From Pseudomonadota bacterium (GTDB lineage: Bacteria > Pseudomonadota > Alphaproteobacteria > Reyranellales > Reyranellaceae), in the NCBI GenBank assembly GCA_018240695.1, contig JAFEFH010000005.1, forward strand, positions 1 to 64,000: a DNA stretch of 64,000 nucleotides, given 5' to 3'. Numbering within the stretch: the stretch's first letter is position 1; each line of letters starts with the position of its first letter. The notes beneath the pieces were generated by a model. It saw nothing but the letters and a program-made list of their open reading frames with translations, did not search any database and had not been told where the DNA came from. The position numbers and the translations under genes are program-made. This document shows positions 1 through 64,000 of this stretch, piece after piece.

Positions 1-2384
<2,384 letters not shown>

Positions 2385-2388
<4 letters not shown>

Positions 2389-4580
2389 CGTCGCCCGCCC
2401 CCGCCACCCGCCCGCTCGCCCGCGAGGAAGCCGACGCGCTGGCCTATGCCCGCCATGGCGATCCGTTCAAGGTGCTCGGCCCGCAGGACACGCCGGCCGG
2501 CCGCGTGATCCGCACCTTCCTGCCCGGCGCCACCAAGGTCGAGGTGCTGCGCCGCAAGGACCGCGCGCGGATCGGCACACTGGAGCGCGGCGAGCCGGAC
2601 GGGCTGTTCGAGGGCATCGTCAACGACCGCGCGCCATATCTGCTGCAAATCACCTGGCCCGGCGCCGTGCAGGAGACCGAGGATCCGTACTCCTTCGGCC
2701 CGCAACTCGGCGAACTCGACCTCCATCTCTTCAACGAAGGCCGGCACTTCGAGATGGCGCGCGCGCTCGGCGCCAACGCGACCACCGTCGACGGCGTGAC
2801 CGGCGTGCGCTTCGCCGTCTGGGCGCCGAACGCCAGCCGCGTCGCCGTGATCGGCGACTTCAACGCCTGGGATACGCGCCGCCATCCGATGCGGCTGCGC
2901 TTTCCTGCCGGCGTGTGGGAGCTCTTCGTGCCGCGCCTGGGCTCCGGCGCGCGCTACAAGTTCGACATCGTAGGACGCAACGGCGAACGCCTGCCGCAGA
3001 AGGCCGATCCCGTCGCCCAGCAGGCCGAGAAGCCGCCGCAGACCGCGTCGATCGTGGCGGCGCCCGAGCCGCCAGCCTGGAGCGATGCCAAATGGATGGC
3101 GGGCCGCGCCGCCCGGCATGCGCCCGACGCGCCGATCTCGATCTACGAAGTGCATCTGGCGTCGTGGATGCACATGGACGGCGGCGTGTCGTGGGACAGC
3201 GCCGCCGACAAGCTGATCCCCTATGTCGTCGACATGGGCTTCACCCATCTCGAGCTGCTGCCCATCACCGAGCATCCCTTTGGCGGTTCCTGGGGCTACC
3301 AGCCGCTCGGCCTGTTCGCGCCGACCGGCCGCTACGGCTCGCCCGATGCCTTCGCGCGCTTCGTCGATCGCCTGCACAATGCCGGCATCGGCATCATCCT
3401 GGATTGGGTGCCGGCGCATTTCCCGACCGACAGCCACGGCCTCGCGCGCTTCGACGGCACGGCCCTCTACGAGCATCTCGACCCGCGCGAAGGCTTCCAT
3501 CACGACTGGAACACCTTCATCTACAATTTCGGGCGGCGCGAGGTGCAGGGCTTCCTGGTCGCCAGCGCCCTGCACTGGCTGGAGCATTTCCATGTCGACG
3601 GGCTGCGCGTCGATGCCGTGGCGTCGATGCTGTACCGCGACTATAGCCGCCCCGCCAACGACTGGGTGCCCAACATCCATGGCGGGCGCGAGCATCTCGA
3701 GGCGGTGGGCTTTCTCCAACACCTCAATGCCGTCGTGGCCGAGCGCTGCCCCGGCGCAATGGTCATTGCCGAGGAGTCGACGGCGTGGCCCGGCGTCACG
3801 CGGCCCGTCGCCGATCAGGGGCTTGGCTTCTCGTACAAGTGGAACATGGGCTGGATGCACGACTCGCTCCAATATATCGAGCGCGATCCCATCCACCGCG
3901 CCTGGCACCACAGCGAGATCACCTTCGGCCTGCTCTATGCCTTCTCCGAGCGCTTCATCCTGCCGATCTCGCATGACGAGGTGGTGCACGGCAAAGGCTC
4001 CCTGCTGGCCAAGATGCCGGGCGACCGCTGGCAGAAGTTCGCGAACCTGCGCGCCTATCTCGGCTTCATGTGGACGCATCCCGGCAAGAAGCTGCTGTTC
4101 ATGGGCTCGGAGATCGCCCAGGAGCGCGAATGGAACCATGACGGCGAGATCGACTGGCACCTGTTGGGCGATCCCGCCCATGCCGGCATCCAGCGGCTGG
4201 TGCGCGACCTCAACCGCGTCTACGCCAGCGAACCCGCGCTGCATGCGCGCGACACCGAAGGCACCGGCTTTCGCTGGATCGTTGGCGACGACGCCGCCAA
4301 CTCCGTGTTCGTCTACCTGCGCACCGGCGGCAAGGAGGCGGCGCCTGTTCTCGTCGCCTGCAACATGACACCGGCACCGCGGCACAACTACCGCATCGGC
4401 GTGCCCCAGGCCGGCGCCTGGCGCGAGATCGCCAACAGCGACTCGCAGTTCTATGGCGGCAGCAACATGGGCAACCAGGGCGTCGTGCGCACGACCGGCG
4501 ATCCTTCGCACGGCGAGCATCAGTCGATCGAGATCACGCTGCCTCCTCTCTCCACCATTCTGCTCCGCGCCGAGGCCTGA
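2385..4580 (+). CDS. glgB: 1,4-alpha-glucan branching enzyme
   Basis: The 731-residue enzyme introduces alpha-1,6 branches into glycogen-type glucan in the cytoplasm. A CBM48-type beta domain ([20 protein letters not shown]) is followed by the GH13 barrel with its conserved regions: [20 protein letters not shown] with the nucleophile Asp, VIAEEST with the acid Glu, and [11 protein letters not shown]. Length fits the family. The ATG at 2385 overlaps the TreS-Mak stop by 4 bases, and glgX starts 3 bases after the stop, so translation is probably coupled through the operon. Confidence 0.97.
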
Positions 4581-4583
4581 TCG

Positions 4584-6686
4584 ATGGCAAATTTTCCCGA
4601 CCGGCTCGCACCCGGCGCTCCGTATCCGCTGGGTGCGACGTGGGACGGCCTCGGCACGAACTTCGCGGTGTTCTCGGCCAATGCCACGCGCATCGATCTC
4701 TGCCTGTTCGATCCCGCGGGCCGGCGCGAGGTGGCGCGTCTCACTTTGCCCGAGCAAACCGACGAGGTGTGGCACGGTTACCTGCCGGGCGGCCGTACCG
4801 GGCTGATCTATGGCTACCGTGCCTACGGTCCCTATGAGCCGCAGCGCGGCCACCGCTTCAACCACCACAAGCTGTTGCTCGACCCCTACGCGCGCCTGAC
4901 GGCGGGCGAGCTCCGGCCGTCGGATGCGATGTTCGGCTATCGCGTGAATTCACCGCGGGCCGATCTCTCGTTCGATCGTCGCGACAGCGCGCCCGGCATG
5001 CTGAAGGCCGTCGTGACAAGCGACACGTTCCATTGGGCCGACGACCGGCCGCCGAACATCCCGTGGTCCGATACGGTGATTTACGAGGCGCATGTGAAGG
5101 GCCTGAGCCAGCTCCGACCCGACCTGCGGCCGCGCGAGCGCGGCACTTTCGCAGCCCTGGCCGATCCCGCGATGATCGACCATCTGCGCCGGCTGGGCAT
5201 CACCGCCGTCGAATTGATGCCGATCCACGCTTTCGTGCAGGACCGCTACCTGCTCGAGAAGAACCTGCGCAACTATTGGGGCTATAACACGCTCAGCTTC
5301 TTCGCGATCGAGCCGCAATACCTGTCCAACGGCTCGGTCGACGAAATGAAGATCGCCGTCCGCCGGCTGCACGCGGCCGGCATCGAGGTCATCCTCGACG
5401 TCGTCTACAACCATACCGCCGAAGGCAGCGAACTCGGGCCCACCCTGTCGTTCCGCGGCCTCGACAATGCGAGCTACTACCGCCTCGTTCCCGACAGTCC
5501 GCGCCACCACATCAACGACACCGGCACGGGCAACACGCTGAACCTTTCCCACCCGCGCGTATTGCAGATGGTGATGGATTCGCTGCGCTACTGGGTCGAG
5601 GAGTTCCATGTCGACGGTTTCCGCTTCGACTTGGGCGTGACGCTTGGACGCGAAGGCACCGGCTTCGATCCTGGATCGGGCTTCTTCGACGCCGTCCGTC
5701 AGGACCCAGTTCTGTCGCGCGTGAAACTGATCTCCGAGCCATGGGATCCGGGCCCGGGTGGTTACCAGCTCGGCCAGCATCCGCCAGGCTGGGCGGAGTG
5801 GAACGACCGCTTCCGCGACGGCATCCGCCGCTTCTGGCGCGCCGACGACAGCACGCGTTCGGACTTCGCCGCGCGCCTGGCCGGCTCGTCGGACCTGTTC
5901 GACCATCGCGGCCGCCGGCCCTGGGCATCGATCAACTTCGCGGCCTGTCACGACGGCTTCACGCTCGCCGACACGCTGAGCTATGCCGAGAAGCACAACG
6001 AGGCCAACGGCGAGGACAACAAGGACGGCTCGAACGACAACCAGTCCTCCAACTGGGGCGTCGAGGGGCCGACCAACGACAGCGCCATCTTGCAGACGCG
6101 CCGGCAGATCCAGCGCGCAATGCTCGCCACCGTCTTCCTGTCGCAGGGCACACCGATGCTTCTGAGCGGTGACGAATTCGGCCGCACGCAGAACGGCAAC
6201 AACAACGCCTATTGCCAGGACAACGAGATCTCCTGGCTCGACTGGACGCGCGCGGAGGCGCCGCAGGGGGAGGCTCTATCGGCCTTCGTGGCCCGCCTGA
6301 CGGCGTTGCGGCACAAGCACCCGATCCTGCGCTGCGACCGCTTCCTGCACGGCAAGAACGAGCCTGCGCCAGGGCTGCTCGACATCACCTGGTTCGACGA
6401 GCGCGGCATGGTTCTCTCGCCCGACGACTGGAACAACCCGCAGGGCCGGCTGCTGGCGTTGCGGCGCGCCGCCCGCGAAGACAATGGCTCCGTCACCATC
6501 CTGACCTCGTTCTTCAACTCCACGCCCGACGACCACAATTTCAAGCTCCTGGAGCCGCACCTGCCGATGCGCATGCTGATCGACTCCGCCGATCCGGCCG
6601 CTCCGGAGCGCGACTTCGAGGGCGAGGTCCCCGTGCGGGCGCGCAGTGTCGTGCTGACACGCAGCGTGCTGAAGAAGCCGTCGTGA
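4584..6686 (+). CDS. glgX: Glycogen debranching enzyme
   Basis: The 700-residue GH13 isoamylase-type enzyme hydrolyses alpha-1,6 linkages of short side chains. Visible regions are an N-terminal CBM48 (GTNFAVFSANATRIDLCLFD), ILDVVYNHTAEGSE, DGFRFDLGVTLGRE with the nucleophile Asp, LISEPWDPGPGGYQ with the acid Glu, and FAACHDGFTLADTLSY. The EGSELGPTLSFRGLDN segment is typical of GlgX. The stop overlaps the GTG start of treZ (GTGA). In this operon it would supply linear maltooligosaccharides to TreY. Confidence 0.96.
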   Translation: MANFPDRLAPGAPYPLGATWDGLGTNFAVFSANATRIDLCLFDPAGRREVARLTLPEQTDEVWHGYLPGGRTGLIYGYRAYGPYEPQRGHRFNHHKLLLDPYARLTAGELRPSDAMFGYRVNSPRADLSFDRRDSAPGMLKAVVTSDTFHWADDRPPNIPWSDTVIYEAHVKGLSQLRPDLRPRERGTFAALADPAMIDHLRRLGITAVELMPIHAFVQDRYLLEKNLRNYWGYNTLSFFAIEPQYLSNGSVDEMKIAVRRLHAAGIEVILDVVYNHTAEGSELGPTLSFRGLDNASYYRLVPDSPRHHINDTGTGNTLNLSHPRVLQMVMDSLRYWVEEFHVDGFRFDLGVTLGREGTGFDPGSGFFDAVRQDPVLSRVKLISEPWDPGPGGYQLGQHPPGWAEWNDRFRDGIRRFWRADDSTRSDFAARLAGSSDLFDHRGRRPWASINFAACHDGFTLADTLSYAEKHNEANGEDNKDGSNDNQSSNWGVEGPTNDSAILQTRRQIQRAMLATVFLSQGTPMLLSGDEFGRTQNGNNNAYCQDNEISWLDWTRAEAPQGEALSAFVARLTALRHKHPILRCDRFLHGKNEPAPGLLDITWFDERGMVLSPDDWNNPQGRLLALRRAAREDNGSVTILTSFFNSTPDDHNFKLLEPHLPMRMLIDSADPAAPERDFEGEVPVRARSVVLTRSVLKKPS

Positions 6687-8395
6687 GCCGCTTCGGCGCC
6701 ACCTGGCTCCGCAACGGCCGCGCGCGCTTCCGCCTGTGGGCTCCGGGTCAACGCGCGGTCGAACTCGAATTGAACGGCGGTGCAGTGTTTCCGATGGCCG
6801 CACGGGCCGGCGGCTGGTTCGAGGTCGAAGCCGACTGCGCGGTGGGAGACACCTATTTTTACAAGCTCGGCTCCGGCGAGAAGATTCCCGATCCGGCATC
6901 GCGAGCACAGGCCGAGGACGTCAGCGGTCCCAGTGTCGTCGTCGACCCCGGCGCCTTTGTCTGGCGCCAGGCTGCCTGGCGCGGGCGGCCGTGGCACGAA
7001 ACGGTACTCTACGAACTTCATGCCGGCAGCTTCGGTGGTTTTGCGGGCCTGCGCGCCGAGCTCGGGCGTCTCGCCGACCTCGGCATCACCGCTGTCGAAC
7101 TGATGCCCGTCGCCGACTTCGCCGGCAAACGCAACTGGGGCTATGACGGCGTGCTGCCCTATGCGCCCGACCGCGCCTACGGCACGCCCGACGAGCTGCG
7201 CACCCTGATCGACGAAGCCCACGAGCGCGGGCTCATGATGTTCCTCGACGTCGTCTACAATCACTTCGGGCCGGAGGGGAACTATCTCGGCCTCTACGCC
7301 CCGCAGTTCTTCCGTGACGACATCAAGACGCCTTGGGGGGCGGCCATCGACTTTCGCCGGCCCGAGGTGCGCCGCTTCTTCATCGAGAACGCGATCCACT
7401 GGGTGCAGGACTATCGCTTCGACGGCCTGCGCTTCGATGCGGTCCACGCCATCGCCGACGAGACTTTCCTCGACGAGATGGCGCGCGAGGTCCGCGCTTC
7501 CGTCGGTCCGGATCGACACGTGCATCTGGTGCTGGAGAACGACGACAACGTGGCCGACCACCTTCGCCACGGCTTCGACGCGCAGTGGAACGACGATGCG
7601 CATCATGTGCTGCATGTGCTGCTGTCGGGCGAACATGACGGCTATTACAGCGACTATGCCGCGCGACCGGCCGAGCAGCTGGCGCGATGCCTCGCTTCGG
7701 GCTTCGCCTATCAGGGCGATCCCTCGCCCTATCGCAAGGGCGCGCCGCGCGGCACGCCGAGCGACGACCTCGCGCCGACATCCTTCGTCTGGTTCCTCCA
7801 GAACCACGACCAGATCGGCAATCGTCCGCTCGGCGACCGGCTCGCCAGCCTGGCCGACCCGCAGGCGCTCCGTGCTGCGACGGCGATGCTGCTGCTCGCT
7901 CCGGGCATCCCCCTGCTTTTCATGGGCGAGGAGGAAGCGACCCGCACGCCTTTCCAGTTCTTCACCGACTTCACCGGCGATCTCGCGACGGCGGTGCGCG
8001 AAGGCCGCCGGCGGGAATTCGCGGGCTTCAAGGGGTTCGACGGCGAGGACATTCCCGACCCGAACGCCGTCGAGACCTTCGAGCGCAGCCGGTTCAAGCC
8101 CGAGCCCGAGGCGGAAGAGTTCCATCGCCGGCTGCTCGAGCTGCGGCGCACCCTGATCGTGCCGCGGCTTCCCGGCACGCGGTCGACCGGCGCGACGGCG
8201 ATCGGCCCAGCAGCGGTCTTCGCGCACTGGCGCATGGGCGACGGTGCGGTGATGTCGATCTTCGTCAACCTCGGACAGGATGTCTGCGCGACGGAGATGC
8301 CGCAGGGGCGGCCGATCTTCGCCACCGGTGGCACGGTGATCTCCGGTACGCTCCCCGGCTTCACCACGCTCGTCTTCCTGGATCCGCCGGCATGA
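6683..8395 (+). CDS. treZ: Maltooligosyltrehalose trehalohydrolase
   Basis: The 570-residue GH13 enzyme releases free trehalose from maltooligosyltrehalose made by TreY. I chose the GTG at 6683, which overlaps the glgX stop (GTGA); the frame is open further upstream, but the family-like sequence begins here (FGATWLRNGRARFRLWAPG). Conserved regions are MFLDVVYNHFGPEGNYL, DGLRFDAVHAIADE, LVLENDDN and FLQNHDQIGN. The stop overlaps the malQ ATG in ATGA. The pair treY/treZ is split by malQ, all in one operon. Confidence 0.95.
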   Translation: MSRFGATWLRNGRARFRLWAPGQRAVELELNGGAVFPMAARAGGWFEVEADCAVGDTYFYKLGSGEKIPDPASRAQAEDVSGPSVVVDPGAFVWRQAAWRGRPWHETVLYELHAGSFGGFAGLRAELGRLADLGITAVELMPVADFAGKRNWGYDGVLPYAPDRAYGTPDELRTLIDEAHERGLMMFLDVVYNHFGPEGNYLGLYAPQFFRDDIKTPWGAAIDFRRPEVRRFFIENAIHWVQDYRFDGLRFDAVHAIADETFLDEMAREVRASVGPDRHVHLVLENDDNVADHLRHGFDAQWNDDAHHVLHVLLSGEHDGYYSDYAARPAEQLARCLASGFAYQGDPSPYRKGAPRGTPSDDLAPTSFVWFLQNHDQIGNRPLGDRLASLADPQALRAATAMLLLAPGIPLLFMGEEEATRTPFQFFTDFTGDLATAVREGRRREFAGFKGFDGEDIPDPNAVETFERSRFKPEPEAEEFHRRLLELRRTLIVPRLPGTRSTGATAIGPAAVFAHWRMGDGAVMSIFVNLGQDVCATEMPQGRPIFATGGTVISGTLPGFTTLVFLDPPA

Positions 8396-10245
8396 CGGAC
8401 GACGCCGTCCGTACGCTCGCGCGCCGGGCAGGCATCGCCGTCGACTGGACGGATGCGGCGGGGGGCGCCCAGCAGGTTTCGATCCCGTCGCTCACCGCCA
8501 TCCTCGCAGCCCTGGGCCTGCCCTGCGCGACGCCCGGCGATCTCGCCGACAGCAAGCGGCGCATGGCCGAGCGGCAGGCCCGCTGTCCGTTGCTGACGGC
8601 GACGGTCGGCGCCCAGACGCCGCTGCCGGGACCCGAACTACCGGGCGCGGCGGAGATCGTGCTGGAGGACGGGACCGTTGCGCCGGTGAAGCTGCGCGCC
8701 ATCGACGGCGGGGTCGCTGTGCCGGCCATCCGCATTCCCGGCTATCACCGCCTGCGCTACGGCGACCGTGAAACGGGCCTCGCCGTAGCCCCCAGGCGCT
8801 GCGTGACCGTCGACGACATTGCACCCGATGCCCGGCCGTGGGGCGTGATGGCGCAGGTCTATTCGCTGCGGCGCGATGGCGACGGCGGGATCGGCGACAG
8901 CGGCGCCGTGGCCGAACTCGCGGAAGCCGCCGCGCGACGGGGCGCCGACGCCGTGACCTTGAGCCCCACGCACGCTTTGTTCCCGGCACGGCCCGAGCGC
9001 TACGGACCGTACTCGCCCTCGAGCCGTCTTTTCCTCAATCCATTGCTCGCGGACCCGTCCGCGGTATTCGGCAAGGACGCTGTGGGAAAAGTCCCGGAGG
9101 GCGGCGCCGGACTGATCGATTGGCCCGACGCCTCACGGGCGAAGTACGCGCTCTTTCGCCGGCTGTACGACCGATTCAGCGATCCAGGCCTCGTGGCCGA
9201 CTTCGAGAGGTTCGTCGCCACAGGCGGCGAGCGGCTCGCCGCTCACGCGCGCTTCGAAGCGGCACAGGAAGGCGCCCCCGGCGACGAGCGCTTCTCGCTG
9301 TTCCTCCAGTGGGTCGCGGATCGCGCCTTCGCTTCGGCGCAGTCGCGCGCGCGTGCCGCCGGCATGCGCATCGGATTGATCACCGACCTGGCCGTCGGCA
9401 TCGACCGCGACGGCAGCGAGGCGGCCACCCGACGGCAGGACCTCCTATCCGGCCTGAAGATCGGTGCACCGCCGGACGCGTTCAATCTCGCCGGCCAGGA
9501 CTGGGGGCTCACGACGTTCTCGCCCGACGGACTGGTTGCGGGCGGCTTCGAGCCGTTCATCGCCACCCTGCGCGCCGCGTTGCGTCATGCCGGCGGCGTG
9601 CGCATCGACCACGCCATGGGCCTGATGCGCCTCTGGCTCATTCCCGACGGCGCCGGCGCTGCGGACGGCGCCTATCTTTCCTATCCGCTCGACGACCTGC
9701 TGCGGCTGCTCGCGCTCGAATCGCATCGCCACAAGGCGATCGTGATCGGCGAGGATCTCGGTACCGTTCCGCCCGAGTTCCGCCGACGCTGCAAGCGCGC
9801 GGGCATCGCCGGCATGGACGTTCTGTGGTTCCAGCGCGACGGCGAGCGTTTCCTGCCACCCGCCAAATGGCGCAGCGATGCCGTTGCCATGACCACGACG
9901 CACGACCTGCCGACTGTCGCCGGCTGGTGGCGGAGCGAAGAGTCCGGTCGGGCGCCGCTGTGGCGCGCTTTCAGCGACGCCGAGGTCACGAGCGACGCAC
10001 AACCTGCGCCGGACGCGCCATCGACTGCCGTGGATGCCGCGGTCGCCTTCGTGGCCACCGCGTCCTCATCGCTCGCGCTGATCCCGATCGAGGATATCGT
10101 CGGCACCAGCGAGCAGCCCAATGTGCCGGGCACCCTCGACCAACATCCCAATTGGCGGCACCGCTTCGACCTGTCGGCCGAGGAGCTGCTGGCGGATCCC
10201 GCCGCCGAGCATCGCCTGCGCTCGATGCGGGAGCGCCGGGCGTGA
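8392..10245 (+). CDS. malQ: 4-alpha-glucanotransferase (amylomaltase)
   Basis: The 617-residue GH77 enzyme transfers alpha-1,4-glucan segments between maltooligosaccharides. The conserved order is visible: PYSPSSRLFLNPL in the N-terminal half, LITDLAVGIDRDGSEA, VRIDHAMGLMRLW with the nucleophile Asp, VIGEDLGTVPPEFR with the acid Glu, and TTTHDLPTVAGWW. It ends with NVPGTLDQHPNWRHR, a typical GH77 tail. The start ATG at 8392 overlaps the treZ stop, and its own stop overlaps the treY GTG. It can resize short glucans so that TreY and the branching enzyme can use them. Confidence 0.95.
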   Translation: MTDDAVRTLARRAGIAVDWTDAAGGAQQVSIPSLTAILAALGLPCATPGDLADSKRRMAERQARCPLLTATVGAQTPLPGPELPGAAEIVLEDGTVAPVKLRAIDGGVAVPAIRIPGYHRLRYGDRETGLAVAPRRCVTVDDIAPDARPWGVMAQVYSLRRDGDGGIGDSGAVAELAEAAARRGADAVTLSPTHALFPARPERYGPYSPSSRLFLNPLLADPSAVFGKDAVGKVPEGGAGLIDWPDASRAKYALFRRLYDRFSDPGLVADFERFVATGGERLAAHARFEAAQEGAPGDERFSLFLQWVADRAFASAQSRARAAGMRIGLITDLAVGIDRDGSEAATRRQDLLSGLKIGAPPDAFNLAGQDWGLTTFSPDGLVAGGFEPFIATLRAALRHAGGVRIDHAMGLMRLWLIPDGAGAADGAYLSYPLDDLLRLLALESHRHKAIVIGEDLGTVPPEFRRRCKRAGIAGMDVLWFQRDGERFLPPAKWRSDAVAMTTTHDLPTVAGWWRSEESGRAPLWRAFSDAEVTSDAQPAPDAPSTAVDAAVAFVATASSSLALIPIEDIVGTSEQPNVPGTLDQHPNWRHRFDLSAEELLADPAAEHRLRSMRERRA

Positions 10246-12518
10246 CGCCGCGCGCCACCCAGCGCCTGCAATTCCACAAGGGCTTCACCTTCGCCGATGC
10301 CGAAGCGCTCGTGCCCTACTTCGCCGACCTTGGCGTCAGCCACCTCTATGCCTCGCCGATCACCACGGCGCGCAAGGGCTCGATGCACGGCTATGACGTC
10401 GTCGATCCGACGACGGTCAATCCCGAGCTGGGCGGCGAAGCCGCCCTCGAACGCCTGTCGGCGGCATTGAAGCAGCGGAGCATGGGGCTAATCGTCGATA
10501 TCGTGCCCAACCACATGGCCGCGTCGCTCGAGAACGCGTGGTGGAAGGACGTGCTTACGCACGGCCGCGCCAGCCGTTACGCGCGCTCGTTCGACATCGA
10601 CTGGGATGCCGACGGCACGGTCTTCCTGCCCTGGCTCGACCGGCCCGCCGCCGGAGCCGACATCGCCGCGGAGGCCGCGAAGGCTGGCTTGCCGCAACCC
10701 GGCGCCTATCGGCTGGGGTGGTGGCGCACCGCCGGCGATCGCATCAACTGGCGGCGCTTCTTCGACATCAACGAACTCGTCTGCCTGCGCATGGAGGACG
10801 ACGAGACGTTCGAGCGCGTGCACGCGCTGGTGCTGCGCCTGTGCGCCGCCGGCACGATCGACGGGTTGCGGGTCGATCATGTCGACGGCCTCGCCGATCC
10901 CGCGGGTTACTGCCGCAAGCTGCGGCAACAGCTGGGCACGAAGTACCTCGTCGTCGAGAAGATCTTGCTCGCAGGCGAATCCCTGCCACAGAGCTGGCAG
11001 TGCGACGGCACGACCGGCTACGACTTCATGAACGAAGTGAGCGCACTCCAGCACGATCCCGAAGCCGCGACGCCACTCGCCGACGCCTGGGCGACGCTCA
11101 GCGGCCGAACGGGCGACTTCGCGGTCGAGGAAGAAGCCGCCCGCCGTGAAATTCTGGCACGCAGTTTCGGTGCCCAGCTCGAGGCCTGTGTCGACGCATT
11201 CGCACGCGCTTCCCGCTTCGAGGACATCAGCCGGCCGGCGCTACGCCGGGTGCTCACCGAACTGCTGGTCCATTTTCCGGTCTATCGCACTTATGCGACG
11301 GCCGAGACCCGGCCATCCGAGGACGCGCCGTTTCTCGCGCGGGCAGTGAGCGGCGCGAAGAGAACCGGCCTCCCATCGGACGGCTGGCTAATCGACCAGC
11401 TGCATGCCTGGTTCCAGGATCCCGCACAGGATGCCGAGCCGTTGCGGCGCTTCCAACAGCTGAGTGCGCCGATCGCGGCCAAGTCGGTCGAGGACACGGG
11501 CTTCTATCGCTACGGCCGTCTGTTGTCGCGTAACGATGTAGGCTTCGACCCGCATCGTTTCGGCAGTAGCGCCGCCGAGTTTCACGCGCAGATGCGGGCG
11601 CGGCAGAGGACGTTTCCGCAGGCAATGCTCGCCACCGCCACGCACGATCACAAGCGCGGCGAGGATGTCCGCGCCCGCCTGGCGCTTCTGAGTGAAGATC
11701 CCGCCGGCTGGACAACGCGCCTCGGCAACTGGATCGAGCGCGCGCCGCGGCTCGATCCGGCCGATCTCGCGATGCTGTTTCAGACGGTCGTCGGTGCATG
11801 GCCGCTCGACCTCGAGCTTGACGATGCGGCCGGGCGCAAAGTTTTCGCCGAGCGTGTCGCCGGCTGGCAGGAGAAGGCGTTGCGCGAGGCCAAGCTGCGT
11901 AGCGATTGGGCCCATCCCGATGAGGCATATGAAAAGCAGGCGCGTGATTTCACGGTCGCGCTGATCGCCGAGGACCGGCACCTCACGCTCCTCACCGACA
12001 TCTTCACCTTCATCCAGACGATCGCTCCCGCCGGCGCCGTCAACGCGCTCGCGCAGCTCGTGCTCAAGCTCACGGTGCCGGGCGTGCCCGATCTCTACCA
12101 GGGCACCGAGTATTGGGACTTCAGCCTGGTCGATCCCGACAACCGACGGCCTGTCGATTTCGCCGCACGCCGACGAAGCCTTGGGACCACGACGCTCGAC
12201 ATGGCGCTTCCCAGTTGGCGCGACGGTCGCCTCAAGCAAATCGTCGTGGAACGCCTTCTCGCGCTGCGGCGGGCGAAGCCTCAGCTGTTCAGCGACGGCA
12301 GCTACGAGCCGATCGAGGCACCCGCGCATCTGGTGGCGTTTCGCCGCCGCCACGGTGCCGATGCGGTGCATGTCGTGGTGCCGCGTCTCGCGGGACACCT
12401 GGTGCTCGATCCCGGCCAGATCACGTTGAACAAGGACGCCGCGTTCCGGCTGGCAGGCGATGCAGAACTCTTCGACGATCGCCTGCCGCTTTCGGTGTTT
12501 TCCACATTCCGGCGCTGA
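10242..12518 (+). CDS. treY: Maltooligosyltrehalose synthase
   Basis: The 758-residue GH13 enzyme converts the reducing-end alpha-1,4 bond of maltooligosaccharides into the alpha,alpha-1,1 bond of trehalose. The GTG at 10242 overlaps the malQ stop. The N-terminus (TQRLQFHKGFTFADAEALVP, then YASPITTARKGSMHGYDVVD) is characteristic of TreY. GH13 regions are LIVDIVPNHMAAS, DGLRVDHVDGLADP, LVVEKILLAGE and ATATHDHKRGEDVRARL. The C-terminal PDLYQGTEYWDFSLVDPDNR is diagnostic. This is the last gene of the operon. Confidence 0.96.
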   Translation: MTPRATQRLQFHKGFTFADAEALVPYFADLGVSHLYASPITTARKGSMHGYDVVDPTTVNPELGGEAALERLSAALKQRSMGLIVDIVPNHMAASLENAWWKDVLTHGRASRYARSFDIDWDADGTVFLPWLDRPAAGADIAAEAAKAGLPQPGAYRLGWWRTAGDRINWRRFFDINELVCLRMEDDETFERVHALVLRLCAAGTIDGLRVDHVDGLADPAGYCRKLRQQLGTKYLVVEKILLAGESLPQSWQCDGTTGYDFMNEVSALQHDPEAATPLADAWATLSGRTGDFAVEEEAARREILARSFGAQLEACVDAFARASRFEDISRPALRRVLTELLVHFPVYRTYATAETRPSEDAPFLARAVSGAKRTGLPSDGWLIDQLHAWFQDPAQDAEPLRRFQQLSAPIAAKSVEDTGFYRYGRLLSRNDVGFDPHRFGSSAAEFHAQMRARQRTFPQAMLATATHDHKRGEDVRARLALLSEDPAGWTTRLGNWIERAPRLDPADLAMLFQTVVGAWPLDLELDDAAGRKVFAERVAGWQEKALREAKLRSDWAHPDEAYEKQARDFTVALIAEDRHLTLLTDIFTFIQTIAPAGAVNALAQLVLKLTVPGVPDLYQGTEYWDFSLVDPDNRRPVDFAARRRSLGTTTLDMALPSWRDGRLKQIVVERLLALRRAKPQLFSDGSYEPIEAPAHLVAFRRRHGADAVHVVVPRLAGHLVLDPGQITLNKDAAFRLAGDAELFDDRLPLSVFSTFRR

Positions 12519-12943
12519 CGGCGCTCGGTAAAAATAGACCATCGCGGCGGCGTGGAATGCAGACACGCAGCTTACGCACGGGAGCCGAGGGGAGGGAAAT
12601 ACCCGAGAGCGGAAATCCGTCAGCTAGCGACCATGACCTCACGGTGCGTAGGTAGCAAAACATGGTCAGCCGGAGTGGCGCCCGGCCCGCGAGTATTTTC
12701 CCCGCCCCTGCACGTATCGACACTTGCTGTGGCATTGCTGTGATCGACGGCATTTTTCTGCCACCCGCTCTTGCCGCAGTGCAGCAAAGCGACAAGATTT
12801 TGCCAGACTTGAACTTCACCCTCCGCCACCGCTGACATTGGCCCGGCCCAAGGCCGGCCTGCGTCAGATCGGCAATGACGCTGCTTTTTTGCAACCCGGT
12901 TCCGCAGCGACCGTTTGACGATTCGGGGCACGGCGACGTGAAC
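12519..12943. other. Non-coding region between treY and the lipoprotein gene
   Basis: About 425 bases with no convincing gene. No poly-T terminator follows treY. A short self-complementary GC stretch (GGCCCGGCCCAAGGCCGGCC, near 12840-12859) could form a hairpin. The part before 12944 is slightly richer in A/T and may hold the promoter of the lipoprotein/two-component unit, but I see no clear -35/-10 pair and no copy of the EPS direct-repeat box. Confidence 0.5.
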
Positions 12944-13444
12944 ATGCACGAGAGGCATCCTTTGAGACAGGTGTTTGGGATGGTCTTGCTGCTGCTCCCG
13001 GGATGCACCGTGGTGGAGAACGCGCGCAGCGACTTCGGAAAGGCGACACATGCGATCGCATCGGCCACCCAATCGCAGCCAGCGGCCCGAACTGCCGGAA
13101 CGCGCGTATCCACGCGCAACACAGCCGCACCGGACGTTGCAAAACCCGGGGTCGCCAAATCCGCAACGACGAGGGACGCCGGGGATGGAGCGCCCGTAAC
13201 CTTGGTGGGCAAGAGCGAGGGTCAGGTTCGCGCCCTGCTCGGCTCGCCGACAAGCGAAGAGGATCGCGCGCCAGGCAAAACCTGGCACTACCGCAACGGT
13301 CAATGCACGATCGACGTCCAGCTCTACCCGGACGTTCAGACCCGCCAATTCGCAACTCTTGCGTACGAGGTTAAGAGCGATGACAGCACCGATGAAGGAA
13401 AACGTCTCTGCATGGCCCAGCTCAGGTCCCGTACCGCCAACTGA
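12944..13444 (+). CDS. Putative outer-membrane lipoprotein with SmpA/BamE-like C-terminus
   Basis: The 166-residue protein has a short lipoprotein signal peptide: hydrophobic VFGMVLLLLPGC with the lipobox L18-P-G-C21. An alanine/threonine-rich linker (residues ~35-80) follows, then a small domain beginning VTLVGKSEGQVRALLGSPT that resembles the SmpA/BamE fold, where a conserved Gly-x-Pro turn is typical. I chose the ATG at 12944 rather than the frame start at 12875 because it puts the signal peptide near the N-terminus. Its end overlaps the response regulator gene by 65 bases, so it may work with that two-component system; that is inference. No specific function is known to me. Confidence 0.75.
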   Translation: MHERHPLRQVFGMVLLLLPGCTVVENARSDFGKATHAIASATQSQPAARTAGTRVSTRNTAAPDVAKPGVAKSATTRDAGDGAPVTLVGKSEGQVRALLGSPTSEEDRAPGKTWHYRNGQCTIDVQLYPDVQTRQFATLAYEVKSDDSTDEGKRLCMAQLRSRTAN

Positions 13445-14195
13445 GGTGGTCGAGGAACTCGGCGCCCAGACTCGCCTGATTTTCGTCGACGACGATGACG
13501 ACTATCGCGAGGCCGCGTCGGCGGAGCTCACCGACCTCGGCTTCTCGGTGCAAAGCTTCTCCGACGGTCCCACGATGCTGGCCTCGGTACTCGACGGCAT
13601 CGACGCCGATGTCATCGTTCTGGACTGGAACATGCCTTCCCTGGCCGGCATCGACCTTCTGCCGCGGCTGCGTCGCCAGGGGATCCTGTTGCCCGTCGTG
13701 TTCCTCACGGGCCGGTCGTCTCCGGTGCACGAAAACCTTGCGCTGGATCGCGGCGCGCTCGACTTCGTCGACAAGTCGCGCGGGGTGCCGATCCTCGCCA
13801 AGCGCCTGCGCCTGCTGGTCGAGCCCGCCAAGCGGCCGGCCGAACTCGAGATCGACGAGACGCTCCATTGCGGACGCCTGATGCTGAAGCCGCGCATCGG
13901 CCGCGCGTTCTGGGACGATGTCGACGTGAACCTGACGCTGACCGAGTTCAACATCGTTCGACTGCTCGCGTCGAATATCGGCAGCCACGTGACCTACCGG
14001 GCGGTTTACGACTGCATGCATCACGTCGGCTTCATCGCGGGGAGCGGCGAAAATGGCTATCGAACCAATGTACGGTCGTCGATCAAGCGCATACGCAACA
14101 AGTTCCGCATCGCCGATCCGGCTTTCGCCGAGATCGAAAACTACCCGTCCTTCGGCTACCGATGGGGCTCGGCCGTGGCATCTCCGCAAAGTTAG
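13380..14195 (+). CDS. OmpR/PhoB-type response regulator
   Basis: The 271-residue transcription factor has an N-terminal receiver domain and a C-terminal winged helix. The receiver has the acid pocket D37-D41 (FVDDDDDYRE), the phospho-acceptor Asp82 (IVLDWNMPS), the switch Thr (VFLTGR) and Lys132 (FVDKSRG). The output domain includes LTLTEFNIVRLLASN and ends in NYPSFGYRWGS, typical of OmpR-type wings (GxGYR). The ATG at 13380 has GAGG nine bases upstream; the first ~30 residues precede the receiver. It lies directly before the kinase and the EPS genes. OmpR-type regulators commonly bind 11-bp-spaced direct repeats, and such repeats precede five EPS units here. It resembles ChvI, but I cannot assign orthology. 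Confidence 0.92.
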   Translation: MTAPMKENVSAWPSSGPVPPTEVVEELGAQTRLIFVDDDDDYREAASAELTDLGFSVQSFSDGPTMLASVLDGIDADVIVLDWNMPSLAGIDLLPRLRRQGILLPVVFLTGRSSPVHENLALDRGALDFVDKSRGVPILAKRLRLLVEPAKRPAELEIDETLHCGRLMLKPRIGRAFWDDVDVNLTLTEFNIVRLLASNIGSHVTYRAVYDCMHHVGFIAGSGENGYRTNVRSSIKRIRNKFRIADPAFAEIENYPSFGYRWGSAVASPQS

Positions 14196-15702
14196 GTTCC
14201 TGTGGGCGGCGCGCCGGCTCGGCGCGTCGCTCACGGTCAAGCTGGTCGGCCTCGTCGGCATCTTCATCGCCCTCCCGATCGTCCTGTACGGTCAGTTCGA
14301 GCATGCCGACCATCAGATGCGGGACCTGGTGACGCGCGCCATCCAGGATCGAAGCAAGCTGATCTCACATGCGCTGGCGCCGGTGCTCGAGAAGGCGCAG
14401 CCGGCCAACGATCCCACCCTCAACGCCCAACTCGCGAAGTTCACGAGCGACGGCACCGTGCTGCGCCTGATGCTGCAGCCGCCCGAGGGTCGTCAGTTCT
14501 TCTTCGTAGCGTCCGCGCCCACCATCCGCGCCGATGACGTGGCACCCGAGCTCGACGAACTGTCGAGACGCGGCATCCTCGCGAAGCTGTCCGAAGCCTG
14601 CATGTGGGACGCCTCCGACGAGCTGCGCTACACCCAGCCGAACGGCAGCGTCGAGCTGCTGACGTCGATCATCCCGATCAAGAACGAGCGCGGCTGCTGG
14701 GTGCTGACGTCCACCCACACGACCTCGGAATTCCTCAACACATCGATCGGCCGGCCCTATTGGGAGACGCGCGCGGTCCGCATCGCCGCGATCATCTACC
14801 TTGTCGCCGTGCTGCTCGCGCTGCTCGCCGCCATCAGCATCTGGATCAGTTTGCGGCGCTTCCGCGACGTCGCCGGCGAGATCGCGGAGGGCCGCATCGG
14901 CGACTACGCCTTTTCCCAACGCAACGTCGTTCCCGAGTTGTCGAGCGTGGCACGCGGCTTCGACAAGCTGGTGCTCGACCTCAAGCGCCTGTCGCAGCAG
15001 ATCCGCCAGTCTGCCGAGGACAACGCCCATTCGTTCAAGACGCCGCTCGCCGCGGTGCAATCCTCACTGGCCCCGGTGCGCCGCGCCGTGCCGATGGACG
15101 ACCAGCGGGCACGGCGCGCGCTGGCGATCATCGACTCCTCGCTCGCCCGCCTGCTCGCGCTGGTCAACGCCGCGCAGCGCCTCGACAGCAGCGCGGCGGA
15201 TCTTGTCGAGGCGCCGCGCATCCTGGTGAACCTCACCGAGATCGTGGGCGAGGCCACGCTCAACGTCCGCGAGATCCTGGCCAGCCGCGAGATCCGCCTG
15301 ATCCGCCGGCTCGACGACGCGGTGATGGTGCGTGCAGGCCAGGGTGTTCTCGAGATCGCGCTCCAGAACATCCTGGAGAACGCCATCAGCTTCTCGCCGC
15401 GCAACAGCTCGATCGTGATCACGCTGACGCAGAATGCCCACACCGTGGACCTTCAGGTCGATGACGAAGGACCCGGCATCGATCCCGACCAGATCGACCG
15501 CGCCTTCGAGCGGTATTTCTCGTCACGTCCCAATGCGTCGGCATTGCAGCCGCCGCGCGAGGGTGAGCCCGCGGGCCATTCGGGCCTCGGTCTCTGGATC
15601 GTTCGCCGCAACATCGAGTTGCTCGGCGGCCAGGTGAGGGCGGCCAACCGCATCGGCGGCGGCCTTTCGATGGCCATCGTCCTGCCACGCAACGGCGCCT
15701 GA
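14053..15702 (+). CDS. Membrane sensor histidine kinase, partner of the upstream response regulator
   Basis: The kinase has a first membrane helix (LVGLVGIFIALPIVLYG), a periplasmic sensor region of ~165 residues and a second helix (AAIIYLVAVLLALLAAISIWI). It continues with a HAMP-like linker, a dimerisation/phosphorylation helix with the H-box NAHSFKTPLA (His326 of the frame), and an ATPase domain with N-box ENAISFSPRN, DDEGPGID and GHSGLGLWIV. The start is uncertain. ATG 14053 has a good GGGGAG site but lies 143 bases inside the response regulator gene; between it and the membrane helix I find ATG 14068 but no ATG or GTG near the regulator stop. A CTG at 14200 is another option. The H-box is PhoQ/ChvG-like. 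Confidence 0.9.
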   Translation: MAIEPMYGRRSSAYATSSASPIRLSPRSKTTRPSATDGARPWHLRKVRFLWAARRLGASLTVKLVGLVGIFIALPIVLYGQFEHADHQMRDLVTRAIQDRSKLISHALAPVLEKAQPANDPTLNAQLAKFTSDGTVLRLMLQPPEGRQFFFVASAPTIRADDVAPELDELSRRGILAKLSEACMWDASDELRYTQPNGSVELLTSIIPIKNERGCWVLTSTHTTSEFLNTSIGRPYWETRAVRIAAIIYLVAVLLALLAAISIWISLRRFRDVAGEIAEGRIGDYAFSQRNVVPELSSVARGFDKLVLDLKRLSQQIRQSAEDNAHSFKTPLAAVQSSLAPVRRAVPMDDQRARRALAIIDSSLARLLALVNAAQRLDSSAADLVEAPRILVNLTEIVGEATLNVREILASREIRLIRRLDDAVMVRAGQGVLEIALQNILENAISFSPRNSSIVITLTQNAHTVDLQVDDEGPGIDPDQIDRAFERYFSSRPNASALQPPREGEPAGHSGLGLWIVRRNIELLGGQVRAANRIGGGLSMAIVLPRNGA

Positions 15703-15716
15703 GCGCGCTGAGACGA

Positions 15717-15732
15717 GGCACAATTTGATCAC
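15717..15732 (+). promoter_or_regulatory. EPS box A: direct repeat GGCAC-N6-ATCAC before manC
   Basis: The sequence GGCACAATTTGATCAC contains two NNCAC half-sites exactly 11 bp apart. It ends 36 bp before the manC ATG, in the only gap between the kinase gene and manC. CTAGCT starts 23 bases after the box and could be a -10 element, which would place transcription start at or very near the ATG; no ribosome-binding site is visible before manC. Four similar boxes occur in front of other EPS units in this window. Confidence 0.65.
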
Positions 15733-15768
15733 TGGCCGCTGCAAAGGCCGCTCCCTAGCTTCGACGGC

Positions 15769-17235
15769 ATGGACACCGTCACCAGCGATCTCTCGAAGTT
15801 CCAGCAACAAGGCTCGGCTCAGATCCATCCCGTGATCCTCTCGGGTGGATCGGGCACGCGTCTGTGGCCGCTCTCGCGGGCCGCTTACCCCAAGCAGCTG
15901 CTGCCGCTCGTCTCGGAGCGCACGTTGCTGCAGGAGACCGCGGCGCGCACGATGAACGATGTGGGCTTCGCGGCTCCGCTCGTGATCTGCAACGAGGAGC
16001 ATCGCTTCCTGGTCGACGAGCAGCTTCGCCAGGCCGGGATCGAGCCCTGCGCGATCCTGCTCGAGCCGGCCGCGCGCAACACCGGTCCCGCGATCGCCGC
16101 CGCCGCGATGTGGCTGCTGACGCGCGATCCCGATGCGCTGATGCTGGTGCAGCCGTCCGATCACGTCATCGCCGACACGCCCGAATTCCATCGCGCCGTC
16201 ATGCGCGGCCTTGCCGCCGCCCAGAACGGCCATCTCGTCACCTTTGGAATCACCCCGCGTCATGCCGACACGGGCTATGGCTACATCCAGGCCGGCACCG
16301 CTCTCGACGGCATCGACGGCGTCCAGGCGGTCGGCCGCTTCGTCGAGAAACCCAACCAGGCGACGGCCGAGCGCTTCCTGGCCGAGGGCGGCTTCTTCTG
16401 GAACAGCGGCATCTTCCTGTTGAGCGCGCGCGCCTATCTCGGCGAGCTGTCGCGTCTGAACCCCGACATGCTCGCTGCGTGCGAGCGTGCCGTACAGGCA
16501 GGCAAGACCGACCTCGCCTTCTTCCGCCTCGCCGCCGAACCTTTTGGCGGTGCGCCGTCCCTGTCGATCGATCACGCCGTGATGGAGCACACCCAACGCG
16601 CCGCCGTCGTGCCCGTCGACATGGCATGGAGCGACGTGGGCTCGTGGCGGGCGCTGCGCGAGATCGGCGCCAACGATGCCGACGGCAATGTCTTCCATGG
16701 GGATGTCGTCGCCGATCGCGTGCACAACTCCTACATCCGCACCGAAGGCAAGCTGGTCGCCGCCGTGGGCATCGACAACGTGGTCGTCGTGGCGACGGAA
16801 GACGCGATCCTCGTGGCCGGCGCCGACGAAGGGGCGCAGGTCTCGAAGCTGGTCGGCACGCTGCGCCAGCGCAACCGCTCCGAGCCCGACCAGCACACGA
16901 CGGGTTATCGTCCTTGGGGCAACTACCGCACGGTCGACGCGGGTGAGCGCTTCCAGGTGAAGCGCATCACCGTGAAGCCCGGCGGACAGCTCAGCCTGCA
17001 AAAGCATTATCACCGCGCCGAGCATTGGGTCGTCGTCTACGGCACGGCGCTCGTCCAGCGCGGCGAGGAGCGCATGCTCGTGCGTGAAAACGAGTCGGTC
17101 TACATCCCGATCGGAACCGAGCATCGGCTGGAGAATCCCGGCAAGGTCCCGCTTCAGCTCATCGAAGTTCAATCCGGCCCATATCTTGGCGAGGACGACA
17201 TTGTCCGCATCGCCGATACCTACGGCCGCACCTGA
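15769..17235 (+). CDS. manC: Mannose-1-phosphate guanylyltransferase / mannose-6-phosphate isomerase
   Basis: The 488-residue bifunctional enzyme makes GDP-mannose, the precursor of the GDP-fucose made by gmd and fcl further on. The nucleotidyltransferase domain starts with VILSGGSGTRLWPLSR and carries FVEKPNQ; residues ~360-480 form the cupin isomerase domain (RPWGNYRTVD, VKPGGQLSLQKHYHRAEHW). Length fits the AlgA/ManC/CpsB type. No Shine-Dalgarno sequence is visible, in line with a leaderless transcript from the box at 15717. No phosphomannomutase gene was found in the window, so mannose-1-phosphate must come from an enzyme encoded elsewhere. Confidence 0.95.
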   Translation: MDTVTSDLSKFQQQGSAQIHPVILSGGSGTRLWPLSRAAYPKQLLPLVSERTLLQETAARTMNDVGFAAPLVICNEEHRFLVDEQLRQAGIEPCAILLEPAARNTGPAIAAAAMWLLTRDPDALMLVQPSDHVIADTPEFHRAVMRGLAAAQNGHLVTFGITPRHADTGYGYIQAGTALDGIDGVQAVGRFVEKPNQATAERFLAEGGFFWNSGIFLLSARAYLGELSRLNPDMLAACERAVQAGKTDLAFFRLAAEPFGGAPSLSIDHAVMEHTQRAAVVPVDMAWSDVGSWRALREIGANDADGNVFHGDVVADRVHNSYIRTEGKLVAAVGIDNVVVVATEDAILVAGADEGAQVSKLVGTLRQRNRSEPDQHTTGYRPWGNYRTVDAGERFQVKRITVKPGGQLSLQKHYHRAEHWVVVYGTALVQRGEERMLVRENESVYIPIGTEHRLENPGKVPLQLIEVQSGPYLGEDDIVRIADTYGRT

Positions 17236-17260
17236 GCCGCACTACAGAGGAGGCGACGTC

Positions 17261-17926
17261 ATGTCCCCTATGATCGCAACGCTCCGCTCCATCGCCGCTT
17301 GCGGCATCATGGTCCTTGCCTTGGCGCTCGGCGCCTGCGGCGACGGCGACCGCACGCCGATCGTCCCCGATCCGTCGGCCGCCGGCGCCAGTGACACGTC
17401 GATGATGCAGCTTTCGCCGACGCGAAACGGGCTGGGCGACAGCGCCGTCTCCACGGCACGCTCGACGGCCAACTACAAGCTCGGCCCCAACGACCACACG
17501 CGCATCATCGTGTACGGCCAGCCGACACTCACCGGCGAGTACGCACTCGACGGCAATGGCGTGCTGTCCTTCCCGCTGATCGGCAATGTCCAGGCCTCCG
17601 GCATGACGCCGACCGAATTGCAGCACACGATCGCGGCCAAGCTCGATCCCGACTACCTGCACAATCCCAGCGTCAGCGTCGAAGTCTCGACCCGACGGCC
17701 GTTCTACGTGATCGGCGAGGTCCAGAAGCCCGGCAGCTATCCTTTCGTGACCGACATGACGGTGCTGAATGCCATCGCCACTGCCGGGGGCCAGACCTAT
17801 CGCGCCAACATGGGCAACTTCTACGTGAAGCGCTTGCAGAACGGCCGCACCGTGAGGGTCGCCGCGACGCAGGAGACGATGCTCCATCCCGGCGACACCG
17901 TCGAAGTGCGCGAGCGGTATTTCTGA
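17261..17926 (+). CDS. Polysaccharide export lipoprotein, Wza-like
   Basis: The 221-residue outer-membrane export protein has a lipoprotein signal (IMVLALALGAC, Cys26). It then has a Poly_export domain (NYKLGPNDHTRIIVYGQPTLTGEY begins it, quoted here in two parts: NYKLGPNDHTRI and IVYGQPTLTGEY) and a SLBB domain (FYVIGEVQKPGSYPFVTD). I chose the ATG at 17261 because a strong AGAGGAGG precedes it. It is shorter than E. coli Wza (about 380 residues) and has one SLBB domain, as in many alphaproteobacterial export proteins. Its stop overlaps the wzc ATG by one base, so the channel and its inner-membrane partner are co-translated. Confidence 0.92.
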   Translation: MSPMIATLRSIAACGIMVLALALGACGDGDRTPIVPDPSAAGASDTSMMQLSPTRNGLGDSAVSTARSTANYKLGPNDHTRIIVYGQPTLTGEYALDGNGVLSFPLIGNVQASGMTPTELQHTIAAKLDPDYLHNPSVSVEVSTRRPFYVIGEVQKPGSYPFVTDMTVLNAIATAGGQTYRANMGNFYVKRLQNGRTVRVAATQETMLHPGDTVEVRERYF

Positions 17927-20235
17927 TGGTCCATGTGCCCGACGACTATCCCCGCCTCTCCGCGCGGCGGCCCTCGCTGCGCGCGGTGCCGTCGACGGAA
18001 CGCTATCTGCCGCCTGCCGCGCCGGTCCTGCGTCCGATGGCGCCACCGGAAGAAGGCTTCGCCGATACTCTGCGCAAGCTGTGGCGTCACCGCAAGCTGA
18101 TCGCCCTCACGACCCTGGCGTTGGGCGGCGGTGCCGCGTTCGTGGCCTGGACCCTGCCGTCCTTCTATGTGGCCGAAGCCCGCGTGCTGGTGGGCGTCGA
18201 GGCGCCGCGCGTGCTGAACGCCGAAGCGATCATCACCGACACCAGTCCGGATGCCGAGCGCGTGGCAAACGAGAGCTTCGTGCTCCAGTCGCGCACGCTC
18301 GCCAAGACCGTGATCGACAAGATGCGCCTGGGAGAAAATCCGCAGTTCAATCCGGAACTTGCCAAGCCGTCTCTCTGGGCGCGCCTCACCACGCCGTCGA
18401 CTTACCTGCCGCACGCGGTGACCGACTGGTTCAGCCATCTGCGCAAGGCGCCCGAGAAGGCCGCGCCGAAGGACAACACCCTGACGGCGCGCGACCACCG
18501 GCTGATCGACATCTTCCTGTCGCATATCGACGTTTCGCTGCTGGGCCGATCGCACGTGCTGAGCGTCAAGGCCGATGCGCGCGATCCCGACACCGCGGCG
18601 GGAATGGCGAACACGCTGGCCGACAGCTACATCGACTTCCAGCGGCGCGACAAGATCGCGACCATGGACCGGGTCGACAAGTTCCTGCTCGGCCGCGTCA
18701 CCGAGCTGCGCGAACAGGTCAAGAAGTCGGACCAGGCCGTGGAGGACTATCGCCGCGCCCATGGGCTCTACAAGAGTTCGGGCAACGGCGTCACCGCCCA
18801 GCAGATGACCGAGCTCAACTCGCAGCTCATCGCCGCGCAAACGGCGAAAGCCGAGGCCGAATCGCGCCTCCAGGAGGCCAAGGATGTGAGCAAGGGCGGC
18901 CTCGGCGGCGAGAGCGTGCCCGAGGTCTTGAAGTCGCCGTTGATCACCGTGCTGAAACAGCAGGAGGCCGATGCCGAACGCAAGGCGGCCGAACTGTCGG
19001 CTTCCTACGGCGCCAAGCACCCGTTGATGGCGAATGCCAACGCCGAGGTCGGCAATACGCGCCGCAAGGTCGCGGCCGAGGTCGCCAAGACCATCGACGG
19101 CCTGGCGCGCGAGGCGCGTACCGCCGAGGCGCGCTACGACGCGCTCAGCCAGAACTTCGAGAAGCTCAAGGGCCAGATGGGTCAGGTCAACGACCAGTCG
19201 ATCGGGCTCGAGGCGCTGGAACGGGACGCCACCGTCAACCGCAACCTCCTCGAGGCGATGCTCAACCGCGCCAAGCAGAGCACCGGTGCCGCCGAGATCC
19301 TGCAGGCCAACGCCAAGCTCGTCTCGCCCGCAGCGCCGAGCGAGGCGCCGAGCTATCCGCCGAAGTCGTTGATCGCCTTCCTGGGCATCATCGGCGGTCT
19401 TCTCGTGGGTTCGGCGCTCGCGCTGATGCGGGAAGGCGGCGACCACACCTTCCGCCGCGCCGATCAGATCGAGGCGTTGATCGGCCTGCCGGTCATGGCG
19501 ATGGTGCCGCAGGTCGGCGCCCGCACGCCGCCGGCGACCGAGGTGCTGCGTCATCCCACCTCCGCCTACAGCGAATCGCTGCGGCGTCTGCAAGTGGGCA
19601 TCGAGCTGTCGGAGGCGGCGGCATCGCCCAAGACCCTGCTGTTCAGCTCGGCCACGCCGTCGGAAGGCAAGTCGGTGATGGTGGCCTCGCTCGGCCGTCT
19701 GCTCGCCTCGAACGGCAAGCGCGTGCTGCTGGTCGACTGCGACTGGCGCAGCCCACGCCTGCACCAGATCTTCCGCTGCACCAATCGCGAGGGCTTGGCG
19801 TCCCTGCTGTCGGACAAGGCCGACACGGTGTCGCTCGACAACCTGATCCATCACGACGCGCTGTCCGGGGTCGATGTGCTGACCGCGGGCAACTGGAGCC
19901 CGCGTTCGGCGCACTTCATCGGCTCGCCACGCATGGGCCAACTGATCGAGGCGCTGACGCAGCATTACGACTTCGTCATCCTCGACACGGCACCGGCGCT
20001 GGTGACAGCCGACGTGCTCACCCTCTCCCGCATCGTCGACAAGGTCGTGTTCGTGGTCCGTTGGGGCCACACCCGCCAGGACGCGGTCATGGAGGCGCTG
20101 AAACAGATCGCCGACGCGCAGGCCAACATCGCAGGCGTCGTGCTGTCGCGCGTCGTCGCGCGCCAGTATCGCCAGTACGGATACCGCGATCCGTTCTACG
20201 AGTATACGCGGCCGGTCAAGGCGACGTTCGGCTGA
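17926..20235 (+). CDS. wzc: Wzc-like polysaccharide co-polymerase with tyrosine autokinase domain
   Basis: The 769-residue inner-membrane protein controls chain length and export. A Wzz domain has a first membrane helix at ~58-77 (LIALTTLALGGGAAFVAWTL), a long coiled-coil periplasmic part and a second helix near residue 485 (LIAFLGIIGGLLVGSALAL). The BY-kinase domain has Walker A SSATPSEGKS (~residue 580), Walker A' VLLVDCDWRSPR and Walker B FVILDTAPAL. The C-terminal tail QYRQYGYRDPFYEY is a tyrosine cluster, the usual autophosphorylation site. No separate phosphatase gene (Wzb) is visible nearby. Confidence 0.94.
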   Translation: MVHVPDDYPRLSARRPSLRAVPSTERYLPPAAPVLRPMAPPEEGFADTLRKLWRHRKLIALTTLALGGGAAFVAWTLPSFYVAEARVLVGVEAPRVLNAEAIITDTSPDAERVANESFVLQSRTLAKTVIDKMRLGENPQFNPELAKPSLWARLTTPSTYLPHAVTDWFSHLRKAPEKAAPKDNTLTARDHRLIDIFLSHIDVSLLGRSHVLSVKADARDPDTAAGMANTLADSYIDFQRRDKIATMDRVDKFLLGRVTELREQVKKSDQAVEDYRRAHGLYKSSGNGVTAQQMTELNSQLIAAQTAKAEAESRLQEAKDVSKGGLGGESVPEVLKSPLITVLKQQEADAERKAAELSASYGAKHPLMANANAEVGNTRRKVAAEVAKTIDGLAREARTAEARYDALSQNFEKLKGQMGQVNDQSIGLEALERDATVNRNLLEAMLNRAKQSTGAAEILQANAKLVSPAAPSEAPSYPPKSLIAFLGIIGGLLVGSALALMREGGDHTFRRADQIEALIGLPVMAMVPQVGARTPPATEVLRHPTSAYSESLRRLQVGIELSEAAASPKTLLFSSATPSEGKSVMVASLGRLLASNGKRVLLVDCDWRSPRLHQIFRCTNREGLASLLSDKADTVSLDNLIHHDALSGVDVLTAGNWSPRSAHFIGSPRMGQLIEALTQHYDFVILDTAPALVTADVLTLSRIVDKVVFVVRWGHTRQDAVMEALKQIADAQANIAGVVLSRVVARQYRQYGYRDPFYEYTRPVKATFG

Positions 20236-20242
20236 CCGCTCG

Positions 20243-21457
20243 ATGACCCCATCGGACATCCTGTTCGTCACGCGCTATTTCTGGCCGGAACTGATCGGCT
20301 CGGCGCCGTTCACGAGCGACATCGCCGAGTGGCTGGCGCGGCATGGACACCGCACGACCGTGTTGAGCGGCCTGCCGCACTATCCGGATGTCGAGGTCTT
20401 CCCGGCCTATCGCGACGGACGGCGGCGGCGCGAGACGGTCGGTGCGGTCGCCGTCGAGCGCGTACGCTCGGGCCCACCGCGCAAGGCCTCGGCTCTCGCG
20501 CGCATCCTGAACGAGGCGGGCTTCCTGGGACGCGGGCTCGGCGCGCTCGCGCTGGGTCGCGTGAAGCGCCACCCTGTCGTGCTGGCACTCTGTCCTTCGA
20601 TCCTGTGCGTGGCGCTGGCCGTCGCGGGCCGCGTCCGCGGCGGCATCTGCATCGCCATCGTGCACGATATCCAGTCCGGCCTCGCCGAGCGGCTGGGCAT
20701 GGGCGGTGGCGGCCTCGCGGCGGTCATGCGTGCCACCGAACGCTATCTCCTCAATCGCACCGATCTTGTGGTGGTGCTGTCGGGCGAGATGAAGAGCCAG
20801 TTGCGCTCGATCGGCGTCACCGTGCCCATCGACGTCATCCCCCTGTGGGTCGACACCGACCATATCCAGCCCATCGAGACCCCGCCGCGGCCCGCGATCC
20901 GCGTGCTCTACAGCGGCAACCTCGGGCGCAAGCAGGGGCTCGGCCAGGTGGTCGCCATGGCCGAGACCCTGGCGGAGCGCCGGCCCGAGATCGAGATCGT
21001 GCTGCGCGGCAACGGCAACCAGATGGGCGAGCTCGCCGCCGAGATCGAGCGCCGGCAGCTCACGAACATCCGCCTGGCCGAACTTCAACCCAACGAAGGC
21101 CTGTCGACCGCGCTCGCGGCCGGCGACATACATCTCGTGCCGCAGAATCCCGATGCCGCGGCTTTTGCCGTCCCGTCCAAGGTCTTCAACATCATGGCGG
21201 TTGGCCGGCCGTTCGTGGCCACCGCACTGCCCGACAGTACTCTGTGGCACTTGCAGCGGCGCAGCGGCGCCTTCCTCTGCGTCCCGCCCAACGAGCCGTG
21301 GACCTTCGCCGATGCCGTGCTGCGCCTGGCCGACGATGAAGCGCTGCGCGCCGAGCTCGGTCGCCGCGGCCGCGCTTTCGTCGAGGAGCACTATGGCAAG
21401 CCGCGCATCCTCGGTGCGTTCAAGGATCGCCTCGATGCCGTCGCCGCCAGCCGCTAA
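20243..21457 (+). CDS. Glycosyltransferase family 4, WcaI-like
   Basis: The 404-residue cytoplasmic GT-B enzyme should add one sugar to the lipid-linked EPS repeat unit. The N-terminal domain starts ILFVTRYFWPELIGSAPF, which matches the WcaI-type colanic acid transferases; the C-terminal domain has the donor-binding features VLYSGNLGRKQGLGQV and VPSKVFNIMAVGRPFVA. The gene starts 7 bases after wzc, and its last 23 bases overlap the next glycosyltransferase gene. Donor and linkage cannot be read from sequence. Confidence 0.88.
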   Translation: MTPSDILFVTRYFWPELIGSAPFTSDIAEWLARHGHRTTVLSGLPHYPDVEVFPAYRDGRRRRETVGAVAVERVRSGPPRKASALARILNEAGFLGRGLGALALGRVKRHPVVLALCPSILCVALAVAGRVRGGICIAIVHDIQSGLAERLGMGGGGLAAVMRATERYLLNRTDLVVVLSGEMKSQLRSIGVTVPIDVIPLWVDTDHIQPIETPPRPAIRVLYSGNLGRKQGLGQVVAMAETLAERRPEIEIVLRGNGNQMGELAAEIERRQLTNIRLAELQPNEGLSTALAAGDIHLVPQNPDAAAFAVPSKVFNIMAVGRPFVATALPDSTLWHLQRRSGAFLCVPPNEPWTFADAVLRLADDEALRAELGRRGRAFVEEHYGKPRILGAFKDRLDAVAASR

Positions 21458-22625
21458 GCGGCGACTGCTCGTCTTCGAACCGGATGCCGAGGGCCATTCG
21501 CTGGAGTGGCTCGAACATCTCGTCGCCTTCGTCGACAGCGGCACGGAACTCATCATCCTGGCCGCCGCTCCCCTTTGCGAGGCGCTCGGCCGCGCGCTGC
21601 CGGCCGGAGCGCGGGTGCGGCTGCTGCCCCTCTCCCGCTGGGAAAGGCGGCTCTGCCTGCAACGCCCGCTGCCGATCGCCGCCTTCGCGCGCTGGTGGAC
21701 CATGCGCCGTCATCTGCGGCGCACCGGCGCCGACACCGGCTTCTTCCTGATGCTCGACCTCCAATCCCTGCCCTTCGCTCTCGGTCTTGGCATGGATGGA
21801 CGGCGCGTTTCCGGCATCCTGTTCCGCCCCTCGGTGCACTATGGCGAGATCGGGCCCTACTCGCCCGGGCCCGCCGAACGGCGGCGCGACCGGCGCAAGG
21901 AACTGCTCTATCGCCGCATGCTGGCCAATCCGGCCGTCGATCGCGTGCTGTCGCTCGATCCGTTCTTTCCCGACTACGCCCGCCGCCAGTATCGTTATGG
22001 CGGCAAGGTCGACGCCCTTCCCGACCCGGTCCATCCGCCTGTCGCGACAGCCACGACCGCCGAGCCCGTGCCCGAGGGCCGCGTCTCCTTCCTGTTGTTC
22101 GGCTACCTCGCCGAGCGCAAGGGGCCCCTGGCCGTGCTCGACGCATTGGCCTTGTTGCCGCCGCACATCGCCCGCCGCGTGGCTGTGCGCTTCGCGGGCA
22201 AGGTCGATCCCGGGTTGCGTTACGCCATCGACCAGCGCTGCCGCGCGCTCGAAACGACCCAGCCGCGCCTTTGGCTGCGTGTCGACGATCGCCGCCTCGG
22301 CAGCGGTGAGCTTGCGGCGCTGGTGAACGAGAGTGACGTCGTTCTCGCGCCCTATCAGCGCTTCGTGGGCTCGAGCGGCGTGCTGCTATGGGCGGCACGC
22401 GCGGGTCGGCCGGTGCTCGCGCAGGAATTCGGCCTGATCGGCAAGCTGACGCGCGACAATCGTCTCGGCGTGGCCGTCGATTCGGGGGACTCCGAGGAAC
22501 TCGCCCGCGAGATCGTGCGCATGGTGGAGTGCGGTCCCGAAACCTTCATCGACCATGCTGCCGCCGGGCGTTTCGTCGCCGCACAGACGCCGCAACGCTT
22601 CGCCTCGCTTGTGCTTTCCGTGTGA
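21435..22625 (+). CDS. Glycosyltransferase, GT4-like
   Basis: The 396-residue protein has a GT-B type C-terminal half: FLLFGYLAERKGPLAVLDAL, then LVNESDVVLAPYQRFVGSSG and LAQEFGLIGKLTRDNRLGVA. The N-terminal half (LLVFEPDAEGHSLEWLEHL) is less conserved and may bind the acceptor. I chose the ATG at 21435, inside the end of the previous gene, because the recognisable sequence begins there although the frame is open upstream. It is the last gene before the promoter box at 22637. Confidence 0.8.
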   Translation: MPSPPAAKRRLLVFEPDAEGHSLEWLEHLVAFVDSGTELIILAAAPLCEALGRALPAGARVRLLPLSRWERRLCLQRPLPIAAFARWWTMRRHLRRTGADTGFFLMLDLQSLPFALGLGMDGRRVSGILFRPSVHYGEIGPYSPGPAERRRDRRKELLYRRMLANPAVDRVLSLDPFFPDYARRQYRYGGKVDALPDPVHPPVATATTAEPVPEGRVSFLLFGYLAERKGPLAVLDALALLPPHIARRVAVRFAGKVDPGLRYAIDQRCRALETTQPRLWLRVDDRRLGSGELAALVNESDVVLAPYQRFVGSSGVLLWAARAGRPVLAQEFGLIGKLTRDNRLGVAVDSGDSEELAREIVRMVECGPETFIDHAAAGRFVAAQTPQRFASLVLSV

Positions 22626-22636
22626 CCAGAGGCCAA

Positions 22637-22652
22637 GTCGCACTTTGATCAC
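22637..22652 (+). promoter_or_regulatory. EPS box B: direct repeat GTCGC-N6-ATCAC before the WcaJ-like gene
   Basis: The sequence GTCGCACTTTGATCAC has half-sites 11 bp apart, the first with one departure from GNCAC. It ends 51 bp before the ATG at 22704. GAGACT lies 24-29 bases downstream of the box, the position of the -10-like hexamers at the other boxes. Unlike the other units, this one has a leader with an AGGAG ribosome-binding site, which explains the longer distance. Confidence 0.6.
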
Positions 22653-22703
22653 AACATGACGCGCCCATGAGCGTTGAGACTTCGGCCTCAAGGAGCTCGA
22701 CAC

Positions 22704-24188
22704 ATGAAGCACGCCACCGCCATCGTCAGCGCGACGTCGCCCCTCGCCGTCGACGCCGAACCGCGCAGCACCACCGCCCCGCGCGGCAGCGGCCGCACGA
22801 TTTCCGAAGCCATCACGGGCCGCCTGATGGCCTGCTACGACGCCCTCGTCATGCTGGGCGCGGGACTCGCCGCGCTGCATTGGGATTCGCACGACGTCGA
22901 CTGGCGGTTGGGCAGCCTGGTGGTGTTGCTGGGCGCCCTGCTGGGCACGAACTTCCTGCGCATGGCGGGGGCTCATCGCTTCGCGCAGTTCGGGCGCATC
23001 GACCAGGCGCTGGCGCGGGTGCTGCTCGGCTGGCTGCTGACGCTCACCGCGCTGTTCGCGGCCACGCACGTGATCGATCCCATTACCGCCGCCGATGGGC
23101 CCTGGATCGCGGCATGGTTCACCGGCGGCGCACTGCTGTTGGGCGGTAGCCGCTTCCTGCTGTGGCGCCAGATGCGCGAATGGGAGAGCGCCGGGCGCCT
23201 CGGTGAAGTCGTGGCGATCGTCGGCGCCGGGCCGGTGGCCCAGCGCCTCCTACGCGATCTCAACGCCCATCACACCAACCTGCGCATCGCGGGCGTCTAC
23301 GACGACAAAGCGGCGCACCTGCCCGCGCAATGCATGGGTCATCCGATCCGCGGCACCGTCGACGATCTCGTCCAGGACGCGCGCCGGCTCGGCATCGACA
23401 CCGTGATCGTAGCCATCCCCCTGGCCGAGGACCGGCTCCTCGTCGACACGCTGAACAAGCTCTGTCTCGTGCCCGTCGACGTGCGGCTCTGCCCCGACGC
23501 GTTCGGCCTGCGTCTCGGCACGGTCGAGGCCAGCCACATGGGCGGCCACACGTTCCTGAACGTCGTCGACCGGCCGTTGCGCGAGGGCCGCTGGGCGATC
23601 AAGGCGCTGGAGGACCGGATCCTCGGGGCGGGCATCCTGGCGCTGATCTCGCCGGTGCTGCTGGCCATCGCCATCGCCATCAAGCTCGACAGCCCGGGCC
23701 CGGTGTTCTTCCGCCAGAAGCGCTACGGCTACAACAACCAGCTGATCGAGGTCTGGAAGTTCCGCAGCATGTACACCGAGATGAGCGACGCCAACGGCGA
23801 GCAGCTCACCCGGCGCAACGACCCGCGCATCACGCGCCTCGGCGCCTTCCTGCGCCGCACCAGCCTCGACGAACTGCCGCAGTTCCTGAACGTGTTGCGC
23901 GGCGAGATGTCGATCGTCGGCCCGCGCCCGCACGCACTCTCGGCCAAGGCCGGCACGTTGCTCTACCAAGATGCGGTGAAGTCCTACGACGCCCGCCATC
24001 GCGTGAAGCCCGGCATCACCGGCTGGGCGCAGGTGAATGGCTGGCGCGGCGAGACCGACACCGTCGAGCAGATCCGCAAGCGCGTGGAGCACGACCTCTT
24101 CTACATCGACAACTGGTCGATCCTGCTCGACCTGCGGATCATCCTGCGCACCGTCCTCGGCGGCTTCATGGGTCGCCATGCCTTTTGA
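22704..24188 (+). CDS. Undecaprenyl-phosphate sugar-1-phosphate transferase, WcaJ-like
   Basis: The 494-residue membrane enzyme starts EPS repeat-unit synthesis by moving hexose-1-phosphate onto undecaprenyl phosphate. Four N-terminal membrane helices and a Rossmann-like region ([18 protein letters not shown]) precede the catalytic bacterial sugar transferase domain: [68 protein letters not shown] and [18 protein letters not shown] chose ATG 22704 for its AGGAG site; an earlier in-frame start at 22674 has none. The usual substrate of this family is UDP-glucose. Confidence 0.93.
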
Positions 24189-24207
24189 GCAATCGACAGG
24201 ACGCCCC

Positions 24208-25401
24208 ATGCGTTGTCTCTGGCTCACGCTCGCCGACCCCGAACCGCGCCACAACGGCCAATACGTCTATTCGGGCGGGCTGATCGACTCGGTCGCCGCG
24301 ACCGGCAGCGATGTCGAGGTGCTGGGCCTGCGGCGGCCCGAATCGGATCGCTGCAGCGGCGCGCGCAACGATCACGTCGTCTGGTGGCTGCCGGGCGGGC
24401 CGCTCGACGCCCGCCAGTCGCGCTGGGGCAGCCTCGCTTCGTGGCTGCCGCATATCGCCTATCGCTGCCACACCGCCGCGATGCGCCGCGAGCTCGACGA
24501 GCTGCTCGGCCGCGGCGGCTGGGACGGTATCGTGTTCGACGGCATCTCGGTGGGCTGGGCGTTGCCGCGTGTGCGGGCCTTCTATGCCGACAAGGCCGAC
24601 CGGCCGCGCCTGATCTATGTCTCGCACAATCACGAGGAGAGCCTGCGCTTCCAGGTGGCCGAGAACCAGCCGCGCTTCCTCAAGCGTCAGGCCGTGCGCT
24701 TCGACGCCCTGAAGGTCTCGCGTCTCGAGCGCGAGCTGGTCGACCAGGTCGACTATGTCACCGCCATCACGCCCGAGGATCTGTCGCTTTACCGCCGCCG
24801 CCGCGACAAGCCGATGGGTGTCGTGACGCCGGGTTATCGCGGCCGCCGCCTCAAGGAGCGCCGCATCTCGCGCGAGCTGCCCCGCCGCGCGGTGATCGTC
24901 GGATCGTTCGACTGGATCGCCAAACGCATGAACCTCGAGGAGTTCGTCGACGTGGCCGATCCGTTGTTCGCCGAGCAGAAGGCCGAGTTGCAAGCCGTCG
25001 GCAGCGCCGAGGAGTCCTTCCTGAACGGCCTGCGCGACCGCACGGTCGCGACGCGCTTCACCGGCACGGTGCCCGATCTCACGCGCTACATGGACGAGGC
25101 GCGCATCGCCATCGTGCCCGAGCGCAACGGCGGCGGCTTCAAGCTCAAGGTCCTGGAATACGTCTTCAATCGCATTCCCGTCTTCGCGCTGACCGGCTCG
25201 TTCGCGGGCGTGCCGTTGCGACATAACGACAGTGTCATGCTCTACCCCGACCACGCCGCCCTGGCGCATGGCGTGCTCGAGGCGATCGACGATGTCGACC
25301 GGCTGAACAGCCTTCAGGAACGCGCCTATGCCGCCTGCCGCGACCATTTCGACTGGGCGAGCCGCGGCCGGCAGCTCCTGTCGGTGATCGCCGCCTCATG
25401 A
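24208..25401 (+). CDS. Glycosyltransferase, GT4-like
   Basis: The 397-residue protein begins CLWLTLADPEPRHNGQYVYS, with the glycine-rich acceptor loop of GT4 enzymes, and has YVSHNHEESLRFQV and a C-terminal donor domain ending in IVPERNGGGFKLKVLEYVF. ATG 24208 follows an AGGA site; an in-frame ATG at 24178 overlaps the previous gene. Its stop overlaps the next gene in ATGA. It should add a sugar to the EPS repeat unit; the specificity is unknown. Confidence 0.82.
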   Translation: MRCLWLTLADPEPRHNGQYVYSGGLIDSVAATGSDVEVLGLRRPESDRCSGARNDHVVWWLPGGPLDARQSRWGSLASWLPHIAYRCHTAAMRRELDELLGRGGWDGIVFDGISVGWALPRVRAFYADKADRPRLIYVSHNHEESLRFQVAENQPRFLKRQAVRFDALKVSRLERELVDQVDYVTAITPEDLSLYRRRRDKPMGVVTPGYRGRRLKERRISRELPRRAVIVGSFDWIAKRMNLEEFVDVADPLFAEQKAELQAVGSAEESFLNGLRDRTVATRFTGTVPDLTRYMDEARIAIVPERNGGGFKLKVLEYVFNRIPVFALTGSFAGVPLRHNDSVMLYPDHAALAHGVLEAIDDVDRLNSLQERAYAACRDHFDWASRGRQLLSVIAAS

Positions 25402-26714
25402 CGGCCAGCAGGCGCCTCGACGGCATCGATACGGCCCTGATCGTCCTCTTCCTGATCGGGCTCTATCTCGGTGTGTCGCTCCAGATCACCTCGAAGATCC
25501 CGCTCACCTGCGCGCCATCCGGCGTCGCGGGCATGGCGATGCTCTGGCGGCGGCGCGACAGCATCCGGCCGGCCCATCTCGCCGGGCTGTGCGCCGTGGT
25601 CGCGCTCTATCTCGGCTCCGTCCTCGCGGCCTCGGACGTTTCGTTCCTGAGCAAGCGCTTCACTGGCCTCATCCAGCTCACTTATTCGCTGGTCATCGGC
25701 TACGCGATGTTCCTGACCTTGATCGACGCCGAGCGCGACCAGGTCGCCAAGATCCTGCTGATCTTCTGCCTCTGCATCATCGTGGGCTGCGTGCTGGAGA
25801 ACCATACCGGCCTGCGCTCGATCAGCGACGCCGTGCGCGATCGCCTCTATGCCGCGGGCGTGGTCTACGACGCCGACCGGCGCGACGAGATCCTGTATGG
25901 CCGCATCCGGCCCAAGCTCTTCACCTCCGAGCCCTCCGCCGTCACCTTTGCCTACACGCATTATTGCTCGGCGTGGCTGATCATCAGCCGCTCGCGCTAC
26001 AAGCTCGCGATCTATGCCGGCCTGGTCGGGCTGGCGCTGGTCGTGCTGCCGGGACCGACCCTGGTGCTGATGCTGCTGCTCGCCGTGCCGTATCTGGTGC
26101 TGCTCGCCGGCGCACGGGCCGGCCGGCCGCAGATCACGCGCATGATCGGTGCCGCCGCGCTCTCCAGCGTCGTGCTGGGCGTCGCCTTCGTGCTCGGCAC
26201 CACCTTGTTCGCCGCCCGCATCGCCCAGATGCAGCACGGCGACGATGCGAGTTTCTTCTACCGCTTCACCGGCCCGATGCTGGTGGCCTTCGACATGTTC
26301 CGCCATCACCCCTGGGCCGGCTCCGGCCTGACCGGCGAGCCGTACATCGCCAACGAGGTGCTGAACGTCTACATGAACTCGGGCTCCTTCTCGTCGGCCT
26401 GGCGCATTCCCAAGATCGGTGACGTGCTCACCAACTATTTCTGGCTGCACTGGATCTATCTCGGCCTCGTCTGGGGCGTGGCGACGGTCGTGGGCATCTC
26501 GTGGTGGCTGCGCAAGCTCGGCACCCCCAGCATTCTCTTCTGCTGGATCGTCTGGACGATCCTGGGACAGGCCTCGGGCTCGTATGTCGGCCCGAAGACC
26601 TGGGCCGTGCTCCTGATCGCCGCCGCAGCGTCGATCCTCAGCCAGCGCGACGTGCCTGTGGCGGCGCAACGCACTCTTCCGCGCCCGCTGTTCCTCTCGC
26701 GGGCCTGGTCGTGA
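25398..26714 (+). CDS. Polytopic membrane protein, probable EPS polymerase (Wzy/O-antigen ligase-like)
   Basis: The 438-residue protein has about ten hydrophobic helices and a large loop around residues 150-190 and 280-340. The segment YRFTGPMLVAFDMFRHHPWAG, split here as YRFTGPMLVAFDMF and RHHPWAGSGLTGE, resembles the Wzy_C/O-antigen ligase signature, where a conserved His-Pro-x-G follows a long loop. By position, between transferases and flippase, and because no other polymerase is present, it is the best candidate for repeat-unit polymerisation. It overlaps both neighbours by 4 bases. Confidence 0.75.
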   Translation: MTASRRLDGIDTALIVLFLIGLYLGVSLQITSKIPLTCAPSGVAGMAMLWRRRDSIRPAHLAGLCAVVALYLGSVLAASDVSFLSKRFTGLIQLTYSLVIGYAMFLTLIDAERDQVAKILLIFCLCIIVGCVLENHTGLRSISDAVRDRLYAAGVVYDADRRDEILYGRIRPKLFTSEPSAVTFAYTHYCSAWLIISRSRYKLAIYAGLVGLALVVLPGPTLVLMLLLAVPYLVLLAGARAGRPQITRMIGAAALSSVVLGVAFVLGTTLFAARIAQMQHGDDASFFYRFTGPMLVAFDMFRHHPWAGSGLTGEPYIANEVLNVYMNSGSFSSAWRIPKIGDVLTNYFWLHWIYLGLVWGVATVVGISWWLRKLGTPSILFCWIVWTILGQASGSYVGPKTWAVLLIAAAASILSQRDVPVAAQRTLPRPLFLSRAWS

Positions 26715-27961
26715 GTTCGGGCGACGCGCATCGGCGCTCCCTGCTCGGCCTCGGCGCGGGCGTTCTGGCGACCCTGCCGATCGCCGCGGCGGCCGACACG
26801 CGCCCGCCGACCGGGCGGCAGACGGTGTCCGCGACGGCGTTCGGCGCCAAGGGCGACGGTGCGGCCGACGACAGTGCCGCTTTGCAGGCGGCGTTCGATG
26901 CCGCCTTCGCGGCCGACGGGCCGGGCTTCGTCACCTTGCCGCCGGGCACGTATAAGATATCGCGCACGCTGCGCATCGCGCCGCACGGCAATCTCACCCG
27001 GCACCACGGCATCCTGGCGCATGGCGCGCGGCTGCGGTCCGCCATCACCGACGGCAGCGACGTCGTCGCCTTCGATTGCCGCTCGACCGACCGCTTCCTG
27101 CTGATCGAAGGCCTCGACATCCTGGGCAACGGCCGCGAGGGCGCCGGCCTCGCGCTACAGTGCGAGTCCAAGGAGCACTATCTCTACAATTTCTGCCTGC
27201 GCGATCTGGTGATCCAGGGCTGTGGCGGCGACGGCGCGCGCCTGCTGGGCGACGTGTTCGAGGGCCAGATCGCCAACAGCTACTTCCGGGACAATCGCCG
27301 CAACGGCGTCACCTTCGGTCACGGCAAGCAGGCCGGCATCCTGTCGGCCCTGCACGTCTTCGGCTGCGTCTTCGGCCAGAACGGCCGGTTCGGCGTCGAG
27401 ATGGTCAACGGCTGCTACGACGTCGCCTATCATGGCTGCTATTTCCTGCTGAACGGCCGCAACGGGCTGGCCGCCGCCAATGGCTGCACGCTGCTGTCCA
27501 ATTGCGGCTTCGAGAACAACCACGAGGCAGCGGCCGACTTTGCCGGCGGCGGCCCCGGTATCTGGCTGCAGGGCTTCGGCACACTGATCGGCTGCACCGG
27601 CTATTCGATGTTCAAGCAGACCCGGCTGATCGAGGCCTATGTCGTCGACCAGTTCACGATGATCGGTTGCAGCGGCAGCGGCGACGGCAACGCCAAGGGC
27701 GCGGGTCTCGCGCTGATCGGCGGCGAACGCAAAGGGCGCGCCGCGATCATCTCGCCCAGTGGCGCCGTCGAATACAAGAAAGGCTTCGAGGCGCTCGAGA
27801 TCGGCGGCAAGGACGGTGGCGTGCGCTTCGGGTCGGACTGGCAGAGCCCGAATCTCGCGCGGCTGGGCGACCATCACCTCTGGGTCGACCGCACCGGCCG
27901 CCTGCGCCTGAAGAAGGGATCGCCTAGGTCGGACGAAGACGGCGCGCCGGTAGGCTCATGA
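26711..27961 (+). CDS. Exported right-handed beta-helix protein (pectate-lyase superfamily)
   Basis: The 416-residue protein starts at GTG 26711, overlapping the polymerase stop. The N-terminus HRRSLLGLGAGVLATLPIAA looks like a twin-arginine signal (RR followed by a hydrophobic stretch and AAAADT). The mature part begins VSATAFGAKGDGAADDSAAL, the hallmark of the Pectate_lyase_3 beta-helix, followed by repeated short turns rich in Gly and Asn. It may trim, epimerise or bind the polysaccharide in the periplasm. Which of these cannot be told, and no catalytic residues are clear. Its last 38 bases overlap the 3' end of the flippase gene on the other strand. Confidence 0.78.
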   Translation: MSSGDAHRRSLLGLGAGVLATLPIAAAADTRPPTGRQTVSATAFGAKGDGAADDSAALQAAFDAAFAADGPGFVTLPPGTYKISRTLRIAPHGNLTRHHGILAHGARLRSAITDGSDVVAFDCRSTDRFLLIEGLDILGNGREGAGLALQCESKEHYLYNFCLRDLVIQGCGGDGARLLGDVFEGQIANSYFRDNRRNGVTFGHGKQAGILSALHVFGCVFGQNGRFGVEMVNGCYDVAYHGCYFLLNGRNGLAAANGCTLLSNCGFENNHEAAADFAGGGPGIWLQGFGTLIGCTGYSMFKQTRLIEAYVVDQFTMIGCSGSGDGNAKGAGLALIGGERKGRAAIISPSGAVEYKKGFEALEIGGKDGGVRFGSDWQSPNLARLGDHHLWVDRTGRLRLKKGSPRSDEDGAPVGS

Positions 27962-29435
27962 GCGACAGCAGCTCGCGCCGGGTCTCCGGCCATGCGAGCA
28001 GCACCAGCAAGGCCGACAGCAGCGCCACGGCGCCAACCGCGACGATTCCCGCCAGTGTGGGGGCCGGCTCGATGCGCCGCACCAGTATCGCCGCCACGGC
28101 GACGGCGGCGGCTGCCGATGCCGGCGGAGCGATGGCGCGCCAGATCTGCGCGGTGCGGACGGGGCCGTGGCGCGCCGCCAGCCACAATCCCACGGGAAGG
28201 CGCAGCGCGATCCCGACGAGAGCGAGCGCGGCCGCGACGCCCGTGGTGCCCCAATGCAGACCGCCCACGATCGAGGCGATGCAAATCCCCGTATCGATCA
28301 ACGTGGCGCGCAGCATCTCCCCCGTCCGAGCCTGCGACATGTAGAGAAGGCCCGCCGCGAGCAGCGTCGGCAGATAGAAAGCCGACACGCTGAACAGCGC
28401 GACCAGCGGCACGGCCTCCGCCCAAGACGGGCCGAACAGGATCGCCACCACCCAGTCGGCCGTGACCGCCGCCAGGGCGAAGGCCGGCATGGTGAGCAAG
28501 GCGAGCTTCTGCATCACCTGCCCGAAGACCTGGCGATAGCGCACGGGATCGTCGTTGAGGCGGCTGAGCGCCGGCATGGCCGTCGCGTAGACCGGCGCAT
28601 TGATCGTGTTCACCGGCATCATCAGCAGCCGCGTCGTGCGCTCGTACAGGCCGAGCGCCGCCGGTCCCCAGAGCCAGCCGATCAGGATCTGGTCGATGCT
28701 GCGCGAAAAGGCGGTGGCGAGACCACTGCCTGTCACTGAGGCACCATATCCCAGCAGGCTTCGGACGCCGTCGGTTCGTGCGGGCGCCGCCGGCCGCCAG
28801 CGACAGACGATCCAGCTCGCGATCATCAGGAAAATGGGCGAGACCAGTCGCTGCACCACCAGCGCCCAATAGCCCGCGCCGTGCAGCGCAAGACCGATGG
28901 CCGCCGCGAAGGCCAGCAGATCGGCAACGGTCTCGATGCCGGCAATTGCGGCGAAGCGCATCTGCCGCCGCAACAGCGCCCAGTGCTGGACCGTGAGCCC
29001 GCTCGCCACGAAGGCCAACGCCAGCCAGCGCGCCACGTCCGTGAGCTCGGGCTGGTCATAGAAGTGCGCGAGCAGAGGCGCACAGGCGAAAAGACCGAGG
29101 CCCAACACGGCGCCGACGCCGGCATTGATCCAGAACAGCGCCGAGACCTGGGCATGGCTGATGTCCTGGCGCTGGATGGTGGCGGCCGACAGGCCGAACT
29201 CCTTCACCAGGTCGAGGATGGCGCCGATTGCGGCAACCATCGCCAGCAGGCCGAACGCCGACGGCGGCAACAGCCGCGCCAGCACCACGAGGGTGGCCAT
29301 CTGCCCCAGCACGCGCACGCCTTGCGCCGCCATCAGCACGACGCCGCCGCGGCGCGAGCGCCGGCCGAGGTCTGCCGTCAGATGGTCGACGCCGAGCTCG
29401 CGCTCAGGCGACCGCGCGCTGCTTGCCGACCGCAT
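27924..29435 (-). CDS. Wzx-like lipid-linked repeat-unit flippase (MOP superfamily)
   Basis: The 503-residue polytopic membrane protein has about 12-14 helices and the N-terminal motif GVRVLGQMATLVVLARLLPP followed by FGLLAMVAAIGAILDLVKEF, typical of polysaccharide translocases. It would flip undecaprenyl-linked repeat units to the periplasm. I use ATG 29435, which lies inside the last 32 bases of fcl; the frame is open to 29465. It is the last gene of the minus-strand gmd operon and ends inside the convergent beta-helix gene. Confidence 0.88.
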   Translation of the reverse strand: MRSASSARSPERELGVDHLTADLGRRSRRGGVVLMAAQGVRVLGQMATLVVLARLLPPSAFGLLAMVAAIGAILDLVKEFGLSAATIQRQDISHAQVSALFWINAGVGAVLGLGLFACAPLLAHFYDQPELTDVARWLALAFVASGLTVQHWALLRRQMRFAAIAGIETVADLLAFAAAIGLALHGAGYWALVVQRLVSPIFLMIASWIVCRWRPAAPARTDGVRSLLGYGASVTGSGLATAFSRSIDQILIGWLWGPAALGLYERTTRLLMMPVNTINAPVYATAMPALSRLNDDPVRYRQVFGQVMQKLALLTMPAFALAAVTADWVVAILFGPSWAEAVPLVALFSVSAFYLPTLLAAGLLYMSQARTGEMLRATLIDTGICIASIVGGLHWGTTGVAAALALVGIALRLPVGLWLAARHGPVRTAQIWRAIAPPASAAAAVAVAAILVRRIEPAPTLAGIVAVGAVALLSALLVLLAWPETRRELLSLMSLPARRLRPT

Positions 29436-30369
29436 GCTCGAGATACCAGCGATAGGTCGCCTCAAGGCCGGCCTGGAGAGAGGTCTTCGCCCGCCAGCCC
29501 AGCGATGCGGCCAAGTGGGTATCGACCATCTTGCGGGGCACGCCGTCGGGCCGCGACGTATCGAAGCGAATGCCGCCCTTGTAGCCCACGACCTTGCAAA
29601 CGAGGCTGACCAGGTCGCGGATCGGCACGTCCGAGCCAGGACCGAGATTGACGATCTGCTCGTCCGAATAGTGTTGCATCAGGAAGACCATGCCGTCGGC
29701 AGCGTCGTCGGCGAACAGGAACTCGCGACGCACCGCGCCGGTGCCCCACACGTCCATCGTCGGTGCCCGCGATTCCTTGGCCTGGTGGGCCTTGACCAGC
29801 AGTGCCGGGATAACGTGGCTCTGCATCAGGTCGAAATTGTCGCCGATGCCGTAGAGATTGCAGGGCATCGCCGAGACGAAGTCGCAGCCGTACTGGCGCC
29901 TGTAGGCCTGGCCGAGCTTGATGCCGGCGATCTTGGCCACCGCATACCACTGGTTCGTGGGCTCGAGAGGCCCGGTCAGCAGCGCGTCTTCGGGGATCGG
30001 CTGCGGCGCAAGCCGCGGATAGATGCAGGACGAGCCCAGCAGCATCAGCTTCTCGACACCGAGCCGGCGCGATGCCTCGGTGACGTTGGCTTGGATCATC
30101 AGGTTGTCGTAGATGAACTCGGCCGGCCGCGTGTCGTTGGCGTAGATGCCGCCGACCCGCGCCGCCGCCAGGAACACGGCCTGCGGACGCGCGTCCCGCA
30201 TCCACCGCTCGAGTTGCTCGGGCCGCCTCAGGTCGACCGACTCGCGCGGCGCCGTCAGGATTTCGCAGCCCTCACCCTCCAGGCGGCGCACCAGGGCGCT
30301 GCCCACGAGGCCGCGGTGACCCGCGACCCAGACTTTCTTATTGCGCAGCGTGTAGGACGGGCTGGACAT
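29404..30369 (-). CDS. fcl: GDP-L-fucose synthase
   Basis: The 321-residue SDR-family epimerase/reductase turns GDP-4-keto-6-deoxymannose into GDP-L-fucose using NADPH. It has the nucleotide-binding [18 protein letters not shown], the [10 protein letters not shown] segment, GSSCIYPR with the catalytic Ser, and the YxxxK pair in [11 protein letters not shown]. Length is normal. The gene overlaps gmd by 32 bases and the flippase gene by 32 bases, which points to coupled translation of the whole operon. Confidence 0.96.
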
Positions 30370-31423
30370 AGCGGTCTCCCATTTTCTTGATGATCATGCG
30401 GTCGGAATCGACCATCTCGGCCACGAGCTGCTCGAAGCTCGTGCGGTGACGCCAGCCGAGCTGCGTCAGCGCCTTGGCCGGGTCGCCCAGCAGCAGGTCG
30501 ACCTCGGTCGGACGGCGATAGGCCTCGTCGAGCGCCACCAGCACCTTGCCGGTACGGCGGCAACAGCCATGCTCCTCGGCGCCCGATCCGCGCCAGACGA
30601 TGTCGCGATCGATCTGGCGGAAGGCCAGCTCGACGAACTCGCGCACCGTATGGGTCTCGCCGGTCGCCAGCACGTAGTCGTCGGGCTTGTCCTGCTGGAG
30701 GATGCGCCACATGCCCTCGACGTAGTCACGGGCATGGCCCCAGTCGCGCTTGGCGTCGAGATTGCCGAGATAGAGCATGTCCTGGAAGCCGCGCTCGATG
30801 GCGGCGACGGCGCGAGTGATCTTGCGCGTCACGAACGTCTCGCCGCGGATCGGCGATTCGTGATTGAACAGGATGCCGTTCGAGGCGTGCATGCCGTAGG
30901 CCTCGCGGTAGTTCACCGTGATCCAGTAGGCATAGAGCTTGGCCACGGCGTACGGGCTGCGCGGATAGAACGGCGTGCCTTCGCGCTGCGGCGTCTCCTG
31001 GACCTTGCCGAACAGTTCCGACGTCGACGCCTGGTAGAAGCGCACGTCGTCGTGCATGCGCAGGATGCGGATGGCCTCGAGCAGGCGCAACGTGCCCAGC
31101 GCGTCGGTGTTGGCCGTGTATTCCGGAGTCTCGAAGCTCACCTGCACGTGGCTCTGCGCCGCGAGATTATACACTTCGGTCGGCTTCACTTCGCCCAGCA
31201 GGCTGAGCAGGTTGGCCGAATCGGTCATGTCGCCGTAGTGCAGGAACAGGCGCACGCCCGCGTCGTGCCGGTCGCGATAGAGATAGTCGATGCGCTCGGT
31301 ATTGAGCAGCGACGAGCGCCGCTTGATGCCGTGCACGATGTATCCGCGATTGAGCAGCGTGTCGGCCAGATAGGCACCGTCCTGACCGGTGATGCCGGTG
31401 ATCAGGGCAATCTTCTGCTTCAT
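30338..31423 (-). CDS. gmd: GDP-mannose 4,6-dehydratase
   Basis: The 361-residue SDR enzyme converts GDP-mannose to GDP-4-keto-6-deoxymannose, the first step to GDP-L-fucose. Visible features are [20 protein letters not shown] at the N-terminus, [13 protein letters not shown], the catalytic STSELFGK and [12 protein letters not shown] with YxxxK, and [16 protein letters not shown]. The ATG at 31423 has a GGAAGG site a few bases upstream. Together with manC this locus can make GDP-fucose from mannose-1-phosphate. Confidence 0.97.
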
Positions 31424-31437
31424 GATGGACCTTCCGT

Positions 31438-32589
31438 TCAGGTGAAAAGCATCCGCTCGGCGACCCGGTCCCACGAATAGGCGCCCAGCACGTGACGCTG
31501 CGCGGCGTCCGCCATGCGTTCGAGACGCGGCGGGTCGGAAACGGCGTTGACGATCGCATCGGCCAGCGGTCCAGGCTCCGCGCGATCGACGAGAAAGCCA
31601 TGGCGGCCGTTGTCGGTGAGTTCGGGCAGGCCGTTGCGCGCGAGGCCCATCACGGGTGTGCGCGACGACATGGCCTCGAGATAGACCTGCCCCCAGGGGT
31701 CGTTGAGCATCGGCTGTACCAGCAGCGTCGCCTCGCGGTAGAGGCGCTCAAGCTCTTCCCATGGCAGGTGGGCATGGAACTCCACACCGCGCATCGGCGG
31801 CACGAAGCGGCGGCTGCGCTCGTCGCCGACGATGGTGAGGGCGAGATCTGGCCGACGCTGACGGGCCAGATCGAAGGCTTGCAGGAGCAGCACGCCACCC
31901 TTGGCACGAAACAGATGCTTGGCGACGAACAACAGGCGCGGCTGCGTGTAGTCCTTCGGCCCGTGATAGGCCGCGATGGCGCCCGCGCCGGAACCGACGG
32001 CGGTGACGCGATCCGGCGGGAGGCCATAGTGCTGGACGATATGGTCGCGCACATAGGCGCCAAAGGTGAAGACGTGAGCGAGATCCGTCATCGCCCGGCG
32101 CTCGACATCGTCGAATGCGCGGATCGCCGCCTTGGTGTAGCGATCGGCTTCGACGTGATGGCGGCGCGCCAATGCCCAAGTATGGTCGCAGTAAAGGTAA
32201 TGCCTGGTGTCGCGCCCGTCGTCGACGGGCGGCAAGTCGAAAGTGCCGGTGTGCAGGACATGGTCGACGCCGAGGCGGCGCGCCTCCTCGGCCACCTGCG
32301 CGGCCAGGACGCGGCGCGCGGCCGTGTTGCGCAGGATCTGTTCGGTGCTGATCGGCCGGCCACGGCCCGCAAGCATGTCGAGCAATGCTACCCGTACCTT
32401 GGCGACCGTCCCGATGTGCGGCGCGATCGCCTCGATCCGGACACCGCGCCGCTCGAGCGCCGCCGACACGTTCGCGGGCGCGCCGGACCAGGTGCGCGCC
32501 GAACGCGGATGACCGAAGACCGACGTCACCGCGACGTGCCGGAAGCGCGGCATGCGCGGGAGTGTTTCGAGAAAGGGGGCGACATCCAT
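31438..32589 (-). CDS. Glycosyltransferase, GT4 family
   Basis: The 383-residue GT-B enzyme has the donor-binding half [60 protein letters not shown] and the E-x7-E region [21 protein letters not shown] use ATG 32589: the frame is open to 32634, but the direct-repeat box lies there. No ribosome-binding site precedes the ATG. It is the first gene of the gmd operon, so it may use GDP-fucose or GDP-mannose; that is a guess from position. Confidence 0.85.
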
Positions 32590-32626
32590 GACCGCGAGAG
32601 AACCATCGACCGCCGTGCAGCGGCCA

Positions 32627-32642
32627 GTGATCAACCTGTGAC
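32627..32642 (-). promoter_or_regulatory. EPS box D: direct repeat GTCAC-N6-ATCAC before the gmd operon
   Basis: Read on the minus strand the box is GTCACAGGTTGATCAC, the best match to the consensus. It ends 37 bp before the ATG at 32589. Its last eight bases and the eleven that follow are identical over 19 bases to the sequence at box A (TTGATCACTGGCCGCTGCA). It lies 34 bp from box C, which faces the other way, so both divergent promoters may be controlled together. Confidence 0.68.
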
Positions 32643-32676
32643 GCTCCGTGCGAGCGCTCTTCGACCGTGCTGGAGC

Positions 32677-32692
32677 GCCACAGATTGATCAC
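32677..32692 (+). promoter_or_regulatory. EPS box C: direct repeat GCCAC-N6-ATCAC before the 32728 glycosyltransferase
   Basis: The sequence GCCACAGATTGATCAC ends 35 bp before the ATG at 32728. GATACT lies 24-29 bases after the box and is the best -10-like hexamer of the set. Its expected transcription start coincides with the ATG, so the message may be leaderless; no ribosome-binding site is visible. Confidence 0.66.
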
Positions 32693-32727
32693 ATTCGCGA
32701 GCCGAAGCGCTCCCCGATACTCCACGC

Positions 32728-33900
32728 ATGCACGGAACGTTCGATCGCCTGCCGCGCGGCCCGCGTCGCCTCGTCTTCTTCTGCCCCGACGTCACGGAAG
32801 CCAGCACGCTCACCCGCGCGCGGCAGTTCATCGATCAAGGCTACGATGTCACCGTCTTCGGTTTCCGTCGCAAGCGCTACAACATGTCCTACCGGCCCGA
32901 ATGGCCGCACGTGCCGCTGGGCATGACCGCCGATGGCAAGTACTGGCAGCGCCTATGCGCTCTGGTCGGCGCCCTGCCGGCGATCGTCGCCAACCGCCCC
33001 TCGTTGAAGCGGGCCACCGTGTTCTACGCGCGCAACATCGACCAGCTCTTGCTCGTCCTGCTGGCCCGGTTGCTCGTCTTCTCGCGCGCGCCGGTCGCCT
33101 ACGAGGTACTCGACATTCCGCCGATCCTGATCCGGCGCGGACTAGCCGCCAGGGCGCTGCGCCTGCTCGAACGCATCTGCCTGCGCCGCATCCGCGTGCT
33201 CGTGCTGTCCTCGCCGGGCTTCCACCGCAGCTACTACGCCGCGATCCAGAAGTACGATGGGACCTGGTTCCTGCTGGAAAACAAGCTCCACTCGGCGGTA
33301 ACGCAGCTGGGCTCGCGGACGGCAAGCGCCGACGGCCACGTCGAAAGCGGCCGCAACCGGCCGTGGGTGGTCGGCTACTTCGGCCTGATCCGCGGCGAAG
33401 AGACTTTCGCGCTGATGACGCGGCTGGCCGATCGCTTGAAGGATCGCATCGTCTTCCGCTTCCGCGGCGTGCTGACGACCGTCGACGAGGCGAACTTCAA
33501 GGCGACGCTCGAGTCGCGCGGCAACATGGTCTATGGCGGCCCCTATCGCCCCTATCGCGATCTCGAGGAACTCTATCGCGGCGTCGACTTCGCCTGGGCC
33601 CTCGACCTCGAGCATGTCGATCACAATTCGCGCTGGCTGCTGCCTTGTCGCTTCTACGAAGCCGGATATTTCGGCGTGCCGTGCCTCGCTGTGCACGGCT
33701 TCGAAGTCGGATCGCTGGTCGAGCGTCACCGCATCGGCTGGACTTTCGACACGCCACTCGAGGATCGGCTGGCGGCCTTCTTCGAGAGCATCACGCCGGA
33801 CGACTACGACCGCATCCGCGGCCGGCTGCGCACCATGCCGCGCTCGATGTTCGTGGCCGACGACGACGTCGCCCGCCTATCGAAGATCCTCGACCGCTGA
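32728..33900 (+). CDS. Glycosyltransferase (GT4-like), single-gene unit of the EPS locus
   Basis: The 390-residue protein has LVFFCPDVTEASTLTRARQF at the N-terminus and a GT-B type second half with VVGYFGLIRGEETFALMTRL, then VYGGPYRPYRDLEELYRGVD and LPCRFYEAGYFGVPCLAV. It has its own promoter box at 32677, divergent from the gmd operon. Its last 24 bases overlap the 3' end of the FkbM methyltransferase gene on the other strand. Sugar specificity is unknown. Confidence 0.8.
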   Translation: MHGTFDRLPRGPRRLVFFCPDVTEASTLTRARQFIDQGYDVTVFGFRRKRYNMSYRPEWPHVPLGMTADGKYWQRLCALVGALPAIVANRPSLKRATVFYARNIDQLLLVLLARLLVFSRAPVAYEVLDIPPILIRRGLAARALRLLERICLRRIRVLVLSSPGFHRSYYAAIQKYDGTWFLLENKLHSAVTQLGSRTASADGHVESGRNRPWVVGYFGLIRGEETFALMTRLADRLKDRIVFRFRGVLTTVDEANFKATLESRGNMVYGGPYRPYRDLEELYRGVDFAWALDLEHVDHNSRWLLPCRFYEAGYFGVPCLAVHGFEVGSLVERHRIGWTFDTPLEDRLAAFFESITPDDYDRIRGRLRTMPRSMFVADDDVARLSKILDR

Positions 33901-34650
33901 GGCGGTGTTGATCCGGTTCATCATCACGCAGTCGAACTCGACCAGGCGCAGCGACCGGTCGCGGCTCACGGGATAGAGCCCGGTGATGTCGAAACCGCGC
34001 TCGCCGAGATAGCGGATCGTCTCCATATAGCCCGGCATGCCCTTGTAGATGCCGATTACCGAGGCTTCGGTCTGCAGACCGCGCACGTCGGGCAGGCTGT
34101 CGCCGCCGCCTTGCAGGACCTCGATGTCGAACCCTTGGGTATCGAGCTTCAGGTACGGCCGGTCGAAATTCAGGCGCTCGCGCAACACCGGCATCACCAC
34201 GTCGAGCGTATGCACCGTCACCGTCTCGACATGGCTGGGCGTGTTGAGGCCGTCATAATCGTCGACGCCGCTGCTGTCGGGCTGGAGAAACGAGCTGAAC
34301 TGGTCGGAAACCATGACGTTGATGGGCAGCGTGCCTTCCTTCGAGCCGAGCGCATATCCCTCGATGTGCCAGTCGCTATCGCTTCGGGCCTTCTCGCGCA
34401 GCATCTCGACATGGCGGCTGACCGGCTCGAAGGAAACGATGGCGCCCTCGTACTGCACCTTCTCGCGCAGGAAGTCGTGGTACTGGCCGACGTTCGCACC
34501 GACGTCGAGCACGCAGTCGATGCGCAGGCGGGTCAGGAGCTGGCGCAAGTGCAGCGCGAAGTCCCGCTCCTTCATCTCACGCAGCGGGACGATCTCGTAG
34601 CCGAACGAACGGCTGACCTTGAGGACCGAGTCCTTGACGATTTTCAGCAT
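33877..34650 (-). CDS. FkbM-family methyltransferase
   Basis: The 257-residue SAM-dependent enzyme has the motif I region DCVLDVGANVGQYHDFLR, then AIVSFEPVSRHVEML, and LDVVMPVLRERLNFDRPYLK followed by LDTQGFDIEVLQG, the standard FkbM pattern. The ATG at 34650 matches the family start; the frame is open to 34737, but that part contains the promoter box. FkbM enzymes often O-methylate sugars, so in this place it may modify an EPS residue. It is convergent with the glycosyltransferase gene. Confidence 0.9.
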   Translation of the reverse strand: MLKIVKDSVLKVSRSFGYEIVPLREMKERDFALHLRQLLTRLRIDCVLDVGANVGQYHDFLREKVQYEGAIVSFEPVSRHVEMLREKARSDSDWHIEGYALGSKEGTLPINVMVSDQFSSFLQPDSSGVDDYDGLNTPSHVETVTVHTLDVVMPVLRERLNFDRPYLKLDTQGFDIEVLQGGGDSLPDVRGLQTEASVIGIYKGMPGYMETIRYLGERGFDITGLYPVSRDRSLRLVEFDCVMMNRINTASAVEDLR

Positions 34651-34684
34651 GGCGCAGCATTGGCCGCGACCGGGCTGAACGACA

Positions 34685-34700
34685 GTGATCATTCGGTGGC
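34685..34700 (-). promoter_or_regulatory. EPS box E: direct repeat GCCAC-N6-ATCAC before the FkbM gene
   Basis: Read on the minus strand the box is GCCACCGAATGATCAC, ending 34 bp before the ATG at 34650. AATGCT lies 24-29 bases after the box, the same place as GATACT at box C. It lies 19 bp from the terminator that ends the upstream cold-shock unit, so the FkbM gene is probably transcribed on its own. Confidence 0.62.
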
Positions 34701-34719
34701 TGTGCCTATCCGCAGCCTC

Positions 34720-34757
34720 AAAAAGAAACGGCCCCACTGCCGTCAGGCAGGGAGCCG
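34720..34757 (-). terminator. Rho-independent terminator
   Basis: On the minus strand a stem with arms ACGGC/GCCGT and CTGCC/GGCAG around a TGAC loop is followed by TTTCTTTTT. It would stop transcripts from the cold-shock gene before they reach the FkbM promoter. Confidence 0.85.
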
Positions 34758-34830
34758 TCCTTGTCTCGATCTGTTCGTCTTCGCGCCGCGTGCCGCCAGT
34801 ACATCCGTGGTCGGCAGAGCGCGAAAGACG

Positions 34831-34850
34831 GGCCGCCGTCTCCGGCGGCC
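34831..34850 (-). terminator. Perfect 8-bp hairpin just after the cold-shock gene
   Basis: GGCCGCCG and CGGCGGCC pair perfectly around a 4-base loop (GAGA on the minus strand), 5 bases after the cspA stop. It is followed by CGTCTTT, only a weak T run. It may be a first terminator or an RNA 3'-end stabiliser ahead of the stronger terminator at 34720. Confidence 0.6.
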
Positions 34851-34855
34851 GGCGA

Positions 34856-35068
34856 TCAGCCGATCGCCTTCAGATTGTCCGCCGCCATCTTGCCGCTACG
34901 GCGATCGGCGACGAGTTCGAACTCGACCTTCTGGCCCTCGTTGAGGCCATTGAGACCGGCGCGCTCGACGGCGCTGATGTGGACGAAAGCATCGGCACCG
35001 CCGTTGTCCGGCTGGATGAAGCCGAAGCCCTTCGTCGCGTTGAACCACTTCACGGTTCCCTGAGCCAT
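34856..35068 (-). CDS. Cold-shock protein, CspA family
   Basis: The 70-residue single cold-shock domain protein binds single-stranded nucleic acid. It has both RNA-binding motifs: KGFGFI and DAFVHIS, after the usual start [13 protein letters not shown]. The ending [11 protein letters not shown] is typical of alphaproteobacterial members. About 214 bases separate it from the next gene upstream, enough for a long 5' leader as in other csp genes. An in-frame frame-shifted shadow at 35084 was ignored. Confidence 0.96.
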
Positions 35069-35282
35069 GGGAAAACCCTTTCACTACATAGTCATGCTAC
35101 CCGCGCACCCCAATGGGCGGTCAGGCCGTCGAATCGCACTTTATTTCGGGATCATAGGTCGCTGGCGGGCCCCGGCATGCGAGGCAGGCGCCAAAACTCG
35201 TCTGTCCGTCTATCGACCCGGCTCATATGGGCCTTTTGTCAGGCGATTGCAAGGGGCCGCCAGCCCCGTTGCACACCATGTG

Positions 35283-35963
35283 TCAGCCGGCGCGCGCAAT
35301 CGTGCTCCGCTCCGTCACGACAAAGTCCATCGGGATGTCATGGGATTGCGGGAAAATGGTCTTCAGGGCCAGTTGCGCATAGCCGACGCCGACGATGCGC
35401 GGCTTGCGGGCGAGACTCGCCAAGGTTCGATCGTAGAAGCCGCCGCCATGCCCCAGGCGGTAACAGACCGGATCGAAGCCCACGAGCGGTGCGATCACCA
35501 CGTCCGGCTCGACGCTGGACCCCTCGGACGGCACGGGAATGTTCCAAACGCCGGGCGTCACCGGCATGCCGCGCCGCCATTGCCGGAACACCAACGGCGT
35601 CGCCGCCTTGATCACGACCGGCAGGGCGCAGATCGCGTCGCGCTGCCAGAGCGTCTCCGTCCAGGCGAGCAGGTCGGGCTCGCCGCGGAATGGCCAATAG
35701 ACCGTGACGACCTTTCCCGCGACATCGCCCAGCACACGGTCGAGGCCGGCGGCGATGCGCTCCGAGTGACGCCGCCGCTCTTCGCCCGGGATGGACAGGC
35801 GCGACGCGATCAACTTTTCACGCTCGGCGGTGCGCCATGTCTTCACCTCGGACCATCGGCTCATGTCTGGCGGCGACACGGCGCGCGCCGCCGGCCGCTC
35901 GACGAGATGCATCTGGCAGGGCGGCGAGGCGTAGCCGTCGTGAAGATCGTCGTCGCCGGCCAT
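35283..35963 (-). CDS. 5-formyltetrahydrofolate cyclo-ligase
   Basis: The 226-residue enzyme converts 5-formyl-THF to 5,10-methenyl-THF with ATP. Characteristic parts are the central VVTVYWPFRGEPDLLAW and the C-terminal VIAPLVGFDPVCYRLGHGGG followed by FYDRTLA, the phosphate- and folate-binding signature. I chose ATG 35963, preceded by AGGAAAG. The N-terminal ~40 residues are longer than in E. coli YgfA and have a His/Cys-containing stretch (SPPCQMHLVERP). The small membrane-protein gene ends 8 bases upstream. Confidence 0.93.
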   Translation of the reverse strand: MAGDDDLHDGYASPPCQMHLVERPAARAVSPPDMSRWSEVKTWRTAEREKLIASRLSIPGEERRRHSERIAAGLDRVLGDVAGKVVTVYWPFRGEPDLLAWTETLWQRDAICALPVVIKAATPLVFRQWRRGMPVTPGVWNIPVPSEGSSVEPDVVIAPLVGFDPVCYRLGHGGGFYDRTLASLARKPRIVGVGYAQLALKTIFPQSHDIPMDFVVTERSTIARAG

Positions 35964-35971
35964 GATCTTTC

Positions 35972-36280
35972 CTACTTCGACAGCAGCGCGCAGATCCCGC
36001 GCACCAGCGACAGAGAGGCGAGCGCCCAGACGAACATAGCGAGACTGGCGTCGAGCACGCATGCCGCCGGGACCTTGTGGCTGCGCCGCCGTCCGGCATC
36101 GAGCCCTTGCAGGAAGGACCGCTGGAGGGCGATCGCGAGGATGAAGAGCAACATCGCCATGACGAAATGCCAGGCGAAGGGCGAGGGCAGAAACTCGGCA
36201 AGCTCGAAGGCGAAAGCCAGCGCCAGCGACGTGCCGGCGGCAAAGGGCAGGATCGATCTTTGCAGGGCGGCGGTGCGCAT
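35972..36280 (-). CDS. Small membrane protein of unknown function
   Basis: The 102-residue protein begins MRTAALQRSILPFAAGTSLA and has three hydrophobic segments: near 10-33, 38-60 (FVMAMLLFILAIAL) and 78-100 (AMFVWALASLSLVRGICALL). ATG 36280 has GGAGA upstream; the longer frame to 36418 overlaps the next gene and is not convincing. It sits between the 143-aa gene (gap 11 bases) and the cyclo-ligase (gap 8 bases), so it is probably in the same operon. I do not recognise a family. Confidence 0.7.
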   Translation of the reverse strand: MRTAALQRSILPFAAGTSLALAFAFELAEFLPSPFAWHFVMAMLLFILAIALQRSFLQGLDAGRRRSHKVPAACVLDASLAMFVWALASLSLVRGICALLSK

Positions 36281-36291
36281 GGCGGGTCTCC

Positions 36292-36723
36292 TCAGCCGAT
36301 CGCGGCGTTGGTGAGCGAAATGTTGGCGACGTGAGACGACAGCATGTGCGCGAGCTCGGCATAGAGTTCCTCGTCGCGCACGCGCGGCACCATCTCGCGC
36401 AGCTTGCGCACGACCCACCCCTGGCCGCGGTTGAGGAACACCAGACGCTCGCGCAGGTCCTCGATCGCCATCGCCTTTTCATGGAAGGCGCCCATGCGCG
36501 GCGACGCCTGGCCGCCCGCCCGCGCAATCTGGCCCAGCAGCATGGCGCACCAACGCGCCTCGTCGTGCCTGATATCCTCGAGCAGTCTCACCAGCGGTCC
36601 GGCCGGCGCCTGCCGCGCGCTGTCGAGCGCCACGCGCGCACCGGCGCGCTCGGCTTCGAGAAGCTCGTTGAGGAAATCGATGATTTCCCCGCTGCTGGCA
36701 TCACCCGTGTCGATCACGGGCAA
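36292..36723 (-). CDS. Conserved all-helical protein, ferritin-like (DUF6306-like)
   Basis: The 143-residue soluble protein looks all-helical: IIDFLNELLEAERAGARVAL, LLEDIRHDEARWCAMLLGQI, AIEDLRERLVFLNRGQGW and ELYAELAHMLSSHVANI. The spacing of Glu and His (ExxxA...DEARW...) recalls ferritin-like four-helix bundles, and I believe similar proteins are filed under DUF6306, but I am not certain. The start is a TTG at 36723 with GGAGAG 8 bases upstream; GTG 36717 is an alternative. It is divergent from the LysR gene. Confidence 0.68.
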   Translation of the reverse strand: MPVIDTGDASSGEIIDFLNELLEAERAGARVALDSARQAPAGPLVRLLEDIRHDEARWCAMLLGQIARAGGQASPRMGAFHEKAMAIEDLRERLVFLNRGQGWVVRKLREMVPRVRDEELYAELAHMLSSHVANISLTNAAIG

Positions 36724-36784
36724 AGGCTATTCTCTCCGTTTGAATTTGAAAAACGAAGAAATTACGTCGATGATATCGGAAAGA

Positions 36785-36796
36785 TCGATTTATCGA
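36785..36796. promoter_or_regulatory. Inverted repeat TCGAT-TT-ATCGA in the divergent LysR promoter region
   Basis: The repeat lies 8 bases before the LysR ATG in an 81-base A/T-rich gap between two divergent genes. LysR regulators usually control themselves and a divergent or neighbouring gene through such dyads, but the repeat is short, so this is tentative. Confidence 0.3.
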
Positions 36797-36804
36797 GATC
36801 TGCC

Positions 36805-37668
36805 ATGGACACCGAACTGGCGCGCACTTTTCTCGCGGTGGTGACCGCCGGCAACTTCGTGAGTGCCGCCGAGCGCCTGCACGTCACCCAGTCGACCGTG
36901 AGCACGCGTATCCAGAGCCTGGAGACGACGCTCGGCCGCAAGCTGTTCGTGCGCAACAAGGGCGGCACCACCCTCACGCCGGCCGGCCGCCACTTCCAGA
37001 AGCACGCATCGACCCTGGTGCGCACCGTCGAGCAGGCGCGCCACGATGTCGGCGTCGCCGAGGGCTTCCGCGGGTCGGTGACGATCGGCGCGCGCTTCGG
37101 GTTATGGGAGCAGTTCCTGGTGAAGCTGCTGCCGGGCCTGCTGCGCGAGGCGCCGGACATCTCGGTGCGTGCGGAGATCGCGCTCGAGCGCGAGCTGATG
37201 CAGGGACTGATCGAGGGTCATCTCGATATCGGGGTGATGTACACGCCGGAGAGCCGTCCCGGGCTGAAGGTCGAGCATCTGTTCGACGAGCGGCTGGTGC
37301 TGGCCTCGACCAACCGCAGAGGCAAGCCGGAACCCGGACCGGGTTACGTCTATGTCGACTGGGGGCCTGAGTTCTTCGCCAAGCACAGCGCGAGCTTCCC
37401 GGACTTCCAGGGCTCCGCGCTCGCCGCCAATATCGGCTGGCTGGGGCTGGATCACGTCTTGCAGAATGGCGGCTCGGGATACTTCCCGCTGCGCCTTGTG
37501 CGCCCTCACCTGCCGGGCCGCAAGCTCACCATCGCGGCCGGTGCGCCGGAGTTCCGCCTCTCGGCCTATCTCGTCTATCCGTCCGATTCGGACGATGGCA
37601 TCGTGGGCAGCGCCCTCACCGCTATTCGTGGTGCGGCGAAGACCGAGAACCGGCGCTCGCAACGATAG
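36805..37668 (+). CDS. LysR-family transcriptional regulator
   Basis: The 287-residue regulator has an N-terminal winged helix (TFLAVVTAGNFVSAAERLHV, TQSTVSTRIQSLETTLGRKL) and a periplasmic-binding-type effector domain (GSVTIGARFGLWEQFLVKLL). ATG 36805 fits the family start. The next two genes, an aldo-keto reductase and a Gfo/Idh/MocA oxidoreductase, follow in the same direction with short gaps (25 and 13 bases). They are likely its operon partners and perhaps targets. Confidence 0.92.
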   Translation: MDTELARTFLAVVTAGNFVSAAERLHVTQSTVSTRIQSLETTLGRKLFVRNKGGTTLTPAGRHFQKHASTLVRTVEQARHDVGVAEGFRGSVTIGARFGLWEQFLVKLLPGLLREAPDISVRAEIALERELMQGLIEGHLDIGVMYTPESRPGLKVEHLFDERLVLASTNRRGKPEPGPGYVYVDWGPEFFAKHSASFPDFQGSALAANIGWLGLDHVLQNGGSGYFPLRLVRPHLPGRKLTIAAGAPEFRLSAYLVYPSDSDDGIVGSALTAIRGAAKTENRRSQR

Positions 37669-37693
37669 ATCTCTCACGTTTCAGGAACCCATC

Positions 37694-38650
37694 ATGGAAT
37701 ATCGGCCGCTCGGCAAGACCGGGCTCAATGTCAGCGTCGCGGGACTGGGCTGCGGCGGCAACAGCCGCCTCGGTCTCGGTCGCGGGGCGAGCGTCGACGA
37801 TTGCATCGCCGTCGCGCGGACCGCCATCGATCTCGGCGTCAATTTCCTCGACACCGCCGAGGTCTACGGGACCGAGGAGATCGTCGGCGCCGCCGTCCGC
37901 CACTACGACCGCGACAAGCTCGTGATCTCGACCAAGGCGATCTTCAAGCCGGACGCGGACACGGCCGAGAGCGTGACCCGCCGCGTCGAGGCCAGCCTGC
38001 GCCGGCTCGGGCTCGACTATGTCGACGTCTTCCACTTTCACGCGGTCAATCCCGCGGCCTACGAGTTCCATCGCGACGTGCTGGCGCCCGCCCTCGTGAC
38101 GCTCAAGGAACAGGGCAAGGTCCGGCACGTCGGCATCACCGAGACCGGCCCCAAGGATCCCGAGCAGAAGATGCTCGCCCAGGCGATCCATGAGGCGCCG
38201 TGGGAAGTCATCATGCTGGCCTACAGCCTCGTGAACCAAGGCGCACGGCAGAACGTCTTTCCGACAACAAGGCGCCGCGGCATCGGCACGCTCCTGATGT
38301 TCGTCGTGCGCAACATCTTCAGCAACGACGCCTACCGTCGCGACGTCTTCGCCAAGCTGGCCGAACAGGGCCTGCTCGACAGGTCGATCTTGTCCAACGG
38401 CGACCCTCTTGCCTTCCTGCTGTCCGAAGGCGGTGCGGAAAGCATCACGGACGCCGCCTATCGCTACGCCCGCCATGAGCAGGGTGCGGATGTCATCCTG
38501 TTCGGCACCGGCAACAAGGCGCATGTGAAGGCCAACATCGATTCGATCCTCCGTCCGCCGTTGGCCGCGCCGGTCGTCGAAAGGCTTCATGCGCAGTTCG
38601 GGCACCTGACCGGCGTCGGGCTCGACCTGCCGGGACCGGTCAAGGCGTGA
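37694..38650 (+). CDS. Aldo/keto reductase
   Basis: The 318-residue NAD(P)-dependent oxidoreductase has a TIM barrel. Visible are YRPLGKTGLNVSVAGLGCGG at the N-terminus, NFLDTAEVYG with the catalytic Asp and Tyr, VISTKA with Lys and VDVFHFHAV with His, together the AKR catalytic tetrad. ATG 37694 follows AGGA. It lies between the LysR regulator and a second oxidoreductase, as in sugar or aldehyde catabolic operons; the substrate is unknown. Confidence 0.92.
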   Translation: MEYRPLGKTGLNVSVAGLGCGGNSRLGLGRGASVDDCIAVARTAIDLGVNFLDTAEVYGTEEIVGAAVRHYDRDKLVISTKAIFKPDADTAESVTRRVEASLRRLGLDYVDVFHFHAVNPAAYEFHRDVLAPALVTLKEQGKVRHVGITETGPKDPEQKMLAQAIHEAPWEVIMLAYSLVNQGARQNVFPTTRRRGIGTLLMFVVRNIFSNDAYRRDVFAKLAEQGLLDRSILSNGDPLAFLLSEGGAESITDAAYRYARHEQGADVILFGTGNKAHVKANIDSILRPPLAAPVVERLHAQFGHLTGVGLDLPGPVKA

Positions 38651-38663
38651 TAGGACAGCGCAC

Positions 38664-39635
38664 ATGAAGAACAAGAGCGTTGCGATCGGCATCATCGGTG
38701 CCGGCATCATGGGCGAGCGTCTGCTGAACGCGATCCTCCAGCAGGATCCGGATCTGCTGCATGTCTGCGGCATCTGGGATCCGGCGCCGGCGGCGATGCA
38801 GCGCATGGCAAAGACCTTTCCGCAGGTCCCGCGCCTGGCCGATGCGGCGGCCATCGTCGCCGCGAGCGACTGCGTCTACATCGCCTCGCCACCGGCCTCG
38901 CATCTCGGCCATGCCCGCGCGGCCCTGGCGGCCGGCAAGCGCTTCTTCGGCGAGAAACCGTTGGCCGTCGACGTCGCCGATGCGCGCGCCTTCGTGGCCG
39001 AGGCCGGCGACCGCGGCGCGATCAACTTTCCCTTCGCCTCGTCTCCCGCCGTGGCGGCGATCCGGCGCTGGATCGAGAACGGCGAGATCGGCCCGCCGCG
39101 CCGCATAGAGATCGAGGTCGGCTTTGCCGCCTGGCCGCGTTCCTGGCAGCGGGACGCGGAAGGCTGGCTCGACAAGCCGATGCAGGGCGGCTTCACGCGC
39201 GAGGTCGTCTCGCACTTTCTCTTCCTGTCGCGCCGGCTCGGCGGCCCGCTGGGCGGCCTGAACGGCAAGGCGTCCTTCCCCGAGACCGGCAAGTCCGAGC
39301 GCCGCATCGCCGCCACGCTCAAGGCCGGCGATCTCCCGGTCGCCCTCACCGGCGCGGTCGGCGACACGGCGAAGGACGATCACAACATCTGGATGCTGGA
39401 AGGCGACAAGGGAGCTGTGCGCCTCTGCGACTGGTCGGTCGCGCAGCGCCGCCTGGCGGATGGGACGTGGCAGCAGGCGCCCGACGCGCTGCCCAACACG
39501 CAGGCCCGGCCGCTGGCCCTGAAGCGCCAGCTCGAGGGCGTGGCGAAGCTCGCGCGCGGCGAGCCGCACCATCTCGCGACCCTGCCCGAAGCCTTCAATG
39601 TCCAGGAGATCGTCGAAGGCATCCTCGCCGGCTGA
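38664..39635 (+). CDS. Gfo/Idh/MocA-family oxidoreductase
   Basis: The 323-residue protein has the Rossmann start AIGIIGAGIMGERLLNAIL, the CVYIASPPASHLGHA segment and the signature FFGEKPLAVDVADARAF, where the Lys is catalytic in this family. The second domain includes RRIEIEVGFAAWPRSWQRD. It probably oxidises or reduces a sugar or cyclitol with NAD(P). It follows the aldo-keto reductase by 13 bases and ends head-to-head with the selenoprotein gene, 21 bases apart. Confidence 0.92.
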   Translation: MKNKSVAIGIIGAGIMGERLLNAILQQDPDLLHVCGIWDPAPAAMQRMAKTFPQVPRLADAAAIVAASDCVYIASPPASHLGHARAALAAGKRFFGEKPLAVDVADARAFVAEAGDRGAINFPFASSPAVAAIRRWIENGEIGPPRRIEIEVGFAAWPRSWQRDAEGWLDKPMQGGFTREVVSHFLFLSRRLGGPLGGLNGKASFPETGKSERRIAATLKAGDLPVALTGAVGDTAKDDHNIWMLEGDKGAVRLCDWSVAQRRLADGTWQQAPDALPNTQARPLALKRQLEGVAKLARGEPHHLATLPEAFNVQEIVEGILAG

Positions 39636-39656
39636 GGGCGTCCCGACGATCGGCGA

Positions 39657-40178
39657 CTACTCTTTCAGAAGGATGTCCACGGCCTGCTGATAGGCGACTT
39701 GGGCACGTTCCTTCAGTTCCGGCAGCGTGCAGCTGCCGATCGGGTGCTCAACCTTGACGACCGGGTAGTCCGGCAAGCCGAGCACGCGGGCGATGTTGCG
39801 CACGGTCACCTCGAAGGGCGTCGTGCAGATGGCCACGGCACGCTTGCCGAGTTTCTCGAAGCTGATGCTGTCGTGCAGACTGCACGTTGAGCAGCTTCCT
39901 CAATCCCCCAGGCCGGTGATGAGGAAATCCACCTCCTGCGCCAGCTGGGTCAGCGTGAGCGCCGGTGCGGGCGCGCTCGCGTTCTTCTTCGAGGCGAGCT
40001 TGTGGATGGTGCAGTTGTGGCGCTCGACGAAGATCTGGGCGACCTCGTTCAGCATCTCCTCGGCGTTGAGCTTGCCGTTCTCGAGGACCCCGATGCGCAG
40101 GCCGTCGAGGCTCTTCAGTGGCGCGGCGCGGGACGCCTTGCGCTTGGGCGTCGTCGACATCGGGGAATAGAGCTGCAT
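39657..40178 (-). CDS. UGSC-type selenoprotein, in-frame UGA read as selenocysteine
   Basis: Reading through one TGA (39900-39902) gives a 173-residue protein. The first 92 residues (RIGVLENGKLNAEEMLNEVA, EVDFLITGLGD) look like a small alpha/beta domain. Then come Sec93-G-S-C96-S-T-C99, the middle (FEKLGKRAVAICTTPFEVTV) and a second IGSC motif (Cys150) before the stop TAG at 39657. Both halves are in the same frame with no indel. The U-G-S-C motif is what I recall as the UGSC (seleno)protein family, a redox-type motif of unknown function. A bacterial SECIS-like hairpin lies directly downstream of the UGA (separate entry). ATG 40178 has AGGAGG upstream and starts 12 bases after the 359-aa gene. 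No selA, selB, selD or tRNA-Sec was seen in the window. Ordinary annotation would stop at residue 92 and lose the active motif. Confidence 0.85.
39858..39902 (-). promoter_or_regulatory. SECIS-like hairpin directly after the UGA codon
   Basis: After UGA the RNA has a 7-bp outer stem (GAAGCUG/CAGCUUC) and an apical hairpin GUGCA-GUC-UGCAC at 39873-39885. E. coli fdhF, as I remember it, has GGUUGCAGGUCUGCACC at the same place: in both genes codons 7-9 after UGA read (A/G)GU CUG CAC. The exposed GU in the loop is what SelB binds. This supports selenocysteine insertion rather than a nonsense mutation. Confidence 0.75.
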
Positions 40179-40190
40179 GGGCGGAGCCTC

Positions 40191-41270
40191 CTACTGCTTG
40201 TTGACGGGGGGGGGCGTGATCGCCCGATGCTGGAAAATCGACCCGCGTCCCCGGCTCCAGGACGGGATGAAGCACGAGTGGCCGCCGGCATCGCCGCCGC
40301 CCATCGTCACCAGGATGTCGCTGGGCTGAAGGCCGCGATGCATGAAGCCGTCGACCGTGAGCGCATGCCGCTGCTCGCCGTGCTGGCTGTCATACTCGCG
40401 GTCGCGATACTTTCCGGCGCTCTTCATGCCGTCGACTGAGCGCTTGGCCGCGACGAACAGATAGTCCTGCACCTTCTCGCGCGACCAGCCGGCGGTCGCG
40501 ATCACCTTCATATGCTCGGGCGCCAGCACCACGACGGCCTGGCCCAGGGTGATGCAGCCGAGATTCGCCATCGAGTCGGCGACCGACGTCAGCACTTCCT
40601 CGGGCGTGTTGCCGCCGTGATTCTCGACGTTGAAGAAGCCGCCGCCCGCGAAGCAGGTGACGCTCGAGGTACCGGCGGGATAGCCCTGCGCTTCGCAAAG
40701 CAGCGGCCACGGATTGCCCCGCGCGCGCTCGGCGATGCAGAAGCTGTACTTGCCGGGATTGCCCTGGGTCGACTTGTCGGAGATGCCCGGCAGCATCTGG
40801 AAGACGTTGCGCAGGATCAGCCGCACGGCGCGGCCGATCGTGCCGTTCGCGCGGTTGCCCGGCCCGAACAGGTTCACGTCGGCGTTCATGCCGATCTCGT
40901 CGGCATAGGCGCCGCTGACGATGAGCAGCGGCGCCGAGCCGCCGGTACTGGCGGTCGAGCCGTGGAAGTTGAAGTCCGGACGGTCCATCGCCTCGAAGGC
41001 CGCGACGACCACCGGGAAATAGGACGACTGGCAGCCCGCCATCACGGCATTGACGGCCGCGGCATGCAGCGAAAGATCGAGGCCGGTGGCGGGATGATGC
41101 GCGATCACGGTCTCGGGCGGCCGCGCATCGGCCTTCAGCATGGCGTCGACCCGTTCGACGACCGGCGGTACGACGGGCAAGCCGTCGGTCCAGCCCTGCT
41201 CGTAGCACCAGTCGATCGCCGCCAGGAGATCGTCGGGAACGTCGTGGATTTTCGGTTTGAGAGCGGCCAT
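40191..41270 (-). CDS. Conserved protein of unknown function encoded next to the UGSC selenoprotein
   Basis: The 359-residue soluble protein starts LKPKIHDVPDDLLAAIDWCY and contains WTDGLPVVPPVVERV, NAVMAGCQSSYFPVVVAAFE, HGSTASTGGSAPLLIVSGAY and, near the end, GGGDAGGHSCFIPSWSRG. Conserved-looking Cys residues occur in three of these segments. I do not recognise a named family or fold. I chose ATG 41270 (AGGA nine bases upstream) over 41276. It sits 19 bases after the TctC gene and 12 before the selenoprotein, so the three are probably co-transcribed and may share a pathway. Confidence 0.75.
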   Translation of the reverse strand: MAALKPKIHDVPDDLLAAIDWCYEQGWTDGLPVVPPVVERVDAMLKADARPPETVIAHHPATGLDLSLHAAAVNAVMAGCQSSYFPVVVAAFEAMDRPDFNFHGSTASTGGSAPLLIVSGAYADEIGMNADVNLFGPGNRANGTIGRAVRLILRNVFQMLPGISDKSTQGNPGKYSFCIAERARGNPWPLLCEAQGYPAGTSSVTCFAGGGFFNVENHGGNTPEEVLTSVADSMANLGCITLGQAVVVLAPEHMKVIATAGWSREKVQDYLFVAAKRSVDGMKSAGKYRDREYDSQHGEQRHALTVDGFMHRGLQPSDILVTMGGGDAGGHSCFIPSWSRGRGSIFQHRAITPPPVNKQ

Positions 41271-41289
41271 GGGCATATCCTGCGGCTTC

Positions 41290-42276
41290 CTATTCCACCC
41301 TGGCGCCTACGCTCTCGACGAGCTTGCGCCATTTCACGAGCTCGCCCGGCAGCATAGCACCGAACACGGGCCCCGGCAGGAAATCGACATCCGAACCGAC
41401 GCTCTCGAGCTGCTCGCGGAACACCGGATCCTTGAGGGCATTGGTCATGGCGCCGACGATCGCCTTCTCGACCTCGGGCGGCGTGCCCGCCGGCGCGACG
41501 ATGCCCAGCCAGCCTTCGAGCGCGAAGCCGTTGGGCAGCGCCTCGAGCAGGGTCGGCGTGTCCGGCAGAAGACGCGAGCGCTTCGAGCCGGTGCTTGCGA
41601 GCGCACGCAGCGACTTCTGCTGCACCTGCCCCAATGCGGTATCGAAGGTCGGGAAGCCGACCTGCACCTGGTCAGACAGCAGCGCCCGCACGATCTCGGG
41701 CGCGCCTTTATAGGGGACGTGGACGTAGTCGATGCCGGTGGCCTGCCGGAAAGCCTCGGCCGACAGATGCGCCGGACTGCCCGCGCCGCCCGAGCCGAAG
41801 TTGAGCTTGCCGGGATTGGCCTTGGCCAGCGCCACGAACTCGGCGACCGTCTTGGCCGGGCTGCTGGCCGGCACGACCATCATCGATCCACCACGCACGA
41901 CGAGGCAGATCGGCGTGAAATCCTTCAGCACATCGTAAGTGAGCTTCGAATAGAGCGCCGGATTGATGACGTGGCTGTTGGCCATCATCATCAGCGTATA
42001 GCCGTCGGGCGTCGAGCGGGCCGCCGCTTCGGCGCCGATGTTGCCGGCCGCGCCGCCGCGATTCTCGACGACGAACTGTTGCTTCAGCTCCTGGGTCAGG
42101 CGCTGCGCCACGCGGCGGGCCGTGGTGTCGGGCGAACCGCCCGCGGTGAACGGCACGATGAGGCGCACAGGCCGGTCCGGATATTCGGCCGCGGCAGGGA
42201 AAGCCGAGCCGCCGAGCAACAGGGCGCCGCAGAGAAGGCGCATCGCGAGAAGCTTCCGTATCTTGGTCCGCGCCAT
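41290..42276 (-). CDS. Tripartite tricarboxylate transporter substrate-binding protein (TctC/Bug family)
   Basis: The 328-residue periplasmic binding protein has a signal peptide ([17 protein letters not shown], cut before EYPDRP) and Bug-family signatures: VRLIVPFTAGGSPDTTAR, VVENRGGAAGNIG, DGYTLMMM and DYVHVPYKGAPE. ATG 42276 is preceded by GGAGG. No TctA/TctB membrane genes are nearby. In this cluster it may bind the carboxylate handled by the downstream 359-aa protein and selenoprotein; that is inference from position. Confidence 0.93.
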   Translation of the reverse strand: MARTKIRKLLAMRLLCGALLLGGSAFPAAAEYPDRPVRLIVPFTAGGSPDTTARRVAQRLTQELKQQFVVENRGGAAGNIGAEAAARSTPDGYTLMMMANSHVINPALYSKLTYDVLKDFTPICLVVRGGSMMVVPASSPAKTVAEFVALAKANPGKLNFGSGGAGSPAHLSAEAFRQATGIDYVHVPYKGAPEIVRALLSDQVQVGFPTFDTALGQVQQKSLRALASTGSKRSRLLPDTPTLLEALPNGFALEGWLGIVAPAGTPPEVEKAIVGAMTNALKDPVFREQLESVGSDVDFLPGPVFGAMLPGELVKWRKLVESVGARVE

Positions 42277-42375
42277 CCCTTCCTCCATTTTCACCATTGT
42301 GGCAGTCGGAGAGGGGCACGACACCCTTGCGTCGTGCATGGGTCATAGCCTTCAGGCATGGCCCCCAGTCTGTCG

Positions 42376-43275
42376 TCAGCGACGCGGTTTGCGCCGCATC
42401 GCGGCGCGCGCGAAGCCCGCGATCTTCTTCACGATCGGCGAACGCCAACGCGCCTCGGTCGTGAGCATCCAGCACTCGTAGCCGATCTCGACGCGCAGCG
42501 GCAGTTCCACCAGGGTGCCGTCGCGCAGTTCCTGCTCGAAGACGAACCGCGGACCGCAGGCCACGAAGTCCGACTCGAGCGGCTGCACCTTCACCAGGGA
42601 ATAGTCGTCCGAGACGAAGGCGTTCATGTTGCGCGCCGCCTTGCCGACCGGAGCGCCCACCCATTTGCGGAAGGCGGGCACGGCGCCGACACTGGCAATG
42701 GGATAGGTCAGCAGCTGTTCCGGCGAGAGCGGCGCATGGCGCAGTGCCGGATGGCGCGGCCGCACGACGGCGATGCGCCGGTCGTCGTGGATCTTCACGC
42801 GGATGAAGTCGGAGAATTCGTCCGGCCCCTCGAAGTAGCAGAAGACGAGGTCGAGGCTGCCGACGCCCAAAGCGCGCAACAGGACGGGGATCGAATCCTG
42901 ACGGGCCTCGAGTTGCAGGTTGGGATAGGCGCGCCCGACCTCGCGCACGACGTCCGGCAGCAACTTGACCCGCGTCGCCGGGCCCGCGCCGATGCGCAGC
43001 ATGCCCGACTCGCCGCGCGCGATCTGCTCGAGTTCCGCTTGCAGGCGCGAAGCGCCGGCCAGCAGGCTCGCGCCATGCTCCGCCACGAGGCGACCGTAGA
43101 CGTTGGGCCGCGCCTTGCCGCCTTCGCGCTCGAACAGCTTGACGCCGAGGTCCTTCTCGAGCCGCGCGATGCTCTTGCTCAGCGTCGGCTGGGAGATGCG
43201 CAGGCGCTTGGCGGCGCCGGTGAAACTGCCGGACCCGCAGACCGCGACGAGTTGCTCAATCTGCTTCAGGTCCAT
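42376..43275 (-). CDS. LysR-family transcriptional regulator
   Basis: The 299-residue regulator has the N-terminal winged helix LVAVCGSGSFTGAAKRLRIS and QPTLSKSIARLEKDLGVKLF, and an effector domain starting SGMLRIGAGPATRVKLLPDV. It is in the same direction as its neighbours, 18 bases after the DUF3604-like gene and 99 bases before the TctC gene; this last gap is large enough for a promoter. It probably responds to the compound used by the cluster. Confidence 0.92.
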   Translation of the reverse strand: MDLKQIEQLVAVCGSGSFTGAAKRLRISQPTLSKSIARLEKDLGVKLFEREGGKARPNVYGRLVAEHGASLLAGASRLQAELEQIARGESGMLRIGAGPATRVKLLPDVVREVGRAYPNLQLEARQDSIPVLLRALGVGSLDLVFCYFEGPDEFSDFIRVKIHDDRRIAVVRPRHPALRHAPLSPEQLLTYPIASVGAVPAFRKWVGAPVGKAARNMNAFVSDDYSLVKVQPLESDFVACGPRFVFEQELRDGTLVELPLRVEIGYECWMLTTEARWRSPIVKKIAGFARAAMRRKPRR

Positions 43276-43293
43276 CCGCGCATCCCGCCAGGC

Positions 43294-45537
43294 TCAGCGG
43301 AAGACGTAGATCGGGCTCGACCAGATGAGATGACCGTCTTCCTGGGTCACGCAAACATAGAGCGCATTGTCGCCCTTGTCCTTCAGCGCGATCCGGCGGC
43401 TGAGCTTGGCCGTGCGATGCGGGTTCTCGTCGGGCAGGCGGAAGATGCGGATGCGCCGGCGGATGCCGCCCGCCTCGAACACCAGATCGTCGCGGCCGAT
43501 ATCGGCGATCGCGATGTCGCATTTCACCAGCGCGGTATCGATCTTGAGGCGGCCCTTCTTCGGATCGGCCAGCAGCGCGTCGAAGCCGCCGAAACCGCCG
43601 GTGGTGAGCGCCGTCCAGGCGAGCGTGCCCGGCGCGGTCTGCTCGATCTTCTTGTCGAGGTTCCACATGTTGAGCGGCGTCACGCGCTCGAAGCTGTTGC
43701 CGTCGAGCGTGCAGCCGCCGTCCCAGATCGTCTGCCGGCCGCGGCCGCGATATTCCGAGCCTTCCCAGATCACGCGGATGCGGCGGCCGAGGGCCGCGTC
43801 GTCATAGGGACGCCAGGTCTCGAGCAGGTCGAGGCCGTTGCGGATCTCGATGCGCTCGATCGGCGCCGAGGCGTGCGCCTCGATGTCGAACGTCACTTCC
43901 TTGTCCGACGACTGGAGGATGTCGCCCATCATCGCCGTGCGCGCGGGCGCGTGGGTCGCGGGTCCGACGCCGGGATCGCTGCTGTAGAGCTTTGCATCGG
44001 CGGCGAAGGTCGCCCGCGTGTCGAGCACCATGCGGCAGCCGGTCGTGGCGTAGTGGTGACGCTTGCGCAGCGCATCGAACAGGCCGGCGCGCGTCAGTTC
44101 CGGCGCCAGCAGGCACGACAGGCCGCCATAGGCGCCGAACATCGAGGCGCCGGGATGGCTCGCGCCATGGCGGCCCTTGTGGCCGTCGGAGTTGGCGAGG
44201 ATGCCGATGCGATAGCCCTGCTCCAGCGCGTCCTGCACCAGCCACTCGAACGTGCCCCAGTCGGAATGGACCTCGACCGCGCGCTCGATCCGCGCGTCGT
44301 GCGCCATCTTGATGTCGGCATAGCGGCCGCCGATATGCGCGAACACCACGCAGTCCTCGTCCTTCAGCGCCTTGAACAGCCCCTCGGCACTGTTGGAGTC
44401 GCTCCACACGTCGCTGGTGTCGTCGATCAGCGCGTGGCTCGAGCGATGGATCTGCCTTCCCTCGTGCATGAACATCACGTTGCGGTCGCCGCCCAGCCCG
44501 GTGTTGCCCGACCATTCGTAGCCCGGGAAAATGACGAAGCCGCCGTCCTTGTTGTACTCGGCCGTCAGCTTGTTCAGCTCCTCCCAGAACGGCGTCGTGA
44601 TCTGGAAGTCGTTGCCCTGGTGGCTCATGCCGTCGAGGAAGGCGCGATCGCGGGCGAACTCGATCAGCTCGCGCGCCGAGTTGGTGCCGATCGTCTCCTC
44701 CGACTGGCCGTGCAGGTCGCACCAATAGGATTTGAGCGGCAGGTTGTTGGCGACGCGCAGCGGGTTGCTGCGGCAGAGCACCCTGCCGTCCGCGCCGATC
44801 ACCTCGATCAGAAGATCGCCGGGCGCCGCGACCGACAGTCCCTCGATCGACTTGGCATGCTCGCCGCGCTTCATCGTGAAGGTCGACGGCAGGCCCGCGA
44901 CCGGCATGTTGGCGCGCAGCGTGAAGGTGCCTTCGACCTGGTCGCTGGGATTGCCCCACTTGTCCTCGCCCTTGAAGCCCAGGCGGAAGGACTCGCCGCA
45001 GGCCCGCGCCGTCGGCAGCAGCGCCTTCCACAGCACGGCGGGGCCGGCCACGACGGGGAAATGCGGCTGCTTCGGCAGCTCGACATAGTTGTAGGTGGCG
45101 AAGGGATCGGCCAGCACGCGGAACTCGAAGGTCGGCTCGACGAAGGTCTGCATGCGCATGCCGGGCGAACCCTGGCGGCGGTCGCCGAAGCGCACGGTGA
45201 GCGTGTCGCCCTCGTTCAGGAAGCCGCGGATCACGCGGATGAACAGCGTCTTGTCCCACGGGCGGATGTTCATCTTGGGCTCGAAGCGCACGTCGAGCAG
45301 CGCGCCGTTCGAGGCCTCGACGGTCGTATAGTTGGCGGCCTTCGGATCGGTGAACTGCGGCTTGCCCATGTCGCCCGCGAAGCGCTGCACGACCTTGATC
45401 GAGCCCGTATCGTCGATGCCGAAATAGCCCGCCGTGTAGACCAGCGTGAAGGACTGGAAGCTGCCCGCCTCGACCGGATCGGTCGGCGACAGCGTGGCGG
45501 TGCCCATGCGCTCGGGCAGGTAGGTCGAATGCGGCAT
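43294..45537 (-). CDS. DUF3604-like protein with a PHP-type metallohydrolase region
   Basis: The 747-residue protein has an N-terminal beta-rich half and a central part with SYWCDLHGQSEETIGTNSA, FLDGMSHQGNDFQIT, VIFPGYEWSGNTGLGGDRN and YRIGILANSDGHKGRHGA. The His/Asp spacing (DLHGQ..., SDGHKG) recalls PHP-domain phosphoesterases and DUF3604 proteins. No signal peptide is visible. The ATG at 45537 has GGAAGA upstream. It is the first gene of the minus-strand cluster, divergent from the GntR gene. Substrate and reaction are unknown to me. Confidence 0.75.
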   Translation of the reverse strand: MPHSTYLPERMGTATLSPTDPVEAGSFQSFTLVYTAGYFGIDDTGSIKVVQRFAGDMGKPQFTDPKAANYTTVEASNGALLDVRFEPKMNIRPWDKTLFIRVIRGFLNEGDTLTVRFGDRRQGSPGMRMQTFVEPTFEFRVLADPFATYNYVELPKQPHFPVVAGPAVLWKALLPTARACGESFRLGFKGEDKWGNPSDQVEGTFTLRANMPVAGLPSTFTMKRGEHAKSIEGLSVAAPGDLLIEVIGADGRVLCRSNPLRVANNLPLKSYWCDLHGQSEETIGTNSARELIEFARDRAFLDGMSHQGNDFQITTPFWEELNKLTAEYNKDGGFVIFPGYEWSGNTGLGGDRNVMFMHEGRQIHRSSHALIDDTSDVWSDSNSAEGLFKALKDEDCVVFAHIGGRYADIKMAHDARIERAVEVHSDWGTFEWLVQDALEQGYRIGILANSDGHKGRHGASHPGASMFGAYGGLSCLLAPELTRAGLFDALRKRHHYATTGCRMVLDTRATFAADAKLYSSDPGVGPATHAPARTAMMGDILQSSDKEVTFDIEAHASAPIERIEIRNGLDLLETWRPYDDAALGRRIRVIWEGSEYRGRGRQTIWDGGCTLDGNSFERVTPLNMWNLDKKIEQTAPGTLAWTALTTGGFGGFDALLADPKKGRLKIDTALVKCDIAIADIGRDDLVFEAGGIRRRIRIFRLPDENPHRTAKLSRRIALKDKGDNALYVCVTQEDGHLIWSSPIYVFR

Positions 45538-45585
45538 GTGAATGTCTTCCGGAAAATCTGGACTCGCCCGCGGGCGCTCAAGTTG

Positions 45586-45602
45586 TATTATGACGTCTTA
45601 TT
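45586..45602. promoter_or_regulatory. Candidate GntR operator with dyad around GACGTC
   Basis: TATTATGACGTCTTATT lies in the gap between the divergent DUF3604-like and GntR genes. The core GACGTC is a perfect palindrome with imperfect TAT/TTA arms, and TATTAT could be a -10 element. It is a plausible self-regulatory site, supported by position only. Confidence 0.35.
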
Positions 45603-45619
45603 CGGGCGGGGAGCAAGGC

Positions 45620-46417
45620 GTGGGGGGACGCAAGGCGAGAGCGCTGCCGTGGATCAGGCCGGAGCGGAACAGCCCGGTGTCGATGCAGGCACAGATCGCA
45701 GGCTGGCTGGAGCAGCTGATCGGTGCCGGCCGGCTCGGCGCGGGCGACCGGCTGCCGTCGGAAGCGATCCTCGTCCAGCGGCTGGGCGTCAGCCGCGTCA
45801 CCGTGCGGCTGGCGATCGATGAGCTGGTGGCGCGCGGGTTAGTGGCACGCGCGCACGGCAAGGGAAGCTTCGTCACCTCGCCCGTCGTGCAGCACGACAT
45901 CCTTTCCGACCAGGCCTTCTTCGACATCGTGCTCGCCAAGGCCCCGCAGCCGGAGGTGCGGCTGCTGGCGTTCGCGCCTGCCGTGCCGCCGGCCAAGATC
46001 GCAGCCTTGTTCGGACTCGGCGCCGGCCAGAAGGCCGTGCGTCTCGAGCGCCTCTCTCTTTCGGCTGGCCGGCCCGTCGTGTTCTCGGAAAGCTGGCTGA
46101 CACCTGATGCCGCCCATCTCTCACGCGACGACATCGCCGACATGTCGACGGCCGCCGTGCACAGCGTATTGCTGCGTCATCCGATCGCCTCGTCGACCAA
46201 CGCCATCGGCGCGGAGCTCGCGGGCGCGACCGTGGCACGGCGGCTCGGCGTCGGCGCCCGCAGCGCCGTGCTGGTGCTGGCGCGCACGCGCTTCGACGCG
46301 CAGGGCCGGGTGCGCGAGCACAATCGCTTCACGGTCGATCCGTCGGCCTACGAGTTCACGTTCTCGGCCAAGGGCAACGTGCCCACGGCCGCCATGGTGA
46401 GGGCCGTCGCGGCCTGA
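45620..46417 (+). CDS. GntR-family (HutC type) transcriptional regulator
   Basis: The 265-residue regulator has a GntR winged helix (AGDRLPSEAILVQRLGVSRV, TVRLAIDELVARGLVARAHG, then KGSFVT) and a C-terminal UTRA ligand domain (AVRLERLSLSAGRPVVFSES, ending in REHNRFTVDPSAYEF). I chose GTG 45620 because GGGGAG lies 8 bases upstream; ATG 45590 is in frame but has no ribosome-binding site. It starts a plus-strand unit with a TctC protein (gap 11 bases) and a ComA-like enzyme. Confidence 0.9.
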   Translation: MGGRKARALPWIRPERNSPVSMQAQIAGWLEQLIGAGRLGAGDRLPSEAILVQRLGVSRVTVRLAIDELVARGLVARAHGKGSFVTSPVVQHDILSDQAFFDIVLAKAPQPEVRLLAFAPAVPPAKIAALFGLGAGQKAVRLERLSLSAGRPVVFSESWLTPDAAHLSRDDIADMSTAAVHSVLLRHPIASSTNAIGAELAGATVARRLGVGARSAVLVLARTRFDAQGRVREHNRFTVDPSAYEFTFSAKGNVPTAAMVRAVAA

Positions 46418-46428
46418 GGGAGACGCCA

Positions 46429-47403
46429 ATGCGCTTTGTCAAACTGTTCGCGGTGCTCTTGTCCGCCCTGTCGATCGCGGGATCCAACGCGGCGGCGCAA
46501 TCCAATCCGTCGAAGACGATCTCGCTGGTCGTGCCCTTCGCCCCCGGCGGCGGCCACGACAGCATGGCGCGCATCCTCGCCCAGCAGCTCACGACCGAAC
46601 TCGGCCAGCAGGTCATCGTCGAGAACAAGCCGGGCGCCAACGGCATGCTGGGCGCTGACCTGGTCGCGCGCGCCAAGCCCGACGGGCTGACGATCCTGTT
46701 CGCCTCGCCCGCCGAGATCGTGATCGCGCCGACGGTCTACAAGTCGATGCGCTACGATCCGTTCAAGGACCTGATGCCCGTGACCCTGGCCGGCACGACG
46801 CCGATCGCCATCGTCGCCAATCCGTCGGTCGGCGTGCACACGCTGGCCGAGCTGATCGCCAAGGCCAAGAGCGACAAGGACGGCCTCGCCTACGGCACGC
46901 CGGGCGAAGGCAGCTCGCAGCATCTCGCGGGCGCCTGGCTGTCGCAGATCACCGGCGCCAAGCTCGTGCACGTGCCCTACAAGGGCGCCGGGCCAGCGAC
47001 CAACGACGTCGTCGCCGGCCACATCCCGCTCGCCATCGTCGGCATGGCGCCGGTGCTGCCGTTCATCAAGAGCGGCAAGCTGATCGCCGTCGCCGTCACC
47101 TCGCACGACCGCGTCATGTGGGCCAAGGACGTGCCGACGGTCGCCGAAGCGCCCGGCCTCGCGGGGTTCGAGGCCTGGCACTGGGAAGGCGTAATGGTGC
47201 CGGCCGGCACCCCCGCGGACGTCGTGAAGCGTCTGCAGGCGGGCTTCGCCGCCGTGCTGAAGATGCCCGCGGTGCGCGCGCAGCTTCAGGAACTCGGCAT
47301 CGATCCGGTGGGCAGCACGACCGCCGAGTTCACCGCTTTCCTCGCCGCCGACCGCGACCGCTTCGCCAAGATGTTCGGCTACACGGGCCTCAAGCCGGAA
47401 TAG
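46429..47403 (+). CDS. Tripartite tricarboxylate transporter substrate-binding protein (TctC/Bug family)
   Basis: The 324-residue periplasmic protein has a signal peptide (FAVLLSALSIAGSNAAAQ) and Bug signatures: ISLVVPFAPGGGHDSMAR, VIVENKPGANGMLGAD and KLVHVPYKGAGPATNDVVAG. It lies 11 bases after the GntR gene and 4 bases before the ComA-like gene, so all three are probably one unit. The ligand is unknown; a carboxylate or sulfonated carboxylate would suit the next gene. Confidence 0.93.
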   Translation: MRFVKLFAVLLSALSIAGSNAAAQSNPSKTISLVVPFAPGGGHDSMARILAQQLTTELGQQVIVENKPGANGMLGADLVARAKPDGLTILFASPAEIVIAPTVYKSMRYDPFKDLMPVTLAGTTPIAIVANPSVGVHTLAELIAKAKSDKDGLAYGTPGEGSSQHLAGAWLSQITGAKLVHVPYKGAGPATNDVVAGHIPLAIVGMAPVLPFIKSGKLIAVAVTSHDRVMWAKDVPTVAEAPGLAGFEAWHWEGVMVPAGTPADVVKRLQAGFAAVLKMPAVRAQLQELGIDPVGSTTAEFTAFLAADRDRFAKMFGYTGLKPE

Positions 47404-47407
47404 GACC

Positions 47408-48211
47408 ATGACGATGTCGAACGACCTGCCCTTCGGCTTCGTGCCGATCGATCCGCGCCGCAGCCTGCAGAAGCCGCGCACCACCGGCCTCACCATGGTG
47501 ATCGACGACGGCCTGCCGCTGCCCTACATGCGCGGCGTGCTGGAGATGGCCGCGCCCTACATCGACCTGATGAAGATCAAGACCGGCACCGCCCGCCTCT
47601 ATCCGCGCGCCAAGCTGGTCGAGAAGCTCGCTTTGTACGAGAGCTTCGGCATCCAGCCGTTCCTCGGCGGCCAGTTCCACGAATATGTCTTCGACACCAT
47701 GGGCGAGGCGGCGCTGCCGAAGTTCTACGCCGAGTCGCGCGCGCTGGGCTTCCGCACGATCGAGATCTCCGACAACACCGTGCCGCTCACCAACGAGCAG
47801 CGCCGCAGCCAGATCAAGGCGGCGATCGCGAGCGGCCTGAACGTGTTCGGCGAAGTGGGCTCGAAGGAGACGCTGAGCAATCCCGGCCTGCTGATCGAGC
47901 AGGCCGAGATCTGCCTCGAGGCCGGCTCCAGCCTCGTGCTCGTCGAGGCGGCCGAACTGGTGGAGGACGGGCGCGTGCGCAAGGAGAGCCTCGACGTCAT
48001 CAAGCGCGGCATCCCCGCCGACAAGGTGATGATCGAGCTGCCCGGCCCCTGGATCTCCGGCGTGCGGAGCTGCGACATCGAGGAGATGAAGAAGATCCTG
48101 TTCGCGGAGTTCGGTCCGGACGTGAACATCGCCAACGTCGCGGTCACGACGATCTACGACACCGAGGCGCAGCGGGTCGGCCTCGGCACCGGCGGACCGC
48201 TTCACAGCTGA
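47408..48211 (+). CDS. Phosphosulfolactate synthase (ComA) family protein
   Basis: The 267-residue TIM-barrel protein matches the ComA family, whose archetype adds sulfite to phosphoenolpyruvate in coenzyme M synthesis. Recognisable parts are TGLTMVIDDGLPLPYMRGVL, YIDLMKIKTGTARLYP, FGIQPFLGGQFHEYVFD and TIEISDNTVPLT. Bacterial and plant homologues often have other or unknown roles. The position after a GntR regulator and a binding protein suggests use of an imported organic acid rather than coenzyme M synthesis. Confidence 0.85.
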   Translation: MTMSNDLPFGFVPIDPRRSLQKPRTTGLTMVIDDGLPLPYMRGVLEMAAPYIDLMKIKTGTARLYPRAKLVEKLALYESFGIQPFLGGQFHEYVFDTMGEAALPKFYAESRALGFRTIEISDNTVPLTNEQRRSQIKAAIASGLNVFGEVGSKETLSNPGLLIEQAEICLEAGSSLVLVEAAELVEDGRVRKESLDVIKRGIPADKVMIELPGPWISGVRSCDIEEMKKILFAEFGPDVNIANVAVTTIYDTEAQRVGLGTGGPLHS

Positions 48212-48223
48212 GGCCACCATGCC

Positions 48224-48238
48224 GTGCACAATGTGCAC
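48224..48238. promoter_or_regulatory. Perfect palindrome GTGCACA-A-TGTGCAC, candidate IclR operator
   Basis: Seven-base arms around one base, in the 80-base gap before the IclR gene and 13 bases after the ComA-like stop. IclR regulators commonly bind palindromes in their own promoters. A TTGACG at 48256-48261 downstream could be a -35 element. Confidence 0.55.
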
Positions 48239-48291
48239 AGGCGAGGTCCCTGCGATTGACGGCCTGAGCTCCGCTTAGTACCTGCCCAGGG

Positions 48292-49122
48292 ATGGCGCCG
48301 GCCATCCGGGATGGGCATATCGTGAACAGCATTCTTCGTCCGGACGAGACCGAGGCCCGCAAGGGCACGCAGAGCCTGCAGCGCGCCATCGCGCTGCTGC
48401 GCGAAGTGACGGCATGCGGCAGCGAAGGGCTCAGCGCCGCCGAGATGGCGGCGCGCGCCTCGATCGACCGCACGACCGCCCACCGTATGGCCCGCAGCCT
48501 GGCGGCCGAGGGGCTGTTCGACTATTCGCGCGAAACGCGCCGCTATTTCCTGGGGCCGCTCGCCTACGAGATCGGCCTTGCGGCCAGCGAGCGCGCCGAC
48601 CTCGCCAAGCTCTGCGCCACGCCGATGAAGCGCATCGCCGAGGAGACCGGCGACACGGTCTTCCTGATGCTGCGGTCGGGCGACGACGCCGTGTGCGTGG
48701 CGCGCACGGAAGGCTCCTACCCGGTCAAGACCTTCGTCGTGGACGTGGGCGTGCGCCGGCCGCTCGGTGTCGGCGCCGGGAGTCTTGCGATCTTCAGCGC
48801 CCTGCCGCTCGAGGAGCGCGAGGTGCTGCTGAAGCGCAATGCGGCGCGGCTCGCGCAGTATCCCGGCATGACGGTCGCGAAGATCCGCGCCCGCGCCGCC
48901 GCCTCGCGCGGCCGCGACCAGGCCGTGGGCGATGTGGTCGACGTTCCCAACGTCCGTGCCGCGGGCGTGGTGATCCGCACGCCGGGCGGACGTCCGGTCG
49001 CCTCGCTCAGCATCTCGGCGATCGCGCCGCGCTTCGCCAACAGGCGGGAGGCCAAGCTGCTGGCGATCCTGCACCGCGAGGCCGAGGCGCTGCGCAAGAC
49101 CATCGGCCGCACGATCGCCTAG
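48292..49122 (+). CDS. IclR-family transcriptional regulator
   Basis: The 276-residue regulator has an N-terminal winged helix (TQSLQRAIALLREVTACGSE, MAARASIDRTTAHRMARSLA) and an IclR effector domain (KRIAEETGDTVFLMLRSGDD, LGVGAGSLAIFSALPLEERE). GTG 48322 is an alternative start. It is followed 19 bases later by a TctC gene and a SnoaL-like gene, which it may control with itself through the palindrome at 48224. Confidence 0.92.
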   Translation: MAPAIRDGHIVNSILRPDETEARKGTQSLQRAIALLREVTACGSEGLSAAEMAARASIDRTTAHRMARSLAAEGLFDYSRETRRYFLGPLAYEIGLAASERADLAKLCATPMKRIAEETGDTVFLMLRSGDDAVCVARTEGSYPVKTFVVDVGVRRPLGVGAGSLAIFSALPLEEREVLLKRNAARLAQYPGMTVAKIRARAAASRGRDQAVGDVVDVPNVRAAGVVIRTPGGRPVASLSISAIAPRFANRREAKLLAILHREAEALRKTIGRTIA

Positions 49123-49141
49123 ACATGAAAAGGAGACATCG

Positions 49142-50104
49142 ATGAAGACCACACGCATCGGTCTCGTCCTGCTGGCCGCGGCACTCTGTGTCGCCACGGT
49201 CCAGTCGGCGCTGGCCCAGTCCTATCCCAACAAGCTCATCCGCTTCGTCGTGCCGTATTCGCCCGGCACCTCGCCCGACATCGTCGCGCGCCTCCTCGCC
49301 GAGGAGATGTCGAAGACGCTGGGCCAGCCGATCATCGTGGAGAACCGCGGCGGCGCCGACGGCGCCATCGGCATGGAATATGTGCTGCACCAGCCGGCCG
49401 ACGGTTACACCGTGCTGTCGGGCATCACGTCCAACCTCGCGATCCTGCCGCTGACCGCCAAGAACCTGCGCTTCGACCCGCTCAAGGACCTGCCGCCGGT
49501 GATCGGCGCCGTCGAGGGCCGCTATGTCTTCCTGTCGCCCGCCGCCGTGCCGTGGAACAGCTTCGAGGAGCTGGTCGCCCATGCCAAGGCGCATCCCGAC
49601 AAGCTGAACTCCGGCTCGCCCACGCCGCAGGTGCGCATGTCGAACCAGGAACTGTTCCGCGGGCTCGGCGTGTCGATCACCGACATTCCCTACAGCTCGG
49701 GCGGCCCCTACGGCACCGCGCTGCTGGCGAACGAGGTGCAGATGGGATTCATCTCGACCTCGTCGGCGATCTCGTTCGGCGCGCGCGTCAAGATCCTGGC
49801 GGTGACCGGCGAGACGCGGCGTCCGCCGTTCAACAACGTGCCGACGCTCAAGGAACTCGGCCGTCCCGACCTGCCGGGCCTCAGCTTCACGCTCAACGTC
49901 GCCGCCGGCACGCCCGCGCCCGTCGTGGCGACCCTGCACGATGCCGCCGCCAAGGCGCTGGCCCTGCCCGCCCTGCGCAAGCGCTTCGAGGACCAGGGCT
50001 TCGACGTGCTCGCCGAGAGTGCCGAGGACGCCACGCGGCGCCTCGCCGACCAGTCGCGTTTCTTCAGCGATGCCGCCAAGCGCGCCGGCATCAAGCCCGA
50101 GTAA
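49142..50104 (+). CDS. Tripartite tricarboxylate transporter substrate-binding protein (TctC/Bug family)
   Basis: The 320-residue periplasmic protein has a signal peptide (VLLAAALCVATVQSALAQ) and Bug motifs: LIRFVVPYSPGTSPDIVAR, PIIVENRGGADGAIGM and DIPYSSGGPYGTALLANEVQ. It is the third member of this family within 9 kb. It is flanked by the IclR gene and a SnoaL-like gene in one unit, again without TctA/TctB genes. Confidence 0.92.
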   Translation: MKTTRIGLVLLAAALCVATVQSALAQSYPNKLIRFVVPYSPGTSPDIVARLLAEEMSKTLGQPIIVENRGGADGAIGMEYVLHQPADGYTVLSGITSNLAILPLTAKNLRFDPLKDLPPVIGAVEGRYVFLSPAAVPWNSFEELVAHAKAHPDKLNSGSPTPQVRMSNQELFRGLGVSITDIPYSSGGPYGTALLANEVQMGFISTSSAISFGARVKILAVTGETRRPPFNNVPTLKELGRPDLPGLSFTLNVAAGTPAPVVATLHDAAAKALALPALRKRFEDQGFDVLAESAEDATRRLADQSRFFSDAAKRAGIKPE

Positions 50105-50124
50105 CGAGTAACAGGAGTACGACC

Positions 50125-50553
50125 GTGCCGCTCAGCCTCGAAGACCAGTTCGCCATCCAGAGATTGATGAACCGCTACGCCTACGCCATCGACGTCGACT
50201 GCACCGAGGAGGAGTTCGTCGACCTCTTCACCGAGGACGCGCAGATGCTCAGCCCCTATAGCGGCGTCCACGAGGGCGTCGAGGGCGTGAAGCTGTTCCG
50301 CAGCAAGTTCGTCCCGCGGCGCGGCAAGCTCCAGATCCGCCACGTCATCACCAACTTCCTGATCGATGGCGACGGCGACACGGCGCACCTCAAGGCCTAC
50401 TTCCTCGAGTTCAAGACCCAGCTCGACGTGCCGGCCAACACCGAGCGCAAGACCGAGTTCTTCTTCGGCGGCAGCTACGACTGCGACATCCGCCGCGTCG
50501 GCGGCAAATGGAAGATGAAGCGGCGCACGGTGCACATCGACCATCTGTCCTGA
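50125..50553 (+). CDS. SnoaL-like / NTF2-fold protein
   Basis: The 142-residue protein starts at GTG 50125 with AGGAG 8 bases upstream. It has the SnoaL_4-type pattern: FAIQRLMNRYAYAIDVDCTE, FVDLFTEDAQMLSPYSGVHE and RHVITNFLIDGDGDTAHLKA. Members often act as small dehydratases, isomerases or hydroxylating subunits. Its stop lies 5 bases before a degenerate piece of a tRNA-Leu gene. Confidence 0.86.
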   Translation: MPLSLEDQFAIQRLMNRYAYAIDVDCTEEEFVDLFTEDAQMLSPYSGVHEGVEGVKLFRSKFVPRRGKLQIRHVITNFLIDGDGDTAHLKAYFLEFKTQLDVPANTERKTEFFFGGSYDCDIRRVGGKWKMKRRTVHIDHLS

Positions 50554-50558
50554 GAGAG

Positions 50559-50603
50559 GGTGCCCCCGGCCGGACTCGACCCAACGCTTCCCTGAGGCAA
50601 AAC
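50559..50603 (-). repeat. Degenerate copy of the 3' part of tRNA-Leu (att-like direct repeat)
   Basis: About 40 bases match the 3' end of the intact tRNA-Leu gene at 53144-53188 in the same orientation, with 4 substitutions in the first 39 bases. It covers the CCA end, the acceptor 3' strand, the T arm and part of the variable arm; the rest of the tRNA is absent. This is the usual mark of integration at a tRNA 3' end. Confidence 0.75.
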
Positions 50604-50644
50604 GTCCCCGCATCCAGCCACTCGTCGAACGGCGCTTGAGCCCA

Positions 50645-50672
50645 CGCGTCCAGAATGCGTTCATTGGACGCG
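50645..50672. promoter_or_regulatory. Inverted repeat CGCGTCCA...TGGACGCG upstream of the binding-protein gene
   Basis: Perfect 8-base arms, with an inner GAA/TTC that extends the stem around a TGCG loop. It lies ~70 bases before the start at 50743, inside the putative island. It may be an operator or a leader hairpin; no T run follows. Confidence 0.45.
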
Positions 50673-50742
50673 CAACAGAATGCTGGGCTTTCGCATTGTT
50701 TCAGGGAACGATTGCGGGTCGATCGGCATAGTGGGGTTGGCG

Positions 50743-52641
50743 ATGAAAAGACGTCTTCTGATACAGGCGCCACTGTTTGGCTTGTTGACGGCGCCGGCCC
50801 TTGCCAAAGATCCGCTGCCGTCAATGCAGGAGACGCCAAATCTGGCGGATCGGGTGAAGTCGGGTGCACTGCCACCGGTCGACAAGCGCATTCCCCGCCA
50901 ACCCCGGATCATCGATCATTTCGCAGGCGGCGAAGAAGGCGGCAAGCACGGTGGCCAGCTCAACATGCTGGTCTCGGGCGCCCGCGATACCCGCCTGATG
51001 ACCGTCTACAGCTACACCCGCCTCATCGTCTACGATGAGAAGTTCACGCTTCATCCCGACATCCTCGAAAGCTTCGAGGTCAAGGAGGGCCGCGAGTTCA
51101 CCCTGAAGCTGCGGGCCGGCCACAAATGGTCGGATGGCCATCCCTTCACCACCGCGGACTTCCGCTTTTTCTGGGAAGACATCGCCAACAACGCCGAGCT
51201 GTCGCCTTCCGGACCTTCCGTGGAGCTCACGGTCGACGGCAAGCCCCCGATTGTCGAGATCATCGATGAGCTGACGATCCGCTACACCTGGGACAAGCCC
51301 AATCCCCATTTCATCGAGAGCCAGGCGCGTGCCGCCCCGCTCTTCCTATTCCGGCCGGCGCACTATCTCAAGACGGTCCATGGCAAATATACGCCGGAAG
51401 AGGAAATCCTGAAGGTCCACAAGGGCAGCCGTTGGGCCAACGCCTTCCGGCGCGCGGATGCGATGTACGGCAACAGCAACGTCGACATGCCGACGCTCAA
51501 CCCGTGGGTCCTCACCACGGTCCCGCCGGCCAGTCGCTTCGTCTTCGTGCGCAATCCCTACTTCCACCGCATCGACCGCAAGGGGCAACAGCTGCCCTAC
51601 ATCGACGAGGTGATCATGACCGTGGTGGCGGCCAACCTGATTGCCGCCAAAGCGGGCCTGGGCGAGGCGAATCTGCAGTCGCGCTATCTCAAGATGCGCG
51701 ACTACACCTTCCTGCGGAAGAGCTCCAAGAAATCGGGAGTCAGGGTCTATCTCTGGGTATCCGGTTCCTGTTCGCAGCTCGCGCTCTACCCGAACCTGAA
51801 CGCGAGCGACGAGGAATGGCGCACGCTGATGCGCGACGTCCGGTTCCGCCGGGCGCTTTCTCTGGCGGTCGATCGCGAGGACATCAACCAGTCCATCTAC
51901 CTCGGCCTGGCCAAGCCCTCCAACAACACGGTCATGACACTCTCGGAGCTGTTCAAGCCGGAGTATGCGACCAAGTGGGCGACATATGATCCAAAGCAGG
52001 CGAACGAGCTTCTCGATCAGGTCGGCCTGAGCAAGCGTGGCGCCGACGATATCCGCCTCCTCCCCAGCGGGCGGCGGGCGAGCATCGTCGTCGAGCTGTC
52101 GAGCGAGGAAACGGAAGACACCGATGTCCTGACGTTGATCGCCGAGCAGTGGAAGAAGGTCGGCATCAAGTTGCTGACCAAGCCGCAAAGCCTCGAGAAT
52201 TTCCGGCTGAGGGCCTTCTCGGGCGAAGCGATCATGACCGCCTATGCCGGGTACGTGACGGCCGTGCCGACAGTAGACACTTCCCCCCGGGAGTTCGCGC
52301 CGACCATGCAGGGTGGCCTCCAGTGGTCCCGATGGGGCATGTACGTGGAATCCAAGGGCCGGCAGGGCGAACAATGCAACATGCCTTCGGCCTGCAAGCT
52401 GATGGATTACTTGAAGGAATGGGAGAACTCGACCGACGCAACGGCGCGCCGCAAGGCCTGGGAGGAAATCCTCAGCGCCAATGCCAACGAGGTCTACTCG
52501 ATCGGCACCGTCAACGGCATTCGCCAGCCCGTCGTCGTCGGACCGAACGTCCACAACGTCCCGAAAGAAGGGTATCACGCCTGGGATCCGGGCGGATACA
52601 TCGGGCTCTACCAGCCCGACACGTTCTGGATGAGTTCGTAG
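50743..52641 (+). CDS. ABC transporter substrate-binding protein, family 5 (peptide/nickel type)
   Basis: The 632-residue periplasmic protein has a signal peptide (RRLLIQAPLFGLLTAPALA). SBP_bac_5 features follow: YDEKFTLHPDILESFEVKEG, FTLKLRAGHKWSDGHPFTTA, DFRFFWEDI, FRRALSLAVDREDINQSIYL and LIAEQWKKVGIKL. It is a lone binding protein without permease or ATPase genes nearby. It sits between the two tRNA-Leu repeats. I chose ATG 50743 for the signal peptide; the frame is open to 50680. Confidence 0.9.
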   Translation: MKRRLLIQAPLFGLLTAPALAKDPLPSMQETPNLADRVKSGALPPVDKRIPRQPRIIDHFAGGEEGGKHGGQLNMLVSGARDTRLMTVYSYTRLIVYDEKFTLHPDILESFEVKEGREFTLKLRAGHKWSDGHPFTTADFRFFWEDIANNAELSPSGPSVELTVDGKPPIVEIIDELTIRYTWDKPNPHFIESQARAAPLFLFRPAHYLKTVHGKYTPEEEILKVHKGSRWANAFRRADAMYGNSNVDMPTLNPWVLTTVPPASRFVFVRNPYFHRIDRKGQQLPYIDEVIMTVVAANLIAAKAGLGEANLQSRYLKMRDYTFLRKSSKKSGVRVYLWVSGSCSQLALYPNLNASDEEWRTLMRDVRFRRALSLAVDREDINQSIYLGLAKPSNNTVMTLSELFKPEYATKWATYDPKQANELLDQVGLSKRGADDIRLLPSGRRASIVVELSSEETEDTDVLTLIAEQWKKVGIKLLTKPQSLENFRLRAFSGEAIMTAYAGYVTAVPTVDTSPREFAPTMQGGLQWSRWGMYVESKGRQGEQCNMPSACKLMDYLKEWENSTDATARRKAWEEILSANANEVYSIGTVNGIRQPVVVGPNVHNVPKEGYHAWDPGGYIGLYQPDTFWMSS

Positions 52642-52662
52642 AACCGTCCCGCAACCGACACA

Positions 52663-52685
52663 CGGCGCGCCCTGCTGGCGCGCCG
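52663..52685. terminator. Perfect 9-bp hairpin between convergent genes
   Basis: CGGCGCGCC and GGCGCGCCG pair around a 5-base loop, 21 bases after the binding-protein stop and 31 before the end of the convergent gene. There is no T run, so it may work only as a weak bidirectional terminator. Confidence 0.5.
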
Positions 52686-52716
52686 CGTCGATGGCCCCGC
52701 AGCGGCGAAGCAGCGA

Positions 52717-53085
52717 CTACTTTTTCGTGAGCTTGCCTTCGAAAAGGCAGTAGCCGTCGAGCATGATCGTCGAGTCGCCCTCCTTGAGGGATCCGACCAC
52801 GTCCATCTTGTTGCCACCGCCGACGATGGCCGTCGTCTTGAACTTCATGTCGGGGCCCAACGTCGCTTTGAAGTTCCGCTCCGTGCGGCCTTCCTGGAGG
52901 AAGCGACCCTCCACATTCGTGCCGTCGACCTTGACGTCGATGGTCATCTTGTATGTCGGGCACTTGCCGCTTCCGGGAACGTTCTCACCAAATCCCGTCC
53001 ACGTGAAATTGGCCTGCTCGGCGAGCGCCGGTCCGGCAACAGCAATGAGGGTGGCTAGCGTGGCGACGGCTAATTCTTTCGGCAT
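52717..53085 (-). CDS. Small exported protein of unknown function
   Basis: The 122-residue protein has a clear signal peptide (PKELAVATLATLIAVAGPAL, cut after ALA). The mature part is beta-rich with two Cys residues (GSGKCPTYKMTIDVKVDGTN and LDGYCLFEGKLTKK), probably disulfide-bonded. ATG 53085 has GAGG 8 bases upstream. It lies in the putative tRNA-Leu island, 58 bases after the tRNA on the same strand. I do not recognise a family. Confidence 0.75.
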   Translation of the reverse strand: MPKELAVATLATLIAVAGPALAEQANFTWTGFGENVPGSGKCPTYKMTIDVKVDGTNVEGRFLQEGRTERNFKATLGPDMKFKTTAIVGGGNKMDVVGSLKEGDSTIMLDGYCLFEGKLTKK

Positions 53086-53143
53086 TGAGATGACCTCACC
53101 AGAAAGATTATGACAAAACGTTGGCCTGCTTGCATTTTGCACG

Positions 53144-53230
53144 TGGTGCCCCCGGTCGGACTCGAACCAACACTTCCGTGAGGAAACCTGATTTTGAGTC
53201 AGGCGCGTCTACCAATTCCGCCACGGGGGC
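53144..53230 (-). tRNA. tRNA-Leu (anticodon CAA)
   Basis: The 87-base gene folds as a class II tRNA with a long variable arm. The acceptor stem is GCCCCCG/CGGGGGC; the anticodon arm CCTGA-CTCAAAA-TCAGG gives anticodon CAA; the T loop is GGTTCGAGTCC; and the 3' CCA is encoded. It reads UUG codons. A degenerate copy of its 3' part lies at 50559. Confidence 0.95.
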
Positions 53231-53248
53231 ACGCTGTCGTGCGGCGGG

Positions 53249-53277
53249 AATAAAGCCGATGGGCGGAAGCGGGTCAA
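53249..53277 (-). promoter_or_regulatory. Promoter of tRNA-Leu
   Basis: On the minus strand TTGACC and TTTATT are separated by 17 bases, and the -10 lies 18 bases before the tRNA 5' end. This is a good sigma-70-type match for a stable-RNA gene. Confidence 0.7.
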
Positions 53278-53318
53278 CGCTTGCGAGCGGCCCGCCCGTC
53301 CGGTCTTATGCCTCCCCC

Positions 53319-54863
53319 ATGCATCCCTACATCCACGCGCGCAACAATCCCGCCAAACCGGCCTATATCATGGCCGCCAGCGGCGAGACCGTGACCTACG
53401 GCCAGCTCGACGAGCGGTCGAACCGGATCGCCCGACTGTTCCGGTCGCTGGGGCTGAAGGCCGGCGACCATGTCGCGATCTTCATGGAGAACAACGCCCG
53501 GTTCTTCGAGTTCTGCTGGGGCGCCCAGCGCTCGGGCCTGATCTACACCGCGATCAGCTCGCGCCTCACCACCGCCGAGGTCGACTACATCGTGGGCGAC
53601 TGCGGCGCCAAGCTGTTCCTGACCTCGAAGTACCTGGCCGAGCGTGCCGCCGAGCTGGCGCCGCTGATGACGGGCGTGCCCGCCGCCAACCGCTACATGG
53701 TCGACGGCACCATCCCGGGCTATCGCGCCTGGGAGGAGACCGTCGCCGCCCAGCCAGCGGAGCCGATCGCCGACCAGATCATGGGCCGCGACATGCTCTA
53801 TTCGTCGGGCACCACGGGCCGGCCCAAGGGCGTGCTGCCGGTCGGCGAGCCGCAGCCGATCGACGCCGACAACGCGCTGATCCAGATCAACCGCAAGCTC
53901 TACGGGGTGGGCGAGGACACCGTCTATCTCTCGCCGGCGCCGCTCTATCACGCGGCTCCCTTGCGCTTCAACATGACGGTGATGCGGCTCGGCGGCACCT
54001 GCGTGCTGATGGAGAACTTCGACGCCGAGGAGTTCCTGCGCCTGGTCGGCCGCTACAAGGTCACGCACACGCAGCTCGTGCCCACCATGTTCGTGCGCTT
54101 CCTCAAGCTGCCCGACGAAGTGCGGCTGCGCCACGACGTGTCGTCGCTGAAGTGCGCGATCCACGCCGCCGCGCCCTGCCCGATCCCCGTGAAGGAGAAG
54201 ATGATCGCGTGGTGGGGCCCGATCATCTGGGAATATTACGGCGGCACCGAAGGCAACGGCCTCACCATGTGCAACTCCCAGGAATGGATGGCGCACAAGG
54301 GCACGGTCGGCAAGGCAATGGTCGGCACGCTCAAGATCTGCGGCGACGACGGTGCCGAGCTGCCGGCGGGCGAGTCCGGCACGGTCTATTTCGCCGACGG
54401 CAATCCCTTCAAGTATCACAACGACCCGAAGAAGACCGAGGAGTCGCGCCACCCCAAGGGTTGGACGACGCTGGGCGACGTGGGCTACGTCGATGCCGAC
54501 GGCTTCCTGCACCTGACCGACCGCAAGGCGTTCATGATCATCTCGGGCGGCGTGAACATCTACCCGCAGGAAGCCGAGAACCTGCTGATCAACCATCCCA
54601 AGGTGATGGACTGCGCGGTGTTCGGCGTGCCGAACGCCGACTTCGGCGAGGAAGTGAAGGCGGTCGTCCAGCCGCGCGACATGTCCGACGCCGGCCCCGC
54701 GCTCGCCGAGGAGCTGATCGCCTACTGCAAGCAGAACCTCTCGACCATCAAGTGCCCGCGCACCATCGACTTCGAGGCCGAGCTGCCGCGCCATCCGACC
54801 GGCAAGCTCTACAAGCGCCTGCTGCGCGACCGCTACTGGCAGGGCCGTGAAACCAAGATCTGA
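53319..54863 (+). CDS. Acyl-CoA synthetase (AMP-forming ligase)
   Basis: The 514-residue enzyme of the ANL superfamily activates a carboxylic acid with ATP and CoA. Motifs are MLYSSGTTGRPKG (P-loop), YYGGTEGNGLTM, TLGDVGYVDADGFLHLTDRK and the catalytic Lys in PTGKLYKRLL. The substrate is probably a fatty or aromatic acid. ATG 53319 marks the family start; the frame is open further upstream through the tRNA. A quinone reductase-like gene follows 18 bases later. Confidence 0.93.
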   Translation: MHPYIHARNNPAKPAYIMAASGETVTYGQLDERSNRIARLFRSLGLKAGDHVAIFMENNARFFEFCWGAQRSGLIYTAISSRLTTAEVDYIVGDCGAKLFLTSKYLAERAAELAPLMTGVPAANRYMVDGTIPGYRAWEETVAAQPAEPIADQIMGRDMLYSSGTTGRPKGVLPVGEPQPIDADNALIQINRKLYGVGEDTVYLSPAPLYHAAPLRFNMTVMRLGGTCVLMENFDAEEFLRLVGRYKVTHTQLVPTMFVRFLKLPDEVRLRHDVSSLKCAIHAAAPCPIPVKEKMIAWWGPIIWEYYGGTEGNGLTMCNSQEWMAHKGTVGKAMVGTLKICGDDGAELPAGESGTVYFADGNPFKYHNDPKKTEESRHPKGWTTLGDVGYVDADGFLHLTDRKAFMIISGGVNIYPQEAENLLINHPKVMDCAVFGVPNADFGEEVKAVVQPRDMSDAGPALAEELIAYCKQNLSTIKCPRTIDFEAELPRHPTGKLYKRLLRDRYWQGRETKI

Positions 54864-54881
54864 TTGACAAGGAGCATCGCG

Positions 54882-55853
54882 ATGAAAGCAGCCGTCGTCA
54901 CCGATCAGGGCGTCAAGGTCCAGGACGCGCCGAAGCCCACGCCCAAGGCCAACGAGATCCTGATCAAGGTCCGCGCCGCGTCGCTGAACCGCGCCGACCT
55001 CGCGGTGGCGTCCGGCCATCGCCACGGCACCGTCGGCGGCGCCGGCACGATCGTGGGCCTCGAATGCGCGGGCGAAGTCGAGGCCGTCGGCGCCGACGTG
55101 AAGGACTTCAAGCCCGGCGACCGCGTGATGAGCTCCGCCGCCGGCGGCTTCGCCGAATACGCCGTCACCGACTCCGGCCGCGCCCACAAGGTGCCGGCCA
55201 ACAACATGAGCTGGGAGCAGGCCGCCTGCATGCCGGTCGCGGTGCAGACCATGCACAACGCGCTGGTCGGCGCCGGCCGCCTCAAGAAGGGCGAGTCGGT
55301 GCTGATCTCGGGCGCGTCGTCGGGCGTCGGCCTGCTCGGCATGCAGATCGCCAAGCACATGGGCGCCTCGATCGTGATGGGCACCTCGACCAACGACGGC
55401 CGCCGCGCCAGGCTCAAGGAGTTCGGCTGCGACGTGGCGATCGATACGCGCGATCCGAAGTGGCCCGAGAAGGTCAAGGAAGCGACCGGCGGCAAGGGCG
55501 TCGACCTGATCGTCGACCAAGTCTCAGGCGGCGTGATGGACCAGAACATGGAAGCCGCCGCGATCCTGGGCCGCATCGTCAATGTCGGCCGCCTCGGCGG
55601 CATGAAGGGCGAATTCAACTTCGACCTGCATGCGTTGAAGCGCATCGACTATATCGGCGTCACCTTCCGCACGCGCTCGCCGGAGGAAGTGCGCGCCATC
55701 GTGCAGGCGGCCCGCAAGGACCTCTGGCCGGCCATCGAATCGGGCAAGCTGCACCTGCCGATCGACAAGACCTTCCCGCTCGCCCAGGCCGCCGAAGCGC
55801 TTGCGCACATGAAGGCCAATGCCCATTTTGGCAAGATCGTCCTGGTCGTCTGA
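54882..55853 (+). CDS. Zinc-type alcohol dehydrogenase / NADPH:quinone reductase-like protein
   Basis: The 323-residue MDR-family oxidoreductase has the N-terminal VRAASLNRADLAVASGHRHG, the LECAGEVEAVGADVKDFKPG segment and the NADPH-binding ISGASSGVGLLGMQIAKHMG. The zinc ligands of true alcohol dehydrogenases are missing, as in quinone reductase (QOR) relatives. ATG 54882 has AAGGAG upstream. It probably shares an operon with the acyl-CoA synthetase. Confidence 0.92.
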   Translation: MKAAVVTDQGVKVQDAPKPTPKANEILIKVRAASLNRADLAVASGHRHGTVGGAGTIVGLECAGEVEAVGADVKDFKPGDRVMSSAAGGFAEYAVTDSGRAHKVPANNMSWEQAACMPVAVQTMHNALVGAGRLKKGESVLISGASSGVGLLGMQIAKHMGASIVMGTSTNDGRRARLKEFGCDVAIDTRDPKWPEKVKEATGGKGVDLIVDQVSGGVMDQNMEAAAILGRIVNVGRLGGMKGEFNFDLHALKRIDYIGVTFRTRSPEEVRAIVQAARKDLWPAIESGKLHLPIDKTFPLAQAAEALAHMKANAHFGKIVLVV

Positions 55854-55855
55854 CT

Positions 55856-55910
55856 GGGAGCGTGGGCCTCCAGGCCCGCCTCATGAGCGGGCCTGGAGGC
55901 CCGCGCTCCC
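55856..55910. repeat. Long palindromic element (24-bp arms)
   Basis: Arms of 24 bases with one mismatch flank a 7-base loop (CTCATGA), starting 2 bases after the previous stop. The arms begin GGGAGCG and contain GGGCCTCCAGGCCCGC, itself a near-palindrome. It looks like a REP/MITE-type repeat and could also act as a terminator; copies elsewhere in the genome cannot be checked here. Confidence 0.75.
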
Positions 55911-55928
55911 GGCATGAAAGGTGTTCAC

Positions 55929-57380
55929 ATGGCAGCCAACGACATCAACCATCTCGCCACCGCCGACGGTCTGTTCTTCGGCAAGGGTGGGCTCGACAAG
56001 GGCAAGACGAACAAGGCGGTGGATGACGCGCTCGCGGGCTGCGACGACGGCGAGCTGTTCCTCGAGTATGTGAAGAGCGAGGGCCTGTCGTTCGACGACG
56101 GCAAGCTGAAGAGCGCCTCCTACGACACGACGCAGGGCTTCGGCCTGCGCGCCGTGTCGGGCGAGGTCACGGGCTTCGCGCACGCCTCCGCCCTCGACGA
56201 GCACGCGCTGAAGCGCGCCGCCGCGACGGTCAAGCAGGTCCGCTCCGGCAAGGGCGGCACGGCCGACGAGTCGCCGCGCGGCACCAACCAGCTCCTCTAC
56301 GCCGACGACAATCCGATCGACGGCGAGACTTTCGAGAAGAAGGTCGCGCTGCTCCAGGAGATCGACGCCTACATCCGGGCCAAGGAGCCGAAGGCCAAGC
56401 AGGTCTCGATCTCGCTGGCGGCGTCGTGGCAAGTCGTCGAGGTCATCCGCGCCGGCGGCTGGCGCGCCGCCGACGTGCGCCCGCTGGTGCGCCTCAACGT
56501 TTCCGTCGTCTGCGCCGACGGCAACCGCATGGAAGCGGGCTCGACCGGCAGCGGCCGCCGCGCGGCCTATGGCGACATCTTCAACGCCGACTACTGGAAG
56601 CGCGAGGCCGACGAGGCGATCCGCCAGTCGCTGATCAACCTCGAATCGATCGCCGCGCCCGCGGGCGAGATGCCGGTGGTGCTGGGCTCGGGCTGGTCGG
56701 GCGTGCTGTGGCACGAGGCGGTCGGCCACGGGCTGGAAGGCGACTTCCACCGCAAGAAGACCTCGATGTTCACCAAGCTGATGGGCGAGATGGTGGCCTC
56801 CCCCGGCGTCACCGTGGTCGACGACGGCACCCTGGCCGACCGCCGCGGCTCGCTCACCATCGACGACGAGGGCACGCCGACCCAGCGCAACGTGCTGATC
56901 GAGAACGGCCGCCTGGTCGGGCTGATGCAGGACCGCATGAACGCCCGCCTGATGGGCGTGAAGCCGACCGGCAACGGCCGCCGGCAGAGCCACGCCTACG
57001 CGCCGATGCCGCGCATGACCAACACCTTCATGCTGGGCGGCGACAAGGACCCGAAGGAGATCATCGCGTCGGTGAAGAAGGGCCTCTACTGCGCCAACTT
57101 CGGCGGCGGCCAGGTCGACATCGTCTCGGGCAAGTTCGTGTTCAGCGTGACCGAAGGCTACATGATCGAGGACGGCAAGCTCACGCACCCGGTCAAGGGC
57201 GCGACCCTGATCGGCGCGGGCTCGCAGGCGCTCACCAAGGTCGGCATGGTCGGCAACGATTCGAAGCTCGATCCCGGCATCGGCACCTGCGGCAAGGACG
57301 GCCAGGGCGTGCCGGTGGGCGTCGGCCAGCCGACGCTGCGCATCGACGCGCTGACCGTGGGTGGCACCGCGACCGCCTGA
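55929..57380 (+). CDS. tldD: TldD/PmbA-family metalloprotease, TldD-like
   Basis: The 483-residue protein has the HExxxH zinc motif of TldD (WHEAVGHGLEGDFHRK) and the conserved tail (GKFVFSVTEGYMIEDGKLTH, PVKGATLIG). TldD works with PmbA/TldE to cleave unfolded or modified peptides. No PmbA gene is next to it. ATG 55929 is preceded by AAAGGTG; an in-frame ATG at 55914 is an alternative that overlaps the palindromic repeat region. Confidence 0.93.
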   Translation: MAANDINHLATADGLFFGKGGLDKGKTNKAVDDALAGCDDGELFLEYVKSEGLSFDDGKLKSASYDTTQGFGLRAVSGEVTGFAHASALDEHALKRAAATVKQVRSGKGGTADESPRGTNQLLYADDNPIDGETFEKKVALLQEIDAYIRAKEPKAKQVSISLAASWQVVEVIRAGGWRAADVRPLVRLNVSVVCADGNRMEAGSTGSGRRAAYGDIFNADYWKREADEAIRQSLINLESIAAPAGEMPVVLGSGWSGVLWHEAVGHGLEGDFHRKKTSMFTKLMGEMVASPGVTVVDDGTLADRRGSLTIDDEGTPTQRNVLIENGRLVGLMQDRMNARLMGVKPTGNGRRQSHAYAPMPRMTNTFMLGGDKDPKEIIASVKKGLYCANFGGGQVDIVSGKFVFSVTEGYMIEDGKLTHPVKGATLIGAGSQALTKVGMVGNDSKLDPGIGTCGKDGQGVPVGVGQPTLRIDALTVGGTATA

Positions 57381-57405
57381 GCCGGCGGGACTGTCCGCGC
57401 CAGCC

Positions 57406-57580
57406 TTGACATATATTGCGATTTATGCAATTCTCAGGTCCACGGGGACCCGGACCCAGCGGCCGACAGGCCCGAAGCGCGGGGGCCTCGGGAGACGCTG
57501 CACGGTGGGGCAGATCGAGCGAGGTATGCAAAAAGGGAGTTAGCGCAATTAGCGCTACCCCGCTGCTGCTTTTGCATCTG
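57406..57580 (+). ncRNA. Possible structured RNA with its own promoter (tentative)
   Basis: TTGACA at 57406 with A/T-rich DNA after it suggests a promoter, although the -10 (AATTCT at 57429) is weak. Downstream are a hairpin GGTCC-ACGG-GGACC (57437-57450) and a nested stem at 57526-57577: outer ATGCAAAA/TTTTGCAT, inner GGG...CCC and TAGCGC-AATTA-GCGCTA. Codon patterns here do not look like protein. It does not match 6S, SRP, RNase P or tmRNA as far as I can tell. Confidence 0.35.
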
Positions 57581-57620
57581 CCTTTTGCGGAAAACGCCAC
57601 AACATCTTGTGAGGCGGGAA

Positions 57621-57786
57621 AGATCCCTCGGCTGCGCTCGGGATGACAGTGAATCTGTCCAGACGGGCTTTCCGTCATCCCGACCGGAGCCTCGCGCAGC
57701 GAGGCGGAGCGGAGGGACCTCTCTTATATCTCCGCAGAGAGATCCCTCGACTACGCTCGGGATGACGGGGTTACGCTTGGGATGAC
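57621..57786. repeat. Cluster of intergenic repeats containing CGGGATGAC
   Basis: Two 27-base direct copies (57621-57647 and 57740-57766) differ at only two positions; each starts AGATCCCTCG and ends CGCTCGGGATGAC. A longer inverted relative lies at 57674-57720 and a short third copy at 57772-57786. Such GGGATGAC-type repeats are common between genes in many proteobacteria. They fill the gap between tldD and the PanE-like gene, where no protein-coding gene is visible. Confidence 0.75.
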
Positions 57787-57811
57787 GGCGGGTCGCCTCC
57801 GCCTGCCCTGC

Positions 57812-58798
57812 CTACAGTTTGTAGAGACCCTTCGAGACGGCGAGGCTGACGGCCAGCGCCTCGATCGTGTCGAGGGTCGGGGTGGCGACGCCGGCGGAGC
57901 GCGCGAAGGCGACGGGCGCGCGCACGATCGCCTCGATCTCCATCGGCCGGCCGAGTTCGTAGTCCTGGAGGATCGACGGGCGATGGTCGGGATAGACGCG
58001 CTTGGGGCCGTAGCGGACCTCCGGACTGTCGTCGAGCACGACGCCGTGCGCTTTCGCGACCGCCAGCGCCTCGGCATGCGCGCGGCGCGCCAGCGGGTTG
58101 ATCATCGCCGTCGCCTGGATGGTCGTGGGTTCGCGCAGCAGCAGGCAGAGCGTCGAGCCGGTGAGGTTGGCCATCAGCTTGTGCCAGACGTCGTAGCGGA
58201 TGTCGGTCGTCGCGGGCGAGGAGATGCCGGCGGCGATCAGCGTCTTGCGCAGCTCGAGCACGCGCGGGCTCTGTTCGTCGTTCGTCTCGGCGACCCACAG
58301 CACGTTGCGCTCGGGCGAGATGTTGCGCACCACGCCGGGCTCGATCACGTGATTGGACGAGGTGACGACCGAGCCCAGGGTACGGCCGAGGCCGATGGCG
58401 CGCGCCAGCGCCCCGCCCGGATCGAGCCGCGACAGGTCGGGCGCCGGCGGGCGCTTGTCGCCGATGCCGTGGCCGTACCACCAGGGAATGCCGTTCTGCA
58501 CGAAGGCGACCGGCGTGTCGTCGCGCAGCAGCGGCCCGATCGTCTCGGCCAGCACCGCCTGCCCCGAGGCCTTCATGGTCGAGAGCACAACGTCCTGCGG
58601 GCCGAGATCGGCCGGCTTGTCGGACGCGCGCACCTTTGCAACGATCTTCCTGTCGCCCGAGAGCAGCGTGAGGCCGTTGGCGCGGATCGCCTCGAGATGC
58701 GCGCCGCGCACCACGACCGAGACGTCGTTGCCCGCCTCCGCCAGACGCGCGGCGAAGTTGCCGCCGATCGCACCGGCGCCGAATACGCAAATCTTCAT
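57812..58798 (-). CDS. 2-dehydropantoate 2-reductase (PanE/ApbA family)
   Basis: The 328-residue NADPH-dependent enzyme starts with ICVFGAGAIGGNFAARLAEA, the Rossmann motif, followed by VVVRGAHLEAIRANGLTL. The helical C-terminal domain includes YDVWHKLMANLTGSTLCLLL, where the Lys is catalytic. PanE makes pantoate for CoA; many paralogues act on other 2-keto acids, so the exact substrate is open. Its start overlaps the stop of the upstream gene by one base (TAATG). Confidence 0.88.
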   Translation of the reverse strand: MKICVFGAGAIGGNFAARLAEAGNDVSVVVRGAHLEAIRANGLTLLSGDRKIVAKVRASDKPADLGPQDVVLSTMKASGQAVLAETIGPLLRDDTPVAFVQNGIPWWYGHGIGDKRPPAPDLSRLDPGGALARAIGLGRTLGSVVTSSNHVIEPGVVRNISPERNVLWVAETNDEQSPRVLELRKTLIAAGISSPATTDIRYDVWHKLMANLTGSTLCLLLREPTTIQATAMINPLARRAHAEALAVAKAHGVVLDDSPEVRYGPKRVYPDHRPSILQDYELGRPMEIEAIVRAPVAFARSAGVATPTLDTIEALAVSLAVSKGLYKL

Positions 58799-59346
58799 TA
58801 CTTGGTTTCCGCCACCTTGAGGGAGTCGACGAAACGCACCGCCGCGCTCTTGCTCTTCATGTCGCCGCCCGCCGTCACCAGCAGGCGATAGAGGCGGTCG
58901 CGCACGATATAGGTGCGCATCATCACGCCGGCGCCGTTGGCGTCCTCGATGTCGAGCGCGTAGCCGTCCCAACCCTGGAGCGTCACGGCCTCGTCGCGCA
59001 CATACTTGAACTTGGCGCGCGGGAAGGCCTTCTCCGCCTCGCCGCGGCCGAGGTCGCGGACCGCTTCCTTGGTATCGCGGCCGGAGAACCAGCCCGGTTC
59101 GTAGTCGACATAGTCGAAGTCGAAGATCTGGTTCTCGCGCCGCGACTCCCACGACAGGCGCACGCCGGCGTGGCCCTTCTCCTTGTCGCCGCCTTCGCTC
59201 TTCTGCGCGGGCGACGGCATTTCCAGCCGGCAGCGCAGGTCGGGCGCGACGACGGTCTGCCAGTCATCGGACTGAGCACGTGCAGCCAGAGGCAGTGCAA
59301 GCAGAGCGAGGAGAAACGGACGGCGCTTGTTCATGCGGACTTTCAT
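58798..59346 (-). CDS. Small exported protein of unknown function
   Basis: The 182-residue protein has a signal peptide (RRPFLLALLALPLAARAQ). The mature part begins DDWQTVVAPDLRCRLEMPSP and contains NQIFDFDYVDYEPGWFSGRD and YIVRDRLYRLLVTAGGD, a pattern seen in uncharacterised periplasmic proteins. ATG 59346 overlaps the VOC stop (ATGA); ATG 59334 is the alternative. It is in an operon with the VOC and PanE-like genes. Confidence 0.72.
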   Translation of the reverse strand: MKVRMNKRRPFLLALLALPLAARAQSDDWQTVVAPDLRCRLEMPSPAQKSEGGDKEKGHAGVRLSWESRRENQIFDFDYVDYEPGWFSGRDTKEAVRDLGRGEAEKAFPRAKFKYVRDEAVTLQGWDGYALDIEDANGAGVMMRTYIVRDRLYRLLVTAGGDMKSKSAAVRFVDSLKVAETK

Positions 59347-60197
59347 GCGGGCGGCACGAGATCCTTCCGCCCCGACCAGTCCCACGCGAGTCCGGTGCGC
59401 GAGACGCCGAGCAGCAGCCCGTGCAATTCCTTGGGGTGGACCCAGCCGCCGTCGGGATCGGTCACCGGATCGGCGCCGCGCGGCGTGTAGCGCGCATTGG
59501 CCTCGAGCAGGCGGCGGCGGATCTCCGGCCAGTCGTGGGTCTCGACGTAGCACATGTAGAGCGAGTCGCCGTGCTTGCTGGCATAGCGGCCCATCGAATG
59601 GACGTCGTCGGTGACCTGGCTGAGCTCGATGCGGTCGAGCCGGTTGGGCGGATCGAACAGCGTCAGCGTGCCGATATAGCCGAAGCGCTTGCTGCCGATC
59701 TCGCTGAAGCGCGCCGGGTCGAGACCGAACAGCCCGGCATAGACCGCGGCCGCGCGCCGCCAGTCGGTGACCAGCGTGTTGGTCGTCTCGTAGAGGAACG
59801 ACACCGGCCCGACCCGCGGGCGATAGGTGCTCTGCGAGATCACGATCGGCAGGCCGAAGGTCGCGGTGTCGTCGAGATAGAGCTGCTCGCCGTCGCGCTC
59901 GTAGGGAATGCCGAGCCCTTCCCAGCGCCGCACCATGCCGTCGAGATCGGCGGTGCAGTAGCCCGCCGTCATCAGCCCCTCGCCGCGGCGGGCGAGGAAG
60001 TCCTGGGTGGCGCCGGCGCCGTCGGGCTGGCAGAGCTCGAACTCGCTCTCCCCGACCGCGAGCACCGTGCGCTTCGCCGCAAGATGCCGGCTCGCGTCAT
60101 GGCGCGCGACCTCGCAGCCCAGCAGTTCACGAAAGCGCACCGCCGCCTTGGCCGCGTCGTGCACGGCGATCTGGACCCTGTCGCACCGATCGAGCAT
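59343..60197 (-). CDS. VOC (glyoxalase-type) domain protein
   Basis: The 284-residue protein seems to have two VOC modules: residues 1-125 (VQIAVHDAAKAAVRFRELLG) and 130-280 (VSFLYETTNTLVTDWRRAAA, YAGLFGLDPARFSEIGSKRF). The arrangement recalls 4-hydroxyphenylpyruvate dioxygenase-like or glyoxalase-like proteins, but metal ligands are not certain. It follows the glutamate-cysteine ligase gene by 14 bases, in keeping with a role in thiol-dependent detoxification, which is inference. Confidence 0.82.
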   Translation of the reverse strand: MLDRCDRVQIAVHDAAKAAVRFRELLGCEVARHDASRHLAAKRTVLAVGESEFELCQPDGAGATQDFLARRGEGLMTAGYCTADLDGMVRRWEGLGIPYERDGEQLYLDDTATFGLPIVISQSTYRPRVGPVSFLYETTNTLVTDWRRAAAVYAGLFGLDPARFSEIGSKRFGYIGTLTLFDPPNRLDRIELSQVTDDVHSMGRYASKHGDSLYMCYVETHDWPEIRRRLLEANARYTPRGADPVTDPDGGWVHPKELHGLLLGVSRTGLAWDWSGRKDLVPPA

Positions 60198-60211
60198 GGC
60201 GCGAGCCTAGC

Positions 60212-61576
60212 TCAGTAGGCGTAATCGCGGAACAGCGGTGCGAGGGAGCCCTTCCACTCGCCCTGCCACTTGGCCAGCAGCTCGTCGGCCATCGCCTTGC
60301 CGCCACTGACGATGTGGTCGAGCGGCGCGAGATGCATCGTCTCGTCGTTGCCCTTGGCGTCGAGCCGCTTGCGGGCGCGCAGGCCGGCATGGGCGATCTT
60401 CACCGCCTCGCGGCCGAGCTCGGCGAGCGGCCGGCCCTTGAACGGCGTGGCGAGCCCCGTGCGCGGCGTCTCGCGGCGCAGGAAATCGTGGTCGGCCACG
60501 CTCCAGCCCTTCACGAGGTCCCAGGCCGCGTCGAGCGCGCCCTGGTCGTAGAGCAGCCCGACCCACAGCGCCGGCAGCGCGGTCAGCATCGGCAGCGGAC
60601 CGGAGTCCGCGCCGCGCATCTCGAGGTAGCGCTTCAGCCGCACCTCGGGGAACGCCGTCGTGACGTGATCGGCCCAGTCGTTGATCGTCGGGATCTCGCC
60701 CGGGCGCGCGGCGAGCTTGCCCTTGAGGAAGTCCTTGAAGTCCTGGCCCGAGGCATCGATGTACTTGCCGTCGCGATAGACGAAGTACATCGGCACATCG
60801 AGCATGTAGTCGGCGTAGCGTTCGAAGCCGAAGCCGTCCTCGAACACGAACGGCAGCATGCCGCAGCGGTCGGGATCGGTGTCGGTCCAGATGTTGCTGC
60901 GGAAGCTCTTGAAGCCGGAATCCTTGCCCTCGACGAAGGGCGAGTTGGCGAACAACGCCGTCGCCAGCGGTTGCAGGGCCAGCGAGACGCGGAACTTCTT
61001 CACCATGTCGGCTTCGGACTCGAAGTCGAGGTTGGTCTGCACCGTACAGGTGCGCAGCATCATGTCGATGCCGAGCTTGCCGCGCTTGGGCATGTACTCG
61101 CGCATGATCTTGTAGCGGCCCTTCGGCATCCAGTCGAAGTCCGAGCGCTTCCACTCCGGCGCGAAGCCGAGGCCGATGAAGCCCGCGCCGATCTCGCCGG
61201 CGACCGTCTTCACCTCGTCGATGTGCTGGGCGTTCTCGTCGGCGGCCTCGTGCAAGGTCTCGAGCGGCGCGCCCGAGAGCTCGAACTGTCCGCCCGGCTC
61301 CAGGGTGATGTTGGCCTTGCCGCGCAGCAGCGCGATCGGCTTGCCGTTCTCGTTCACCGGATCCCAGCCGAAGCGCGTCATGCCTTCGAGCATGGCGCGG
61401 ATGCCGGTCGTGCCCTCGTAGGGCAGTGGCTTCATCGTTTTCTTGTCGAAGCCGAACTTCTCGTGCTCGGTGCCCATGCGCCAGGCAGCCTTGGGCTTGT
61501 TGCCGGCAGCGAAGTACTCGATCAGCTGCCGCCGATTCTCGATCGGCGTGCCGCCGCCCGACGGTGGTGCGGACAT
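60212..61576 (-). CDS. gshA: Glutamate-cysteine ligase (plant/alphaproteobacterial type)
   Basis: The 454-residue enzyme makes gamma-glutamylcysteine, the first step of glutathione synthesis. It has WRMGTEHEKFGFDKKTMKPL, the metal-binding ANITLEPGGQFELSGAPLET, RYKIMREYMPKRGKLGIDMM and TCTVQTNLDFESEADMVKKF, all typical of the plant-like GCS2/GshA group found in alphaproteobacteria. ATG 61576 fits the family start. Upstream, 141 bases separate it from rsmE. Confidence 0.95.
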   Translation of the reverse strand: MSAPPSGGGTPIENRRQLIEYFAAGNKPKAAWRMGTEHEKFGFDKKTMKPLPYEGTTGIRAMLEGMTRFGWDPVNENGKPIALLRGKANITLEPGGQFELSGAPLETLHEAADENAQHIDEVKTVAGEIGAGFIGLGFAPEWKRSDFDWMPKGRYKIMREYMPKRGKLGIDMMLRTCTVQTNLDFESEADMVKKFRVSLALQPLATALFANSPFVEGKDSGFKSFRSNIWTDTDPDRCGMLPFVFEDGFGFERYADYMLDVPMYFVYRDGKYIDASGQDFKDFLKGKLAARPGEIPTINDWADHVTTAFPEVRLKRYLEMRGADSGPLPMLTALPALWVGLLYDQGALDAAWDLVKGWSVADHDFLRRETPRTGLATPFKGRPLAELGREAVKIAHAGLRARKRLDAKGNDETMHLAPLDHIVSGGKAMADELLAKWQGEWKGSLAPLFRDYAY

Positions 61577-61717
61577 GCGTTGAAGACTCCCTCTTCACCA
61601 GGGACCGAAAGGCCCTGCGGTGGCGCGGTTCACATGAGCATTCCTCACGCGAGCCTGCGGCTGGTTCATGATGTTCAACTCCCCCTGTCCCATACCGGCA
61701 GGGGCGAGCGCAAGCGC

Positions 61718-62506
61718 TCAGACGGGCTCGCGTGATGTGCGGTAATCGGCGGCCAAACGCGGTGTCGGCCGCCGCCAGTCGCCGACCAGCGCCTGCCACA
61801 CCGCGAGTGCGGCGAGCACCGCGGTGTCGGCCCGCAGGATGCGCGGACCGAGTCCCACTGCCGTGACATCTTTAATGCGACGCAGCGCCTCGAGCTCGGC
61901 CGCCGCGAAGCCGCCCTCGGGCCCGACGACGATCGCCCAGGGCGCGGCGCGCGCCGCTTCGTCGAGCGAGCCCAGCACTTCGGCGATCGGCGGACCGCCG
62001 CCGGTCTCGTCGCACATCAGCAGCCGTCGCCCGGCGGGCCATGCTCCCAAGAGGGACATGAGATCGACCGGCTCGCGCACCTCCGGCACCGACAAGCGCT
62101 CGGTCTGCTCGGCCGCCTCGATCGCATTGGCGCGCAGGCGGTCGACCTTCACGCGCTCGACGATCGTGTGCTGCGTCGTCACCGGCTGCAGCACAGACGC
62201 GCCGAGCTCGGTCGCCTTCTCGGCGATGTAGTCGATGCGCGCGCGCTTCACCGGCGCGAAGCAGAGCCACAGGTCGGGCTCGGCCGTCTGCGGGCGCGTG
62301 CGCTGGCCGACCAGCGCGGTCGCCGCCTTCTTGCCGCGCAATGCCAGGGTCGCGCGCCATTCGCCGTCGCGGCCGTTGAACAGGCTGAGCAGCGCGCCCT
62401 CGCTGCGCCGCATGACATGCCGCAGATAATGCGCCTGCGCCTCGTCGAGCTCGGCTTCGGCGCCTTCGGCGAGATCGGCGTCGACGAACAGTCGCGAGAC
62501 GCTCAT
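61718..62506 (-). CDS. rsmE: 16S rRNA (uracil-1498-N3)-methyltransferase
   Basis: The 262-residue SPOUT-family enzyme methylates U1498 of 16S rRNA. It has a PUA-like N-terminal domain (AQAHYLRHVMRRSEGALLSL) and the knotted SAM-binding part (AIVVGPEGGFAAAELEALRR, LGPRILRADTAVLAALAV). ATG 62506 fits the family. It is divergent from ubiA, 34 bases apart, so both promoters overlap. Confidence 0.95.
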   Translation of the reverse strand: MSVSRLFVDADLAEGAEAELDEAQAHYLRHVMRRSEGALLSLFNGRDGEWRATLALRGKKAATALVGQRTRPQTAEPDLWLCFAPVKRARIDYIAEKATELGASVLQPVTTQHTIVERVKVDRLRANAIEAAEQTERLSVPEVREPVDLMSLLGAWPAGRRLLMCDETGGGPPIAEVLGSLDEAARAAPWAIVVGPEGGFAAAELEALRRIKDVTAVGLGPRILRADTAVLAALAVWQALVGDWRRPTPRLAADYRTSREPV

Positions 62507-62540
62507 GGCGTTATTCCATCCATCGCTGCATGATGCCGCC

Positions 62541-63506
62541 ATGGCTTCCCACGCGCCAGCACCGGGCTTCACCGACATCGACCTCCAGCACTGGACCCTC
62601 CGCCGCCTGCCGCCGTGGGCGCGGCCCTATGGCCGCCTCGCGCGCTGGGACCGGCCGATCGGCACGTGGCTGCTGCTGTTTCCCTGCTGGTGGTCGCTGG
62701 CGCTCGGCACCGGCGATCTCGGCACCGGCCGCCATTGGGCCGCGCTGGTGGGCTGGATGGCCCTGTTCGCGCTGGGGGCACTGGCGATGCGCGGCGCGGG
62801 CTGCACCTGGAACGACATCGTCGACCGCAAGGTCGATGCCCAGGTCGAGCGCACGCGCAACCGGCCACTGCCGGCTGGCGAGATCAAGCTGCAACAGGCG
62901 CTGGGCTGGCTGGTGATCCAGGCCGCCGTCGGCGCGGCCATCCTGTTCAAGCTCAACAAGTTCGCGGGCGGCATCGCGCTGCTCTCGCTCCTGCTGGTGG
63001 CGATCTATCCCACGATGAAGCGCTTCACCTCGTGGCCGCAGGTCGTGCTGGGCCTCGCCTTCAACTGGGGCGCGCTGGTGGGCTACGCCACCGTGACCGA
63101 GACGCTCTCGTGGGCGACCGTCGCGCTCTATGCCGGCGGCATCGCCTGGACGATGGTCTACGACACGATCTACGCCATGCAGGACCAGCGCGACGACGCG
63201 ATCGTCGGCATCCGCTCGACCGCGCGGCGTTTCCAGAACGCGCCGCGCCGCTGGCTCACGTTGTTCGCGGTGCTGGCGATCGTGCTGTGGACGGCGTGCG
63301 GGATCCTGGCGCATCTCAAGCTGCCCTACTTCGCGGTGCTGCTGGCCATCGCCGGGCACTTCGTCTGGCAGATCGCGACACTCAAGCCCGACGACCAGCC
63401 CGACTGCCTCGCCAAGTTCAAGTCGAACGCCGTTATCGGCTGGCTGCTGCTGCTGGCCATCGTCGCCTCGCCGCTGGTGGCGACGATCCGCACGGCGCTG
63501 TTCTGA
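62541..63506 (+). CDS. ubiA: 4-hydroxybenzoate polyprenyltransferase
   Basis: The 321-residue membrane enzyme prenylates 4-hydroxybenzoate in ubiquinone synthesis. It has the first Asp-rich motif (CTWNDIVDRKVDAQVERTRN followed by RPL) and the second (MVYDTIYAMQDQRDD), with about eight membrane helices. ATG 62541 fits the family start. Its stop overlaps the next gene's ATG (TGATG). Confidence 0.95.
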   Translation: MASHAPAPGFTDIDLQHWTLRRLPPWARPYGRLARWDRPIGTWLLLFPCWWSLALGTGDLGTGRHWAALVGWMALFALGALAMRGAGCTWNDIVDRKVDAQVERTRNRPLPAGEIKLQQALGWLVIQAAVGAAILFKLNKFAGGIALLSLLLVAIYPTMKRFTSWPQVVLGLAFNWGALVGYATVTETLSWATVALYAGGIAWTMVYDTIYAMQDQRDDAIVGIRSTARRFQNAPRRWLTLFAVLAIVLWTACGILAHLKLPYFAVLLAIAGHFVWQIATLKPDDQPDCLAKFKSNAVIGWLLLLAIVASPLVATIRTALF

Positions 63507-64000
63507 TGGCGCGCCTGCCCGACGATCCCGAGACCTTCATCCGCACCAACACCGCGCTCGAGACGCCGGCCATGGTGCCGGAGTTCAAGCTGTGGCTCGC
63601 CACCGAGTACGTGCCGATCTGGCAGGCGACCGAGGCGTGGCTGGAAGAGAAGAACGTCGACCCGCCCTACTGGGCCTTTTGCTGGCCGGGCGGCCAGGCG
63701 GTCGCGCGCTTCCTGCTCGACAATCCCGACCGCGTGCGCGGCAGACGGGTGATCGACTTCGCGGCGGGCTCGGGCGTGTCGTCGATGGCCGCGGCGCGCG
63801 CGGGTGCCGCCTCGGTGATCGCCAACGACATCGACCTGCTGTCGCTGGTCGCCGCCAAGCTGAACGCCGCGGCCAACGGGGTGGCGATCGACACCAGCGC
63901 CGAGGACTGGCTGGCCGGTCCGCCGGCCGCGCCCGAGGCCGACATCGTGATCGCGGGCGACGTCTGTTACGAGAAGGCCATGTCGGTCCAGGCGCTGGCC
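63506..64000 (+). CDS. Class I SAM-dependent methyltransferase, ETF-beta lysine methyltransferase-like (3' end outside window)
   Basis: The first 165 residues are visible. The segment PPYWAFCWPGGQAVARFLLD and the SAM-binding VIDFAAGSGVSSMAAARAGA match the METTL20/ETFBKMT group, which methylates the electron-transfer flavoprotein beta subunit. VIANDIDLLSLVA and ADIVIAGDVCYEKAM continue the Rossmann fold. The ATG overlaps the ubiA stop by one base. No etfB gene is in the window. Confidence 0.85.
   Translation, partial: MARLPDDPETFIRTNTALETPAMVPEFKLWLATEYVPIWQATEAWLEEKNVDPPYWAFCWPGGQAVARFLLDNPDRVRGRRVIDFAAGSGVSSMAAARAGAASVIANDIDLLSLVAAKLNAAANGVAIDTSAEDWLAGPPAAPEADIVIAGDVCYEKAMSVQALA

Follow-up and report, generated by a model that had tools for sequence, protein, structure and literature searches.

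When a tyrosine integrase inserts an element into a tRNA gene, a rebuilt tRNA and a displaced fragment of its end mark the two ends of the resulting island (PMC4383910). For instance, mycobacteriophage Omega targets tRNA-Leu-CAA with a 44-bp core, and the attP of Boilgate, whose core is 43 bp long, differs from its tRNA-Lys target at five positions (PMC10865867). In a literature search, we found no study of genomic islands for Reyranella. Here, we analyse a stretch of 64,000 nucleotides (the window, to which plain coordinates refer) from a draft assembly, in 359 contigs, of a Reyranella (Alphaproteobacteria). It contains a short segment between an intact tRNA-Leu(CAA) gene and a degenerate copy of the 3' end of this gene. 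Like the tRNA islands catalogued by Islander, the locus has an intact tRNA, a same-orientation 3' fragment downstream of it, an island in between and a sporadic occurrence among relatives; unlike these islands (PMC4383910), it carries no integrase gene, its cargo is native and its size, with 2,543 bp separating copy and tRNA, is at the lower limit of the Islander range of 2-200 kb. Because no integrase is present inside the segment, Islander would reject it. The locus shares its tRNA isotype with Omega, resembles those phages whose 42-45 bp common core lies in the 3' half of the tRNA, which is rebuilt, and has as many mismatches between copy and tRNA as the Boilgate attP has against its target; unlike Omega and Boilgate, the segment has no phage genes and is read from sequence only (PMC10865867). 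We read the segment as the probable relic of a tRNA-targeted island that has lost its integrase.

The intact tRNA-Leu(CAA) gene, the putative integration target, is at 53144-53230 on the minus strand (ARAGORN; Rfam tRNA, 59.1 bits), its CCA is gene-encoded at 53144-53146, and all 87 bases are identical in 12 other Reyranella genomes. The displaced copy, also on the minus strand, occupies 50559-50600 and forms the far boundary of the segment. It aligns with 53145-53186 without gaps and plus/plus at 37 of 42 positions (BLAST E 2e-8 within the window), with exactly four substitutions in its first 39 bases. The copy corresponds to bases 2-43 of the tRNA counted from the 3' end; in other words, it is a 3' end fragment that begins at the second base, spans the CCA end, the acceptor strand, the T arm and the variable arm, and ends short of the anticodon arm. 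It lies downstream (3') of the tRNA on the same replicon and strand, and is intergenic, between the stop of a SnoaL-like gene at 50553 (5 bases from the start of the copy) and the start of a solute-binding protein (SBP) gene at 50743, outside conserved protein-coding domains. Because the T loop of the copy has lost T54 (GGTTCGA to GGGTCGA), the copy is not functional. A preliminary description of this DNA had reported the match, its orientation and its four substitutions in the first 39 bases, all of which we find again; the end that it gave, 50603, is slightly generous, the match being secure to 50600.

The sequence of the T arm is conserved among tRNAs, and short resemblances are therefore expected by chance. 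However, the best ungapped 42-base match that the tRNA has elsewhere in the window reaches 37 identities, vs 24 for its reverse complement and only 26-32 for 25 random 87-mers of the window. The resemblance is far above chance. A search of the whole genome with the copy returned no match besides tRNA-Leu(CAA), and we therefore rejected an origin from another tRNA; within the window, no further tRNA copy was found to the left of 50559. An ancestral arrangement with no insertion at all would predict the same gene order in relatives, as the preliminary description had pointed out, and this order is present in none of those searched. Taken together, we consider it extremely improbable that the locus reflects a chance resemblance or an ancestral arrangement.

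The segment holds two genes, as first described. The first encodes a family 5 SBP of 632 aa (50743-52641, plus strand; Pfam SBP_bac_5, PF00496, E 3e-56) with no adjoining transporter genes and with an orthologue on contig C111 of the nearest relative of the window, Umea2_bin-0026 (G001; 83.7% aa identity). The second, convergent with it, encodes a small exported protein of 122 aa (52717-53085, minus strand), which has an apparent signal peptide but matches no family in Pfam, PHROG or NCBIfam. No phage genes remain in the segment, no integrase remnant was found in the window, and searches with PF00589 across the genome and with a profile of the integrase described below found no integrase on the contig of the window, in agreement with the preliminary description. 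The outer neighbour of the copy is the SnoaL-like gene (50125-50553, plus strand; PF13577, E 3e-21), which has a homologue on contig C78 of G001, and the neighbour of the tRNA on the other side is a gene for an AMP-dependent ligase (53319-54863, plus strand). The junctions are sharp: at the left, homology of the SnoaL block to C78 extends to 50554, just short of the first base of the copy (50559); at the right, the SBP block (50661-53107), which is homologous to C111:21441-23789 and its upstream stretch (84%), stops at 53107, an end also seen against G041 and G047, and 4 bp before a 32-bp flank of the tRNA 3' end (53112-53143).

This 32-bp flank, AAAACGTTGGCCTGCTTGCATTTT, is common to other Reyranella tRNA-Leu loci and agrees with their consensus at 22 of 26 positions (0/500 shuffles). 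It is commoner at tRNAs that have remnants of the hotspot integrase next to them (7/15 vs 3/33, Fisher p 0.006, the related genomes not being independent). We considered the flank as a pure signature of the element and rejected this, as it occurs also at loci without integrase remnants; for the same reason it is not decisive.

An artefact of assembly or binning is a formal concern in a draft of 359 contigs. Against this, the cargo groups with G001, as a core gene does, and the copy differs from the tRNA at 5 of 42 positions, so that there is no exact repeat able to join contigs. We regard an artefact as very unlikely.

The tRNA-Leu(CAA) gene is a genus-wide integration hotspot in Reyranella. 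On its 5' side, nearly every relative has the same genes, beginning with the AMP-dependent ligase and followed by a quinone oxidoreductase, a TldD-like protease and further genes. On its 3' side, the genes differ from species to species, with almost none in common. Displaced 3' copies share a contig with the intact tRNA in eight genomes, including G001, Enhydrobacter aerosaccus ATCC 27094 (G011) and Reyranella soli NBRC 108950 (G012) as well as G002, G013, G014, G019 and G024, at distances of 1.8 to 150 kb. Most of these copies break in the anticodon loop (positions 55-61), while that of G024 breaks at 45, near the 43 of the window. A divergent tyrosine integrase, which the Pfam Phage_integrase model misses and PHROG_1 detects (E 8e-13; L092:5596-7140), adjoins the tRNA as a whole, apparently intact gene in E. 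aerosaccus and as fragments in R. massiliensis 521 (G022), G002 and G014. In G001, a short tail of it is next to the tRNA (E 5e-4), and in R. soli and G023 it is found beside displaced copies. Its remnants, in all stages of decay and beside tRNA-Leu or displaced copies, are present in L085, L087, L091, L093, L102, L110 and L081. A second integrase (PF00589) is found beside displaced copies in E. aerosaccus and R. soli. These observations show that elements have made heavy use of tRNA-Leu(CAA) as an integration site in the genus. Two candidates were set aside: a second copy in G010, both of whose contig ends carry the same flank and which is therefore probably one locus broken by assembly, and a split tRNA in G019, which is explained by a stretch of N within it. 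As a separate observation, a similar string, CAATGGGTTAAG, follows displaced fragments of different tRNAs in G013 (L088:5262-5400) and G044 (L228:8640-8740) and may be an arm site for related integrases.

Segments comparable to that of the window, with the same tRNA, the same side and a displaced 3' copy, are present in G019 (2.3 kb, with TctC and MarR genes), G013 (1.8 kb), G024 (8 kb) and R. soli (9.3 kb). The cargo differs in each; R. soli retains integrase genes, while the other three have none beside the tRNA. Sites at the hotspot thus decay to short segments devoid of an integrase, and island finders that require one would miss them.

Based on these data, we suggest that 50559-53143 is probably what is left of an element that integrated site-specifically at the 3' end of tRNA-Leu(CAA). 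In this model, an element whose attachment site bore the 3' end of the tRNA would have recombined with the host gene. The tRNA would have been rebuilt with the copy brought by the element, and the original 3' end of the host would have been displaced to the far side, where it would now be 50559-50600. The integrase and most of the body of the element would have been lost later, leaving a segment that now holds a native gene pair found elsewhere in relatives. A tyrosine integrase like those of the relatives presumably carried out the reaction, and the 2.5 kb between copy and tRNA would be the rest of one integrated unit. The strand, side and extent of the copy and the recurrence of displaced copies at the same tRNA argue for integration, as do the variable 3' side of this tRNA opposite a syntenic 5' side, the integrases beside it in relatives, the sharp junctions and the comparable segments. 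Several observations argue against it. The segment retains neither an integrase nor a phage gene, and its cargo is not foreign; the SnoaL block is also elsewhere in G001, and the copy may accordingly separate two relocated blocks; and the 32-bp flank adjoins the intact tRNA but is missing from the copy, as expected only for a flank that came with the element. The preliminary description had likewise read the locus as a trace of integration into a tRNA gene, and the orientation and side of the copy and the hotspot support it in this; the empty site that it had proposed, with the SnoaL-like gene directly beside tRNA-Leu and 50604-53143 absent, was not found in any genome searched; the SnoaL gene is elsewhere in G001, and no full match to it was seen in the other genomes. 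With no empty site found and the outer flank itself displaced, the extent of the unit and its origin in a single event are tentative. As for age, the 5 differences in 42 positions would, if all are neutral in this lineage, amount to about half the fourfold-site difference between the window and G001, a weak estimate because attachment cores can differ from the start (Boilgate, PMC10865867); the earlier description of the island as old rests partly on these substitutions, and new attachment cores can differ as much.

What does the segment carry? SBP relatives are present in every Reyranella genome searched, often with the 122-aa protein convergent beside them, in contexts that vary: the pair follows a transporter operon in G044, has one shared setting in G005, G024 and G047, and stands alone in G001. 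It is absent from the site beside tRNA-Leu(CAA) in the Reyranella genomes searched. Fourfold-site differences between the window and G001 are 0.217 for the SBP, 0.208 for the SnoaL-like gene, 0.269 for the AMP-dependent ligase and 0.246 for the oxidoreductase, and the SBP tree and the AMP ligase tree each pair the window with G001. The G+C content of the pair is low (61.7%), which could suggest foreign cargo, an idea that we rejected since the pair of G001 is equally low (62.0%). Because its fourfold divergence and trees are those of core genes and its low G+C is common to G001, we conclude from these sequence comparisons that the SBP/small-protein pair is, as far as they tell, native to Reyranella and in a new place, rather than a recent import. 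The word "island", used in the preliminary description, therefore suits the site but does not describe where the cargo came from, as the cargo diverges from G001 at the rate of core genes. More generally, a position between a tRNA and its displaced copy is no proof that a gene is foreign, and caution is warranted before such genes are read as horizontal transfer.

A native, vertically related cargo and a pair that moves freely within the genus would also fit a duplication or rearrangement independent of any integrase that produced the copy and brought the SBP pair beside the tRNA. However, tRNA-targeting integrases leave copies of just this strand, side and extent, and the copy is found at a tRNA where such events recur; we therefore consider such a rearrangement unlikely. 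In G044, a displaced tRNA-Phe 3' half lies at L228:8643-8700, about 1 kb upstream of the SBP/small-protein pair of that genome. We speculate, with considerable doubt, that this native pair is time and again taken up and released by tRNA-targeting elements within one genus, at tRNA-Leu in the window and at the tRNA-Phe 3' half in G044. If so, integration hotspots would reshuffle resident genes in addition to importing foreign ones.

The variable region is larger than the 2.6 kb to which the preliminary description had limited it and reaches left to about 35.3 kb. Two syntenic anchors, 13645-15702 and 34825-35253 (a cold-shock gene), have the same order and orientation on the tRNA contig of G001. 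By contrast, the two genomes share nothing from the second anchor to the tRNA (35254-53111), an interval of 17.9 kb in the window vs 34 kb in G001, and thus the 2.5-kb segment is the part closest to the tRNA of a larger variable region. In G001, one contig carries the SnoaL block, another the SBP pair and a third the tRNA. An exopolysaccharide locus, whose end is near 34.7 kb in the window, is only 4.8 kb from the tRNA in G003. Within the region, positions 39900-50104 hold three TctC-type receptors, a DUF3604 protein, LysR and IclR regulators and a ComA-like enzyme, and some blocks of this stretch occur at unrelated places in G001 and in R. aquatilis KCTC 52223 (G015).

The extent of this region brings in another explanation, in which the copy is the inner junction of at least two stacked islands, the stretch from 35.3 to 53.1 kb is a composite, and 50559-53143 is its innermost piece. 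In favour of such tandem accretion, the whole interval from anchor to tRNA is different in G001, where it is 34 kb long and has its own degenerate tRNA copy 23.6 kb from the tRNA; the SnoaL block and a block at 43.3-48.2 kb are elsewhere in G001 and R. aquatilis; and R. soli has stacked remnants of two integrase types. On the other hand, the window has no second tRNA copy further left, and the anchor is a single cold-shock gene from a multicopy family. We regard accretion as a possible but less probable origin of the locus.

In several relatives, tRNA-Leu(CAA) itself is affected in a different manner. In R. aquatilis, the native gene is broken in the anticodon loop, with its 3' half at L051:1501-1556 and its 5' half at L095:17762-17800. 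The halves have a common 10-bp core, TTTTGAGTCA, are about 21 kb apart, and enclose two tyrosine recombinases and a complete tRNA-Leu(CAA) that is 80% identical (element loci L095:14956-17800, L137:7068-9912 and L051:1501-1556). Here, the host tRNA is split and not rebuilt. In sequence, this arrangement matches the "tRNA-dependent lysogeny" of mycobacteriophages and would place it in an alphaproteobacterium; one of those phages, Gaia, has an 8-bp core and uses tRNA-Leu-CAA (PMC10865867). Five further loci (L123, L134, L135, L146 and L150) have a broken native 5' half and a nearby replacement tRNA. In four of them, the half, beside the AMP-dependent ligase, and the complete replacement tRNA-Leu(CAA) are 0.16-1.5 kb apart (L123:2407-4025, L135:5299-5579, L146:2311-2591 and L150:9601-9881). 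At L134:3120-3436, about 230 bp interrupt the anticodon loop of the replacement tRNA, and the same split is present at L136:5566-5883. For the insert of L134, the group I intron family (RF00028) gives a match with an E of 1.4e-10 and 45.4 bits, just below the gathering threshold of 50; an intron at this place would also disrupt the target of an integrase. Finally, the one tRNA-Leu(CAA) found at this locus in G003 is divergent and of the replacement type (L098 / L130:8140-8226; 97.7% identical to those of L135, L146 and L150). No native half was found there, which would fit a permanent replacement of the host tRNA-Leu(CAA) gene by a tRNA that an element had carried.
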